Assembly: GCA_012840395.1 (NCBI GenBank)
Contig: DULL01000070.1
Location: forward strand, 1-47,173
DNA: 47,173 nucleotides
DNA from: Clostridiaceae bacterium
GTDB lineage: Bacteria; Bacillota; Clostridia; Acetivibrionales; DULL01
Direction: 5' to 3'
The stretch's first letter is position 1, and each line of letters opens with the position of its first letter. Below the pieces are notes generated by a model. The model did not search any database, was not told where the DNA came from, and saw only the letters and a list, made by a program, of their open reading frames with translations. The translations under genes and the position numbers were made by a program. Positions 1 through 47,173 of the stretch are shown in pieces.

Positions 1-13
1 ACATTTAATTTTT

Positions 14-81
14 GGTATAATAGTCACAGGCCTCGGCCTCCTTTTTGGAGTAATAGAGTTTTGTGGTGAAACTATTATACC
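14..81. repeat. Inverted repeat / hairpin upstream of truncated maturase
   Basis: An 11-bp perfect inverted repeat, GGTATAATAGT (14-24) and ACTATTATACC (71-81), is extended inward by CAC/GTG with a 2-nt bulge. It encloses a smaller CTCC-ttttt-GGAG hairpin. It lies just upstream of the point where the maturase reading frame begins. It could be the end of a small mobile element or a transcriptional hairpin; no transposase is visible beside it. Confidence 0.45.
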
Positions 82-143
82 CCAAGGAGTCCGGGGCTTT
101 CAATTTTCATTTAACTTAACAGAACGAAATAGACAGCAGGGAG

Positions 144-509
144 GTGATAGATGAACCGCAGGTCAGGCCAGATTACTCAAATACTGAAGTGATGTTTTGT
201 GCAGGAGGTAAAAGCTCCTACTGGATTTCCTGGGATGGAAAAATGCTCCCTTGTGCTTTGATGAATTCACCATGCTCTTTTCCTTTCAGTTCATGCTTTA
301 ACAGTGCCTGGCAGGAAATCAAACACAAAATAGGAGAAATTGGCAGGCCTGATGAATGTAAAACATGTAAATACTTACCCTATTGCAATGTGTGTCCGGG
401 AAGGCTTCAGGCAGAAACCGGATCATATGAAAAGGTAAGCATGCATATCTGCAAAATGACAAGAATGTCTATGAAAAAATTTTTTAACAAATATGAAAGG
501 GGGGACTAA
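144..509 (+). CDS. SPASM-domain C-terminal part of a radical-SAM peptide maturase (5'-truncated)
   Basis: This 121-residue protein has the Cys pattern of a SPASM domain, which binds auxiliary Fe-S clusters in radical-SAM peptide maturases: FCAGG near residue 19, MLPCALMN near 35, then CKTCKYLPYCNVCPG near 72-86 and a final Cys near 103. The N-terminal radical-SAM barrel with its CxxxCxxC motif is missing. The frame is closed by TAA at 117-119, and neither other forward frame upstream encodes recognisable SAM-domain sequence (frame 2 reads a short hydrophobic stretch). GTG 144 is the first plausible start, preceded by GCAGGGAGG, so a short product could still be made. The gene ends just before the candidate precursor gene. 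It is probably the remnant of a full maturase of about 400-470 residues cut by a deletion or insertion. Confidence 0.7.
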   Translation: MIDEPQVRPDYSNTEVMFCAGGKSSYWISWDGKMLPCALMNSPCSFPFSSCFNSAWQEIKHKIGEIGRPDECKTCKYLPYCNVCPGRLQAETGSYEKVSMHICKMTRMSMKKFFNKYERGD

Positions 510-510
510 G

Positions 511-696
511 ATGACAAAGAAGATGTATGTAAAACCTGAGATTACAATGGTTGGACTCAGGATAGAAGAACGTCTTGCAAATTGCATAGGTCACACTTAC
601 CAGTTCTCTCCTAGTCCGGATGGTTGTAACAAATTAGTATTTCCAGAGGATTATCCTAGCACTTGCACCATAACATTACAACTTGTACCAAGCTAA
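511..696 (+). CDS. Small candidate RiPP precursor peptide
   Basis: This 61-residue peptide has a charged, leader-like N-terminus (MTKKMYVKPEITMVGLRIEE) followed by ERLANC and a tail rich in Ser, Pro, Thr and Cys, with Cys near residues 26, 40 and 53. Short peptides with a Y-x-KP-E-I leader next to SPASM maturases are commonly annotated as RiPP precursors; that part is family knowledge. Start ATG 511 was chosen because AAAGGGGGG at 496-504 sits 6 nt upstream; an in-frame ATG at 493 lies before that ribosome site. It is followed by an HprK-like protein, a signal-peptidase-like protease and an exporter, which fit roles in modification, leader removal and export. The core peptide and final product are unknown. 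Confidence 0.6.
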   Translation: MTKKMYVKPEITMVGLRIEERLANCIGHTYQFSPSPDGCNKLVFPEDYPSTCTITLQLVPS

Positions 697-739
697 AGCT
701 GAGAATTGGTAAAGAGAATTTAAAGGATATAAGAAATGA

Positions 740-1585
740 GTGCTTCATATGTCAAAAATAGTTATTGGTAATATCCCAGTTAATTTGAGTGCAGAAAAAG
801 CTCTGCAGAAATATTTGCTCTGGCTTGAGCCTTTTAAGCAGGCTCATACTTCTCCGGAAGTTGGCTTGCAATTTTTTTGCGCGGATGAGATAAGCATACA
901 TGGGAACAGGATATATTCTGAAGATGGACTGGAATGGCTGCAGGATGGTTCTGATTATGAAGTTGTAATTTATAGCAGAACTGACAATAAACCAATTGCT
1001 ATAATGCGTGCAGACAGCAATTGGCGAAATATCTCAATTACAGGGACATATAAGGCCTTGCCGGGTGTATTTAGGACTATGAGTGAAATTGCATTTAGGA
1101 CAACTATATTATTTTATCAGGGCATAGTACTTCATGCATCTGCAATTGATTACAATGGTAAAGGCCTTGTGTTCTCTGCTCCCTCAGGTACAGGAAAGAG
1201 TACTCATGCTAACTTGTGGGCATTACATAAAGGAGCGGAGATTCTAAATGAAGACCGTCCCGCAATCAGAATTACAGAGGGTCAGGTAAGAGTTTTCGGT
1301 TCCCCGTGGAGCGGTGCCTCAAATCATTTTTTAAATAAGAGTGCGCCTCTTATTGCCATATTTTTACTTGAGCAGAGCCTGGAAAATGAGGTTGTAGTGA
1401 TTTCTCCACGGGAAGCTCTTCAAAGGTTGGCTGCAAGATGCTATTTGCCATATTTTGACAGAAGCTTGCTGGAAATGGCTCTGGATAATATCGGACTTAC
1501 CATGGAGAAAGTGCCGGTGTATATGTTAAAGTGCAGACCGGATAAACAATCTGTGGAAAAGGTGATTTCATGGTTGAACTTGTAA
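740..1585 (+). CDS. HPr-kinase/phosphorylase C-terminal-domain-like P-loop protein
   Basis: This 281-residue protein has a Walker A motif SAPSGTGKSTHANLW near residues 147-161, preceded by VLHASAI with the His typical of HprK-like folds, and followed by ILNEDRPAIR and VFGSPWSG, which fit the HprK C-terminal kinase domain. The N-terminal ~110 residues do not match the usual HprK N-domain, so it is not the carbon-catabolite HPr kinase itself. Related kinases occur in peptide (for example lasso-peptide) clusters where they phosphorylate the precursor; a similar job here is inference. Start GTG 740 follows AAAGGA at a long spacing, and ATG 749 is an alternative. The end overlaps the next gene by 16 nt, so the two are probably translationally coupled. 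Confidence 0.72.
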   Translation: MLHMSKIVIGNIPVNLSAEKALQKYLLWLEPFKQAHTSPEVGLQFFCADEISIHGNRIYSEDGLEWLQDGSDYEVVIYSRTDNKPIAIMRADSNWRNISITGTYKALPGVFRTMSEIAFRTTILFYQGIVLHASAIDYNGKGLVFSAPSGTGKSTHANLWALHKGAEILNEDRPAIRITEGQVRVFGSPWSGASNHFLNKSAPLIAIFLLEQSLENEVVVISPREALQRLAARCYLPYFDRSLLEMALDNIGLTMEKVPVYMLKCRPDKQSVEKVISWLNL

Positions 1586-2046
1586 ATAAAACAAATTTTA
1601 TCAAAATGTCTCTGCTTGTTCCTATTATTGAAATGCTTTTTAATGAAGGCTGTCAGATTAAGCTCGCAGTGTCAGGCAACAGCATGTATCCTTTTTTACG
1701 CCACGGCATTGATAGTGTAGTAATTGATAAAGATTTCCATAGGAAGATAAAAAAAGGAGATATTATACTTTTTAAAAGAGATAACGGTCAATATGTGCTT
1801 CACCGGGTGGTGAAAATTTCTGAAAAAGGAGAGCTGTATCTGGCAGGCGATGCCCAAAGATTAATCGAAGGACCAATAAATAGAGATCAGGTCACCGGGA
1901 TAGTAACCATGATATACAGGGGAGATAAGGGAATTCCTTGCAACTCCTTATTATATAAATTATTATCAGCTATATGGCTTTGGGTTTTACCCTTTAGGCC
2001 ATATATCATAGCATGGTACAGAAAGTGCAGGAAATTATGTTCTTAA
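1570..2046 (+). CDS. S26-family (SipW/Sec11-type) signal-peptidase-like protease
   Basis: This 158-residue protein has the signal-peptidase serine box SGNSMYP (Ser38) and VLHRVV (His78), so the dyad is Ser/His as in SipW/Sec11 enzymes rather than Ser/Lys. The later GD box (YLAGDA, Asp94) is also present. A C-terminal hydrophobic segment near residues 126-150 would anchor it in the membrane; there is no N-terminal anchor. Start ATG 1570 follows AAAGGTGA and overlaps the kinase-like gene. Its place between that gene and an ABC exporter in a precursor-containing operon suggests it removes the leader peptide during or before export; this is inference. It is shorter than a housekeeping SPase I. 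Confidence 0.78.
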   Translation: MVELVNKTNFIKMSLLVPIIEMLFNEGCQIKLAVSGNSMYPFLRHGIDSVVIDKDFHRKIKKGDIILFKRDNGQYVLHRVVKISEKGELYLAGDAQRLIEGPINRDQVTGIVTMIYRGDKGIPCNSLLYKLLSAIWLWVLPFRPYIIAWYRKCRKLCS

Positions 2047-3751
2047 AGCGGATAATAAAACAATTAAAAAAGTTAGAGAAACATTTTAAAGAAATAAAAT
2101 GGCTGTATAGATATATAAGGCTGTTTTCAGGCAAGCTTTTCTTAATCATTATTTTGGGTGCTCTCCTTTCTTTATCAGGAGTATATTTTGCTTTGATTTC
2201 CAGAAAGCTGATGGATACAGCTACAGGAATCGAAGAAGGCAGTATACTGTTTAATGGCATACTTATGGGAATTATGCTGTTGCTTCAAACTCTGCTCCAG
2301 GCAGGGCTTTCTGTCCTTGAATCAAAAGTCTCCGAAGATATGAATAATTTTGTCAGAAGCGACATTTTATACTCTTTGATTAAAAGTAAGTGGCTGGAAT
2401 TTTCCAAACTTCATTCGGAAGATATGGTAACCCGAATGACCAGCGATATATCTGTTATTACAAATGGCATCACAGGTATTGTCCCGAGCATTATATTCTT
2501 ATTTATCAGGCTTGTTTCTGCATTTATTCTTCTATATTATTTTGATCCTGTACTTGCTTTACTGGGAATTTTGGTGGGACCGCTATTTCTGCTGTTAAGC
2601 AAACTGTTTACTCCCAAGCTCCGTAAATTGCATATAGAAACCCAGCAGGCAGAAAGCAATGTAAGAAAGACAATGAAGGAGATTTTGGGGAATATTCTTG
2701 TAGTTAAGGCTTTTAACAGGGAGAATAGTTCCAGGGAGCAGGTAAATAATCTTCAGAACATCCATTGCTCCTGGGTGGTGAAAAGGAGCTTGTTTGGTAC
2801 AGGTGCATCTGTACTTATGTCAGTTGGGTTTGGAATGGGCTATTTATTAGCTCTTATATGGGGTGCCTGGAGGCTGTCAGAAGAAATGATTACTTTTGGC
2901 ACACTTACAGCATTTTTACAGCTAATCGGGCAGATTCAGGGCCCTTTTTTGGGGCTTGCTCATTCTATACCAAAGGTGATCTCTACTTTAGCTTCTGCAG
3001 GAAGGCTTATGGAACTTGAAGAATTGCCGAAAGAATATGAAGAGGTGGATATAATTCAGGATTATACAATCCCGCAGAATAATTTGTGGGGTGTTAATAT
3101 AAATAAGGTATCTTTCTGCTATGAAGAGAAGCAGGTTATTTTAGAAGATATTGATTTACGCATAGAACCGGGAGAAATTCTGGCCATTATGGGGCCCTCC
3201 GGTGAAGGAAAAACTACTCTTCTAAGGTTATTACTGGCACTGGTGGAGCCTGATTCAGGTAGTATTTCTCTTTATAGTAAAACAGGAGAAAAAATACCTG
3301 TTTCAAGATATACCAGAAAATTCTTTACGTATGTTCCGCAAGGCAATACTCTTTTTTCCGGTACGGTATTGGAAAATTTAAAAGTAGGCTGTGAGGATGC
3401 GACTTTAGAAGAAGTGCAACATGCCCTGAGGATGACATGCGCTTTTGAATTTGTAAATAAGCTGCCTAATAAGAAGAGACCGTTATTGGAGAAAATGGAG
3501 AAGGTTTATCTGAAGGGCAGCTGCAAAGGCTGGCTATTGCAAGGGCTCTCTTGCGGAAAGCCCCTATCCTTCTGCTTGATGAAGCTACCTCTGCCCTGGA
3601 TGAAGAGACCGAGAAGCGGATTCTGACAGCCATTAAAAACGATTCTTTTAAACGGACTTGCATTTTTATCTCCCACAGGCCCTCCGTAAGGGATTATTGT
3701 GACAGATTTTATTATCTCGGACCGGAAAGGGCAAAAGCTGTGGGGGAGTAA
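2037..3751 (+). pseudogene. ABC exporter (fused membrane and ATPase domains), disrupted by a -1 frameshift
   Basis: A multidrug/peptide-type half-transporter: about five or six membrane segments in residues 25-290, then an ATPase domain with Walker A GPSGEGKTT, Q-loop YVPQGNTLFSG, signature LSEGQLQR, Walker B ILLLDEATSALD and H-loop FISHRP. The first frame carries Walker A and Q-loop but loses homology at about 3471-3478 and runs to a stop at 3626. The signature, Walker B and H-loop are in the next frame, from ENGEG at about 3494 to the stop at 3751. One base missing inside AATAAGAAGAGACC repairs the protein. Start ATG 2037 is preferred over ATG 2013, which lies deep inside the protease gene. 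Likely exporter of the peptide product; as read, the ATPase is non-functional. Confidence 0.85.
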
Positions 3752-4644
3752 GAGGCCCACTCTAGCTCTTTTTGGTCAACTTCATTTTTATAAGGGATAG
3801 AGTCTGCCGCGCCTTTTTTTCCAACTGCAAGAGATGCCGCGATACTGGCCCGTTTAAGGCATTCTTCTTTTGTAAGCCCTTCAAGAACTCCTGCCAGGAA
3901 ATATCCTGTGAAGGTATCCCCTGCTGCAGTTGTATCTACTACAGGAACATCATATACACCATGTCTTAACATTACTTCAGAATCCAAGTATAAAACTCCA
4001 TCAGGTCCTAATGTAAGGACTATGGTAGCATGGGGATATCGTGACAGTAATTCTTTGGCAATTTTCTCGGGTTCACTTTGGCGGGTGAGTTCTTTTCCCT
4101 CTATTTCATTTAGAATAAACCAGTTTATAGCAGAAAAATCACATTCCAACAAATCACCGGATATTGGTGAAGGATTGAGAGCTACACGTAATCCCATGTT
4201 TTTTGCTTTTTCTAATATATATTTAATATTTGATATTTCGTTCTGAAGTAATAGAATGTCACCATTTCCAAAATTAGACAAAATATCATTAATATCCTGG
4301 TGAGTTATTTCTTTATTTGCTCCTCCGTATAGAATAATGCAATTCTGACCAGTGGGATCAACCTGAATAATTGCATGACCGCTGGCTCCTTCCACAATCT
4401 TTATATTTGATGTATCTACATTATAGTATTCTAATTTTTCTTTTAAAAATAATCCTTCACGGCCTATCTTGCCTCCATGATAAACTTTTGCACCGGCTTT
4501 AGCCAGAGCAATACTTTGATTTAAACCTTTGCCACCGGCAAAAATTTGGTAGTTATTTGATGCCAATGTTTCACCAGGGCGCACAAAATGAGGTACTGAG
4601 TATACATAATCAATATTTAAAGACCCAAAATTTAAAATACGCAT
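3712..4644 (-). CDS. rbsK: Ribokinase (PfkB family)
   Basis: This 310-residue sugar kinase has the PfkB signatures: FAGGKGLNQSIALAKAG near residues 35-51 for substrate binding and DTTAAGDTFTGYF near 240-252 with the catalytic Asp in AAGD. Length matches ribokinases. It would phosphorylate ribose to ribose 5-phosphate in the cytoplasm. The start has a strong site, GGGAGGAATT, upstream of ATG 4644. The 3' end overlaps the end of the convergent exporter by 40 bp. Nearby nucleoside hydrolases release ribose from nucleosides, which supports a ribose rather than fructose substrate, although other PfkB sugar kinases cannot be excluded. It lies downstream of the YesN/YesM pair on the same strand. Confidence 0.85.
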   Translation of the reverse strand: MRILNFGSLNIDYVYSVPHFVRPGETLASNNYQIFAGGKGLNQSIALAKAGAKVYHGGKIGREGLFLKEKLEYYNVDTSNIKIVEGASGHAIIQVDPTGQNCIILYGGANKEITHQDINDILSNFGNGDILLLQNEISNIKYILEKAKNMGLRVALNPSPISGDLLECDFSAINWFILNEIEGKELTRQSEPEKIAKELLSRYPHATIVLTLGPDGVLYLDSEVMLRHGVYDVPVVDTTAAGDTFTGYFLAGVLEGLTKEECLKRASIAASLAVGKKGAADSIPYKNEVDQKELEWASYSPTAFALSGPR

Positions 4645-4724
4645 ATTTTAATTCCTCCCTAAATCAAAATATCTAATTCTGCAGTATTCAATGGGTGTAT
4701 TTCTGAAATACTATATAAGTGTAT

Positions 4725-5978
4725 TTATTGGTTTGTTTTAAAAGCCATATTACGGTATTTATATGGAGTGACTCCTACTCTTTTTTTAAATACCATGCTA
4801 AAATAATGTGGATCACTGAAACCTACCTGCTCAGCCACCATATAAACCTTATTTTCGAGTATCTGTAACTTTTTCTTGGCTTGGTATAATCTATAATCTG
4901 TTATAAAAGTTGATAGATTTTTTCCGGTTTCTTTCTTGAATAATTCAGAGAGATAATTACTGTGTATGTATACTACAGATGCTATTTGTTCAATTTTAAA
5001 TTGATACGAAGAATTCTGAATTATATATTGCAGTGCTTTTCTAACAATAGCACTGTATGAATTTTGACCCTTCAAAATTGATTCAATATAATTTGTTTTA
5101 TCATAAGGCAATATAATATTATTATGGCGGTCATATTCTTTCAATTCTTTCAGCGCTTCCTGAAAGGCGGTATGAAGCTCTAAGAAAGAATAATGGATTG
5201 CACTTGTACCTGTCTTGATAGCATGATTGGTGGAAATATCTTTGACTTTTAAAATATTTTGTTCAATATTTATTTCATCATTTTTCCCCCAAATGAAAAT
5301 AGCTACCTTTTTATTACTATGATCAATTAAATATAAGTCGATATCTTTTGATAAGGAATTTCTCAAATCGTTACTGAAGGAGGGATCATCGATTGTTCTC
5401 TCAGATTCATTATGAACAGAATCATCATCTTGAAATAATAAAACCCAAAAAGCTTTGTTATTGAGCTTCAGGGTATGAAAACATTCTTCATACTGTTCCG
5501 GGTTACTTGGATAAGCGCCTGATAAGACTGAAGCGAAGAAACCTGTTCGCAAATTTCGAAGATTTGTATCAATAAATCTTAAATCTCTTAACTGATTATA
5601 TTTTTCTTGTGCTTCTTTTTCGGCATCATCCAGTATTTTATAGAGCTTACGTATATTAACAGGTTTTACTAAATAATCTTTGGCGCGAAGTTGCAGAGAC
5701 TGCTGTGCGTAAGTGAAATTTTCGTAACCGGATACAATGATTACCTGAGGGTCAATCTTTTTTTCATTACTTAATATTCTAAGAAAATCAAGACCACTCA
5801 TTCCCGGCAATCTTATATCAAGGAATAATATATCTGTTTCCAACAGCCCGGGATTTTCCAATGCTTCTTCAGCGCTGGCTGCAGTGAGGGGAGCAGGCCT
5901 GTCGGGATGATAATTGGTTACTATATGGGATAGACCACGGCGAATCTTTGGTTCATCATCGAGAATGAATGTTTTCAT
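4725..5978 (-). CDS. YesN-type response regulator (REC plus AraC-type HTH)
   Basis: This 417-residue regulator has an N-terminal receiver domain with acidic LDDEP at 6-10, phosphoacceptor Asp in LFLDIRLPGMSG near 55 and the conserved Lys in KDYLVKPV near 105. A central linker follows, then a C-terminal AraC-type double helix-turn-helix from about 315 (IEQIASVVYIHSNYLSELFK and AEQVGFSDPHYFSMVFKKRV). It pairs with the histidine kinase 60 bp upstream on the same strand. By analogy with YesM/YesN pairs it would activate the divergent ABC importer starting at 8222. Confidence 0.93.
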   Translation of the reverse strand: MKTFILDDEPKIRRGLSHIVTNYHPDRPAPLTAASAEEALENPGLLETDILFLDIRLPGMSGLDFLRILSNEKKIDPQVIIVSGYENFTYAQQSLQLRAKDYLVKPVNIRKLYKILDDAEKEAQEKYNQLRDLRFIDTNLRNLRTGFFASVLSGAYPSNPEQYEECFHTLKLNNKAFWVLLFQDDDSVHNESERTIDDPSFSNDLRNSLSKDIDLYLIDHSNKKVAIFIWGKNDEINIEQNILKVKDISTNHAIKTGTSAIHYSFLELHTAFQEALKELKEYDRHNNIILPYDKTNYIESILKGQNSYSAIVRKALQYIIQNSSYQFKIEQIASVVYIHSNYLSELFKKETGKNLSTFITDYRLYQAKKKLQILENKVYMVAEQVGFSDPHYFSMVFKKRVGVTPYKYRNMAFKTNQ

Positions 5979-6039
5979 AACAACCTCCTATGATCGAACT
6001 AATACCCAATAAATAGTTATAGTACCCAATAAATAGTTA

Positions 6040-7845
6040 TTACTTTTTATTATCAAAGAGAGGCAACAGAATGCGAATGCGTGCACCTTCCGGTACAGCA
6101 TCCAGGAATTCTATTTTATAGCCACTACCATAAATCAGGTAAAAACGTTCAAGTACATTAGTTAGACCTATATTTTTCCGATTTTTTCCCCATAGGTTTC
6201 TGATTTCAGTTAATGCTTTTATCTCCTCTGAAAATCCAGGTCCGTTGTCGATAATCTCGATGATTGTATACTTGATGTCATTATATGCCTTTATAATTAT
6301 CTGTCCGTTATTTTTTCTTTTTTCTATACCGTGTACAATGCTGTTCTCTACCAAAGGTTGAAGCAAAAAACGCGGAATCATCATATTATTAAGTGATGAA
6401 TCAATATGGATTTTATATATTAATTTATCCTCGAAACGTACTTTACATATATCCAGGTAACATTCGATAGCATTCAATTCCTCTGATAATGCAACCATAT
6501 CATTGGTGCCTGATATACTATATCTTAGCAGGCTGGCCAATTTACCCAGTGCGTCACTGATATCATATTGTTGCCGTTCAATAAGAGTCCAGTTAATTGA
6601 ATCAAGGGTGTTTGAAATAAAGTGAGGAGAAAGTTGTCCCTGGAGGGCATTTAAACGTGCTACTGTAAGGAGGTTTTCTTTTCTGTAATTTTCTTTAAGT
6701 AATTCTTCATATGAATCAAGAGTTTGATTAAAAACCTGGCCAACAATAGCTAATTCATTTACAAAGTCTTCAGGTACTCTGGCAGTCAGGTTCCCCTCCT
6801 TTACACTTTTCATTGTTGATAGTAATGGGTCGAGCATATGAATAATCTTGTTTGTAATACTATATGATAAAAATATGCATATTAGGATAAGACATATAGC
6901 GCCAACCCATAATGTTTTCATGTTCCCGCGCAGGCTCCTGGTAAGGGAAATCTGAGGAATAAGGCTGACTACATACCAGTCGGTTGAAGCATTCTTTTTA
7001 TATGTTAAAAGTATATTTTCATTTTCTATTTTTTTAATATCAAATCCTGAGTCACCGTTTATATTGGAAAATAAATCTGAATAGTATCTGTTATAAAGAT
7101 TATTATTAGAAAGTATTACTTCTCTGTTTTTGTCCATTACAACCAGACTACTGTTTTCAAGAGATTCATATGGCCCTGTAATAGCTGATTCCAGAGCTTT
7201 TACCCGCAGAAAGATGCTTAAAAACCCGCAGGCATCTGTCTTAGCTGTGTTCATCAGCATAGCTGAGCATCGAATGTATTTTGCATTGCCGGTAGTATTC
7301 TCTGAGGATGAAGAAATTAAGGAATCCCTGCTTCCGAACCAGAGAGATGAACCTCGCTTGCTTCTTACTTCGCTTTCACAAACACTTCCCTGTATTCTGA
7401 GTAAATGGCTTGGTACGGGCATGGAAGCGGTTTTTGAGAATACTATTGCATTTGGAGTCTCCAGTAATATCATTTGTACTATATTACTGTTGGCAAATAA
7501 TACATCTTCGATTTTTTGAGTTACCTGATTACGGCTGGCCAAATCAATTAACATATCTTTATATGTAAGGTTGAAAATAATTTCACGGTTTATTGCTATA
7601 CTTAGTGCCATATTCTCAACAGTATCAGTTATCTGCTTGATATTAACATTTACCTGGTCTAATATGTCTTCGGCATTTTCTCTTGCATTATTAATAATAT
7701 TGTTAGTGCCCCATAAGTATACTGTCGAAGCAACCAAAAAAGAGGGAACAATGCTAATGCAGCAAAAGTATATGAATAATGCTTGCTTTATTGAGAACCT
7801 TTTTTGAAATATAGATAAAAATTTAAAATTCCGAAGCAGGAACAT
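6040..7845 (-). CDS. YesM-type sensor histidine kinase, motifs intact
   Basis: This 601-residue membrane kinase has TM1 near 22-46, an extracellular sensor of about 260 residues, TM2 near 310-330, a HAMP domain and a His_kinase/HATPase module. The H-box reads LSPHFISNTLDSINW, the N-box LLQPLVENSIVHG and the G-box IIDNGPGF, so the phosphoacceptor His, ATP-site Asn and DNG are all present. This contrasts with the two incomplete kinases at 22-28 kb. It is cotranscribed with the YesN regulator and divergent from the binding-protein gene at 8222, the usual layout for sensing an extracellular sugar or nucleoside-derived ligand. Confidence 0.93.
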   Translation of the reverse strand: MFLLRNFKFLSIFQKRFSIKQALFIYFCCISIVPSFLVASTVYLWGTNNIINNARENAEDILDQVNVNIKQITDTVENMALSIAINREIIFNLTYKDMLIDLASRNQVTQKIEDVLFANSNIVQMILLETPNAIVFSKTASMPVPSHLLRIQGSVCESEVRSKRGSSLWFGSRDSLISSSSENTTGNAKYIRCSAMLMNTAKTDACGFLSIFLRVKALESAITGPYESLENSSLVVMDKNREVILSNNNLYNRYYSDLFSNINGDSGFDIKKIENENILLTYKKNASTDWYVVSLIPQISLTRSLRGNMKTLWVGAICLILICIFLSYSITNKIIHMLDPLLSTMKSVKEGNLTARVPEDFVNELAIVGQVFNQTLDSYEELLKENYRKENLLTVARLNALQGQLSPHFISNTLDSINWTLIERQQYDISDALGKLASLLRYSISGTNDMVALSEELNAIECYLDICKVRFEDKLIYKIHIDSSLNNMMIPRFLLQPLVENSIVHGIEKRKNNGQIIIKAYNDIKYTIIEIIDNGPGFSEEIKALTEIRNLWGKNRKNIGLTNVLERFYLIYGSGYKIEFLDAVPEGARIRILLPLFDNKK

Positions 7846-8221
7846 AATATTTTATCTTCCTTCTGGCATCTTTAAAATGACTTTCAGCAAACTCGCTTCG
7901 CCCGGGGATTCAGTGGGGGTCTTGCAATCCCACACTGAACGAGGTTGTTATTATAATTTACATCAGTTCAGCTCCCGCTTATAGAAGCGAGAAACTTCTT
8001 GATGCCTGGTTAAATCTGAAAAACCGTGTGATCGTGTGATATTGACAAATCAATTGTAGCATATCGTGACACCTTTCTCAAATAACTCAGAAAGTTTCTT
8101 AAATTATTAAACTTTTTTTGAAAATTACTTACTACAAATCATTAATGCTTATAACGTACAATATAATTAAAATCATGCCTGTTAATAGAGGCAAAATACC
8201 AGCAAAAAGGAGGAATTTCAA
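7846..8221. other. Divergent intergenic region between sensor kinase and importer
   Basis: This 376-bp stretch has no plausible gene. Its left half is occupied by nested inverted repeats (listed separately). The right half is AT-rich, contains TTGACA at 8042-8047 without a convincing -10 and a TATAAT at 8162-8167 without a convincing -35, and ends in the strong ribosome site AAAAAGGAGG before ATG 8222. Confidence 0.6.
7865..8006. ncRNA. Candidate structured RNA or small mobile-element remnant with nested inverted repeats
   Basis: The outer pair is GGCATC (7865-7870) with GATGCC (8001-8006). Inside is CTCGCTTC (7892-7899) with GAAGCGAG (7984-7991). Inside that is a hairpin TTCAGTG (7909-7915) with CACTGAA (7933-7939), extended by GGG/CCC. 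CGCTT (7976-7980) can also pair with AAGCG (7985-7989), an alternative to the middle stem. The concentric layout suggests a multibranched RNA or a palindromic element such as an OMEGA/HEARO-type RNA relic of an IS200/IS605-like element. No nuclease or transposase gene is adjacent, and family and strand are undetermined. Confidence 0.4.
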
Positions 8222-9585
8222 ATGTCATTTAAAAGAATTCTTGAGTCGTTATGATTGTTATAATGTGCATAGCTATGTTTGGCGGTTGTAGCAATCAGGC
8301 AAAAAAAGATACCACATCTTCTAGCGACAGTACAGAATCATCCAGCACTTCCGGCGATAAAAACACACCTAAAAGCGGTACTATAAACTGGCTCTGTCAG
8401 GACTATGGTGACGTTATGCAGAGGTTGTCTGAAGAATATAAGAAAACTGTCAACTCCAATGTAAATTTTAACATTGAAATCTATCCTAGAACAAAACTGA
8501 TGGAAGTAATTGAAATCAAATTAGGAGCTGGGGAAAGTGATTTTGATTTGCTTTTTGTAGATCAGCCTCTTATTGCAGGTTATACTTGGAAGGATTATTT
8601 GTTACCACTTACTGATTTTTTTACAGAAGGACAAATGAATAATTTTGCTGATGCAGACCGTGCAGCTGGAATGGTGGACGGTGAATTTATGGCAGCACCT
8701 TTAATGTCCTCATCATGCGTGCTTTTAATAAACAAGACTCTTTTAGAACAGGCAGGAATGGTAATAGATCAGAAATATTATGATTTGAAAGAACGTATTA
8801 CATGGGAGAAATTAAAGGATCTTGCTATAGAATTTCAGTCTAAGATGGATCGGGATCATACTAAAGGTTTATGGGGATATGCATTTGACCAGGCTGAAAA
8901 TGTTTATCAGATCCTTGCTCTTGGTAACTCCCTTGGGGAAATTGGTATCGGACCTGACGGCGTAACTGTCGATGGATATTTAAATACTGATGGCTGGGTA
9001 AAAGCACTTACTTTCTATCAAAATTTATATACGGAATGGGGAGTTTCTCCAAATGGAGTTACAAATGATGAAGTCCGTGAACTTTTTGCATCAGGTAAAA
9101 TTGCATTCTATAACACTAACAGTATAAGGGCAAAGAATTTTGGTTTTGACTGTTCTGTCATTTTACATCCCTATTTTGAGGGAGGAATAGCTGCTGTTCC
9201 AACAGGAAGTTGGCATCTTGGAATAAATAAGAATTCGAAGAATGTTGATTTGACAAAAGATTTTCTTGTATGGGCAACTGCTGATAAAGGAGCAGAATTC
9301 TGGATGCTCGCAAACAATCAGGTACCCGCACAGAAGAGTCTGCTTGAGGGAATAATCAATGGCAATTATCCTGCCTTTAACGAATGGCCTCTATATGCTA
9401 CCAAAGTTGGTGTTATGCAGAACCTAAGCGGTGCTGCATTCCCGCGTCCTACTTCAGTTGGATTCCTTGAGTTCGATACGGCTATGACAGCCATGTTCCA
9501 GGATCTTAGAAGTGGTGCAGACGTAAAAACTGCTTTGGAAAATACTACAGCACAGTTAGAAAGCAGTTTCAAGCGTTATCGCTGA
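8222..9585 (+). pseudogene. Family-1 extracellular solute-binding lipoprotein, frameshifted in the signal peptide
   Basis: The ribosome site AAAAAGGAGG fits ATG 8222, which encodes MSFKRILESL and then hits TGA at 8252-8254. The rest of the protein is in another frame from ATG 8251: MIVIMCIAMFGGCSNQ with lipobox FGGC, a Ser/Thr linker, then a sugar-type binding-protein fold of about 420 residues (VDQPLIAGYTWKD, MAAPLMSSSCVLLINK, APTGSW-like and VPAQKS segments). One missing base near 8248-8251 explains the break. ATG 8251 alone has no ribosome site and gives a 13-residue signal lacking basic residues. The gene would capture the substrate for the permeases at 9736 and 10665; nucleosides or ribose derivatives are inferred from the downstream hydrolases. 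Confidence 0.82.
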
Positions 9586-9650
9586 TTCTAAGAAGAAAAC
9601 TATTGATTTTGAGCTAGACACTTCTAAATAATTTTGAAATATTTTAAGTT

Positions 9651-9681
9651 CCTGGGGGAAGAAGAAATATCTTCTCCCAGG
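9651..9681 (+). promoter_or_regulatory. Stable intercistronic hairpin between binding protein and permease
   Basis: CCTGGGGGAAGA (9651-9662) pairs with TCTTCTCCCAGG (9670-9681), 12 pairs including one G-U, with a 7-nt loop. No T-tract follows, so it is more likely an mRNA-stabilising or attenuating hairpin that sets high binding-protein to permease ratios than a terminator. Confidence 0.65.
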
Positions 9682-9735
9682 TAACAATATAAAATGTTAT
9701 AACTAAACCTCTGTATATTTGGGAGGATAAACGTT

Positions 9736-10650
9736 ATGTTAGCAATACCTGGTGCGAAATTTCTAGGTAAGAATCGCTCAATTTATACTAATTTTAATTG
9801 GAAACTAATAATACCTTATTTTTTCGTACTGCCTGCAATACTAATACTTGCCATTTTTAAGTTGTTTCCGGTTTTTATTAGTCTGTATGGAAGCCTTTTT
9901 AAAACCGGAGCCAAAAGTGTATCCATATTTGTAGGATTTCAGAACTATGTAGAATTATTTACTGATTCAATATTTTATATTTCCCTGAAAAATACAGTTG
10001 TTTTTAACCTTGTTACTACGCCGGTTCAGATTTTTTTCGCATTTCTGTTAGCACTGGTTTTTAATCAAAGATTGAAAGGAATTAAAATCTACAGGTCTAT
10101 CTTTTATATGCCTGTTGCCACTTCCTTGGTAATGGCAACTATTGTATGGAGTATGATGATGAATCCATATCAAGGCATACTGAACAGCTTCCTTGGTATG
10201 TTTGGAATACCCAACCAGAAATTTCTTACAGATCCAAAGCAGGCGCTGTGGTGTGTGATGCTTATTGCCACATGGAAAGGTACTCCATATTGGATGATGT
10301 TCCTGCTGGCAGGTTTACAGGGTATATCCGACAGTGTTTTTGAAGCTGCCCTGATCGATGGCGCAAGTGGTTTAAAGCGGACTGTATATGTAACTATACC
10401 TTTATTAAAGAATACTTTTGGATTTGTATTCATATCCAATACCATAGCAAACTTACTTCTGTTTGTTCCAATGTATGTACAAACTAAAGGCGGACCAATG
10501 AATTCTACAAATGTATTAATGTATGAGGCCTATAAGTCGGCTTATAACTACAATAATATGGGCAGGTCATATGCAATTGTTGGTATATTATTGCTGCTAA
10601 GCATGGCTTTTGTTGCTATACAAAATAGATTTTTTGACATCACAGATTAA
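9736..10650 (+). CDS. CUT1-type sugar ABC transporter permease (MalF-like)
   Basis: This 304-residue protein has six predicted membrane segments and the cytoplasmic EAA loop in SVFEAALIDGASGLKRTVYV near residues 204-223, where the shared ATPase docks. Start ATG 9736 has GGGAGGA at good spacing. It is followed within about 15 bp by the partner permease. No ATPase gene lies in the operon, as is common in Firmicutes that use one MsmX/MsmK ATPase for several importers. The substrate is probably a nucleoside or ribose-containing compound given the downstream hydrolases; sequence alone does not show it. Confidence 0.9.
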   Translation: MLAIPGAKFLGKNRSIYTNFNWKLIIPYFFVLPAILILAIFKLFPVFISLYGSLFKTGAKSVSIFVGFQNYVELFTDSIFYISLKNTVVFNLVTTPVQIFFAFLLALVFNQRLKGIKIYRSIFYMPVATSLVMATIVWSMMMNPYQGILNSFLGMFGIPNQKFLTDPKQALWCVMLIATWKGTPYWMMFLLAGLQGISDSVFEAALIDGASGLKRTVYVTIPLLKNTFGFVFISNTIANLLLFVPMYVQTKGGPMNSTNVLMYEAYKSAYNYNNMGRSYAIVGILLLLSMAFVAIQNRFFDITD

Positions 10651-10664
10651 AAGGAGTGAAAAAA

Positions 10665-11522
10665 TTGTTTACCTTATCCAGAAAACATAAAACAGCTATT
10701 GGTAATATACTCCGACATATATGCCTTATATTATTTGCTTTTATTTTCCTGATGCCTATTCTATGGTTTGTAACATCATCCTTCAAGACAAATGAAGAGG
10801 TCTTTGCAAACATAAATCCATTTTCACTGGCAAAGATGCTTTTCGGGAATTATACATTGACTTCATATATATCAATATTTGTGAAGTATTAATTTTACCG
10901 TCCGGTTTTTAATACAATTCTGGTTTCCGCCCTTACTATATTGTTTGGAATATTGTTCGCATCTATGGCCGGGTATGCATTTGCCAAAATGAAATTCTAT
11001 GGTAGAAAATTAATGTTCCTTCTTGTAATATTTGCAATTATGGTGCCATTTGACGCAATTGCCATTCCACTTTACGCGATTATAAACAAATTGAAATGGA
11101 TTAATACATATCAGGCTTTAATTGTTCCTACTCTAGCAAATGGTATGGTAATATTCATGTTTAAGCAGTTTTTCAAAGATGTTAGTGATTCTCTTATTGA
11201 GTCTGCAAGAATTGATGGCGCCAGTGAATTTGTAACCTTTTTTCGCATAGTATTTCCGATTTCAAAACCAACCATAATAAGCGGTGCTTTAATTCTATTT
11301 ATGGCTCAGTGGAACGCTTTCATGTGGCCTTTGTTATGTGCCCGTTCACCACATCTTAGGATGATGCAGGTAGCACTTTCAGAATTTCAGACGGAATTTG
11401 GGACACAATGGTCAGAATTATTTGCAGGGATGACTATAGCCTTGATAATCCCCTGTATGATCCTTTTACCATTTCAAAAGTACTATATACGCGGTATAGC
11501 AACCTCTGGCATGAAAGAATAA
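10665..11522 (+). pseudogene. CUT1-type sugar ABC permease (MalG-like), interrupted by an in-frame TAA
   Basis: The sequence reads as one MalG-like permease in a single frame except for TAA at 10890-10892, after ...SIFVKY and before FYRPVFNTILVS. After the stop the expected membrane segments and the EAA loop (ESARIDGASEFVTFFRIVFP) follow to 11522. TTG 10665 is preferred as start because AAGGAG at 10651-10656 lies 8 nt upstream, whereas GTG 10656 overlaps that site. Both halves are well conserved, so the lesion is recent or a sequence error. Without readthrough the importer lacks its second membrane subunit. Confidence 0.85.
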
Positions 11523-11555
11523 ATCTCCAAATACCTGATCAGGGAGGAAAATATA

Positions 11556-12491
11556 ATGAAAAGAATACCTTTGATAATTGATACAGATCCCGGTCATGAT
11601 GATGTTGTAGCTATCATACTGGCTTTATCCTCACCTAAGCTGGATGTGAAAGCCATAACAACAGTACAGGGAAATCAGACATTAGATAAGACAACACGTA
11701 ATGCTCTTAGACTGAGAGATTTTATTAAAAGGGATTTTGTAATAGCGGCTGGTGCTGCACATCCAATGATAACTCCAATAGTTACAGCAAAAGGACATGG
11801 CATTACGGGACTTGATGGATCTACCATGCCTGAGCCTGTTTCAAAACCTTCAGATTTATCTGCAGTAGAAACCATAGCAAAAATTGTTGAAGAATCCGAG
11901 GAGCCTGTTACCATATGCATTTTAGGCCCCTGTATAAATATTGCAACATTTATTCTGGCATACCCTCACCTTCTGCACAAAGTTAAAAGGCTTAGCATAA
12001 TGGGAGGAGGATTTTTCAGAGGAAACAGAAGCCCTGCCGCAGAAATGAATTTCTATGCTGATCCATTAAGTGCAGCCATTGTTTTCAAAAGCGGAATTCC
12101 TATAACACTGTTTGCCCTGGACATTACTCTTAAAACAGGTATGATGCCTGAAGATGTAGAGAGACTGGGTTCTCAGAAAGATCCGCTTTCCCAGGAGATT
12201 TACCGTTTAATGCTTTTTTATCAGAACACACACCGGAAGCTTGGCCGGGAAATGGTACCTGTTCACGATGCATTAACTGTTGCCTGGTTAATTAATCCTG
12301 ATTTGTTTGAACTTCGTCCTGCATATGTGGAGATTGATTATCATGGACGATACACAAAAGGCTCAAGTATTGTAGATTTCCATGACCAGACGGGTAAGAA
12401 GCCCAATGTATTGTTTGCAATTGGCGCTAAGCGTGAGGAAATTATATCTATGATTTTAGATGGAATAAGAAAGATAGGTGAAACAATATGA
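11556..12491 (+). CDS. Inosine/uridine-preferring nucleoside hydrolase, motifs intact
   Basis: This 311-residue enzyme has the Ca-binding N-terminal motif IIDTDPGHDDVVAI (Asp cluster at residues 8-16), MGGGF near 150, NFYADPLSA near 165 and the C-terminal VPVHDALTV that supplies the His-Asp pair. It hydrolyses the N-glycosidic bond of ribonucleosides in the cytoplasm, giving base and ribose. It follows the importer permease by 33 bp with a GGGAGG ribosome site and overlaps the next paralogue by 4 bp (ATGA). Ribose would pass to the ribokinase at 3712-4644. Preferred base is not evident from sequence. Confidence 0.92.
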   Translation: MKRIPLIIDTDPGHDDVVAIILALSSPKLDVKAITTVQGNQTLDKTTRNALRLRDFIKRDFVIAAGAAHPMITPIVTAKGHGITGLDGSTMPEPVSKPSDLSAVETIAKIVEESEEPVTICILGPCINIATFILAYPHLLHKVKRLSIMGGGFFRGNRSPAAEMNFYADPLSAAIVFKSGIPITLFALDITLKTGMMPEDVERLGSQKDPLSQEIYRLMLFYQNTHRKLGREMVPVHDALTVAWLINPDLFELRPAYVEIDYHGRYTKGSSIVDFHDQTGKKPNVLFAIGAKREEIISMILDGIRKIGETI

Positions 12492-13378
12492 AAAGGCCTG
12501 TAATAATAGATACTCCAGCAAATATTGGCGTATTTTTTGCTTTAGCTTATTCTTCAAAACAGTTTGATATCCGTTTTTTATCAGCATGCTCTTATGGTAA
12601 TGCAATACAGTTGTGTTCAGCCAGAGATATGCTTGAAATGAATATTCCGGTCTATACCGGAGCGGTTAAGCCAATAATACGTGATGTAACCAGCCCCTGG
12701 AGAGGTCCGAAGGGTGACCGTGATTTTTCTGGATTGTTTTTTCAATCAGAATCAATGTATCCTCCTGAAAGCGGGTATGTCTGGGACGCAATAATGAATG
12801 AGGCTAAAAAACAAGAAGGAGCTCTCGAAATAATTACTTTAGGGAGCCTGACAAACATTGCTATTGCATTGTTAAAATATCCTGCTTTAGAGAAGCTTAT
12901 TTCGAAGATAACAATAATGGGAGGCGCACGCTTTTGCGGCAATTGCCCTGATGCTCCTCAGTCTGAGTTCAATTTCTACTACGATCCGGAAGCTGCCCAT
13001 ATAGTTATAGATAGTGGTATTCCAATTCTTATTGCAGATATAAATACCTGTATAGGTGTTGAATGGAACTGGGAGGATATAAATCAACTCTTTGCAGCTG
13101 TTCCCAGGATCGAATATATGAAATCATATATTTTCCGTAAATATGGATATTGCTGTTCACTTAACGAGCTGGTGGCTGTAGCACTTGCAGACAGTTATTC
13201 TGAAGCTAAAACAATGAATTTGGTTGCCAATGTGGAAACAGATTCACAAATTGCCAGGGGAAAACTTGTACTTGAACATGATACTGTGGCAATGGGATTA
13301 GAACCTAATGCTACTTTATTTAGCTCACTGGATGAGGAAAGTTTAAAGAAAAGAATAATAAGTGTGCTTAATAATTAA
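12488..13378 (+). CDS. Nucleoside-hydrolase-fold protein lacking catalytic motifs (probable pseudoenzyme)
   Basis: This 296-residue protein keeps the overall family fold: TLGSLTNIAIAL, IMGGARF and NFYYDPEAAHIV align with the active paralogue upstream. The N-terminal Asp cluster is replaced: IIDTPANIGVFFAL lacks the second, third and fourth Asp and is two residues shorter. The C-terminal HDAL is LNEL. These residues bind the Ca ion and ribose in the family, so hydrolysis is unlikely. The reading frame is intact, and the start overlaps the stop of the active enzyme (ATGA), so the two are coupled. It may be a partner or regulatory subunit of the upstream enzyme; that is inference. Confidence 0.82.
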   Translation: MKRPVIIDTPANIGVFFALAYSSKQFDIRFLSACSYGNAIQLCSARDMLEMNIPVYTGAVKPIIRDVTSPWRGPKGDRDFSGLFFQSESMYPPESGYVWDAIMNEAKKQEGALEIITLGSLTNIAIALLKYPALEKLISKITIMGGARFCGNCPDAPQSEFNFYYDPEAAHIVIDSGIPILIADINTCIGVEWNWEDINQLFAAVPRIEYMKSYIFRKYGYCCSLNELVAVALADSYSEAKTMNLVANVETDSQIARGKLVLEHDTVAMGLEPNATLFSSLDEESLKKRIISVLNN

Positions 13379-13400
13379 TTTTTCCGGGGATGATGTGAAA

Positions 13401-14687
13401 ATGAAACTAAATAAAGAAGCACAGGAATTAAATGAAATCTTTCAGGAAAGTCCTGAAGTATATGAGATGCTTTCTGACTTTGGCAAACGTATTTATTTTT
13501 TAGAAAGTGGCGTACTTGCCCAGTCCTGGGAAGCAAGAGAAAAGGCATTCCGGTTTAATGCTACACTTGGAGAAGCCCAGTCAAACAGGGAAACAATCTA
13601 TTCAAGAACTTTTCACGATGCTTTTTTGGGATTTGCTCCAAATGAAGTATATCCTTACGCACCGCCTGCCGGTCTGAAAGAGCTTCGTCAGCTATGGCTG
13701 GAAAAAATGCTTCGAGAAAATCCTTTGTTCGAATATATTAATATTTCACTACCAGTTGTTACAACCGGTGTTACCCATGGGCTTTCTCTGGCGGCAGACC
13801 TTTTTCTTAATCCGGGGGATAGGGTGGTGGTTCACGATAAACACTGGGAGAACTATGAATTAATTTTTGAAGTGCGAAATTCAGCAATCATTGAGACTTA
13901 CCCAATGTTTGTAAATAATAGTTTTAATGTTTCCGGATTGGAGAACTGCATAAATGCATGCCAGTCAGACAAGGTCTTCGTTATATTAAACTTCCCCAAT
14001 AATCCTACGGGATATACCCCTGCCATGAAAGAGGCAGAGGAAATAGCAGCCGCATTGGTACGCTGTGCCGAAGCGGGAAAGAAAATTGTTGCACTATGCG
14101 ATGATACCTATTATGGATTATGGTATAATGATGAGGTTATTCATGAATCTATCTTTGGCCTTATAGCCGGGTCTCATCCTTCAATTTTAGCCATCAGGCT
14201 GGACGGGGCTACAAAGGAGCATTTTGCCGGTGGATTCAGGGTGGGATTTATAACTTTCGGAGGAAAATCTGGAGAAGTGCTTACAGCATTGGAAAAGAAG
14301 GCTATAGGGACCATCCGGGCAAGCATATCCAGTAGTTCCCGTACATCACAGGCAATTTTGTTTAAGATACTCAGTGACAGTAAATATACCCAGGAGTTAA
14401 TGGAAGGCAGGCAGTTGCTTTGTGAGAGAGGGAAGGAGGTTATGGAGCTTATTAAGAAAGGAAGCAGTAAAAACCTCTGGAATGCTTATCCGTTTAATTC
14501 GGGATATTTTGTATGTATTAAGGTATCGAAAAATGCAAGAAGAGTCCGTGACTATTTGCTTTCGCAATATGGAATAGGAGTAATAGCAATTTCTGATGAG
14601 GATATCAGGATTTCAGTCCCCTGTATTGAAATAAATGAAATCAGAGAGTTATTCAGCATATTGGATGAAGCCATAGAAAGTGCTTAG
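13401..14687 (+). CDS. PLP-dependent class I/II aminotransferase
   Basis: This roughly 428-residue fold-type I enzyme has LNFPNNPTGYTP near residue 195, CDDTYYGL near 235 for the PLP-pyridine Asp and Tyr, and RLDGATKEHFAGGFRVGF near 265 with the Schiff-base Lys in ATK. Arg near the C-terminus (DIRISVP) fits substrate-carboxylate binding. Start ATG 13401 is chosen with GGGGATGAT upstream; GTG 13395, two codons earlier, is equally close. It follows the degenerate hydrolase by 22 bp and is probably in the same operon. Why an aminotransferase accompanies nucleoside hydrolysis is not clear; amino-acid or amino-sugar substrates are possible. Confidence 0.85.
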   Translation: MKLNKEAQELNEIFQESPEVYEMLSDFGKRIYFLESGVLAQSWEAREKAFRFNATLGEAQSNRETIYSRTFHDAFLGFAPNEVYPYAPPAGLKELRQLWLEKMLRENPLFEYINISLPVVTTGVTHGLSLAADLFLNPGDRVVVHDKHWENYELIFEVRNSAIIETYPMFVNNSFNVSGLENCINACQSDKVFVILNFPNNPTGYTPAMKEAEEIAAALVRCAEAGKKIVALCDDTYYGLWYNDEVIHESIFGLIAGSHPSILAIRLDGATKEHFAGGFRVGFITFGGKSGEVLTALEKKAIGTIRASISSSSRTSQAILFKILSDSKYTQELMEGRQLLCERGKEVMELIKKGSSKNLWNAYPFNSGYFVCIKVSKNARRVRDYLLSQYGIGVIAISDEDIRISVPCIEINEIRELFSILDEAIESA

Positions 14688-14748
14688 TATAATGTAGAAA
14701 ATACATAGTACAATGTGGAAAATGCATAGAACTACGTGTAGGATTCAT
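14686..14748. repeat. Three 21-bp tandem repeats after the aminotransferase gene
   Basis: Units start at 14686, 14707 and 14728 with consensus close to AGTACAATGTGGAAAATGCAT. The first unit includes the stop codon region of the aminotransferase gene. Units differ at several positions, so the array is not very recent. Confidence 0.75.
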
Positions 14749-14757
14749 AGAACAAAC

Positions 14758-14869
14758 ACTTGCAGCATGAAGTAAAAACTCGCAACATAAAATTAATACT
14801 TGCAACATAAAACCAATACTTGCAACATTAAACCAATACTCGCATATGTTTATACTTGCATATGATTAG
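14758..14869. repeat. Six tandem repeats of about 20 bp before the DUF401 gene
   Basis: Consensus ACTTGCAACATAAAACCAAT. Four near-full units start at 14758, 14778, 14798 and 14818, followed by two shortened units at 14838 and 14854. Units are directly adjacent with no unique spacers. The array ends just before the ribosome site of the transporter gene at 14887. Confidence 0.8.
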
Positions 14870-14886
14870 CAGAGGGGGTAGTAAAT

Positions 14887-16113
14887 TTGTGGCAATTTGT
14901 AGCTGTTATAGTTACATTTCTGATGCTTCCGGTGCTTACTAAAAAATTTAAACTGAACCTGACTTTATCTTTGATAATATGTAGCCTTGGGATTCACCTG
15001 CTAGTTTTTCGTTCATTGAAAGTTCTATATACCGTTATACTCAATACACTTTCTTTTACAACAATCAACGTGGTATTAACTATTTTTTTAATCAGCATCC
15101 TTAGCAATTTAATGAAGCATTATGGTTTATTGGATGATATAGTTACTTCGCTTAAGAGCCTTTTTAAAAGCCGAAGACTGCTAATTGGAGCAATTCCTTT
15201 GGTTATAGGCATGCTCTCAGTTCCAGGGGGTGCATATCTGTCTGCACCATTTGTGGATGATTTAGGTAAAGATATGAATATTGCACCGGAAAAGCGGGCA
15301 GTAATTAATCTGACTTTCCGTCATATAGCAATGCTGATAAATCCTTTTTCTACACCCCTGCTTTATATTGCTGCAAGTGTACCGGATTTAAGCATCTATA
15401 AACTTATTTTGCTTAATATTCCTCTTGCGCTGGTAATTATGGCAGGATCAGTAAAATTATATATGCCTGGTCCAAGATCTTTCACAGATGATAAACCCAA
15501 TGAATATTCAAAAAGAGAAAACATAAGAAGGTTATTATTAGGGATTTCTCCGATAGTTATTGCCATATTGTTTAACGGAATACTTAGAATCCCTATGTCA
15601 GCAGCAATAGCAATTAGTATATTATGGGTCTGGATTATCTGCCCTAAAAAAGACTTTATTGATGCTATCAGGAAAGGTTTAAATTTTGATTTGCCTGTAA
15701 TGATACTGGTGGTTTTCTTTATTCAGAATACCATTTTACAGATGACCGATATAATGGATACTTTCAAGATTATGTTTGAAAGCCCTTCTACAATAGTAAT
15801 TTTGTTAGCATTATTGTTGGGTTGTTTCTTTATTGGAACTGTTACAGGGTTAAACCTGGCGGTACTTGGTGTATTCATTCCTATTATACTTTCACTGCCA
15901 CTGACGACCTCAGAGCTTTGGTTGTTTGTTTTCTTCCTGAATATTTGGTCATTTTTAGGTTATTATTACTCTCCGCTTCATTTGTGCCAGATACTTACAA
16001 TAAAATACATAGATGTGCCAACCTTAAGTGTATATAAACAACATATAAAGCTATTTCCATGGCTTGCGGCAGTTTCCTTCATACTTTATTATCTTTACAG
16101 CTTATTGTTATAA
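14887..16113 (+). CDS. DUF401-family integral membrane permease
   Basis: This roughly 408-residue, very hydrophobic protein has about ten to twelve membrane segments and the family hallmark LSVPGGAYLSAPFVDDLG near residues 108-125 with NLTFRHIAMLINPFSTPLL following, as in DUF401 proteins related to citrate/gluconate-type anion permeases. TTG 14887 is the start: AGAGGGGG at 14871-14878 lies 8 nt upstream. It lies between the aminotransferase and the second pair of nucleoside hydrolases. Transport of an organic acid or of a nucleoside breakdown product is possible; the substrate cannot be told from sequence. Confidence 0.78.
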   Translation: MWQFVAVIVTFLMLPVLTKKFKLNLTLSLIICSLGIHLLVFRSLKVLYTVILNTLSFTTINVVLTIFLISILSNLMKHYGLLDDIVTSLKSLFKSRRLLIGAIPLVIGMLSVPGGAYLSAPFVDDLGKDMNIAPEKRAVINLTFRHIAMLINPFSTPLLYIAASVPDLSIYKLILLNIPLALVIMAGSVKLYMPGPRSFTDDKPNEYSKRENIRRLLLGISPIVIAILFNGILRIPMSAAIAISILWVWIICPKKDFIDAIRKGLNFDLPVMILVVFFIQNTILQMTDIMDTFKIMFESPSTIVILLALLLGCFFIGTVTGLNLAVLGVFIPIILSLPLTTSELWLFVFFLNIWSFLGYYYSPLHLCQILTIKYIDVPTLSVYKQHIKLFPWLAAVSFILYYLYSLLL

Positions 16114-16202
16114 CAGTTTGATCATATAGGTTGAATATATTTATCATTTGTTTACTATTTATCTACTTTGCTTATTTTCTTTTTGTTTTGGGAGGGTTCT
16201 AT

Positions 16203-17210
16203 ATGTCAGTTAAGAAAAAAGTTATTCTGGATGTAGATACCGGTAGTGATGATGCAGTTGCCATAATGTCTGCAGTACTTTGTGAAGAACTTGAAGTCTT
16301 AGGTATTATTGCCACTTTTGGTAATCAGCCCTTGAAATATACTTTACCCAATACCCTCAGAGTTGTAGAATTTCTAAAATGTAATGTTCCGGTTTACAGG
16401 GGTTTTGGAGTCCCCATTGCAAAGGATCTCACGCCCAGCAGGAATAAGAATGTAAATACAGATTATACTGTTCTGGAAAGGGTTGTTAATGGAAAAGTAT
16501 TAGCAATACATGAAAAAGAACTGCCTCTGCCCGGACCAACGATAGCGGAGCAACCGGAGCATGCTGTTACCTGGTTACTTAGGACTCTAAAAGAAACAAA
16601 GGAAAAAATTACACTTATTCCTGTTGGGCCTATGACAAATGTTGCCACTGTCCTGCGTATGGATCCTTCGGCTGCAGAAAACATTGAGGAGATTGTTGCT
16701 ATGGGGGGAGGAGTATATGTCCATAATATAACACCCTGTGCTGAAATTAACTTCTACAATGACCCTGAAGCTGCAAAGATAGTTTTAAATTCGGGTGTTC
16801 CCGTAACTTTGGTTACTTTGGATGCAACTCATAGCTCCTGGTTTGGCTATGAGGAGGCAGACCAAATTGCGGCCGTAGGGACTCCTGCGGCAGAATTTGC
16901 AGCAAATCTCTTACGTCACCGTATTTCATCTGCAAATAGGCTTGGAATCCGCAAAGAACAGAAAAGCGCCTTACATGATGTATTGGCTGTATGCAGTGTA
17001 ATTGATAAATCAATTCTAACTGATCTGAGACATGAAAAATGTGATGTTGACATTGGGGGAAATTATGCGGATGGCGCTTTGATAGTTGACCGCCGTCCTG
17101 TGGCCAGGCTTGATTTACCTACATATATTGCTTATAAGGCTGATAAAGATAAACTGTTATCTATGCTTTGCAGGCACCTTTCCAATATGAAAGCCCAGGA
17201 GGATATATGA
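16203..17210 (+). CDS. Nucleoside hydrolase (third family member), motifs intact
   Basis: This 335-residue enzyme starts MSVKKKVILDVDTGSDDAVAIM with the full Asp cluster, contains VAMGGGVYVHN, NFYNDPEAA and SALHDVLAV with the His-Asp pair. Start ATG 16203 follows GGGAGGGTT; the frame extends upstream to a TTG at 16131 encoding a hydrophobic stretch, but no ribosome site supports that longer form. It is closely related to the next gene, sharing the long conserved segments SGVPVTLVTLDATHSSWFGY and TDLRHE, so the two arose by duplication. It would cleave ribonucleosides, perhaps with a different base preference from the enzyme at 11556. Confidence 0.9.
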   Translation: MSVKKKVILDVDTGSDDAVAIMSAVLCEELEVLGIIATFGNQPLKYTLPNTLRVVEFLKCNVPVYRGFGVPIAKDLTPSRNKNVNTDYTVLERVVNGKVLAIHEKELPLPGPTIAEQPEHAVTWLLRTLKETKEKITLIPVGPMTNVATVLRMDPSAAENIEEIVAMGGGVYVHNITPCAEINFYNDPEAAKIVLNSGVPVTLVTLDATHSSWFGYEEADQIAAVGTPAAEFAANLLRHRISSANRLGIRKEQKSALHDVLAVCSVIDKSILTDLRHEKCDVDIGGNYADGALIVDRRPVARLDLPTYIAYKADKDKLLSMLCRHLSNMKAQEDI

Positions 17211-17286
17211 AAGCCTAGAAGGTTAATATGAAACCCAGAAGGATATATGAAATTCCAGAAGGTAATATGAAACTCAGGAGGAAAAC
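17187..17286 (+). repeat. Five tandem 19-21-bp units, each with a Shine-Dalgarno-like site and ATGAAA
   Basis: Units begin at 17187, 17207, 17228, 17247 and 17267, each ATGAAA followed by a C-rich stretch and AGGAGG or AGAAGG. The first two overlap the 3' end and stop codon of the upstream hydrolase. The last AGGAGG is 24 nt before the start of the next gene. The array apparently grew by repeated copying of an intercistronic ribosome-site segment. Confidence 0.8.
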
Positions 17287-17302
17287 TAAGGGGAAATGTA
17301 AA

Positions 17303-18292
17303 ATGAAGAAGCGTAAAGTAATTCTGGATGTTGATACAGGCAGTGACGACGCAGTTGCAATAATGTCGGCATTATTATGCGAGGAACTGGAGGTTTTGGG
17401 GATTACCACAGTTCATGGAAATCTTCCATTACAGTATACTCTTGAAAATACTCTTCGAGTTGTAGAATTCTTAAAGTCAAATGTACCTGTTTTTGCCGGA
17501 TGCCCTTATCCCTTAGTCCAAGATCTTATTCCGGGACGCTTGTATAATACGGATGAGATAAAAAAAGAATGTATAATTGATGGAAAGGTTGTGGCGGTTC
17601 ATGAAAAGGAACTGCCGCTGCCTAAGGCAACTATAAAACCGCAAAAAGAGCATGCCTGTTCCTGGATTCTACGTACTCTAAAGGAAAGTAAAGAAAATAT
17701 TACTCTGATTCCGGTGGGAGCTATGACTAATATTGCGACGGTGCTGCGCATGGACCCGTCAGTGTCGGAGCGTATTGAGGAGATTATCTGTATGGGTGGG
17801 GGTGTAAATGTACATAACAGGTCTTTCCGCTCGGAAACCAATTTTTTCAACGATCCTGAGGCAGCAAAGATTATGCTAGATTCGGGAATTAAGACGGTTA
17901 TAGTGACCCTTGATGCAACTCATAGCTCATGGTTCGGTTATGAAGAGGTTGAAAAATTACGTGAAATTAATAATCCAGCTGCTAATTTTGCGGCAGACAT
18001 GCTTTATCACCGTATTTATGCGGCAAATCTTACAGGGGCGCGCAAAGAACCAAAAAGTGCATTGCATGATGTGCTGGCTGTGTGTGCTGCAATTGATATA
18101 AGTATATTAACGGATTTGCGACATGAAACCTGTGATATCGATATAGCGGGGGGAGTATCAACAGGAGCTTTAATGGTATCATCACGGTATAAGTACAGCA
18201 AACCCGAAAAACCTACCTGGGTAGCTTATGGCGCCGATGGAGAAAAGCTGTTTTCTATGTTGTGCTCGCATTTGAAGAGATTTAAAGGATAG
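17303..18292 (+). CDS. Nucleoside hydrolase (fourth family member), motifs intact
   Basis: This 329-residue paralogue of the preceding gene starts MKKRKVILDVDTGSDDAVAI, with MGGGVNVHN, NFFNDPEAA and SALHDVLAV, so all metal and catalytic positions are present. Start ATG 17303 has AAGGGGA 8 nt upstream; an in-frame ATG at 17228 lies inside the tandem repeat and would only add repeat-encoded residues. It is about 90 bp from its neighbour and on the same strand. Retention of two active near-duplicates suggests divergence in nucleoside preference; that is inference. Confidence 0.9.
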   Translation: MKKRKVILDVDTGSDDAVAIMSALLCEELEVLGITTVHGNLPLQYTLENTLRVVEFLKSNVPVFAGCPYPLVQDLIPGRLYNTDEIKKECIIDGKVVAVHEKELPLPKATIKPQKEHACSWILRTLKESKENITLIPVGAMTNIATVLRMDPSVSERIEEIICMGGGVNVHNRSFRSETNFFNDPEAAKIMLDSGIKTVIVTLDATHSSWFGYEEVEKLREINNPAANFAADMLYHRIYAANLTGARKEPKSALHDVLAVCAAIDISILTDLRHETCDIDIAGGVSTGALMVSSRYKYSKPEKPTWVAYGADGEKLFSMLCSHLKRFKG

Positions 18293-18296
18293 GGAG

Positions 18297-18358
18297 GTTT
18301 AAGGACTTTAAAGGACTTTTAAGGACATAAGGTATTTAGAGGATATAAGGTATTTAGG
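18297..18358. repeat. Short tandem repeats after the last nucleoside hydrolase
   Basis: TTTAAGGAC-like units occur three times (18297-18327) followed by two copies of ATAAGGTATTTAG about 18 bp apart. Purine-rich and directly after the stop codon, like the arrays after the aminotransferase and third hydrolase genes. Confidence 0.6.
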
Positions 18359-18551
18359 GCTTGGCTTTGCTTAACTTGGTTTTCTTTTATAGTGCCAGGT
18401 CCTTTTTATTTTTGTCTTTATATAAAATTAAGATTTTTTTTGAATTCATGAACTGTTACTTTTAGATTTATAAGCCGATATATTTTATAGAAAAAAGCTA
18501 AGGTTGATTATCCCTAATATAGTCATATCTTTGAAAGGAACCGTTAGTGAG

Positions 18552-19838
18552 ATGGAGAATAAAACTCTGTTGAATGAACTTAGTGATTTAACAGTTAAAA
18601 TAAGCAATGATGTCGGTAAAGAATTCTTGCTTTCTGGCGAACAATTATTTTCTAATGTAAGAGATAGATTCTTAGAATTCAGCAGAGAAACAATGTACAC
18701 CATCAGACAGTTTGAAGAAAGCGTGCGGGAATCTGTTAATGCCTTGCAGATAGTGTCAGCTGAGGTGGAGAAATTCAAGAATAATGTTAATGAAATAATC
18801 AGAAATATTGGAAACAGAAATTTAGAAAGTAGGGATGTAGAAAGCAGGGAAATAGAAAACAGTTATTTTAAAAGCGGAGATGTAGAATACGGAAAAGTAA
18901 ATAACAGGGATATAGGCAAGGATCTATTTGGAAACAAAGATTTAGTAGGGAACAAGAATTTAGCAGGAAACAGGGATTTAGTAGGAAACAGGGATTTGGA
19001 AAACAAAAATGCTGAAAACAGGAATGCAGGAGACACGAAAGCAGAAGACTGGAATTCAGGAAACAGGAATTTAGAAATCAGAAATACAGGAAACAGGAAT
19101 ATAGAAGCTGCAAGTATAAAAAACATTAACATTGAAAAAAGAAACATTGATAATAGAATTGATAATAGAACTATTGAAAATAGTGATGCCATATTAATTT
19201 ATAATTCTGGAACCATTTCTGAGGATACCGGCCTTGATATTGTTGATTTGATGAGCGGATTAATGAAAAAAGCTGAATTTCTTGATAAAAAAGCCACGGA
19301 TTTGGAAAGCAATTCAAAAGAGCTATGGAACAAAGCAAATAAGTTCATGGAAGTGTTTATAAGGCAGAAAAACCAGTTTTATACCGTAGTTAATAATATG
19401 AATAAAAAACTTCCGGATGTGGCAAAGGAAGTTAATAAGATGAATGAACAGCTAAATAGAATATATAAAAATTCATTTTCTATTTTGGAAAGCCTTGAGA
19501 ATAACGACAGAATAATAAAAAATATTAAAACACTGCTAAATGATTCAGTTGAGAAAATGACTCTTTTCCTTCCTCAGAATATAAAATATCGGAAAAACCT
19601 ATCTTATAAAACTGAAGCAGAAAGTGAAGAATATTTCAATATAGCTGATAGTAAAATTACCGATATAAAAGATTTAAGCATGCTTAATTTGAAAGACTTA
19701 AGTACGATAAAAATGAAAAATTACACAGAAGAGTTTTCAAATCAAGAAAAGAAAGTACGTAAGAAGCTTATATTATTGTATATAATTTATATTCTGGCAT
19801 TTGCTATTCTTTGTGTTCTTTTGTTGAACAAGTCATGA
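18552..19838 (+). CDS. Coiled-coil, C-terminally membrane-anchored protein with pentapeptide-period repeats
   Basis: This 428-residue protein was not assigned to a known family. Residues 1-85 and about 225-385 are predicted coiled-coil-like helices rich in Lys, Glu and Asn. Between them (about 87-215) lies a low-complexity tract of roughly 24 five- or six-residue units of the form N-R/K-N/D-L/I/V-E/G. The last 22 residues (LILLYIIYILAFAILCVLLL) form a single membrane anchor, so most of the protein would face the cytoplasm. ATG 18552 follows AAAGGAA; TTG 18504 is an upstream alternative. It stands alone between the nucleoside genes and a gene remnant. A structural or scaffold role is possible. 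Confidence 0.75.
   Translation: MENKTLLNELSDLTVKISNDVGKEFLLSGEQLFSNVRDRFLEFSRETMYTIRQFEESVRESVNALQIVSAEVEKFKNNVNEIIRNIGNRNLESRDVESREIENSYFKSGDVEYGKVNNRDIGKDLFGNKDLVGNKNLAGNRDLVGNRDLENKNAENRNAGDTKAEDWNSGNRNLEIRNTGNRNIEAASIKNINIEKRNIDNRIDNRTIENSDAILIYNSGTISEDTGLDIVDLMSGLMKKAEFLDKKATDLESNSKELWNKANKFMEVFIRQKNQFYTVVNNMNKKLPDVAKEVNKMNEQLNRIYKNSFSILESLENNDRIIKNIKTLLNDSVEKMTLFLPQNIKYRKNLSYKTEAESEEYFNIADSKITDIKDLSMLNLKDLSTIKMKNYTEEFSNQEKKVRKKLILLYIIYILAFAILCVLLLNKS
18810..19185 (+). repeat. Degenerate 15-18-bp tandem repeats inside the coiled-coil protein gene
   Basis: Units resemble GGAAACAGGGATTTAGTA or the 15-bp form GAAAACAGGAATGCA. Both lengths are multiples of three, so the frame is kept through about 24 copies. 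The clearest run is 18928-19000, where four 18-bp copies are nearly identical; flanking copies are more diverged, suggesting recent expansion at the centre. Confidence 0.75.
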
Positions 19839-19938
19839 ATTGATGATTGCCTAAAATAAATATGCTTATAACAAAGTATAAACTAATAATATGTGCTTAT
19901 TACATATCTATATGCATTAAAAATGTTGGTTATTTTTC

Positions 19939-20115
19939 AAATGAGCAGAATGAAGTGTATATAGTATTAATAAGAAATGATTCAGATTTGAAAAAAGTAC
20001 TTGAATGGCTTTCGGTAGAAACGGAAAAATCTGATTTACATGGAAGATTTTGAGTATCCATCTGCCTGTGCATTTACAAATCCAAATGGTGTTATAAAAA
20101 TATTCTATCAATAAA
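19939..20115 (+). pseudogene. Small frameshifted gene remnant, family unknown
   Basis: One frame reads EQNEVYIVLIRNDSDLKKVL, then EWLSVETEKSDL, and ends at TGA 20051-20053. An overlapping frame from ATG 20039 reads MEDFEYPSACAFTNPNGVIK then IFYQ and stops at about 20115. Both halves look protein-like and join if one base is gained or lost near 20036. No start with a good ribosome site is visible. I do not recognise the family. Confidence 0.35.
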
Positions 20116-20165
20116 TTCATATAAATAACAAAAAACTACATGAATTCTTAATGATTACTATATGC

Positions 20166-20181
20166 AATTATTATAATCATT
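20166..20181. promoter_or_regulatory. Candidate ROK operator, site A (MFS/IolE operon)
   Basis: AATTATTATAATCATT matches the perfect palindrome AATTATTATAATAATT at 15 of 16 positions. It lies about 140 bp before the MFS start. Similar sites precede the ROK, SIS and second binding-protein genes. Confidence 0.5.
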
Positions 20182-20219
20182 ATTAAAATAGGTAAAATTA
20201 TGCATTTTAGTTGATAAAG

Positions 20220-20247
20220 TACATTGAGTTTATTTCTAAACATGTCA
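20220..20247. promoter_or_regulatory. Bipartite motif TACATTGAGTTTA-N9-ATGTCA (copy 1)
   Basis: TACATTGAGTTTA at 20220-20232 and ATGTCA at 20242-20247 recur with identical spacing at 34390-34417. The copy ends 72 bp before the MFS start. It may be an activator site or part of a shared promoter; no clean sigma-A promoter is seen over it. Confidence 0.5.
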
Positions 20248-20319
20248 AAATGTTTATAGAGATGAATTAATGCACAATGGAAATTATTCTATTTCGTTAG
20301 TAAAGATCGGGAGAAACAT

Positions 20320-21528
20320 ATGAAAAATATTAAAGAAGTTAATCTACGAATTGCAATTTTACAGGGCACATATAATTCTATGACCTGTGTAAGTATTGTA
20401 TATTTTGTACAAGCTTTTCAAAGGTTTGGGATCGATAAGTTAACAATAGGGATTATAATGATGCTTTCAAATATTGTCGCAGCTGTTATGCAGCCATTTT
20501 GGGGGTATTTATGTGATAAAATTGGGAATCCAAGAAAAATTATCATTTCATGCTGCATTGTTGGTGGCATTTTGTATTTTGGTCTTATTTATTCCGGAGG
20601 CAATATTATTATTATTACTCTTGCAGCCATGGGTGTGTTTGCCACTTATCATCCAATGATGCATTTGCTAGACTCTTGGGTTACAAAGCTTATAGTAGAA
20701 GGATATAAAATTAATTATGGAGCTACTAGAAGCGGTGGCTCAGTATCATATGCACTAACAGCAGCAATTTTTGGAGTGGCTGTAACAAGATTTGGAATGT
20801 TTATAGCACCTTATGTTTTTACTGGATTATGTCTGATATTCTGTATAGTTGCAATAAAAGTTCCAAATCCTATTACTCATGTACAAAATAAGGGAAAAAT
20901 ATCTCCATCTTCTAGTATTAGTTATCTAGTAAAAAATAATGCTTACATTATCTTTATGGTTGCCTATTTTCTTACTACTCTAACACATTCGTCCAATAAT
21001 ACTTTCTATTCTGTTCTTGTTTTTGAAATGGGAGGTAACGAGACTCATGTTGGCATAGGTTTGTTTATTTCAGCAATTGTAGAGATACCTGGATTAGTTT
21101 TTTATAATAGTTTTCGCAAGAAAACAGGTATGAAAACAAATAATGTATTGGCAACAGCAATGTTCTTTTATTTCTTGAAGTGTCTTATGATGGCGTTATC
21201 ACCAAATATTGGTTTTATTATGATAGCAAATACCTTACAGGCTGTTTCTTTTGCGATTTTCATGCCTGCTATGATAGAGTATCTTATTGAAAATGTTGAC
21301 AAGACGTTTTTATCTACTGCACAAATGTTTCTTATTGCCATAGGAGTAAGTATGGGTTCTATTCTGAGCAATCCAATTAGTGGGGCCTTGGCAGAAAATA
21401 TAGGTACTAAAACTATGCTTAAAATAATGTCTCTTTTTTCTCTGTTTGGAATGGTGCTAATGATATTAAGCCCGGTTATAATACGAAAGTCAACACAACA
21501 TAAAGATAATAGGCAGTTGTATATATAA
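20320..21528 (+). CDS. MFS transporter, 12 membrane segments
   Basis: This 402-residue membrane protein has twelve hydrophobic segments and the MFS loop motif after TM2 (WGYLCDKIGNPRKI near residues 65-78). TM1-2 (LQGTYNSMTCVSIVYFVQAF) and the short loops resemble the sugar or nucleoside proton symporter branch (LacY/NupG-like). Start ATG 20320 has CGGGAGA upstream. It is followed 44 bp later by an IolE-like gene with its own ribosome site, so the pair likely form one operon for uptake and breakdown of a sugar or cyclitol. Substrate not determinable. Confidence 0.85.
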   Translation: MKNIKEVNLRIAILQGTYNSMTCVSIVYFVQAFQRFGIDKLTIGIIMMLSNIVAAVMQPFWGYLCDKIGNPRKIIISCCIVGGILYFGLIYSGGNIIIITLAAMGVFATYHPMMHLLDSWVTKLIVEGYKINYGATRSGGSVSYALTAAIFGVAVTRFGMFIAPYVFTGLCLIFCIVAIKVPNPITHVQNKGKISPSSSISYLVKNNAYIIFMVAYFLTTLTHSSNNTFYSVLVFEMGGNETHVGIGLFISAIVEIPGLVFYNSFRKKTGMKTNNVLATAMFFYFLKCLMMALSPNIGFIMIANTLQAVSFAIFMPAMIEYLIENVDKTFLSTAQMFLIAIGVSMGSILSNPISGALAENIGTKTMLKIMSLFSLFGMVLMILSPVIIRKSTQHKDNRQLYI

Positions 21529-21572
21529 GTTGGTAATAAAAAATAAATACTATTCATAGAGGGGGATTAACA

Positions 21573-22454
21573 ATGAAAGTAGAAATTGCAACATGTCCAT
21601 GTTCGTGGGGAGTCTTCTGGCCTGACGGTTCTCCATCCGGTGTTCCATACAATGTTTTCCTTGATCAAGCAGCAGAAGCCGGATATATAGGCATTGAGCT
21701 TGGCCCGGTAGGTTATTTGCCTACTGACCCAAAGATACTGAAATATGAACTGTCAAGTAGAGGGCTTATAGCACGAGCAGGAACTGCGTGTTATAAAATT
21801 GATGAGATGAGAAGTTTTGAAGATGTTAGGGATGCAGCTATTGATCTGTGCGCGAGGCTTAAAGCCTTTGATGTTAAGTACCTTGTAATGATGGATGAGT
21901 CTCCATTAGGAAGAGATCCTCAGCGAAAAAAAGAAGCTGATCCTGAAAGAATACTAAAGAACTATAATATAATTGGCGAATATGTTAAGTTTGCCAAAGA
22001 TAATTATGATGTAACAGTTGTATATCATCCACATGCCCGTTCTATTGTAGAAACAGAAGAAGAAATCTTAAAATTAATGGATATTACAGGATGTATGCTT
22101 TGTTTTGATACTGGACATCACCAGCTCGTAAATGGAAAGCCGGAAAAAGGCGACCGCTGTGCAATTGACTTTTTCTTAAAATACCACGAAAGAATTCCGT
22201 TTTTACATTTTAAAAATGTAAATGGGGAAGCCATGAAGGAAAGACTTGTTAATCCGGCATCAAAGATTCAAGCTTTTTGCCCGCTGGAGGAAGGTATTAT
22301 AGATTTTGTGGATTTTAAAAAGGCTCTTGAAAGTGTGAATTTTAATGGCATTGGTGTAGTTGAACAAGATATGGCTCATGCTCCTGCTGAAGAAAGCCTA
22401 AAGTTGTCTAAGAAAAATAGAGAGTTTTTAATGAGAGTGGGTATAGTTAAATAG
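21573..22454 (+). CDS. iolE: IolE-like sugar isomerase/dehydratase (TIM barrel)
   Basis: This 293-residue protein begins with the IolE-type signature ATCPCSWGVFWPDG (residues 6-19) and is a xylose-isomerase-like TIM barrel: YHPHARSIVE, CFDTGHHQ and LHFKNV are metal and substrate segments and VVEQDM near the C-terminus supplies a metal-ligand Glu. IolE dehydrates 2-keto-myo-inositol to the trihydroxycyclohexane-dione acted on by IolD, which is encoded at 43891. Start ATG 21573 follows GAGGGGG. The enzyme is far from the other iol genes but shares regulatory motifs with their operon. A related sugar-epimerase role is possible. Confidence 0.8.
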   Translation: MKVEIATCPCSWGVFWPDGSPSGVPYNVFLDQAAEAGYIGIELGPVGYLPTDPKILKYELSSRGLIARAGTACYKIDEMRSFEDVRDAAIDLCARLKAFDVKYLVMMDESPLGRDPQRKKEADPERILKNYNIIGEYVKFAKDNYDVTVVYHPHARSIVETEEEILKLMDITGCMLCFDTGHHQLVNGKPEKGDRCAIDFFLKYHERIPFLHFKNVNGEAMKERLVNPASKIQAFCPLEEGIIDFVDFKKALESVNFNGIGVVEQDMAHAPAEESLKLSKKNREFLMRVGIVK

Positions 22455-22464
22455 TTTATAGTAT

Positions 22465-24255
22465 TTATGATAATTTCTCATTTTTGCCTTTATCAATTGG
22501 AAGGTTGATAAGTACTTCGGTTCCGACGTTAGGCGTACTCTTAATATGGATACAATATTGATAGCCATATAAAAGTTGTAGCCGCTTACTTATATTGTTT
22601 AGGGCTATATGTGTATGCTTAGCGTCGGTACTTCTATTCTGTTTTCTGTAAGATGAAATTTCTTTAATGTTTTCTACCAAGAAACCTATCCCGTTATCTA
22701 CCACTTTTATGTAAACCTCATCTATTTCTTCCCAAATCATAATTGAAACTTGTCCTTCATCTCTCTTTTTCTCCAGACCATGTATTATACTATTTTCAAC
22801 AATTGGTTGTATAATTAAGGGGGGAATATAATATTGTAGGATTTCATCGCTTTCTATTGATATTTGATAGTTTAAACGATTTCCGAAGCGTATTTTTTGC
22901 AGTTTAAGATAAAAGGAAACATACTCTAGTTCTTCTTTGATAAGTATTTTATTTCTGCCGCTAAAATTATTTGATGCAAAGATCAGCATTTGAAGATTAT
23001 CTATAATGTTTTTCAATCCTAAATATTTCTTTTTATCAATCATGGAACTAATTGCTTTTAATACATCACATATAAAATCCCAGTCTAGTTGATTTTGAAG
23101 AAGAGAGATTTGTGATTCATTATTTTTTAATCTTTTTTCATAAACTTCATATATAAGAAGTTCAAGTTTGTCAGCCATTTTATTATAGGCTATTGATAGT
23201 TCGTTGAATTCATTATAATGCTTTGGTGGCATGCGTACAGAAAAATTACTTTTTGTACATTGGTTTAGACTAAAAATTAAATTGCTTAGTGGAATAGTTA
23301 TTATTTTAGAAAAGAATATTCCAATAAAAACACCTAAAAAACATATAACTATAATAAAACTGTAAAATAGAGCAATTGTGCGGTTATAATTATGAAAGAT
23401 TATATTCTTGCTAGCTACAAGTGTAACTGACAAATTCATTTTAGGTATTTGCTCTGTTATGATAATATAGTTTTCATCAATTGGCTGATAATCTTGTAAA
23501 TTTAATAAAAACTTGCCATCAAATACATAATTCGAATTAGATTCCATAGGTGCATTACTGAAAAAAAATGATTTATTTGTTGAGTCATAAAGATAAAGAT
23601 GATAGTTATTGAATTCTTGTGAATTATTTGAAAAGTTTAGTAGTGCATGGGGATTCATTTTTATAATTATCTTTCCATGTTTTTTAAAATCACTTATATT
23701 AACTAGATCGTGAATAAAGTACAGGTATTTGCTATTATTAGGAGATACGATATGATAAACGTCTTTTGAGTCTTTATACTGAGAGTAAATATTTTTATAA
23801 TCATCGCTAATAGGTGAATAATTATCATATCCTAAGACAGATACGTATTCGTCCTCATTAACAAATACAAAGGCTCCATTAATAAAGTGATTCTCAAAGG
23901 AGACGTTTTTATTAACGTTATTCAAAATAAAATTCCTCGTAGAAGTCAAATCCTCAGATGTAATAAGACCTCCAGAACTAAGTTTTTCTATGACTTCATT
24001 TGATGAATGCAGAACATATATAATATTAAAAGCATCTTCAAAGCGTCCTTTGATGTGTTCTGAATAATTGGCCATATAAAAAACTGCATTCTCATATAAA
24101 CTTGCTTCAAAATGTTTTCGAAATAAAAATTTAAAGAAGATAAAAGAAGTAAAGATAGGAATAATAATAGATAAAATAATAAGAATACATAATGCAGTAC
24201 GTATAGATATTTGATAATTTTTATTTAAGGATATTTTCTTTGCTGCATTGAACAT
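22465..24255 (-). CDS. YesM-like histidine kinase lacking the phosphoacceptor His (ATPase intact)
   Basis: This 596-residue membrane protein has TM1 near 19-43, an extracellular sensor to about 290, TM2 near 295-318 and HAMP. Where family members read NPHFLYN it reads DWDFICD (391-397): Asp393 replaces the His that is phosphorylated. The ATP-binding domain is complete: N-box LIIQPIVENSIIHG (Asn488, His492), G-box VVDNGIGF (Asp520) and GTEVLINLP at the end. It could bind and use ATP but not phosphorylate itself on the usual His. Start ATG 24255 has AAGGAG 8 nt upstream, 15 bp after the response regulator. The kinase upstream in this operon has the opposite defect. Confidence 0.9.
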   Translation of the reverse strand: MFNAAKKISLNKNYQISIRTALCILIILSIIIPIFTSFIFFKFLFRKHFEASLYENAVFYMANYSEHIKGRFEDAFNIIYVLHSSNEVIEKLSSGGLITSEDLTSTRNFILNNVNKNVSFENHFINGAFVFVNEDEYVSVLGYDNYSPISDDYKNIYSQYKDSKDVYHIVSPNNSKYLYFIHDLVNISDFKKHGKIIIKMNPHALLNFSNNSQEFNNYHLYLYDSTNKSFFFSNAPMESNSNYVFDGKFLLNLQDYQPIDENYIIITEQIPKMNLSVTLVASKNIIFHNYNRTIALFYSFIIVICFLGVFIGIFFSKIITIPLSNLIFSLNQCTKSNFSVRMPPKHYNEFNELSIAYNKMADKLELLIYEVYEKRLKNNESQISLLQNQLDWDFICDVLKAISSMIDKKKYLGLKNIIDNLQMLIFASNNFSGRNKILIKEELEYVSFYLKLQKIRFGNRLNYQISIESDEILQYYIPPLIIQPIVENSIIHGLEKKRDEGQVSIMIWEEIDEVYIKVVDNGIGFLVENIKEISSYRKQNRSTDAKHTHIALNNISKRLQLLYGYQYCIHIKSTPNVGTEVLINLPIDKGKNEKLS

Positions 24256-24270
24256 GAATGATACTCCTTG

Positions 24271-25860
24271 TTATGCGTTATTTCGGTATTCTTTAGGTGT
24301 TAAGCCTGTATGGTTTTTAAAGATTTTTGAAAAATATACTGGATCACTTATTCCAACTTTTTCAGCTATTTCATATGTTTTCATATTCGTTTTTTTAAGT
24401 AGTGCTTTTGCCTTTTCAAGTCTCATTGTCTGAATAAAATATGATAAATTGTAACCGGTTTCTTTTTTATAAATACGGCTCAAATGACCGCTGGATACAT
24501 GTACTTTGGATGCAAGTTTTTCAAGAGACAAATCTTCAGATAGATGGCTTTTTATGTAAATTTCTATTTCTTGAATTATTTTTAGCTTGTTAGTACTTTG
24601 GTTATTAATATCCGAGAAGATATTTTTTATCATTTGTATGATTATTTTCTCGATTTTTTCTGGGCTATTGCTGAACAAAATTTCATGTAGGTGATGATCT
24701 TTTTGTAGTTCTATATATTTATCAAAAAAGCCATGATCCCAATATTTACTTACACATAGACTGCTGATAAAAAAAGCAATCTCATGAATGGTATTTAGGG
24801 GATATTTATTAACTACAGCCGTTCTAAATATGATATTTATTAGTTTTATTGTAGCGTCATAATCATGATCATCAAGTTTGTTTCTTAATTCACTAAGCGA
24901 ATCATTTATGTCTTCAAGACCTGAGGGCTTAAGCTGTTCAAGCTGAGAGTAACGAATAATATTTGCCATAGAAAGATGCTGTGAATATTGAAAGGCAGCA
25001 ACTACTTCTTTTTTGGCTTGAGTTATTTCAGATAAATGTTCATGAATGTTGCTTATTGCTACAGTCACTGAAAAATCAGAAAGATTGTAAACCATCTGTG
25101 ATAACTCTGAACATCGATTTAAAATAATATCAAAAAAATTGCTACTTGCATTGTCTGCTGGAATTATAAGATAGAGAGTCATTTTTATTCCATGGACTAA
25201 TTTTATAGGATTTAAGTCATTAAAAGATGCATCTGCAAAACTCTTTAGTTTATCAATTATTTCGAGTGGAGGACTTTCACCTTTATCTTCAATAATACTA
25301 TTTATTGCAACAAGGCAAAATCGATTAAAGGTAAAGCCTAATTTTGAAATTTTTTTTGAAATTTGATCTTGGGATATGTCATCACTATCAAATAGTTCAT
25401 GTAAAAAAATTTTTTGTTGCAATCTAGTTGTTTGCATGCTAAAAGATTTTAATCTTGAATACTCTTCTTGGCTTGTTTTTTCTTTAGAGATTTGGTATTG
25501 GATTTTTTGTATTGTCTCTATGATTTTTTGTGGAGATACAGGCTTTAGTAGATAGTCAGAAACATGCAAATCCAGAGCTTGTCTAACATATTCAAATTCT
25601 TGGTAGACAGTCAGAAGTATGACTTTGATTTGTGGGTAGCGAAATGCTAATTCTTTGCATAATTCCAGCCCATCCATACCTGGCATACGAATATCGGTAA
25701 TAACGACATCAGGGTAATTATCAGGTGTTATTTGTTCAAGAGCTTCAATTCCATCAGAAGCAACACCAAAAATGTTACAATTAATTGAAGACCAATCGAT
25801 ACATTGACATAGTCCTTTCCGGATTGCTTTTTCATCATCAACAATCATTACATTAAGCAA
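24271..25860 (-). CDS. YesN-type response regulator (REC plus AraC-type HTH)
   Basis: This 529-residue regulator has an intact receiver: VDDE at 7-10, phosphoacceptor Asp in VVITDIRMPGMDG near 55 and Lys in SDYLLKPV near 104. A roughly 270-residue linker precedes a C-terminal AraC-type DNA-binding domain (LEKLASKVHVSSGHLSRIYK, then AEKVGISDPVYFSKIFKNHT). TTG 25860 is the start because GGAGGG lies 8 nt upstream; it overlaps the stop of the upstream kinase by 8 bp. It lies between two kinases with complementary defects and is the only regulator in the operon, so it is their likely common target. Confidence 0.92.
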   Translation of the reverse strand: MLNVMIVDDEKAIRKGLCQCIDWSSINCNIFGVASDGIEALEQITPDNYPDVVITDIRMPGMDGLELCKELAFRYPQIKVILLTVYQEFEYVRQALDLHVSDYLLKPVSPQKIIETIQKIQYQISKEKTSQEEYSRLKSFSMQTTRLQQKIFLHELFDSDDISQDQISKKISKLGFTFNRFCLVAINSIIEDKGESPPLEIIDKLKSFADASFNDLNPIKLVHGIKMTLYLIIPADNASSNFFDIILNRCSELSQMVYNLSDFSVTVAISNIHEHLSEITQAKKEVVAAFQYSQHLSMANIIRYSQLEQLKPSGLEDINDSLSELRNKLDDHDYDATIKLINIIFRTAVVNKYPLNTIHEIAFFISSLCVSKYWDHGFFDKYIELQKDHHLHEILFSNSPEKIEKIIIQMIKNIFSDINNQSTNKLKIIQEIEIYIKSHLSEDLSLEKLASKVHVSSGHLSRIYKKETGYNLSYFIQTMRLEKAKALLKKTNMKTYEIAEKVGISDPVYFSKIFKNHTGLTPKEYRNNA

Positions 25861-27619
25861 TTATATTTCCCTCCGTTTCTTTTTTAATATTACTCAATGT
25901 TATTAAAAAATCGAAGGCTGATTGCGAAATCTGTTTAATCTGAAGTTTTGAATTTTCTCCCTCAAGTTTCTTTAAGTGCTCAATTACCTTATATACTTTA
26001 TATTGATTCTCTTCATGGATATTTGTATTTAATTGCATGGTTTCGCAAATAGGGTATACTTTGCCAGTTATACTGATATATATGTTATCTAGTTTGTGAT
26101 TGATAGAGATATTGAGTTTGCAAGTATATTGTTTTGGTACAACTTTGATAAAGGTTACAACAAGTGTTTTAAGCCAAAATTTTGGTATTTTGATGTGCTG
26201 CAGTTTGTCATAATCAAGTGTAGAGATCGTACACTGAAGCCGGTCCTTCATAATATATTGTTGTAAATCTATATAAAGTTTGATTTGTTCTAATTCATCC
26301 TTTAAATTTGATTCTTTTTGCAAGTAAATTAAGGAATTTCGAATTAAATTGGCCAGCTCCCCTATTATTTTTATTAAAGTTTTATCTCCAGTTTCATGTA
26401 CTTGCCAATGAATTATGTCAAGTATGTTGAAAAGAAAGTGAGGATCAACTTGTGAATGCAGTAAATCAAGCTCTGCCTGTTGATTTAGGATTTTAAGTTC
26501 GTATACTTCATTCACCAGTTTATTTATTTGAAGCGACATATTATTATAAGTGGAATATAAAGTATTAATCTCATTGAAATATCCATATTCATTCTTGTGA
26601 TCGTCAGATGAGGTATTCACAGTAAATGTAGACATTTCTTTTATTAGATTATTTAACGGGTTAAAGAAGTTTTTTAAAATTCTTAGTGTTATTAGTATAG
26701 ACATGACCATTATGACGGCAGAAATAATAAAAAAAATCATTAATATTTCATTATATTGACCATATATACTTTTAGTATCTATTAATATGAGACACTTTAG
26801 GCTATATGCGCCTAAATCTTTTGAAAATGCATAATATTTCCCACTTTGTGTGTGTATAAGCTCAAATGAATAATTCTTAGTATATTCAATATTTTTCAAC
26901 ACATTTTCATTTTTTAGTTCGGCTTGATTTGAAAAGAAAATATCTCCTTTAGAATTATATATTAAAATTTTCGTATCGGAATAAAGTGATTTAAGACTGT
27001 CAGATTTCAAAAGTAAAGAAGGGTCAATCTCTATTATTATTTTACCATAAGGTTTATATACGTATATATTTGAGAGTGTAGATATGTAATAGGCATAATC
27101 ACTTTTATCAGGAATAATTAAATCTGCAAAATCGACTTTGCTGCCGTATTTTACGTATATATTTTTGTTCCTTTCAATGGTATTTTGATAGTAGCTTTCT
27201 CGTAAGACTGAAGAGTATATATCCTCATCAAAAAAGAGGAAAATAGATTTTATAAATTTTTGTTGCCAGGTTTGTTCAAATAGAATAGAACGGCTGATAA
27301 AAAAATCGATATTAGCTAGATCAGTGGGAGTAGGATATAAATTTTTATTAATTTTATCTGCAATTTCTTTTGACATTAGTATTTGATATACTATGTCTTT
27401 AATGGCATTAAAACATGAATTTACATCATATACAAATTTATTTATGTATAAATTGATATTTTCATAACTCTGCTTTATAACATTATTAACAATGAAGTTC
27501 TTATAAAAGGCAGATAACAAAATTTCAGATATTATAACAAGTAGTATTATTGAAAACATTACAGTAAAACGAAAAGACTTAAAATGAGTTACTTTTAGTA
27601 TTTTCATTAAAACAAGCAC
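25853..27619 (-). CDS. YesM-like histidine kinase with His box but degenerate ATPase domain
   Basis: This protein of up to 588 residues has TM1 near 19-38, a sensor to about 290, TM2 near 292-313 and HAMP. The H-box is well conserved, HSQVDPHFLFNILDIIHW (His394). The ATPase domain is degenerate: the N-box position reads IPKFWLKTLVVTFIKVVP with Val488/Thr489 in place of Glu-Asn, no DNGxG G-box is found (ISITGKVYP in its place), and the C-terminal glycine-rich loop is absent. It should not bind ATP. The frame is open throughout, so the changes are not from frameshifts. GTG 27619 is very close to AAGGAG; ATG 27607 is the alternative start. It is first in a three-gene operon with the regulator and the His-less kinase. 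Confidence 0.9.
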   Translation of the reverse strand: MLVLMKILKVTHFKSFRFTVMFSIILLVIISEILLSAFYKNFIVNNVIKQSYENINLYINKFVYDVNSCFNAIKDIVYQILMSKEIADKINKNLYPTPTDLANIDFFISRSILFEQTWQQKFIKSIFLFFDEDIYSSVLRESYYQNTIERNKNIYVKYGSKVDFADLIIPDKSDYAYYISTLSNIYVYKPYGKIIIEIDPSLLLKSDSLKSLYSDTKILIYNSKGDIFFSNQAELKNENVLKNIEYTKNYSFELIHTQSGKYYAFSKDLGAYSLKCLILIDTKSIYGQYNEILMIFFIISAVIMVMSILITLRILKNFFNPLNNLIKEMSTFTVNTSSDDHKNEYGYFNEINTLYSTYNNMSLQINKLVNEVYELKILNQQAELDLLHSQVDPHFLFNILDIIHWQVHETGDKTLIKIIGELANLIRNSLIYLQKESNLKDELEQIKLYIDLQQYIMKDRLQCTISTLDYDKLQHIKIPKFWLKTLVVTFIKVVPKQYTCKLNISINHKLDNIYISITGKVYPICETMQLNTNIHEENQYKVYKVIEHLKKLEGENSKLQIKQISQSAFDFLITLSNIKKETEGNIIA

Positions 27620-27757
27620 GACTCCTTTTTATTTAGTGCGAATCTGAATGTATTAGCTTGTTGAATGAATTTATCAGTTAAAAAAACAATTCATAATAAT
27701 AAATATATCATAAAATCAAGAAAGTAATTTAATAAAATATAAGTAGTCGAAAAACTA

Positions 27758-27787
27758 TTGACAAAGTATTGTTTGTATTATTATTAT
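27758..27787 (+). promoter_or_regulatory. Candidate sigma-A promoter of the ROK gene
   Basis: TTGACA (27758-27763) and TATTAT (27782-27787) are separated by 18 bp. The operator-like palindrome begins at the next base, consistent with autorepression. The divergent kinase operon starts about 140 bp to the left. Confidence 0.5.
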
Positions 27788-27803
27788 AATTATTATAATA
27801 ACA
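27788..27803. promoter_or_regulatory. Candidate ROK operator, site B (ROK gene)
   Basis: AATTATTATAATAACA matches the palindrome AATTATTATAATAATT at 14 of 16 positions. A weaker related sequence, AATATTATAATGTTAT, follows at about 27804. The site lies immediately downstream of the likely -10 and 77 bp before the ROK start, between the ROK gene and the divergent kinase operon. Confidence 0.5.
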
Positions 27804-27879
27804 AATATTATAATGTTATTCAATATTAATCTGGACTAAGTTGCGTTATTAGATATTAGATAAGAGTTCGTAGGTGTAA

Positions 27880-29049
27880 ATGATGCATATAGATAACTTA
27901 ATAGATATAAAATATAAAAATATAAAAAGTATTATTGATTATATACGGTTTAAGAAAAATTGTACAAAGAAAGAAATCTCAGATTCTTTGAAATTAAGTT
28001 TTGCAACTGTATCAAATATGATTAATCTTCTGATGAGTAAAGACCTAATTTCAAAAACAACAGTTGATAATTCAAGATCTGTAGGTCGCAATCCTAAAAA
28101 TTTTAATTTTAAGCCAGACAGATTTTGTATTATAACTATTGATCTTCACTTAGATGAGTATCTATCTATATGTCAAGTTGATCTTGCTCGAAAAATACTT
28201 GCCAGAGAAACATATGAGATAGGGTGCTACAACGATATCGGTCAGTTTATTCAAAAAGTTAAAAATATTTACAAGAATTTTGTTATTTCTACAAATATTG
28301 ACGCAGATTCAATCATTGGCTTCGGTATTATAATAAAAGGAATATATGATAATCAAACTGACTGTATGATAAGTTCAGAGAACAAAATTTTTATAGGACA
28401 ACCTCTGAGAAAATTACTGGGAGAAGCTTTGGAAAAGTTCGTTATAGTAGAGAATGATGCAAATATTGCAGCGCTTTTTTCAGCTATTTCTTCAGGTATT
28501 AGAGATTTAATGTATGTATATTTAGGTGAAGGACTGGGGTTTAGTGTAATTTCAGGAGGTAATATTTTAAGAGGGACGAGTGGATATTCTCCTGAAATTG
28601 ACCATATACCCATGGGCAGAATTAAAGTCAAGTGCCCTTACTGCGGCAATGATAATTGTCTGAGTACTGACTTATCTCAAAATGGGTTTTTAACAAAGTA
28701 CTATAAAAGTGATTTTTTATATAAAAAGACATATAAATTTGAATGGGAGGAATATATTAAGCAAATTCGCCTTGGTGATGCTCATGCCATTGATGTAGCA
28801 AATGAAAACGCAATTATTTTAGGAAAAAGTCTTGCAATAGCTACCTGTATTACATGGCCATCGAAGATTATTATAGGAGGTATTCCTCAGGAACTATACC
28901 TGATTATGAAACCTGTTATTGAAAATCAAATAAATTCCAGAAAACCTTTTGGAGATAACATAAATCTTTGTTTTGATCCTAATTGGCAAGATACTATTGC
29001 AAAAGGTGCAGCTGAGATTATATATTTAAACTGGCTACCAGATTTATAA
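27880..29049 (+). CDS. ROK-family transcriptional repressor
   Basis: This 389-residue protein has an N-terminal winged helix-turn-helix (KKEISDSLKLSFATVSNMIN near residues 28-47) followed by a ROK sugar-kinase-like fold: VENDANIAALF near 190 and the Zn-binding cluster VKCPYCGNDNC near 249. The kinase phosphate-binding motif at the start of the ROK domain is replaced (IDLHLDEY), so it is a regulator rather than a kinase, of the XylR/NagC type. It would release DNA when bound to its sugar ligand. It is divergent from the kinase operon and followed by the SIS operon; matching palindromes in four promoter regions suggest a local regulon. Confidence 0.9.
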   Translation: MMHIDNLIDIKYKNIKSIIDYIRFKKNCTKKEISDSLKLSFATVSNMINLLMSKDLISKTTVDNSRSVGRNPKNFNFKPDRFCIITIDLHLDEYLSICQVDLARKILARETYEIGCYNDIGQFIQKVKNIYKNFVISTNIDADSIIGFGIIIKGIYDNQTDCMISSENKIFIGQPLRKLLGEALEKFVIVENDANIAALFSAISSGIRDLMYVYLGEGLGFSVISGGNILRGTSGYSPEIDHIPMGRIKVKCPYCGNDNCLSTDLSQNGFLTKYYKSDFLYKKTYKFEWEEYIKQIRLGDAHAIDVANENAIILGKSLAIATCITWPSKIIIGGIPQELYLIMKPVIENQINSRKPFGDNINLCFDPNWQDTIAKGAAEIIYLNWLPDL

Positions 29050-29054
29050 ATTGA

Positions 29055-29101
29055 GGCGGAATATTACAAGTAAATAATATTTTTGAACTTTTTAATCCGC
29101 C
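29055..29101 (+). terminator. Possible terminator hairpin after the ROK gene
   Basis: GGCGGA (29055-29060) can pair with TCCGCC (29096-29101), enclosing a second AT-rich pairing AATATTA/TAATATT (29060-29066 with 29075-29081). No clear T-tract follows, so the function is uncertain. Confidence 0.35.
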
Positions 29102-29170
29102 ATAAATTTCCAGATAAGCAATTGAATATAATAATATTATATATTAATTGAAATACTCTTTATTGATGAC

Positions 29171-29186
29171 AATTATTATAATAATT
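29171..29186. promoter_or_regulatory. Candidate ROK operator, site C (SIS operon), perfect palindrome
   Basis: AATTATTATAATAATT is its own reverse complement over 16 bp. It lies about 50 bp before the SIS gene start and contains TATAAT, so it probably overlaps the promoter. It is the best match of four similar sites. Confidence 0.55.
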
Positions 29187-29234
29187 AAAATAATATTTAT
29201 AATAATTTTTATAATTTATTAAGGGGGAATATTG

Positions 29235-30311
29235 ATGGGAAATATGATGAGGGAATATATAAATGAGCAGCCGGATATACTGAAAAAAATAATGGAATCC
29301 AGTGAAGAAGGAATAAAGCTATTTCTTGATAAGTTCCGGGATTTTTCTATTGAGAGAATTTATTTATTTGGCTCAGGAAGTTCTTATAATGCTGCTTGTA
29401 TGGCTAAACCTTTCATGGAGCATGTTTTAAAGGTAGAAGTTACTCCTATGACACCAACACAGATTTATAATATTGACTGGATTAAAAAAAATAGAAGTAT
29501 TAGAATTGCCTTATCTCAATCAGGACGGAGTACAAATACGTTTTCGCTCGTTCAGATGCTGGAAAAAGATAATTATGGTGTTGTGAGTTTAACGGCAAAT
29601 CCTCAATCAGAAATTGCCAGATTGAGCAGTTTACATATAGAAATAAGTTGTGGCGAAGAAAAAGCTGGGCCAAAGACAAAAGGTGTTACAAGTACAGTTT
29701 TGATGCTGTATTTATTGACTATTAATCTTGCATATACAAAAAAGCTAATTAATATTGATGAATACAATTCATATTTAGACCTTTTTAAAAGGACCATATA
29801 TAATTTGCCTGATAATATCAATAGAAGCATATGTTGGTATAAAGCAAATAAAATTGAATTATCCAGAGCAAAATGTATATTTATTATTGCAAAGGATTTA
29901 TACTCCTCAGCGGCTTTAGAAGGTGCATTGAAACTTGATGAAACAATATATAAGCCTGTTTTTGCATATGAATTTGAAGAATTTATCCATGGAATAAATT
30001 GTTTGCTAGGTTCGGATAATAATATAATTTTTCTGATTTCTGGTGAAGATAATAATGAACGTATTTATAAATTATGCGACTTTTCAGAGAAACTTGGCGA
30101 TAAAGTATATATTATTTCTACAGAAGAGCAAAGCATAGTTTCTTCAAATAGATTACAACTGATGTCTGTACATAATAAATATATGGAACCTTTTGAATTT
30201 GTAATTCCAATGCAAGTGCTAAGTTCTTATTTATCAGAATATTTGGGAAATGATATTGACAAACCCAAATTCAAGAATTTCTCAGCCATCATGGAAAGTA
30301 AAATCCAATAA
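29235..30311 (+). CDS. Double SIS-domain sugar-phosphate isomerase/deaminase (GlmS C-domain-like)
   Basis: This roughly 358-residue protein has two sugar isomerase (SIS) domains as in the isomerase half of GlmS, AgaS and FrlB: FGSGSSYNAA near 40 and LSQSGRSTNT near 93 bind the sugar phosphate, and ALEGALKLDETIYKPVFAYE then EFIHG near 232-256 matches the GlmS C-terminal loop. There is no glutaminase domain, so it would act as a deaminase or deglycase on a phosphorylated amino sugar or amine conjugate. ATG 29235 is used because AAGGGGGA lies 6 nt upstream. It heads an operon ending with a BadF-type sugar kinase. Confidence 0.85.
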   Translation: MGNMMREYINEQPDILKKIMESSEEGIKLFLDKFRDFSIERIYLFGSGSSYNAACMAKPFMEHVLKVEVTPMTPTQIYNIDWIKKNRSIRIALSQSGRSTNTFSLVQMLEKDNYGVVSLTANPQSEIARLSSLHIEISCGEEKAGPKTKGVTSTVLMLYLLTINLAYTKKLINIDEYNSYLDLFKRTIYNLPDNINRSICWYKANKIELSRAKCIFIIAKDLYSSAALEGALKLDETIYKPVFAYEFEEFIHGINCLLGSDNNIIFLISGEDNNERIYKLCDFSEKLGDKVYIISTEEQSIVSSNRLQLMSVHNKYMEPFEFVIPMQVLSSYLSEYLGNDIDKPKFKNFSAIMESKIQ

Positions 30312-30351
30312 ATCAAAAAACAGAAAATATAAAATTTAGGAGAGAATAATT

Positions 30352-31362
30352 GTGAAAAAATTATTTAAGCCGTTCGGAAGCATAGAAAAAGAAGCTGAAA
30401 TGCTTAGAGGTATTGTTGATGTTATTGGAATTCAGGGGAATTCAAAAAAGCAAAAATGGGATGAAATTATAAAAAAGCTTACAATTAGCAATATCCTTTT
30501 AGCGGATATAGATATTAATGTCAATGAGGAATTGCTGTCTTATGCCAGATCTCTATATGCTATAGTTTGCCGCAGCATAGGTGTTGATTTTGTAGATGTG
30601 AAACTGGCTTCAGAGAAGGGAATACTAGTAGTAAATAGTCCTGATTTTTGTGTCATATCTGTTGCAGAATTTACTATAGGATTAATGATTTCATTGTTAA
30701 GAAGAATACCAGAAGGAATATCAGCTGTAAGCCAAGGTAAATGGGAACTCCGTACAAACCTTAAAGGTGCTGAAATTACCGGTAAAGTTCTGGGTATAAT
30801 AGGATTCGGCAAAATTGGACGTGAAGTTGCCGTACGTGCAAAAGGTTTGGGCATGGAGGTTATTGTATTCGATCCGTATGTGACCACTTCTCCACAAGAT
30901 AATAAAAATTATAGGTATGTAGACTCAATTGAAATGCTTTTGAAGCAATCAGATGTAGTAACAATACATACACCACTAACTGCTTCAACAAGAGGATTAA
31001 TAGGTATGAGTGAGATTTCGATGATGAAGGATGGAGCTTATCTCATTAATGTAGCCCGGGGAGGTATTATTGATGAAATGGCTGTTTATGAAGCTTTAAG
31101 GAGCGAAAAGCTGGCTGGGGCTGCTTTAGATGTTTTGACCCAAGAGCCACCTGGCGAGGAACATATCTTTATGAATAAAGAGATTAATAATTTGCTGATT
31201 ACTCCTCATATTGCATGGAATACGGTTGAAGCAAGCAAAAGAAATAAAGAAATATTTATTGAACAAATAAGTTCTATAGTGAATGGAGAAATCCCACGAG
31301 GAGTTGTTAACCCTGAAGTTATACCTGCTTGGAAAGATAAATTAAAAAAATGCAAGAGTTAG
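30352..31362 (+). CDS. D-2-hydroxyacid dehydrogenase (SerA/PGDH-like)
   Basis: This 336-residue enzyme has an NAD-binding GIIGFGKIGREVAVRAKG near residues 147-164, catalytic Arg in NVARGGIIDE near 231, Glu in LTQEPPGEE near 261 and His in ITPHIAWNT near 283, the standard triad of the D-isomer-specific family. No ACT or other C-terminal regulatory domain is present, unlike many SerA proteins. It would reduce a 2-keto acid or oxidise a D-2-hydroxyacid with NAD(H). GTG 30352 follows AGGAGAG. It is second in the SIS operon; the substrate is unknown. Confidence 0.85.
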   Translation: MKKLFKPFGSIEKEAEMLRGIVDVIGIQGNSKKQKWDEIIKKLTISNILLADIDINVNEELLSYARSLYAIVCRSIGVDFVDVKLASEKGILVVNSPDFCVISVAEFTIGLMISLLRRIPEGISAVSQGKWELRTNLKGAEITGKVLGIIGFGKIGREVAVRAKGLGMEVIVFDPYVTTSPQDNKNYRYVDSIEMLLKQSDVVTIHTPLTASTRGLIGMSEISMMKDGAYLINVARGGIIDEMAVYEALRSEKLAGAALDVLTQEPPGEEHIFMNKEINNLLITPHIAWNTVEASKRNKEIFIEQISSIVNGEIPRGVVNPEVIPAWKDKLKKCKS

Positions 31363-31440
31363 TAACAAAATAAAAGATTATTGCTAAATATTAATAAAAT
31401 ATAAGAAAAATAAAAATTTACATTACATAAGGAGGATAAA

Positions 31441-32598
31441 ATGCCAAAAATTAACTATTTAGGAATGGAACTAAGAAACCCTGTTATTGTTTCATCAGCT
31501 ACACCAACTATTAGTGTAGAAGGAATAAAAAAAGCAGCATATGCAGGAGCAGGAGCGGTTGTTACAAAATCAGTTATTTTTCCTGAAAAAAATGGAAGAC
31601 CTGCCGGAGGATTGGCAAGACCAAGATTTCAGCTATTTAACCAGACTGAAGGATATGATCCTGTAATAACTGAAAAAGGAGGAATGTTCTCACTTTTTAG
31701 ATTAGGAGAGCCATATCCTACTCCAGATAAGATGTCAGAGATGTTAGAAAAAATTAAAAAGTCTCGTGATATTGATATCCCAATTATTGTGAGCATTTGC
31801 GGATCTCCTTCAGATTATGAAGAGTGGAGAAAACTTGCCAGAATGATGGAAGATGCAGGAGCTGATGCTTTGGAGTTAAATATGCACGCATACCCGGAAA
31901 TTAGGTATACAGATCCACTATTTGTAAAGGTTGTAAAAGATGAAGTAAAAATTCCTGTTGTTTGCAAACTTATGGCAATAAATGATGATCCTAAAGTTGT
32001 AGGTCCAAAAGTTGAACTTGAAGGTGCAGATGCTATTGCTGCCCTTGGTACTTTTGGCTTCAGGGCAATGGAGATTGATATTTATCAACAAAAACCATGG
32101 ATGGAAAAAGCACATGGCTTGGGTGGCACATGGTTACGTGCAGTAAGCTTAGCTTACGTAGAAAGCCTTTATCGAAGCGTAAAAGTGCCTATTTCTGGTG
32201 TTACAGGCATACTAACTTGGCAGGATGCAGTGAAATATATTTTAGTTGGCGCTACTACAGTTCAGATATGTGCAGCAATTTATGCAAAAGGATATAAGGT
32301 TATTAAAGAAATAGCAGAGGGTATTGATTCTTATATGAATAGTTATGGGTATAAAACATTGGATGATTTCAAAGGAAATGCATTAAAAAATATGAAAGAG
32401 TTAGAATATGCTCCTCCGGTTCGCGCTATAGTGAATGAGGATAAATGTACAGGTTGCTCAAAATGCGCAGAAATATGTATGTTTGATGCAATTACCATAA
32501 AAGATAAGAAAGCAAATATTTCAGACAAATGTGATGGATGTGGACTCTGCTGGTCATATTGTCCAAGAAGGGCTATTGAATTGTACAGGTATGAATAA
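31441..32598 (+). CDS. PreA/PyrD-like flavin dehydrogenase fused to a two-cluster ferredoxin domain
   Basis: This 385-residue protein has a dihydroorotate-dehydrogenase-type FMN barrel (residues 1-300: NPVIVSSATPT, IIVSICGS, ALELNMHAYP, GVTGILTWQD) and a C-terminal ferredoxin module with CTGCSKCAEIC near 337-347 and CDGCGLCWSYCP near 363-374, enough for two [4Fe-4S] clusters. The layout resembles PreA of dihydropyrimidine dehydrogenase. The usual partner PreT is not encoded nearby, so electrons may come from ferredoxin or another protein. The operon context (SIS protein, hydroxyacid dehydrogenase, kinase) does not fit simple pyrimidine breakdown. Start ATG 31441 has AAGGAGG. Confidence 0.85.
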   Translation: MPKINYLGMELRNPVIVSSATPTISVEGIKKAAYAGAGAVVTKSVIFPEKNGRPAGGLARPRFQLFNQTEGYDPVITEKGGMFSLFRLGEPYPTPDKMSEMLEKIKKSRDIDIPIIVSICGSPSDYEEWRKLARMMEDAGADALELNMHAYPEIRYTDPLFVKVVKDEVKIPVVCKLMAINDDPKVVGPKVELEGADAIAALGTFGFRAMEIDIYQQKPWMEKAHGLGGTWLRAVSLAYVESLYRSVKVPISGVTGILTWQDAVKYILVGATTVQICAAIYAKGYKVIKEIAEGIDSYMNSYGYKTLDDFKGNALKNMKELEYAPPVRAIVNEDKCTGCSKCAEICMFDAITIKDKKANISDKCDGCGLCWSYCPRRAIELYRYE

Positions 32599-32668
32599 GA
32601 ACATTAACTATTAAAATTTGTAAAGCAGTATTAATTATAAAATTTATTATAGAAGTGGGGATGATATA

Positions 32669-33058
32669 ATGGGTAAAATTTTACTAATTTTTGAAAAAGG
32701 AGGAACATTTGAATTAGTATTAAATGAAAAAGCTCCAAAAACATGTAAGGCATTTCTTGAACATTTACCATATGAAGCAGATGTATTACAGGCAAGATTT
32801 TCAGGAACAGAATGTTTTTTCCGCATGCCTCTAGGTGTAGAACCAGAAAATATTGTAGATCCGAAAACAGGATATGTTGCATTTAACAGCGATAATGAGC
32901 AAGCAATCTGTATTTATTATGACTCAAATATACGTCCTGCAGATCCTCCTTACAACTTTTTTGCTACGATTAAAGGTGATTATTGCAAACTAAAAGAGGT
33001 CGGACTACGCATATGGAGAGAAGGAAGTGAAAAAGTAAAAATAAGCATGGAAAGTTAA
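32669..33058 (+). CDS. DUF3830 (cyclophilin-like fold) protein
   Basis: This 129-residue protein matches the DUF3830 pattern as I know it: a beta-rich cyclophilin-like domain with LNEKAPKTCKAFLEHLPYEA near residues 18-37, ARFSGTECFF near 43 and NIRPADPPYNFFATI near 90. Members are found in catabolic operons and their function is not established. Start ATG 32669 follows GTGGGGATG at a usable spacing. It lies between the PreA-like enzyme and the BadF-type kinase and is presumably part of the same pathway, perhaps as a small isomerase or binding protein. Confidence 0.7.
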   Translation: MGKILLIFEKGGTFELVLNEKAPKTCKAFLEHLPYEADVLQARFSGTECFFRMPLGVEPENIVDPKTGYVAFNSDNEQAICIYYDSNIRPADPPYNFFATIKGDYCKLKEVGLRIWREGSEKVKISMES

Positions 33059-33134
33059 TGACTAAAAACTGATAGTAGGTTTATTTTATTGATTATTGAT
33101 GTTTTTATTAACTATTAAAGTTATGGAGGTTATT

Positions 33135-34118
33135 ATGTTTTTTCTGGGATGTGACGGTGGGTCGTCAAAAACGGAATTTATATTGGTAAATGAAGAAGGA
33201 AATATATTATCACATAATATTTACCCATCATATAATTATGGAGTCATCGGACGTAATGCATTTCGACAGTCAATGCATCAAGCAATTCTTGAAGTTTGCA
33301 ATAATGCCGGAGTGAATACCCAAGAAATTACACATGCTGTATTTGGCATACCTACACTTGGCGAACTGGAGGAGATGGATACAACAGTTCCTGAAATAAT
33401 TGGGGAAGTGCTGCCAAGAGAACGTACAACAATAGTAAATGACTCAGTAATAGGCTGGAGTGGCTCATTATCTGGCCAGCCGGGTATTAATGTTGTTTCT
33501 GGTACTGGTTCTATAGCATATGGTGAGGATTCATATGGAAATAAAGCCCGTGCCGGGGGGTGGTCAGTATTATTTGGTGATGAGGGATCTTGCAGTTGGA
33601 TAGGGAAAAAGGTTTTAGAAACTTTTTTTAAACAGTCAGATGGGCGAATGCCACGAAGTGCTATTTATGATATTTTTAAGGAGCATTTCAAGCTAACCAA
33701 AAAAGATATTTATTTTGTTGGTATTCTTTGTAGCGGGTTCCAGAAAAAACGTTCTAACATTGCAATGTTGCAATTGTTGGCTGAGGAAGCTTGTAAAAGA
33801 GGAGATCCCAACATGAAACATGTTTATGAAGAAGCAGCTTCGGAATTGGCTCTGCTTGTAAAAGCCGTAAGATCCCAGCTAACTTTTCCTCAAGAAAAAC
33901 CTGTATTGGTTTCTTATTCCGGAGGTCTTTTCAAGAGTGGAAAGCTAATATTGGACCCCTTCAGAAAAATAATCTATGAAATGAATATGAAACTTGTAGA
34001 ACCCAAATATCCACCAATTATTGGAGCTTTAGCACTGGAAGCAGGTAGATATCTGCAACCTAATAACTATAATTACATGCTATCCCAAGCATACGCTAAT
34101 ATCCAAAAAACTAAATGA
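33135..34118 (+). CDS. BadF/BadG-type ATPase, N-acetylglucosamine-kinase-like
   Basis: This 327-residue ASKHA-fold kinase begins MFFLGCDGGSSKTEFILV with the phosphate-1 motif, then has NDSVIGWSGSL, VVSGTGSIAYGE (adenosine/phosphate 2) and GGWSVLFGDEGSCSWIGKK typical of GlcNAc kinases. It likely phosphorylates an amino sugar or related sugar in the cytoplasm, feeding the SIS enzyme at the start of the operon. ATG 33135 is chosen because ATGGAGG lies just upstream; a longer form from 33096 has no ribosome site. A strong terminator follows. Confidence 0.85.
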   Translation: MFFLGCDGGSSKTEFILVNEEGNILSHNIYPSYNYGVIGRNAFRQSMHQAILEVCNNAGVNTQEITHAVFGIPTLGELEEMDTTVPEIIGEVLPRERTTIVNDSVIGWSGSLSGQPGINVVSGTGSIAYGEDSYGNKARAGGWSVLFGDEGSCSWIGKKVLETFFKQSDGRMPRSAIYDIFKEHFKLTKKDIYFVGILCSGFQKKRSNIAMLQLLAEEACKRGDPNMKHVYEEAASELALLVKAVRSQLTFPQEKPVLVSYSGGLFKSGKLILDPFRKIIYEMNMKLVEPKYPPIIGALALEAGRYLQPNNYNYMLSQAYANIQKTK

Positions 34119-34141
34119 TTCCAATTTTACTTGAAAAAAAT

Positions 34142-34190
34142 AAAAGAGGCATAAAACCGTTACTTTTTGGTTTTTAGCCTCTTTTTATGT
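34142..34190 (+). terminator. Rho-independent terminator after the SIS operon
   Basis: AAAAGAGGCATAAAACC (34142-34158) pairs with GGTTTTTAGCCTCTTTT (34169-34185), followed by further T residues. It separates the SIS operon from the second importer operon. Confidence 0.88.
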
Positions 34191-34347
34191 ACTTTAATTT
34201 ATTATATGTAAATGCTATGTAAAGAATTTTTGCTTTAAATTATATTCTCCTTCCCAAATTTGATACATACGGTAATATCAAAATAATTATATAATTAACA
34301 AATTAGTACAATAATGCTATGAATATTATGGTTTTTAATTATTTAAA

Positions 34348-34363
34348 AATTATTATAAACATT
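34348..34363. promoter_or_regulatory. Candidate ROK operator, site D (second importer operon)
   Basis: AATTATTATAAACATT matches AATTATTATAATAATT at 14 of 16 positions. It lies 101 bp before the binding-protein start, in the 345-bp gap after the terminator. The rest of this gap is AT-rich and non-coding. Confidence 0.45.
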
Positions 34364-34389
34364 AAAATTATATATTATTGCAAACAAAA

Positions 34390-34417
34390 TACATTGAGTT
34401 TAATTTCAGTTATGTCA
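34390..34417. promoter_or_regulatory. Bipartite motif TACATTGAGTTTA-N9-ATGTCA (copy 2)
   Basis: The same 13-bp and 6-bp blocks with the same 9-bp spacing occur at 20220-20247. The copy ends 46 bp before the binding-protein start and lies 27 bp after operator-like site D, the same order as in the MFS region. Confidence 0.5.
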
Positions 34418-34463
34418 TGATATAAATACACAAATAAAAAAATTATATAAGGAGTGAGCAGTT

Positions 34464-35840
34464 ATGAAAAAAATCTTGTGTATTACATTGGCATGCATTT
34501 TAGTACTGACTTCAGTTATACTTACCGCATGCAATGGACAGCAGTCTGATGCCAAATCTTCTCAAGCTGACACTCAAAGTAACACTTCAGATAGTTCATC
34601 TAAAGCTGATACCACGAAATCTACAGAAGCTTCAGAAGAGTATGTGATTAAATATCCTACACACCAAATAGGAACAAATACTTCAGCTCCTGCAAATGCA
34701 GAAATGGTTAGAACTTTCAATGAAAAATACAAAGGAAAGTACAGAATAGAAGTTGAAGAAGTTCCAGGTGACAAAAATTATGTAGATAAAATTAAAATAT
34801 TGCTTGCATCAAGACAACTCCCTGATTTTGTATATGGTTCTACAAACATTGACGCTATATACGAACAAGGCCTTTGCATGGATTTGACTCCATTACTTGA
34901 TGCAGATCCAGAGTGGAAAGCTTTATTCCCAGAAGCAGTTCTTGAATATAATTCCCGTGACGGTAAAGTAGTAGCGTTACCTAATGAAGGACAACTGGTA
35001 GGATACTATTATAATAAAGAACTGTTTGCAAAAGCGGGTATTGAAGGTCCGGCTAAGACCTGGAATGAATTTTTTGATATCTGCAAGAGACTTAAAGAGG
35101 CTGGAATAACTCCAATGTCAATGCAGACAGGAGACAATGCTTTTGTTACTCAGTTGTGGCTTGGCCAGATGATTGTAACTTCAGATGAAGGTAAACAAAT
35201 GCTAAGAGCAACTGTAAAGGAAACAAATTACAATAAACAATGCTTTATTGATGGATTAAAGATGTTGCAGCCAATATTTACAGAAGGTTATACAACAAAA
35301 GATGCTATTGGAGGAATGTATGAGAATGCTGCAAACAATTTTATATCAGGAAAAACAGCAATGATTGCAAATGGAACATGGATGATTGGAAGCTTTTCTG
35401 ATCCGAACATGGGTGGTAGTGAAGAATTTGCGAAAAAAGTTGATATAGCTTTGTATCCTGAAAATGGATATTATTCTAATCCTTTTGCTGGATTCATGAT
35501 TTGCGCTCAGACTGAAAAAGGCAAAGAAGCAGCTATTGCAATGCTTAAACACTGGACATCAAAAGAAACTATGCTATCTAACCTTAGAATTATGGGTATG
35601 GTTCCAAGCGGAAAGATTGATATTCCACAAGATGTACTTGAGAAATGGCCATTACTTGGTAAAATGCTGCAGTTGAAGAATCAGCCAGAAGCCCAATCAT
35701 ATTTCACACTTACCAACCAAATGTATTCAAATGTTGTCGACGTTCTGTCTCAATACATGACCTTATTTGCTGATGGAAAATGTACAGCTGAGGAATTTGC
35801 CCAAGCAATGACTGAAGCTGCTCAGAAAAATTTAGAGTAG
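34464..35840 (+). CDS. Family-1 extracellular solute-binding lipoprotein (CUT1 type)
   Basis: This 458-residue protein has a clear lipoprotein signal, MKKILCITLACILVLTSV with lipobox LTAC (Cys near 23), then a Ser/Thr/Asp-rich linker and a MalE/UgpB-type fold (DKIKILLASRQLPDFVYGST, YYNKELFAKAGIEGPAKTWN, GKTAMIANGTWMIGS). Start ATG 34464 has AAGGAGTGA. It is the first gene of the large operon with two permeases and inositol-type enzymes, so a cyclitol or its conjugate is a reasonable substrate guess. Unlike the binding protein at 8222, this gene is intact. Confidence 0.92.
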   Translation: MKKILCITLACILVLTSVILTACNGQQSDAKSSQADTQSNTSDSSSKADTTKSTEASEEYVIKYPTHQIGTNTSAPANAEMVRTFNEKYKGKYRIEVEEVPGDKNYVDKIKILLASRQLPDFVYGSTNIDAIYEQGLCMDLTPLLDADPEWKALFPEAVLEYNSRDGKVVALPNEGQLVGYYYNKELFAKAGIEGPAKTWNEFFDICKRLKEAGITPMSMQTGDNAFVTQLWLGQMIVTSDEGKQMLRATVKETNYNKQCFIDGLKMLQPIFTEGYTTKDAIGGMYENAANNFISGKTAMIANGTWMIGSFSDPNMGGSEEFAKKVDIALYPENGYYSNPFAGFMICAQTEKGKEAAIAMLKHWTSKETMLSNLRIMGMVPSGKIDIPQDVLEKWPLLGKMLQLKNQPEAQSYFTLTNQMYSNVVDVLSQYMTLFADGKCTAEEFAQAMTEAAQKNLE

Positions 35841-35863
35841 AATTTTATTCCTAAAAATCTATA

Positions 35864-35902
35864 GGTGAAGGAAGAGTATAAATTCAAGACTCTTCCTTCA
35901 CC
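35864..35902 (+). promoter_or_regulatory. Stable intercistronic hairpin between binding protein and permease
   Basis: GGTGAAGGAAGAGT (35864-35877) and ACTCTTCCTTCACC (35889-35902) form a perfect 14-bp stem with an 11-nt loop. CTCTAAAAA follows rather than a T-tract, so partial termination or mRNA protection of the binding-protein message is more likely than full termination. Confidence 0.75.
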
Positions 35903-35937
35903 TCTAAAAATAATCCGCTGAGGAGAATGATAATATT

Positions 35938-36813
35938 ATGCAGCGAATATATAAAAAGTGGATACCTGTTTTTCTTGCACCATCAATAATTATGTACTGT
36001 TTTTTATATGCAATGCCATTCTTCACGATAGTTGTAACTTCATTTACAAAATACAAGTTAACTCAAAAAGATATAACGTTCATAGGATTTACTAATTATA
36101 TTAATTTGTTTACAAAAGATATTACATTTAAAATTGCCTTAAAAAATACAGCAGTGTGGATGATCTTGCATGTTTTCTTACATGTAGCCATTGGTATTTT
36201 TATGGCACTAATTCTTTACAGGAAACCAAGAGGTTGGAAATTTGTTCGTACTGTATACATGATTCCAAATATAATTGCATCATCTGCAATAGGCCTTATT
36301 TTTCTTCAGTTATATAACGCAGAGTATGGACTTGTAAATCAAATCCTTAAATCTTTAGGACTTGAAAATTTAACTCGCAACTGGTTATTTGATACAAATA
36401 CGGCTTTTTGGTCTGTAACAATGATTTGGTTTCCTTTTGCAGGATATACATGTACTCTTGTACTTGCGCGATTACTATCCATATCGGAGGAAATGTTTGA
36501 AGCAGCTAAAGTTGAGGGAGCAAATGTGCTGCAAATAGATTGGTATATTTCTTTACCTTTGGCAAAGGATACAATTGCTGCAACAATGATTATGGCGGCA
36601 TCTTATATGCTTACGATGTTTCCTCTAATTTATGTTACAACAGGAGGAGGACCAGGCGTAACAACAACTAATCTGCCTTTATACCTGTATAAAGTAGCCA
36701 TGCTAGAAAATGATTATGGTTATGCAAATACAATAGGAATTTTCATTATTATTGTTGGAATTGTAATTATGCAGATCATAAACCGCGTTATGAAAGTAAA
36801 TGAGGAGGTGTAA
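35938..36813 (+). CDS. CUT1-type ABC transporter permease (MalF-like)
   Basis: This 291-residue protein has six membrane segments and the EAA loop in EEMFEAAKVEGANVLQIDWY near residues 182-201. Start ATG 35938 follows GAGGAGA. It ends 11 bp before the second permease. No ATPase is encoded nearby, so a shared MsmX-type ATPase elsewhere is assumed. With the binding protein at 34464 it forms an importer dedicated to the substrate of the downstream catabolic genes. Confidence 0.92.
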   Translation: MQRIYKKWIPVFLAPSIIMYCFLYAMPFFTIVVTSFTKYKLTQKDITFIGFTNYINLFTKDITFKIALKNTAVWMILHVFLHVAIGIFMALILYRKPRGWKFVRTVYMIPNIIASSAIGLIFLQLYNAEYGLVNQILKSLGLENLTRNWLFDTNTAFWSVTMIWFPFAGYTCTLVLARLLSISEEMFEAAKVEGANVLQIDWYISLPLAKDTIAATMIMAASYMLTMFPLIYVTTGGGPGVTTTNLPLYLYKVAMLENDYGYANTIGIFIIIVGIVIMQIINRVMKVNEEV

Positions 36814-36824
36814 ATAAACTGATA

Positions 36825-37703
36825 ATGAACAATAATAAAAGTAATAAAAACATAGATGAGAGAAAGTATAACACCTCCAGTATTAAAACAAAAATTGCAA
36901 TTATTTTAAAGTACATGGTGTTAGCATCAGCTGTATTTATTTGCCTATTCCCTTTAGTCTGGGTAATACTTTCTTCATTTAAAACAAATGCACAGATATT
37001 TTCAGAGCAGTTTTGGCCAAGTACAATTAATTTTGATGGATACAAAGAAGCTCTTAGACTTTCACCAATACCAAAGTTTTTTATAAATAGCGTATTTATA
37101 GCTACTACCGCATCGGTTATTAATGTAGCGTTAGTTTCAATGGCTGCATATGTGTTTGCTAGAACAAAGTTTAAAGGTTCAGATTTTTTATATTCATTAT
37201 TCTTAACTGCTCTTGTATTGCCAGGTACAGCTGTTATACAGCCTGTTTATATGCAAATAAACCGTATGAGATTACTGGATACCCGTACTGGATTAATAAT
37301 TGTATATTCTTGTGTAGGTCTTGCAATGACAATAATGGTTATGAGATCTTTTTTCTCAGGTATTCCAAAAGATTTAGAGGAGTCTACTGCAATAGATGGA
37401 GCTGGATTTGTCAGAACTTATATTCAAATTATGCTTCCTATTGCAAAGCCTGGGATTGTAACATGTTTCGTACTGCGTTTTATACCAAACTGGAATGAGT
37501 TTACATATGCTCTTGTGCTTACTACATCAACAGAAGTACGAACATTACCATTATCATTGGCATACTTTGTTTCCACATTCAGTTTCAATTATACAGCAAT
37601 GTTTGCAGCAATTACCATTGCAGCTCTGCCATCTATACTTATTTTTGCGGTATTTAATGAACAGGTAATAAGCAGTATGACTATAGGAGCAGTAAAAGGT
37701 TAA
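36825..37703 (+). CDS. CUT1-type ABC transporter permease (MalG-like)
   Basis: This 292-residue protein has six membrane segments; the EAA loop is EESTAIDGAGFVRTYIQIML near residues 185-204. A charged N-terminal tail of about 25 residues precedes TM1. GAGGAGGTG at 36802-36810 is 14 nt before ATG 36825, longer than usual. It completes the second ABC importer and is followed after about 100 bp by the Gfo/Idh/MocA gene. Confidence 0.92.
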   Translation: MNNNKSNKNIDERKYNTSSIKTKIAIILKYMVLASAVFICLFPLVWVILSSFKTNAQIFSEQFWPSTINFDGYKEALRLSPIPKFFINSVFIATTASVINVALVSMAAYVFARTKFKGSDFLYSLFLTALVLPGTAVIQPVYMQINRMRLLDTRTGLIIVYSCVGLAMTIMVMRSFFSGIPKDLEESTAIDGAGFVRTYIQIMLPIAKPGIVTCFVLRFIPNWNEFTYALVLTTSTEVRTLPLSLAYFVSTFSFNYTAMFAAITIAALPSILIFAVFNEQVISSMTIGAVKG

Positions 37704-37801
37704 CAGTAATAAATTTATTATTTGATATACATAAATTTTTTTATTACTTTCTATTTTCTCAATTTTAAATTAATAAATCTATTTCAGAAAGGAGTTTTAT
37801 T

Positions 37802-38893
37802 ATGATTAAAGTAGGCTTTATTGGAGTAGGAGGAATTGCTCAACTTTCTCACCTTCCATTGATGTGGGATTTACCAGATTTATATAAGATCGAGGCAATA
37901 ACAGACATTTCTCCTTCACTTTGTAAGTATATAAGCGAAAAATATAATGTAAAAAAGATATATTCCAATGCAGATGATTTGATTGCAGATAAGGAAATTG
38001 ATGCTGTGATAGTGCTGACTCCTGATCCCTTACACTATACTTACACTTTAAAGGCTATAGAAGCAGGAAAGCATGTATTTATTGAAAAACCACTTGCCAT
38101 GAATTCCAGAGATATTCGTGGATTAATCGAAGCAGAGAAAAAACATCCTGAATCTATTGTAATGGTTGGCTATATGAGACGTTTCAGTCCTGCTTTTTTG
38201 AAAGCCAAAGAGCTTTTGGAAGAATATAATAAGCCTATTGAGTATATACGTTTTCGTGATATTATTTGTGAAGGGTTTTTCTATATTGGACAAACGAGAT
38301 ATACTAAACGGTCGAGGACTTTATCCGATGTTCCTAGTAATGCTTTTAAAGAAATTGCTGATATGAAATACCAGCAACATTCTGTTGCTCTTGGAGAAGA
38401 TGCCACCGAATTGCAGAGAAATGCTTATCAAATGCTATTAGGTTTAGGATGTCATTCATTTTCCGCTGTTCGTGAATTAGTAGGATTACCCAAAGAAGTA
38501 AAAGCAGTCTTAACTTCCAAAAATGGAACTCATTTTGTATCATTATTGCAATATGATGGATTTATTGGAACATACGAAATGGTAAACGATCAAAATGTTG
38601 TACAATTCGACGCTGCAATTGAGATATTCCAAGGAGACCGCAAAATTAAGATAAAATATGATACCCCATATATAAGATATCTGCCCAGTTGCTTAGAAGT
38701 TATTGATTCTACGAGATCTGATACAAAGACTACAATTTATGGACCTGATTATCATGATTGTTTTGCTAATGAGTTAATATATTTCCATGATTGCATAAAG
38801 AATCATAATAAGCCGAAGACATCCCTGTATGATTCCCTGCAGGATATAGAACTATTTGAAAAAATGGCTCGTATGGTTAAAAGTGAGGGATAA
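37802..38893 (+). CDS. Gfo/Idh/MocA-family NAD-dependent dehydrogenase (possible inositol dehydrogenase)
   Basis: This 363-residue enzyme has an N-terminal Rossmann motif GFIGVGGIAQLSHLP (residues 5-19), the catalytic-Lys motif HVFIEKPLAM near 92-101 and the GxHSF motif LGCHSFSAVRELVG near 218-231 with the active-site His. Start ATG 37802 follows AAAGGAG. Members oxidise hydroxyl groups of sugars and cyclitols with NAD(P). In this operon, with IolB and IolD downstream, it may take the part of IolG, oxidising an inositol isomer to an inosose, but family members have many substrates. Confidence 0.85.
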   Translation: MIKVGFIGVGGIAQLSHLPLMWDLPDLYKIEAITDISPSLCKYISEKYNVKKIYSNADDLIADKEIDAVIVLTPDPLHYTYTLKAIEAGKHVFIEKPLAMNSRDIRGLIEAEKKHPESIVMVGYMRRFSPAFLKAKELLEEYNKPIEYIRFRDIICEGFFYIGQTRYTKRSRTLSDVPSNAFKEIADMKYQQHSVALGEDATELQRNAYQMLLGLGCHSFSAVRELVGLPKEVKAVLTSKNGTHFVSLLQYDGFIGTYEMVNDQNVVQFDAAIEIFQGDRKIKIKYDTPYIRYLPSCLEVIDSTRSDTKTTIYGPDYHDCFANELIYFHDCIKNHNKPKTSLYDSLQDIELFEKMARMVKSEG

Positions 38894-38939
38894 AATATTT
38901 AAGCATTAATGATATCTGAAAATAATTGGAGGAAATAAT

Positions 38940-39962
38940 ATGGTAAAAGTAGGAGTCGTAGGTTATGGAGTAATTGGTCAAAGACTTGCAGATGGCGTTG
39001 CACTGCAAAAGGACATGGAACTTGTTGGCGTCGCTGACGTTGCACCTACACTTTCAGTTAGAGCCCTAAAAGAAAAAGGTATGCCATATAATCTTTATAA
39101 CGCATTGCCTGATAACCAGAAGCTTTTTGATGATGCAGAAATATCTGTTTCAGGGTCATTAGAAGACCTGATTCAAAGTTGTGATATTTTACTGGATTCA
39201 ACTAGTGCAGGAGTAGGCGCAAAAAACAAAGAAATCTACAAACGGTATGGGAAAAAGGCTGTTTTCCAGGGTGGAGAGAAGAACGATGTAGCAGATGTAT
39301 TTTTCCATGGCTATGCCAACTATGAAAAGGGTCTTGGCAAACAATTTTTAAAGCTTACCTCCTGTAACACAACCGGGCTTATACGTTCTGTGGACTGCAT
39401 AGACAGAAAAGTTGGAGTTGAAAAGGTTGCAATCACCATAATCCGCCGTGTAGCTGATCCTGGTGATTATCACAGGGGACTTACCAACGCTTTACAGGTT
39501 GACAAGGCACCAAACCACCAGGCTGTAGACTTAATGACCATAATGCCTCATATTGACGCTACAGGAATTCTTGTACACACACCGGTAACCCATGGACACA
39601 TTATCACAGTTTTGGCAAAAACCAAAAAGAAGGTATCAAAGGAGAATCTGCTTGAGTTTTTCAATGAGCACGACAGAATAAGGGTGGTAAGAATTGCAGA
39701 CGGATTTTTGGGCAATGCTTCACTCTTTAGATATGCCCGTGATTTGGGAAATCCCAGAGGAGATATGTATGAAATAGTAGTATGGGAAGAAACCATAGTA
39801 AACTCTGGAGATGACCTAATGTTTGCAATCAATATCCCCCAAGAGTCAGTCACAATACCTGAAACAATAGATGCTATAAGAGCTTCAATGGAAATGCAGA
39901 CAGACAGGCTTGAAGCAGTGGGAATGACAAATAAATATTTGGGGATGGGAAAATGGAAATAA
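38940..39962 (+). CDS. Archaeal-type (type II) glyceraldehyde-3-phosphate-dehydrogenase-like protein
   Basis: This 340-residue protein matches archaeal GAPDHs rather than bacterial GapA: GYGVIGQRLADGVALQKDME for NAD(P) binding (8-27), FQGGEKNDVADVFF near 109, catalytic Cys142 in TSCNTTGLIRS and IRRVADPGDY near 168. The archaeal PSHHGPD segment reads APNHQAVD here, so the substrate pocket may be altered. It normally makes 1,3-bisphosphoglycerate from glyceraldehyde 3-phosphate, phosphate and NAD(P). It overlaps the PGK-like gene by 10 bp. Its place in an inositol-type operon suggests either local glycolysis or oxidation of another short hydroxyaldehyde. Confidence 0.88.
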   Translation: MVKVGVVGYGVIGQRLADGVALQKDMELVGVADVAPTLSVRALKEKGMPYNLYNALPDNQKLFDDAEISVSGSLEDLIQSCDILLDSTSAGVGAKNKEIYKRYGKKAVFQGGEKNDVADVFFHGYANYEKGLGKQFLKLTSCNTTGLIRSVDCIDRKVGVEKVAITIIRRVADPGDYHRGLTNALQVDKAPNHQAVDLMTIMPHIDATGILVHTPVTHGHIITVLAKTKKKVSKENLLEFFNEHDRIRVVRIADGFLGNASLFRYARDLGNPRGDMYEIVVWEETIVNSGDDLMFAINIPQESVTIPETIDAIRASMEMQTDRLEAVGMTNKYLGMGKWK

Positions 39963-41215
39963 AATACGTATCTGGGATAAGGCCGCTGGAGGCATTGGAT
40001 TATGCCGGTAAAACTGTACTTTTACGGGTAGATATTAATTCACCCATAGATCCTGTAACAAAGAAAATAGTAAATGAAAACAGGATAAGAATGAGTATAC
40101 CCACCATCAAATATTTACTTGACCAAGGGGCAAAACTTGCGATAATTGCCCATCAAGGGGATACATTGGATTATCAGAACCTGATGCCTATGGAAGAGCA
40201 TGCACAGAAGCTTTCAGCCTTATTGGAGATTACGGTCAAGTATATAGATGATGTATGTGGTCCTTCAGCCCAGGAGGCGGTAAAAAGCCTGAAACCTGGG
40301 GAGGCTGTTCTTTTAGGGAATCTACGTTATTTAACCGAGGAGATATCAACCTTTGAGGACTCTGTTAAATTAAAGCCTGAAGAAATGCTGAATACTTATC
40401 TTGTAAGAAGTCTTGCACCTATAGTGGATTGTTATGTAAATGACGCTTTCGCAGCAGCCCACAGGAATTCTCCTTCAATGGTCGCGTTCCAGGAGATACT
40501 CCCCACAGCAGGAGGCAAGCTCCTCATGAATGAGATAGAAGCTCTTACAAAAGTTATGGAGACACCGGAAAAACCATCTGTATTTGTGCTTGGCGGAGCT
40601 AAAATTTCTGATGCTTTCGGAATGATGAAACAGGTGCTGGAAAACGGAACTGCTGATAAGATCCTTGCAGGAGGCGTTACCGGCGAAGTAATGCTAATGG
40701 CTGAAGGAATATCAATAGGAGCAAAGAAGGAAAAGTTCATTAAAGACAGATCTCTGGATGTTTTTATAGCGCCTGCAAAAGAATACCTTAATGATTATCC
40801 TGGAAAAATCATTGTTCCTGTTGACCTGGCATATGAAAAAGACGGGCAAAGGCATGAAATACCTGTAAGTGATTTACCGGTAGATGAGATGTTTATGGAT
40901 ATCGGTTCAAAAACTATTGAACTTTTTAAGGAAGCCATTCTATCCGCAGGAACGATTTTTGTGAACGGGCCTATGGGAGTATATGAGAACAAGCTCTTTG
41001 AAAAGGGCACCAGGGAGATATGGAATGCCATTGCTGAAGCAAAGGGCTATTCCGTTATTGGTGGAGGAGACACTGTAAGCGCAGCATCTCGTTTTATAGA
41101 CACTAAAAAAATTAACTATGTCTGTACCGCAGGAGGTGCAATGGTAAGGTTTCTTTCAGGGAAAAAGCTGCCCTTGATTGAAGCCATGAGGAAAGCGTCA
41201 AAAAGACAATATTAA
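39953..41215 (+). CDS. Archaeal-type phosphoglycerate-kinase-like protein
   Basis: This 420-residue protein has PGK motifs: LLRVDINSPID (25-34), NRIRMS (43-48), AIIAHQGD (63-70), LLGNLRYLTEE, NDAFAAAHRNSPS, FVLGGAKISDAFG and the nucleotide loop SVIGGGDTVSAASRF. The sequence style is archaeal. The residue after AHQG is Asp70, where PGKs normally have an Arg that contacts the 3-phosphate of phosphoglycerate; the other two phosphate Args (NLR, AHR) remain. It would transfer phosphate from an acyl phosphate to ADP. The start overlaps the GAPDH-like gene, so the pair is coupled and may process a non-standard substrate. Confidence 0.88.
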   Translation: MEIKYVSGIRPLEALDYAGKTVLLRVDINSPIDPVTKKIVNENRIRMSIPTIKYLLDQGAKLAIIAHQGDTLDYQNLMPMEEHAQKLSALLEITVKYIDDVCGPSAQEAVKSLKPGEAVLLGNLRYLTEEISTFEDSVKLKPEEMLNTYLVRSLAPIVDCYVNDAFAAAHRNSPSMVAFQEILPTAGGKLLMNEIEALTKVMETPEKPSVFVLGGAKISDAFGMMKQVLENGTADKILAGGVTGEVMLMAEGISIGAKKEKFIKDRSLDVFIAPAKEYLNDYPGKIIVPVDLAYEKDGQRHEIPVSDLPVDEMFMDIGSKTIELFKEAILSAGTIFVNGPMGVYENKLFEKGTREIWNAIAEAKGYSVIGGGDTVSAASRFIDTKKINYVCTAGGAMVRFLSGKKLPLIEAMRKASKRQY

Positions 41216-41250
41216 ATTATCAGTATTAATTAGGATTATTAGGAGGCATT

Positions 41251-42099
41251 ATGTTAAGCGGTCAGAGAGTCAAAGAACTCGAAATATTTGCCTTGAGGAT
41301 AAGAATTGAGACTTTAAAAGAAATAAGCAATCTGGGGTTTGGCCACTTGGGTGGCGCCATGTCAATAGTAGATACTCTGGCGGTATTATATGGGGGCGCA
41401 ATGAATATTGATCCTAAAAACCCGAAATGGGAGGACAGAGACTGGCTTGTGTGCTCAAAAGGGCATGCAGGCCCTGCAGTTTATGCAGCCCTTGCATTAA
41501 AAGGATATTTTGATATTGAAGAACTGTCAACTCTGAATAAGCCGGGAACAAACCTTCCAAGCCACTGTGACAGAAACAAGACCATAGGGATTGATATGAC
41601 TACCGGTTCATTGGGCCAGGGTTCATCTTTGGCAGTGGGAATTGCTCTTGGGCACCGCCTTGACGGAAGGAATAACAAAGTATACCTGATTCTTGGAGAC
41701 GGCGAGCTTCAGGAGGGCCAGGTATGGGAAGCTGTTCTTTTATCCGCACAGCTAAAACTTGATAATCTAATTGCTTTAGTTGATTATAACAAGCAGCAGC
41801 TTGACGGTTACACAAAGGATATAAATGACCTGGGAGACTTAAAAGCCAAATTTGAAAATTTTGGCTGGTTTGCACAGGAGGTAGATGGAGCCTCCGTCAA
41901 AGAAATATACCAGGCAATTGAGGAAGCAAAAAAAGTCAGAGGAAAACCCTCTGTAATAGTGTTACACACAGTAAAGGGGAAGGGCTGCAGCTTTGCAGAA
42001 GGGATTTTAGATAATCACCATATGACTATAAGCAAAGAACAGGCTGAGAATGAACTTAAAACATTAGAAGAAAAATTAGAAAAGATGGTGAAATCATGA
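41251..42099 (+). CDS. Transketolase, N-terminal subunit (split enzyme)
   Basis: This 282-residue subunit carries the thiamine-diphosphate pyrophosphate half of transketolase: GFGHLGGAMSI (28-38), CSKGHAGPAVYAAL, TTGSLGQGSSLAVGIALGHR and the Mg/ThDP motif LILGDGELQEGQVWEA with VDYNKQQLDG. Start ATG 41251 follows AGGAGG. The stop overlaps the C-terminal subunit start (ATGA). Split transketolases occur in many Clostridia for C2-ketol transfer between sugar phosphates, but a copy inside an inositol-type operon suggests a pathway-specific donor or acceptor. Confidence 0.92.
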   Translation: MLSGQRVKELEIFALRIRIETLKEISNLGFGHLGGAMSIVDTLAVLYGGAMNIDPKNPKWEDRDWLVCSKGHAGPAVYAALALKGYFDIEELSTLNKPGTNLPSHCDRNKTIGIDMTTGSLGQGSSLAVGIALGHRLDGRNNKVYLILGDGELQEGQVWEAVLLSAQLKLDNLIALVDYNKQQLDGYTKDINDLGDLKAKFENFGWFAQEVDGASVKEIYQAIEEAKKVRGKPSVIVLHTVKGKGCSFAEGILDNHHMTISKEQAENELKTLEEKLEKMVKS

Positions 42100-43082
42100 G
42101 CATTTTCATTGCTAAAGACAGAGTAATGGATGAAGTGGCAATGAGGGACGTGTACTGTAATACACTGATCGAGCTTGCCGCAAAAAATAAGAATATAGTA
42201 GTTCTTGATGCAGATTTAGCAAAATCAATGGGGATGATGCCCTTTAAGAAAGCATTTCCAGATAGGTTTTTTGATGTAGGGGTACAGGAAGCAAACATGA
42301 TAGGAACAGCTGCAGGCCTTTCAGCAACAGGAAAAGTTCCCTTCGCTCATAGCTTTACAGCTTTTGCATCAAGAAGATGCTATGATCAGATATTTATATC
42401 ATGTGCTTACGCAAAACTAAATGTAAGGATTATTGGAAGTGATGCCGGCATTACTGCAGCATATAACGGAGGAACTCATATGTCCTTTGAGGATATAGGT
42501 ATAATGAGGAACATTCCCGGTATAACCATACTTGAGCCGGTAGATTCTGTTATGTTAAAGGATCTCATTGAACAGACTGTGGATTTATACGGAGTATTCT
42601 ATATAAGACTTTTGAGAAGAAACGCCATAAAGGTGTATGAGGAAGGTTCCAGATTTGAAATAGGTAAAGGTATACAGATTAAAGACGGCAAAGATGTAAC
42701 AATTATTGCTACCGGCATTATGGTAGATGAAGCGCTAAAAGCTTCCGAGAAGCTGGAGGAGGAAGGTATATCCGCAGGAGTTGTAAATATCTTTACCTTG
42801 AAGCCCATTGACAAAGAAATAATTATAAAATGCGCCAGGGAAACAGGAGCTATAGTAACTGCTGAGAATCACAGTATACTAAACGGACTTGGATCGGCAG
42901 TGGCAGAAGTTCTATCCGAAAGCTGTCCTGTATATCTGGAAAGAGTGGGTGTAAAGGATCTGTTCGGGGAGGTAGGCCCTGTTGATTATCTGAAGAAGAG
43001 ATTTGAGATGACCCATGAGGATATTGTCAAAAGCGCTAAAAAAGTCATTGAAAGAAAAAATAAAGAGAAGGTGTTCAGGTGA
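42096..43082 (+). CDS. Transketolase, C-terminal subunit (split enzyme)
   Basis: This 328-residue subunit supplies the pyrimidine-binding half: VGVQEANMIG with catalytic Glu65, FAHSFTAFASRRCYDQI and GTHMSFEDIGIMRNIPG. In canonical enzymes the segment reading DAGITAAYNGGTH here is commonly GVGEDGxTH, so residues near the substrate channel differ while the His is kept. The last third is the transketolase C-terminal domain (EALKASEKLEEEGISAGVVN). The 3' end overlaps the IolB gene start (GTGA). It is expected to form an alpha2-beta2 enzyme with the preceding gene product. Confidence 0.92.
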   Translation: MSIFIAKDRVMDEVAMRDVYCNTLIELAAKNKNIVVLDADLAKSMGMMPFKKAFPDRFFDVGVQEANMIGTAAGLSATGKVPFAHSFTAFASRRCYDQIFISCAYAKLNVRIIGSDAGITAAYNGGTHMSFEDIGIMRNIPGITILEPVDSVMLKDLIEQTVDLYGVFYIRLLRRNAIKVYEEGSRFEIGKGIQIKDGKDVTIIATGIMVDEALKASEKLEEEGISAGVVNIFTLKPIDKEIIIKCARETGAIVTAENHSILNGLGSAVAEVLSESCPVYLERVGVKDLFGEVGPVDYLKKRFEMTHEDIVKSAKKVIERKNKEKVFR

Positions 43083-43870
43083 TTATTAAGCAAAAAGATA
43101 AGTTTAAGCCGGGTTATAACCCTATAACAAACATTGGGGATAAAGATAAGGATACCATGATGGACTTCGGTATACTAATACTTGAAAAAGGACAGGTTGA
43201 CAAAAATAATGAAGGAAAAGAAAGGGCTTTCCTGCTTATAAAAGGAGAGGTTGTTTTTGAATGGGAAGGCAATATAACCGAAGTAAAGAGGCAGTCTTTT
43301 CTTGATGAGAATCCATGGTGCCTGCATATACCGGCAGGAGTGGAGGTTAAGATTACTGCTTTAAGCGGGGAAGCAGAAATTTGTGTTACCAAGACATATA
43401 ATGAACGGAATTTTGAATCAAAACTATACACAGATAAAGACTGCAGGGTCGAACATTTCGGAAAAGGTACCCTCGGAGAAACATCCACAAGGATTGTAAG
43501 GACAATTTTTGATATCTCAAATGCTGATTATGCAAATCTTGTGGTTGGGGAAGTAGTAAACTTTCCTGGAAAATGGTCAAGTTACCCTCCCCATTATCAT
43601 CCTCAGCCTGAGATATATTACTACAAGTTCGTTCCTGAACAGGGTTTTGGTTACTCTGAATCAGGTGAGGAGGTATATAAGGTAAGGAATAATGATACCG
43701 CTTTAATCCTGAACAATGTTACACATTCCCAGGTTGCAGCCCCAGGATATGCCATGTTTTATGTATGGGTAATCAGAAACCTTGATGATAACCCATTTAA
43801 TGAAAGGATTTTTGTACCGGAGCATAAATGGTTGCTGGATAAAGATGCAAAGATTTGGCCGGAAAAATAG
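43079..43870 (+). CDS. iolB: 5-deoxy-glucuronate isomerase (IolB)
   Basis: This 263-residue double-cupin enzyme matches IolB in length and motifs: WCLHIPAGVEVKIT near 80, SSYPPHYHPQPEIYYYKF near 167-184 with metal-binding His and Glu residues, and ALILNNVTHSQVAAPGYAMF near 212-231 with the final His. It isomerises 5-deoxy-D-glucuronate to 2-deoxy-5-keto-D-gluconate in inositol catabolism. GTG 43079 overlaps the transketolase stop. The normal next enzymes, the kinase IolC and aldolase IolJ, are not encoded anywhere in the window. Confidence 0.92.
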   Translation: MIIKQKDKFKPGYNPITNIGDKDKDTMMDFGILILEKGQVDKNNEGKERAFLLIKGEVVFEWEGNITEVKRQSFLDENPWCLHIPAGVEVKITALSGEAEICVTKTYNERNFESKLYTDKDCRVEHFGKGTLGETSTRIVRTIFDISNADYANLVVGEVVNFPGKWSSYPPHYHPQPEIYYYKFVPEQGFGYSESGEEVYKVRNNDTALILNNVTHSQVAAPGYAMFYVWVIRNLDDNPFNERIFVPEHKWLLDKDAKIWPEK

Positions 43871-43890
43871 AATGAAAAGGATGTGAGAAA

Positions 43891-45825
43891 ATGAAAACTA
43901 TTCGGCTGACTATGGCTCAAGCGCTTGTAAAATTTCTGGATAACCAGTACATTGAATTTGACGGAGTTGAGAGCAAATTTGTAAAAGGAGTATTTATCTT
44001 ATTTGGCCATGGAAACGTATTAGGAATAGGCCAGGCCTTAGAACAGGACTCTGGCGGCCTGGTAGTGCATCAGGGAAGGAATGAACAGGGAATGGCGCAT
44101 GCTGCCATTGGCTTTGCAAAACAAAATCACAGGAGACAGATTTATGCATGTACTTCCTCTGTAGGACCTGGGGCTGCAAATATGGTTACGGCTGCCGCAA
44201 CTGCCACTGCCAACCGTATTCCGGTACTATTTCTGCCAGGAGACACTTATGCTTCCAGACAGCCTGATCCTGTACTGCAACAGATAGAGCATTTTCACAA
44301 CCTTAATATTACAACTAATGATGCTTTTAAAGCTGTAAGCAAATACTGGGACCGCATAAACCGTCCCGAGCAACTCATGACTGCCATGATTAATGCAATG
44401 AGAGTGCTGACTGACCCTGCAGATACAGGGGCGGTAACAATTGCGCTGCCTCAGGACGTACAGGGTGAAGCATATGATTATCCTGTAGATTTTTTCAGGA
44501 AACGTGTTCACAGAATTGAAAGAAGATTGCCTACAAAAGAGATGATAAAGGATGCTGTAGAACTTATAAAAACAAAGAAGAAGCCTATTTTGATATGCGG
44601 CGGTGGAGTAAGGTATTCTGAAGCAGCAGAAGTTTTTAAAACATTTGCAGAAAAATTCAATATTCCCTTTGGAGAAACACAGGCGGGAAAAAGTGCAATT
44701 GCGTGGAACCATTATTTGAATCTGGGTGGTATTGGCACTACAGGAAATTATGCTGCCAATATGATCGCCCGGCAGGCAGATCTGGTAATCGGTGTGGGAA
44801 CCCGATACACAGATTTCACTACTTCATCAAAATGGTTATTCCAGAATCCTGATGTAGATTTTATAAATATTAACGTTGCTGAATTTGATGCTTATAAATT
44901 AGATGCAGTCAAGATTGTAGCAGATGCGAAAGCCGGACTGGAAGCATTGATGGAGAGGCTGGATGAAATTGGTTATAAATCCGAATATTCTACGGAAATT
45001 GAAGAAGCAAAAAATAAATGGGCTGCCGAACTGGAAAGACTGTTTACACTGAAGTATACAGGTAATGACTTTAAACCTGAGGTTGCAGGTCATATTGATC
45101 ATGTATTGGGAGAGTTCGCAAAACTAACCGGTTCCTGCCTGACTCAAACAAGAGTGCTGGGTATTTTGGACGAAATGCTGGATGAGGATTCCATCGTTGT
45201 GGGTTCCTCCGGAAGCTTGCCGGGAGACATGCAAAGGATGTGGAGATCTAAGAAGCCGAATACTTATCATATGGAATACGGTTATTCCTGTATGGGATAT
45301 GAGGTTAATGCAGCTTTGGGAGTTAAGCTGGCAAGACCTGAAAGTGAAGTATACAGCCTGGTAGGAGATGGTTCTTACATGATGCTTCACTCTGAACTTC
45401 CGACTTCAATTCAGGAAGGCAAGAAAATAAATGTGATATTGTTTGACAATATTTCTTTTGGATGCATTAACAACCTTCAAATGGGACACGGAATGGGAAA
45501 CTTCGGAACGGAGTTCAGGTATAGAAATCCTGAAACAGGAAAGCTGGACGGAGACCTGATGGTAATTGATTTTGCCAAGAACGCAGAAAGCTATGGCTGT
45601 AAAACATATAAAGTACGGACAGAGGAAGAGTTAAGGGCTGCTTTGGAAGATGCCAAAAAACAGACTGTATCCACTCTTCTGGATATAAAGGTTTTACCTA
45701 AAACAATGACCCATGATTATGAATCCTGGTGGAGAGTTGGAAATGCCGAAGTAGCTGAAAAGGAGAATATTATAAAAGCAAATCAGAAAATGAAAGAAGA
45801 ACTAAGTAAGGCAAGAAAGTACTAA
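43891..45825 (+). CDS. iolD: 3D-(3,5/4)-trihydroxycyclohexane-1,2-dione hydrolase (IolD)
   Basis: This 644-residue ThDP enzyme of the acetolactate-synthase superfamily has the length and features of Iol[21 protein letters not shown] near 52-71 with the catalytic Glu, [15 protein letters not shown], and the C-terminal ThDP motif [12 protein letters not shown] extended to [11 protein letters not shown]. It opens the ring of the trihydroxycyclohexane-dione from IolE to give 5-deoxy-glucuronate for IolB. Start ATG 43891 follows AAGGATGTGAG, 20 bp after iolB. GC content here is clearly higher than in the region 18-38 kb. Confidence 0.93.
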
Positions 45826-45852
45826 TGTGGATTTTATGCTTACAAAAAAACG

Positions 45853-46785
45853 GTGATTAGCTTGAAAACGTTATTTTCATCCCTTAATAAAAAAATTAAG
45901 GGAATTATTTTGCTTATTATTACATCAATATTATGGAGCTTTGGAGGTTTGCTCATTAAATCAGTAAGTACACATCCTTTAGCAATTGCTGGTATAAGGA
46001 GTGGTATTGCAGCAGTTCTTGTTTTGATTATAAAAGGTAAGCCAAAGCTTAATAGGTCTTTAGCGCAGATTGGAGCTGCTTTATCCTATGCAGCAACAGT
46101 ATTATTAATAGTATTAGCCAATAAAAATACTACTGCTGCAAACGTAATATTGATCCAATACACCTCACCTATATATGTTGCACTATTAGGGAGATGGTTA
46201 CTGAAAGAAAAAGTAAAACTTTTAGACTGGATTACAATATTTATTGCTCTTAGTGGAATGGTACTAATCTTTATTGGTAAAGTTGATGTAAATGGTTTAT
46301 TGGGAAATATTCTGGCAGCAGGCAGCGGAATTTCATTTGCTTTACTAACAATATTCATGCGCATGCAAAAAGATGGTTCACCAACTGATTCAGTAATAAT
46401 GGGCAATGTATTGGCGACTATTATTGGAATTCCTTTTATTATTAATGACTTTCCTGATATGGAAGAATGGGTGTTTCTAATATTAATGGGTATCTTTCAG
46501 CTTGGTTTACCGTATATATTATATTCGTGGGCTATCAAGCATGTAACTGCCCTTGAGGCAAGTATGATATCTATTATTGAGCCGATATTAAATCCTGTAT
46601 GGGTATTTCTATTGCTAGGTGAAGTGCCTGATAAAAATACACTTGTTGGAGGATTTATTGTAATTATGGCGATTGTAGGAAGATGGATTTTTGATTACAT
46701 ATATAATTATAATGTTTCAAAATACCAATATTTATTACAACATAACAGTGATTGGATAGATGAAAGAAATACTACTAGAATATAG
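45853..46785 (+). CDS. EamA/DMT-family transporter
   Basis: This 310-residue membrane protein has ten hydrophobic segments in two EamA repeats (SILWSFGGLLIKSV near 25-38 and GNILAAGSGISFALLTIF near 150-167; VTALEASMISIIEPILNPVW near 233-252 is the second-repeat hallmark). Such proteins export or import small metabolites. It starts 28 bp after iolD, but has a weak ribosome site (GTG 45853 or TTG 45862) and is much more AT-rich, so it may have been added to the operon separately. Substrate unknown. Confidence 0.85.
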   Translation: MISLKTLFSSLNKKIKGIILLIITSILWSFGGLLIKSVSTHPLAIAGIRSGIAAVLVLIIKGKPKLNRSLAQIGAALSYAATVLLIVLANKNTTAANVILIQYTSPIYVALLGRWLLKEKVKLLDWITIFIALSGMVLIFIGKVDVNGLLGNILAAGSGISFALLTIFMRMQKDGSPTDSVIMGNVLATIIGIPFIINDFPDMEEWVFLILMGIFQLGLPYILYSWAIKHVTALEASMISIIEPILNPVWVFLLLGEVPDKNTLVGGFIVIMAIVGRWIFDYIYNYNVSKYQYLLQHNSDWIDERNTTRI

Positions 46786-47173
46786 TTGTACAAATACAAA
46801 ATATTAATTTTTATTATATTTGGTGCTTATATTAGTGCTTATATTGGTACTTATTTATATTATTATCATAAATTATGAATAACATTACTTGAAATCAAAT
46901 TCTAATATAGCTCTGTTAACTTAGTATGAAAGAAATGAAACCTGAAAAACTTCTAGTAGGTCTAAAAAGGAAAAAACCTACAAATGGAAGCCACTAAATG
47001 TAAGATAACACGAAAAAAAGAGAAGTGCAAGGTCTTTGAAAAATAGGTTTGTGTCAAGTACTAGTGGGCAAATTTTTCATTTTTCCTTGTAGTAAGAATA
47101 TGCCAGTACTTTTTTACTTGGTTTGATCTTACTTACCGCATTTATTCCACGGTTCCCTTGACAACGAGCCTCT
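46786..47173. other. Non-coding right end, possible edge of a mobile element
   Basis: No gene is recognised in these 388 bases. GTAGGT (46956-46961) and ACCTAC (46976-46981) form a short hairpin. From about 47051 TGTCAAGTACTAGTGGGC resembles an insertion-sequence end. On the minus strand the last bases encode RGSLSREPWNKCGK followed by a stop, perhaps the C-terminus of a gene beyond the window. Family not identified. Confidence 0.3.

Follow-up and report, generated by a model that had tools for sequence, protein, structure and literature searches.

A candidate split YesM-type sensor kinase formed by two paralogues with complementary losses beside one AraC-type response regulator

The window, a 47,173-nucleotide stretch of DNA from a Clostridiaceae bacterium (contig DULL01000070.1, assembly GCA_012840395.1), carries an operon in which two YesM-type membrane histidine kinases, here named HK1 and HK2, lie on either side of a single response regulator (RR) gene. 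The catalytic and phosphoacceptor functions are distributed over these two co-encoded proteins, neither of which is complete. HK1 lacks the phosphoacceptor histidine and has the N, G1 and G2 motifs of the ATP-binding (CA) domain, and HK2 has the histidine and lacks all three ATP-binding motifs. Since a different essential half has been lost in each kinase, the two are probably functional only as a mixed pair, and we consider it probable that together they form a split, heterodimeric sensor kinase of the YesM type acting with one AraC-type RR.

All three genes are located on the minus strand in the order HK2-RR-HK1. HK2 (25853..27619, 588 aa) and HK1 (22465..24255, 596 aa) have the same complete TM-sensor-TM-HAMP architecture, with two transmembrane helices and an extracellular sensor that resembles Cache domains in both profile and fold comparisons. 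Pfam searches identified PF06580 in both kinases (43.3 bits in HK1, 67.7 bits in HK2) and, among the two, HATPase_c in HK1 only. The RR (24271..25860, 529 aa, TTG start) consists of a receiver domain, with its Asp in DVVITDIRMPG and its Lys in LLKP, and an AraC HTH domain, both of which were recognized by Pfam. The RR gene overlaps HK2 by 8 bp, with its GGAGG inside the 3' end of HK2, and HK1 begins 15 bp after the RR stop, preceded by AAGGAG. The single intact regulator between two kinases of one operon, as reported in the preliminary description, was thus confirmed, and this RR is probably used by both HK1 and HK2. The start of HK2, on which that description was silent, is ambiguous (either GTG at 27619 or an ATG four codons later). 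The operon is convergent with a gene for a sugar-isomerase-like TIM barrel protein and divergent from a ROK regulator gene, after which come SIS, 2-hydroxyacid dehydrogenase and further catabolic genes. The intergenic region between HK2 and the ROK regulator (27620..27879) is the likely site of the operon promoter; it contains only consensus-level matches, and a promoter scan gave no matches tellingly above those of shuffled sequences.

A re-reading of the sequence showed that the positions and motifs first given for both kinases were right. HK2 has a standard H-box, VDPHFLFNIL, with the phosphoacceptor His394 and with Asn398 (DPHFLFN, residues 392-398; 26426..26446, minus strand). The corresponding region of HK1 reads LQNQLDWDFICDVL versus LQSQINPHFLYNTL in the family, and LQNQL-D391-W-D393-F-I-C-D397 replaces NPHFLFN there (DWDFICD, residues 391-397; 23065..23085, minus strand). 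In addition to the His-to-Asp393 change at the phosphoacceptor position, HK1 has lost two residues not listed in the preliminary description, namely the Pro beside the His (now Trp) and the Asn four residues on (now Asp397). There is no other His in residues 360-490 of HK1, and thus none in the rest of its DHp domain. The CA domain of HK1 (residues 466-596; 22468..22860, minus strand) contains a standard N-box (QPIVENSIIHG) and G1 motif (VVDNGIGF). Its G2 motif, THIALNN, has Ala in place of Gly, a further feature absent from the preliminary description. Because the identical change occurs in eight otherwise intact YesM kinases among 90 examined, it was regarded as a natural variant and rejected as a defect of HK1. 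In the pseudo-CA domain of HK2 (residues 466-588; 25856..26224, minus strand), for which a GHKL-like secondary structure is predicted, the N-box is replaced by KTLVVTFIKVV and the G1 motif DNGxG by TGKVYPI, and G2 is absent.

The missing HATPase_c match was discarded as sole evidence against HK2. Since this Pfam model also missed an intact kinase at 6040-7845 of the window, a CA profile was built from 87 related kinases instead, and both the phosphoacceptor (DHp) and CA domains were scored by cross-validated domain HMMs against these 87 controls. The DHp scores of the controls were 117.8 ± 11.1 bits (minimum 85.0); HK1 scored 68.7 bits, below all 87, and HK2 scored 86.3 bits, at the low edge of the normal range with one control lower. 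The CA scores of the controls were 119.0 ± 10.7 bits (minimum 83.8), versus 10.7 bits for HK2, by far the worst, and 125.4 bits for HK1, above 64 of the 87 controls. The difference between DHp and CA scores ranged from -25 to +31 in the controls and was -57 in HK1 and +76 in HK2. These scores put in quantitative terms the complementary losses first noticed, in which each protein keeps the half that its partner is missing. Sequence identities were similar: in the CA domain, HK1 shared 43% identity with a functional relative, as against 39% between two such relatives and 17-19% for HK2, and in the DHp domain the identity of HK2 to a functional relative was 41%, as against 44% between two of them.

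The loss in HK1 is confined to the H-box core (mean log-odds -0.84 versus a control minimum of 2.27) and the rest of its DHp domain is within the control range, which would be expected of a protein that still needs its dimerisation helices. HK2 fell below all controls in the N-box, G1, G2 and the last strands. In the AlphaFold2 models both CA regions adopt a GHKL-like arrangement, well formed in HK1 (pLDDT mostly 84-96) and poorly formed in HK2. When compared with the kinase core of the YesM-type kinase GanS (6swk), the HK1 core model gave a TM-score of 0.82 (rmsd 2.9) and the HK2 core model, which has no lid helix, one of 0.64 (rmsd 6.9).

HK1 and HK2 had the two lowest scores among the 13 PF06580 proteins of the genome, and the remaining 11 of 11 YesM kinases were intact at H, N, G1 and G2. 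Among the 87 controls, which are YesM-type kinases from relatives and GTDB contigs gathered partly by an H-box pattern, none lacked the His or the N-box Asn, and one (L131) had a deviant G1. Because that pattern had been used in gathering the controls, a second control was made by a PF06580 family search of 14 further genomes, giving 256 matches. No kinase of at least 500 aa scored below 59.3 bits in this set, versus 48.7 bits for HK1, and its two lowest-scoring kinases were both intact. Two exceptional kinases that are defective in opposite halves and lie in one operon are not a chance juxtaposition.

HK1 and HK2 share their closest homologues in the order, namely single complete kinases located directly before one RR (two in G034 and one each in G016, G017, G023 and G026). 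In a tree of the sensor halves, HK1 and HK2 appeared as sisters (support 91/88) adjoining this homologue group, a placement to be read with caution because long branches meet there. An HK-RR-HK arrangement with two intact kinases, 92.6% identical, is present in a relative (G044:C94). The supposed starting state thus exists, and its geometry is that expected just after such a duplication. Duplication followed by reciprocal loss fits best. Orthologous split pairs were searched for with HK1 and with a subfamily alignment (80 loci screened) in GTDB contigs, and with HK1 or HK2 in the order and class, a coverage in which the present genome was the only one of its genus and family. None was found, and the GTDB contigs, order and class yielded only intact single kinases. 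An alignment of the sensors alone varied too much to serve as a query. Pairs of closely placed kinase genes in two loci (L063 and L101) were set aside as the two genes are on opposite strands.

We propose that the ancestral operon consisted of one complete HK and an RR, and that a duplicate of the kinase gene came to lie on the opposite side of the RR gene. The HK2 copy would have kept its phosphoacceptor DHp domain while its ATP-binding domain decayed, and the HK1 copy would have kept the ATP-binding domain and lost its H-box. The two membrane proteins may pair via their DHp helices, so that the CA domain of HK1 would bind ATP and phosphorylate His394 of HK2 in trans. HK2 would then hand the phosphoryl group to the RR, and perhaps also dephosphorylate it, and the RR probably switches neighbouring carbohydrate-uptake or catabolic genes. 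It should be noted that complementary halves could not work if the YesM family autophosphorylated only in cis. Our literature search, including papers on 6SWJ/GanS, found no source that settles between cis and trans for these kinases.

The nearest working analogue is FasB/FasC-FasA of Streptococcus pyogenes, in which FasB supplies the kinase domain and FasC the phosphorylated histidine H246, which is needed (PMC12675982). Two-hybrid data support FasB/FasC heterodimers rather than homodimers, and FasC, whose kinase domain is dispensable by deletion, was proposed to be a pseudokinase; the FasB transmembrane region is likewise dispensable, and the FasB histidine was not excluded as an acceptor (PMC12675982). 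As described, that system resembles HK1/HK2 in its working, with two kinase-like membrane proteins and one RR in one operon. However, FasA acts at a ComE-like site (PMC12675982), whereas the RR here has an AraC-type HTH, and the dispensability of the FasC kinase domain was shown by deletion, whereas the losses in HK1 and HK2 are both visible in the sequence. Biochemical proof of principle comes from CheA3/CheA4-CheY6 of Rhodobacter sphaeroides, in which the catalytic half is on one protein and the phosphoacceptor half on another, as here, and in which neither protein labels alone but the mixture does (PMC3591291). These are chemotaxis CheA proteins of a cytoplasmic cluster that lack whole domains. 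In contrast, HK1 and HK2 are transmembrane sensor kinases encoded beside an AraC-type RR, not the CheA domain set with CheY, and their domains are present but mutated. The kinase Hik36/Hik43 (PilL-N/PilL-C) of Synechocystis is also spread over two genes, but by an end-to-end split of a CheA-like gene rather than by degeneration of two paralogues (PMC7656254). Pairs of YesM-type kinase and AraC-type RR (PF06580; GanS and the homologues above) share the domain order, sensor type and regulator, but have single complete kinases, unlike HK1 without its phosphoacceptor and HK2 without its ATP site. The pseudokinases DivL, RetS and the ChrS_CA-fs variant (PMC9491836) resemble histidine kinases whose catalytic features are missing or circumvented, and act on another kinase; they modulate a complete kinase, whereas the HK1/HK2 operon has none.

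An assembly or frameshift artefact that conceals intact motifs is highly improbable. The contig does belong to a draft assembly in 119 pieces, but no other reading frame of either segment scored against the DHp or CA profile, so the losses do not come from a frameshift, and codon usage is similar along both kinase genes. We also think it improbable that HK1 and HK2 are dying paralogues that each lost one essential part by drift after duplication, with the RR working without them or through cross-talk. The sensor, DHp tail and CA domain of HK2 are fast-evolving, which relaxed constraint would also fit, and there is no orthologous pair among those searched to show selection on the pair. However, each protein retains exactly the half missing from its partner, at the level of functional kinases, the loss in HK1 is limited to the H-box, and the three genes have uninterrupted frames of full length. 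The degenerate CA segment of HK2 is open over 123 codons, where the expectation from base composition is about 3e-5. Translational coupling to the start of the RR, which lies in the 3' end of HK2, could however be enough to keep this frame open.

HK2 might instead be phosphorylated by another complete YesM kinase, with HK1 acting as a titrating or inhibiting regulatory pseudokinase of the RetS/GacS or DivL kind and not as a catalytic partner. In favour of this, 11 further intact YesM kinases are encoded in the genome; related bacteria repeatedly have His-less accessory kinase-like proteins next to a complete kinase, and there are known regulatory heterodimers, RetS-GacS among them (PMC12675982). 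However, pure titration would not need the ordinary CA domain of HK1, and HK1 is both the operon partner of HK2 and the kinase of this genome closest to it, the other 11 scoring as more remote. We judge this explanation unlikely. The trans heterodimer of the preliminary description remains the most economical reading, with FasB/FasC as an experimentally supported precedent (PMC12675982), but its obligate nature and its logical AND of two ligands went further than the data: two sensors from one subfamily might share a ligand, and sensing by just one of them may be enough. A possible but less favoured refinement, which overlaps the split heterodimer, is that only one sensor domain binds a signal and the split gives a sharper or phosphatase-biased response, with free HK2, which retains His394 and Asn398, as the phosphatase. 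Theory for CheA3/CheA4 predicts ultrasensitivity if the free acceptor is a phosphatase (PMC3591291), and in FasBC the transmembrane region of one partner, FasB, is dispensable. The full TM-sensor-TM-HAMP region in both HK1 and HK2 speaks against this, suggesting that both inputs count. If both ectodomains matter, the split heterodimer would be under joint control by two sensors, of which a strict AND gate is one form. The fullest version, an obligate YesM heterodimeric receptor kinase that arose by duplication across one regulator gene and reciprocal loss of catalysis and phosphoacceptor and in which two distinct extracellular sensors must cooperate in an AND fashion toward one output, is put forward only tentatively.

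The description of the arrangement as unusual holds within the order searched, but kinases that are split or heterodimeric were already known in principle: the FasBC case was described only in 2025 (PMC12675982), and 1.7% of HisKA proteins were counted as possible split bifunctional kinases (PMC3591291). The reciprocal half-kinase pair is thus rare, but precedented. No split pair of YesM-type kinases was found in our literature search, which is weak evidence as subscription papers were mostly beyond its reach. Histidine kinases are normally homodimers. To our knowledge, there are very few natural cases of paralogous membrane kinases that divide the enzyme between them, of which FasBC is the best. 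Since both losses can be read from the sequence and a plausible HK-RR-HK starting state is present in a relative, HK1/HK2 offers a clean test case for how duplicated sensor kinases turn into an obligate pair. A working split pair would require YesM-family kinases to be capable of phosphorylation in trans, and the locus would thus also be a test case for trans action of YesM-type kinases and for the joining of two inputs at the receptor rather than downstream.

A recurring operon in related bacteria (L149:2173-5911, L150:2213-5980, L152:2786-6472 and, on contig C124 of genome G111, L159 at 13969-16039) includes a gene encoding a sensor-less kinase-like protein of 190-209 aa, which is immediately followed by a gene for a complete YesM-type kinase of about 500 aa. 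An AraC-type response regulator came next at L149, L150 and L152, the loci whose following gene was read. In these small proteins the N-box and the DNGxGF motif are retained, the H-box position lacks a His, and the G2 motif is degenerate. They form a single family at 30-36% identity, and the G111 member scored 203.7 bits, compared with 122.9 bits for the next-best ordinary kinase. A set resembling this operon was found at L151:11721-15517 (contig C32 of genome G044), where an intact kinase and regulator accompany a 183-aa small protein that has lost its ATP motifs too.

Contig C94 of the same G044 genome carries two intact kinases around one regulator in the order HK-RR-HK (L154:2351-7928). 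The two kinases share 92.6% identity over 583 aa, and the arrangement is a recent duplication spanning one regulator.

A solitary YesM-type kinase adjoining an ABC sugar transporter (L131:7019-8842), with no partner kinase nearby, has NSGKDM at G1 instead of DNGxGM, so its ATP site is possibly impaired. At L153:5916-7225 (contig C78 of genome G043) a YesM-type kinase is interrupted within its DHp region, giving one frame of 262 aa with the sensor and H-box and another of 174 aa with the CA domain; the family search reports an internal TGA. The gene may be disrupted, the sequencing may be in error, or the kinase may be physically split.

Elsewhere in the window, four inosine-uridine nucleoside hydrolase-like genes are clustered at 11556-18292, those at 11556 and 12488 being assigned by Pfam and those at 16131 and 17228 from sequence resemblance only. 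The middle of a 444-aa ORF at 18504-19838 is repetitive and rich in Asn, Asp and Arg (NRDL/ENRN-like repeats), and a hydrophobic segment lies at the C-terminal end; the ORF had no match in Pfam. In the HK2-RR-HK1 region (22001-30000), GC content falls to 26-30%, compared with 32-42% in the remaining window, and the cassette may therefore have been acquired or have drifted.
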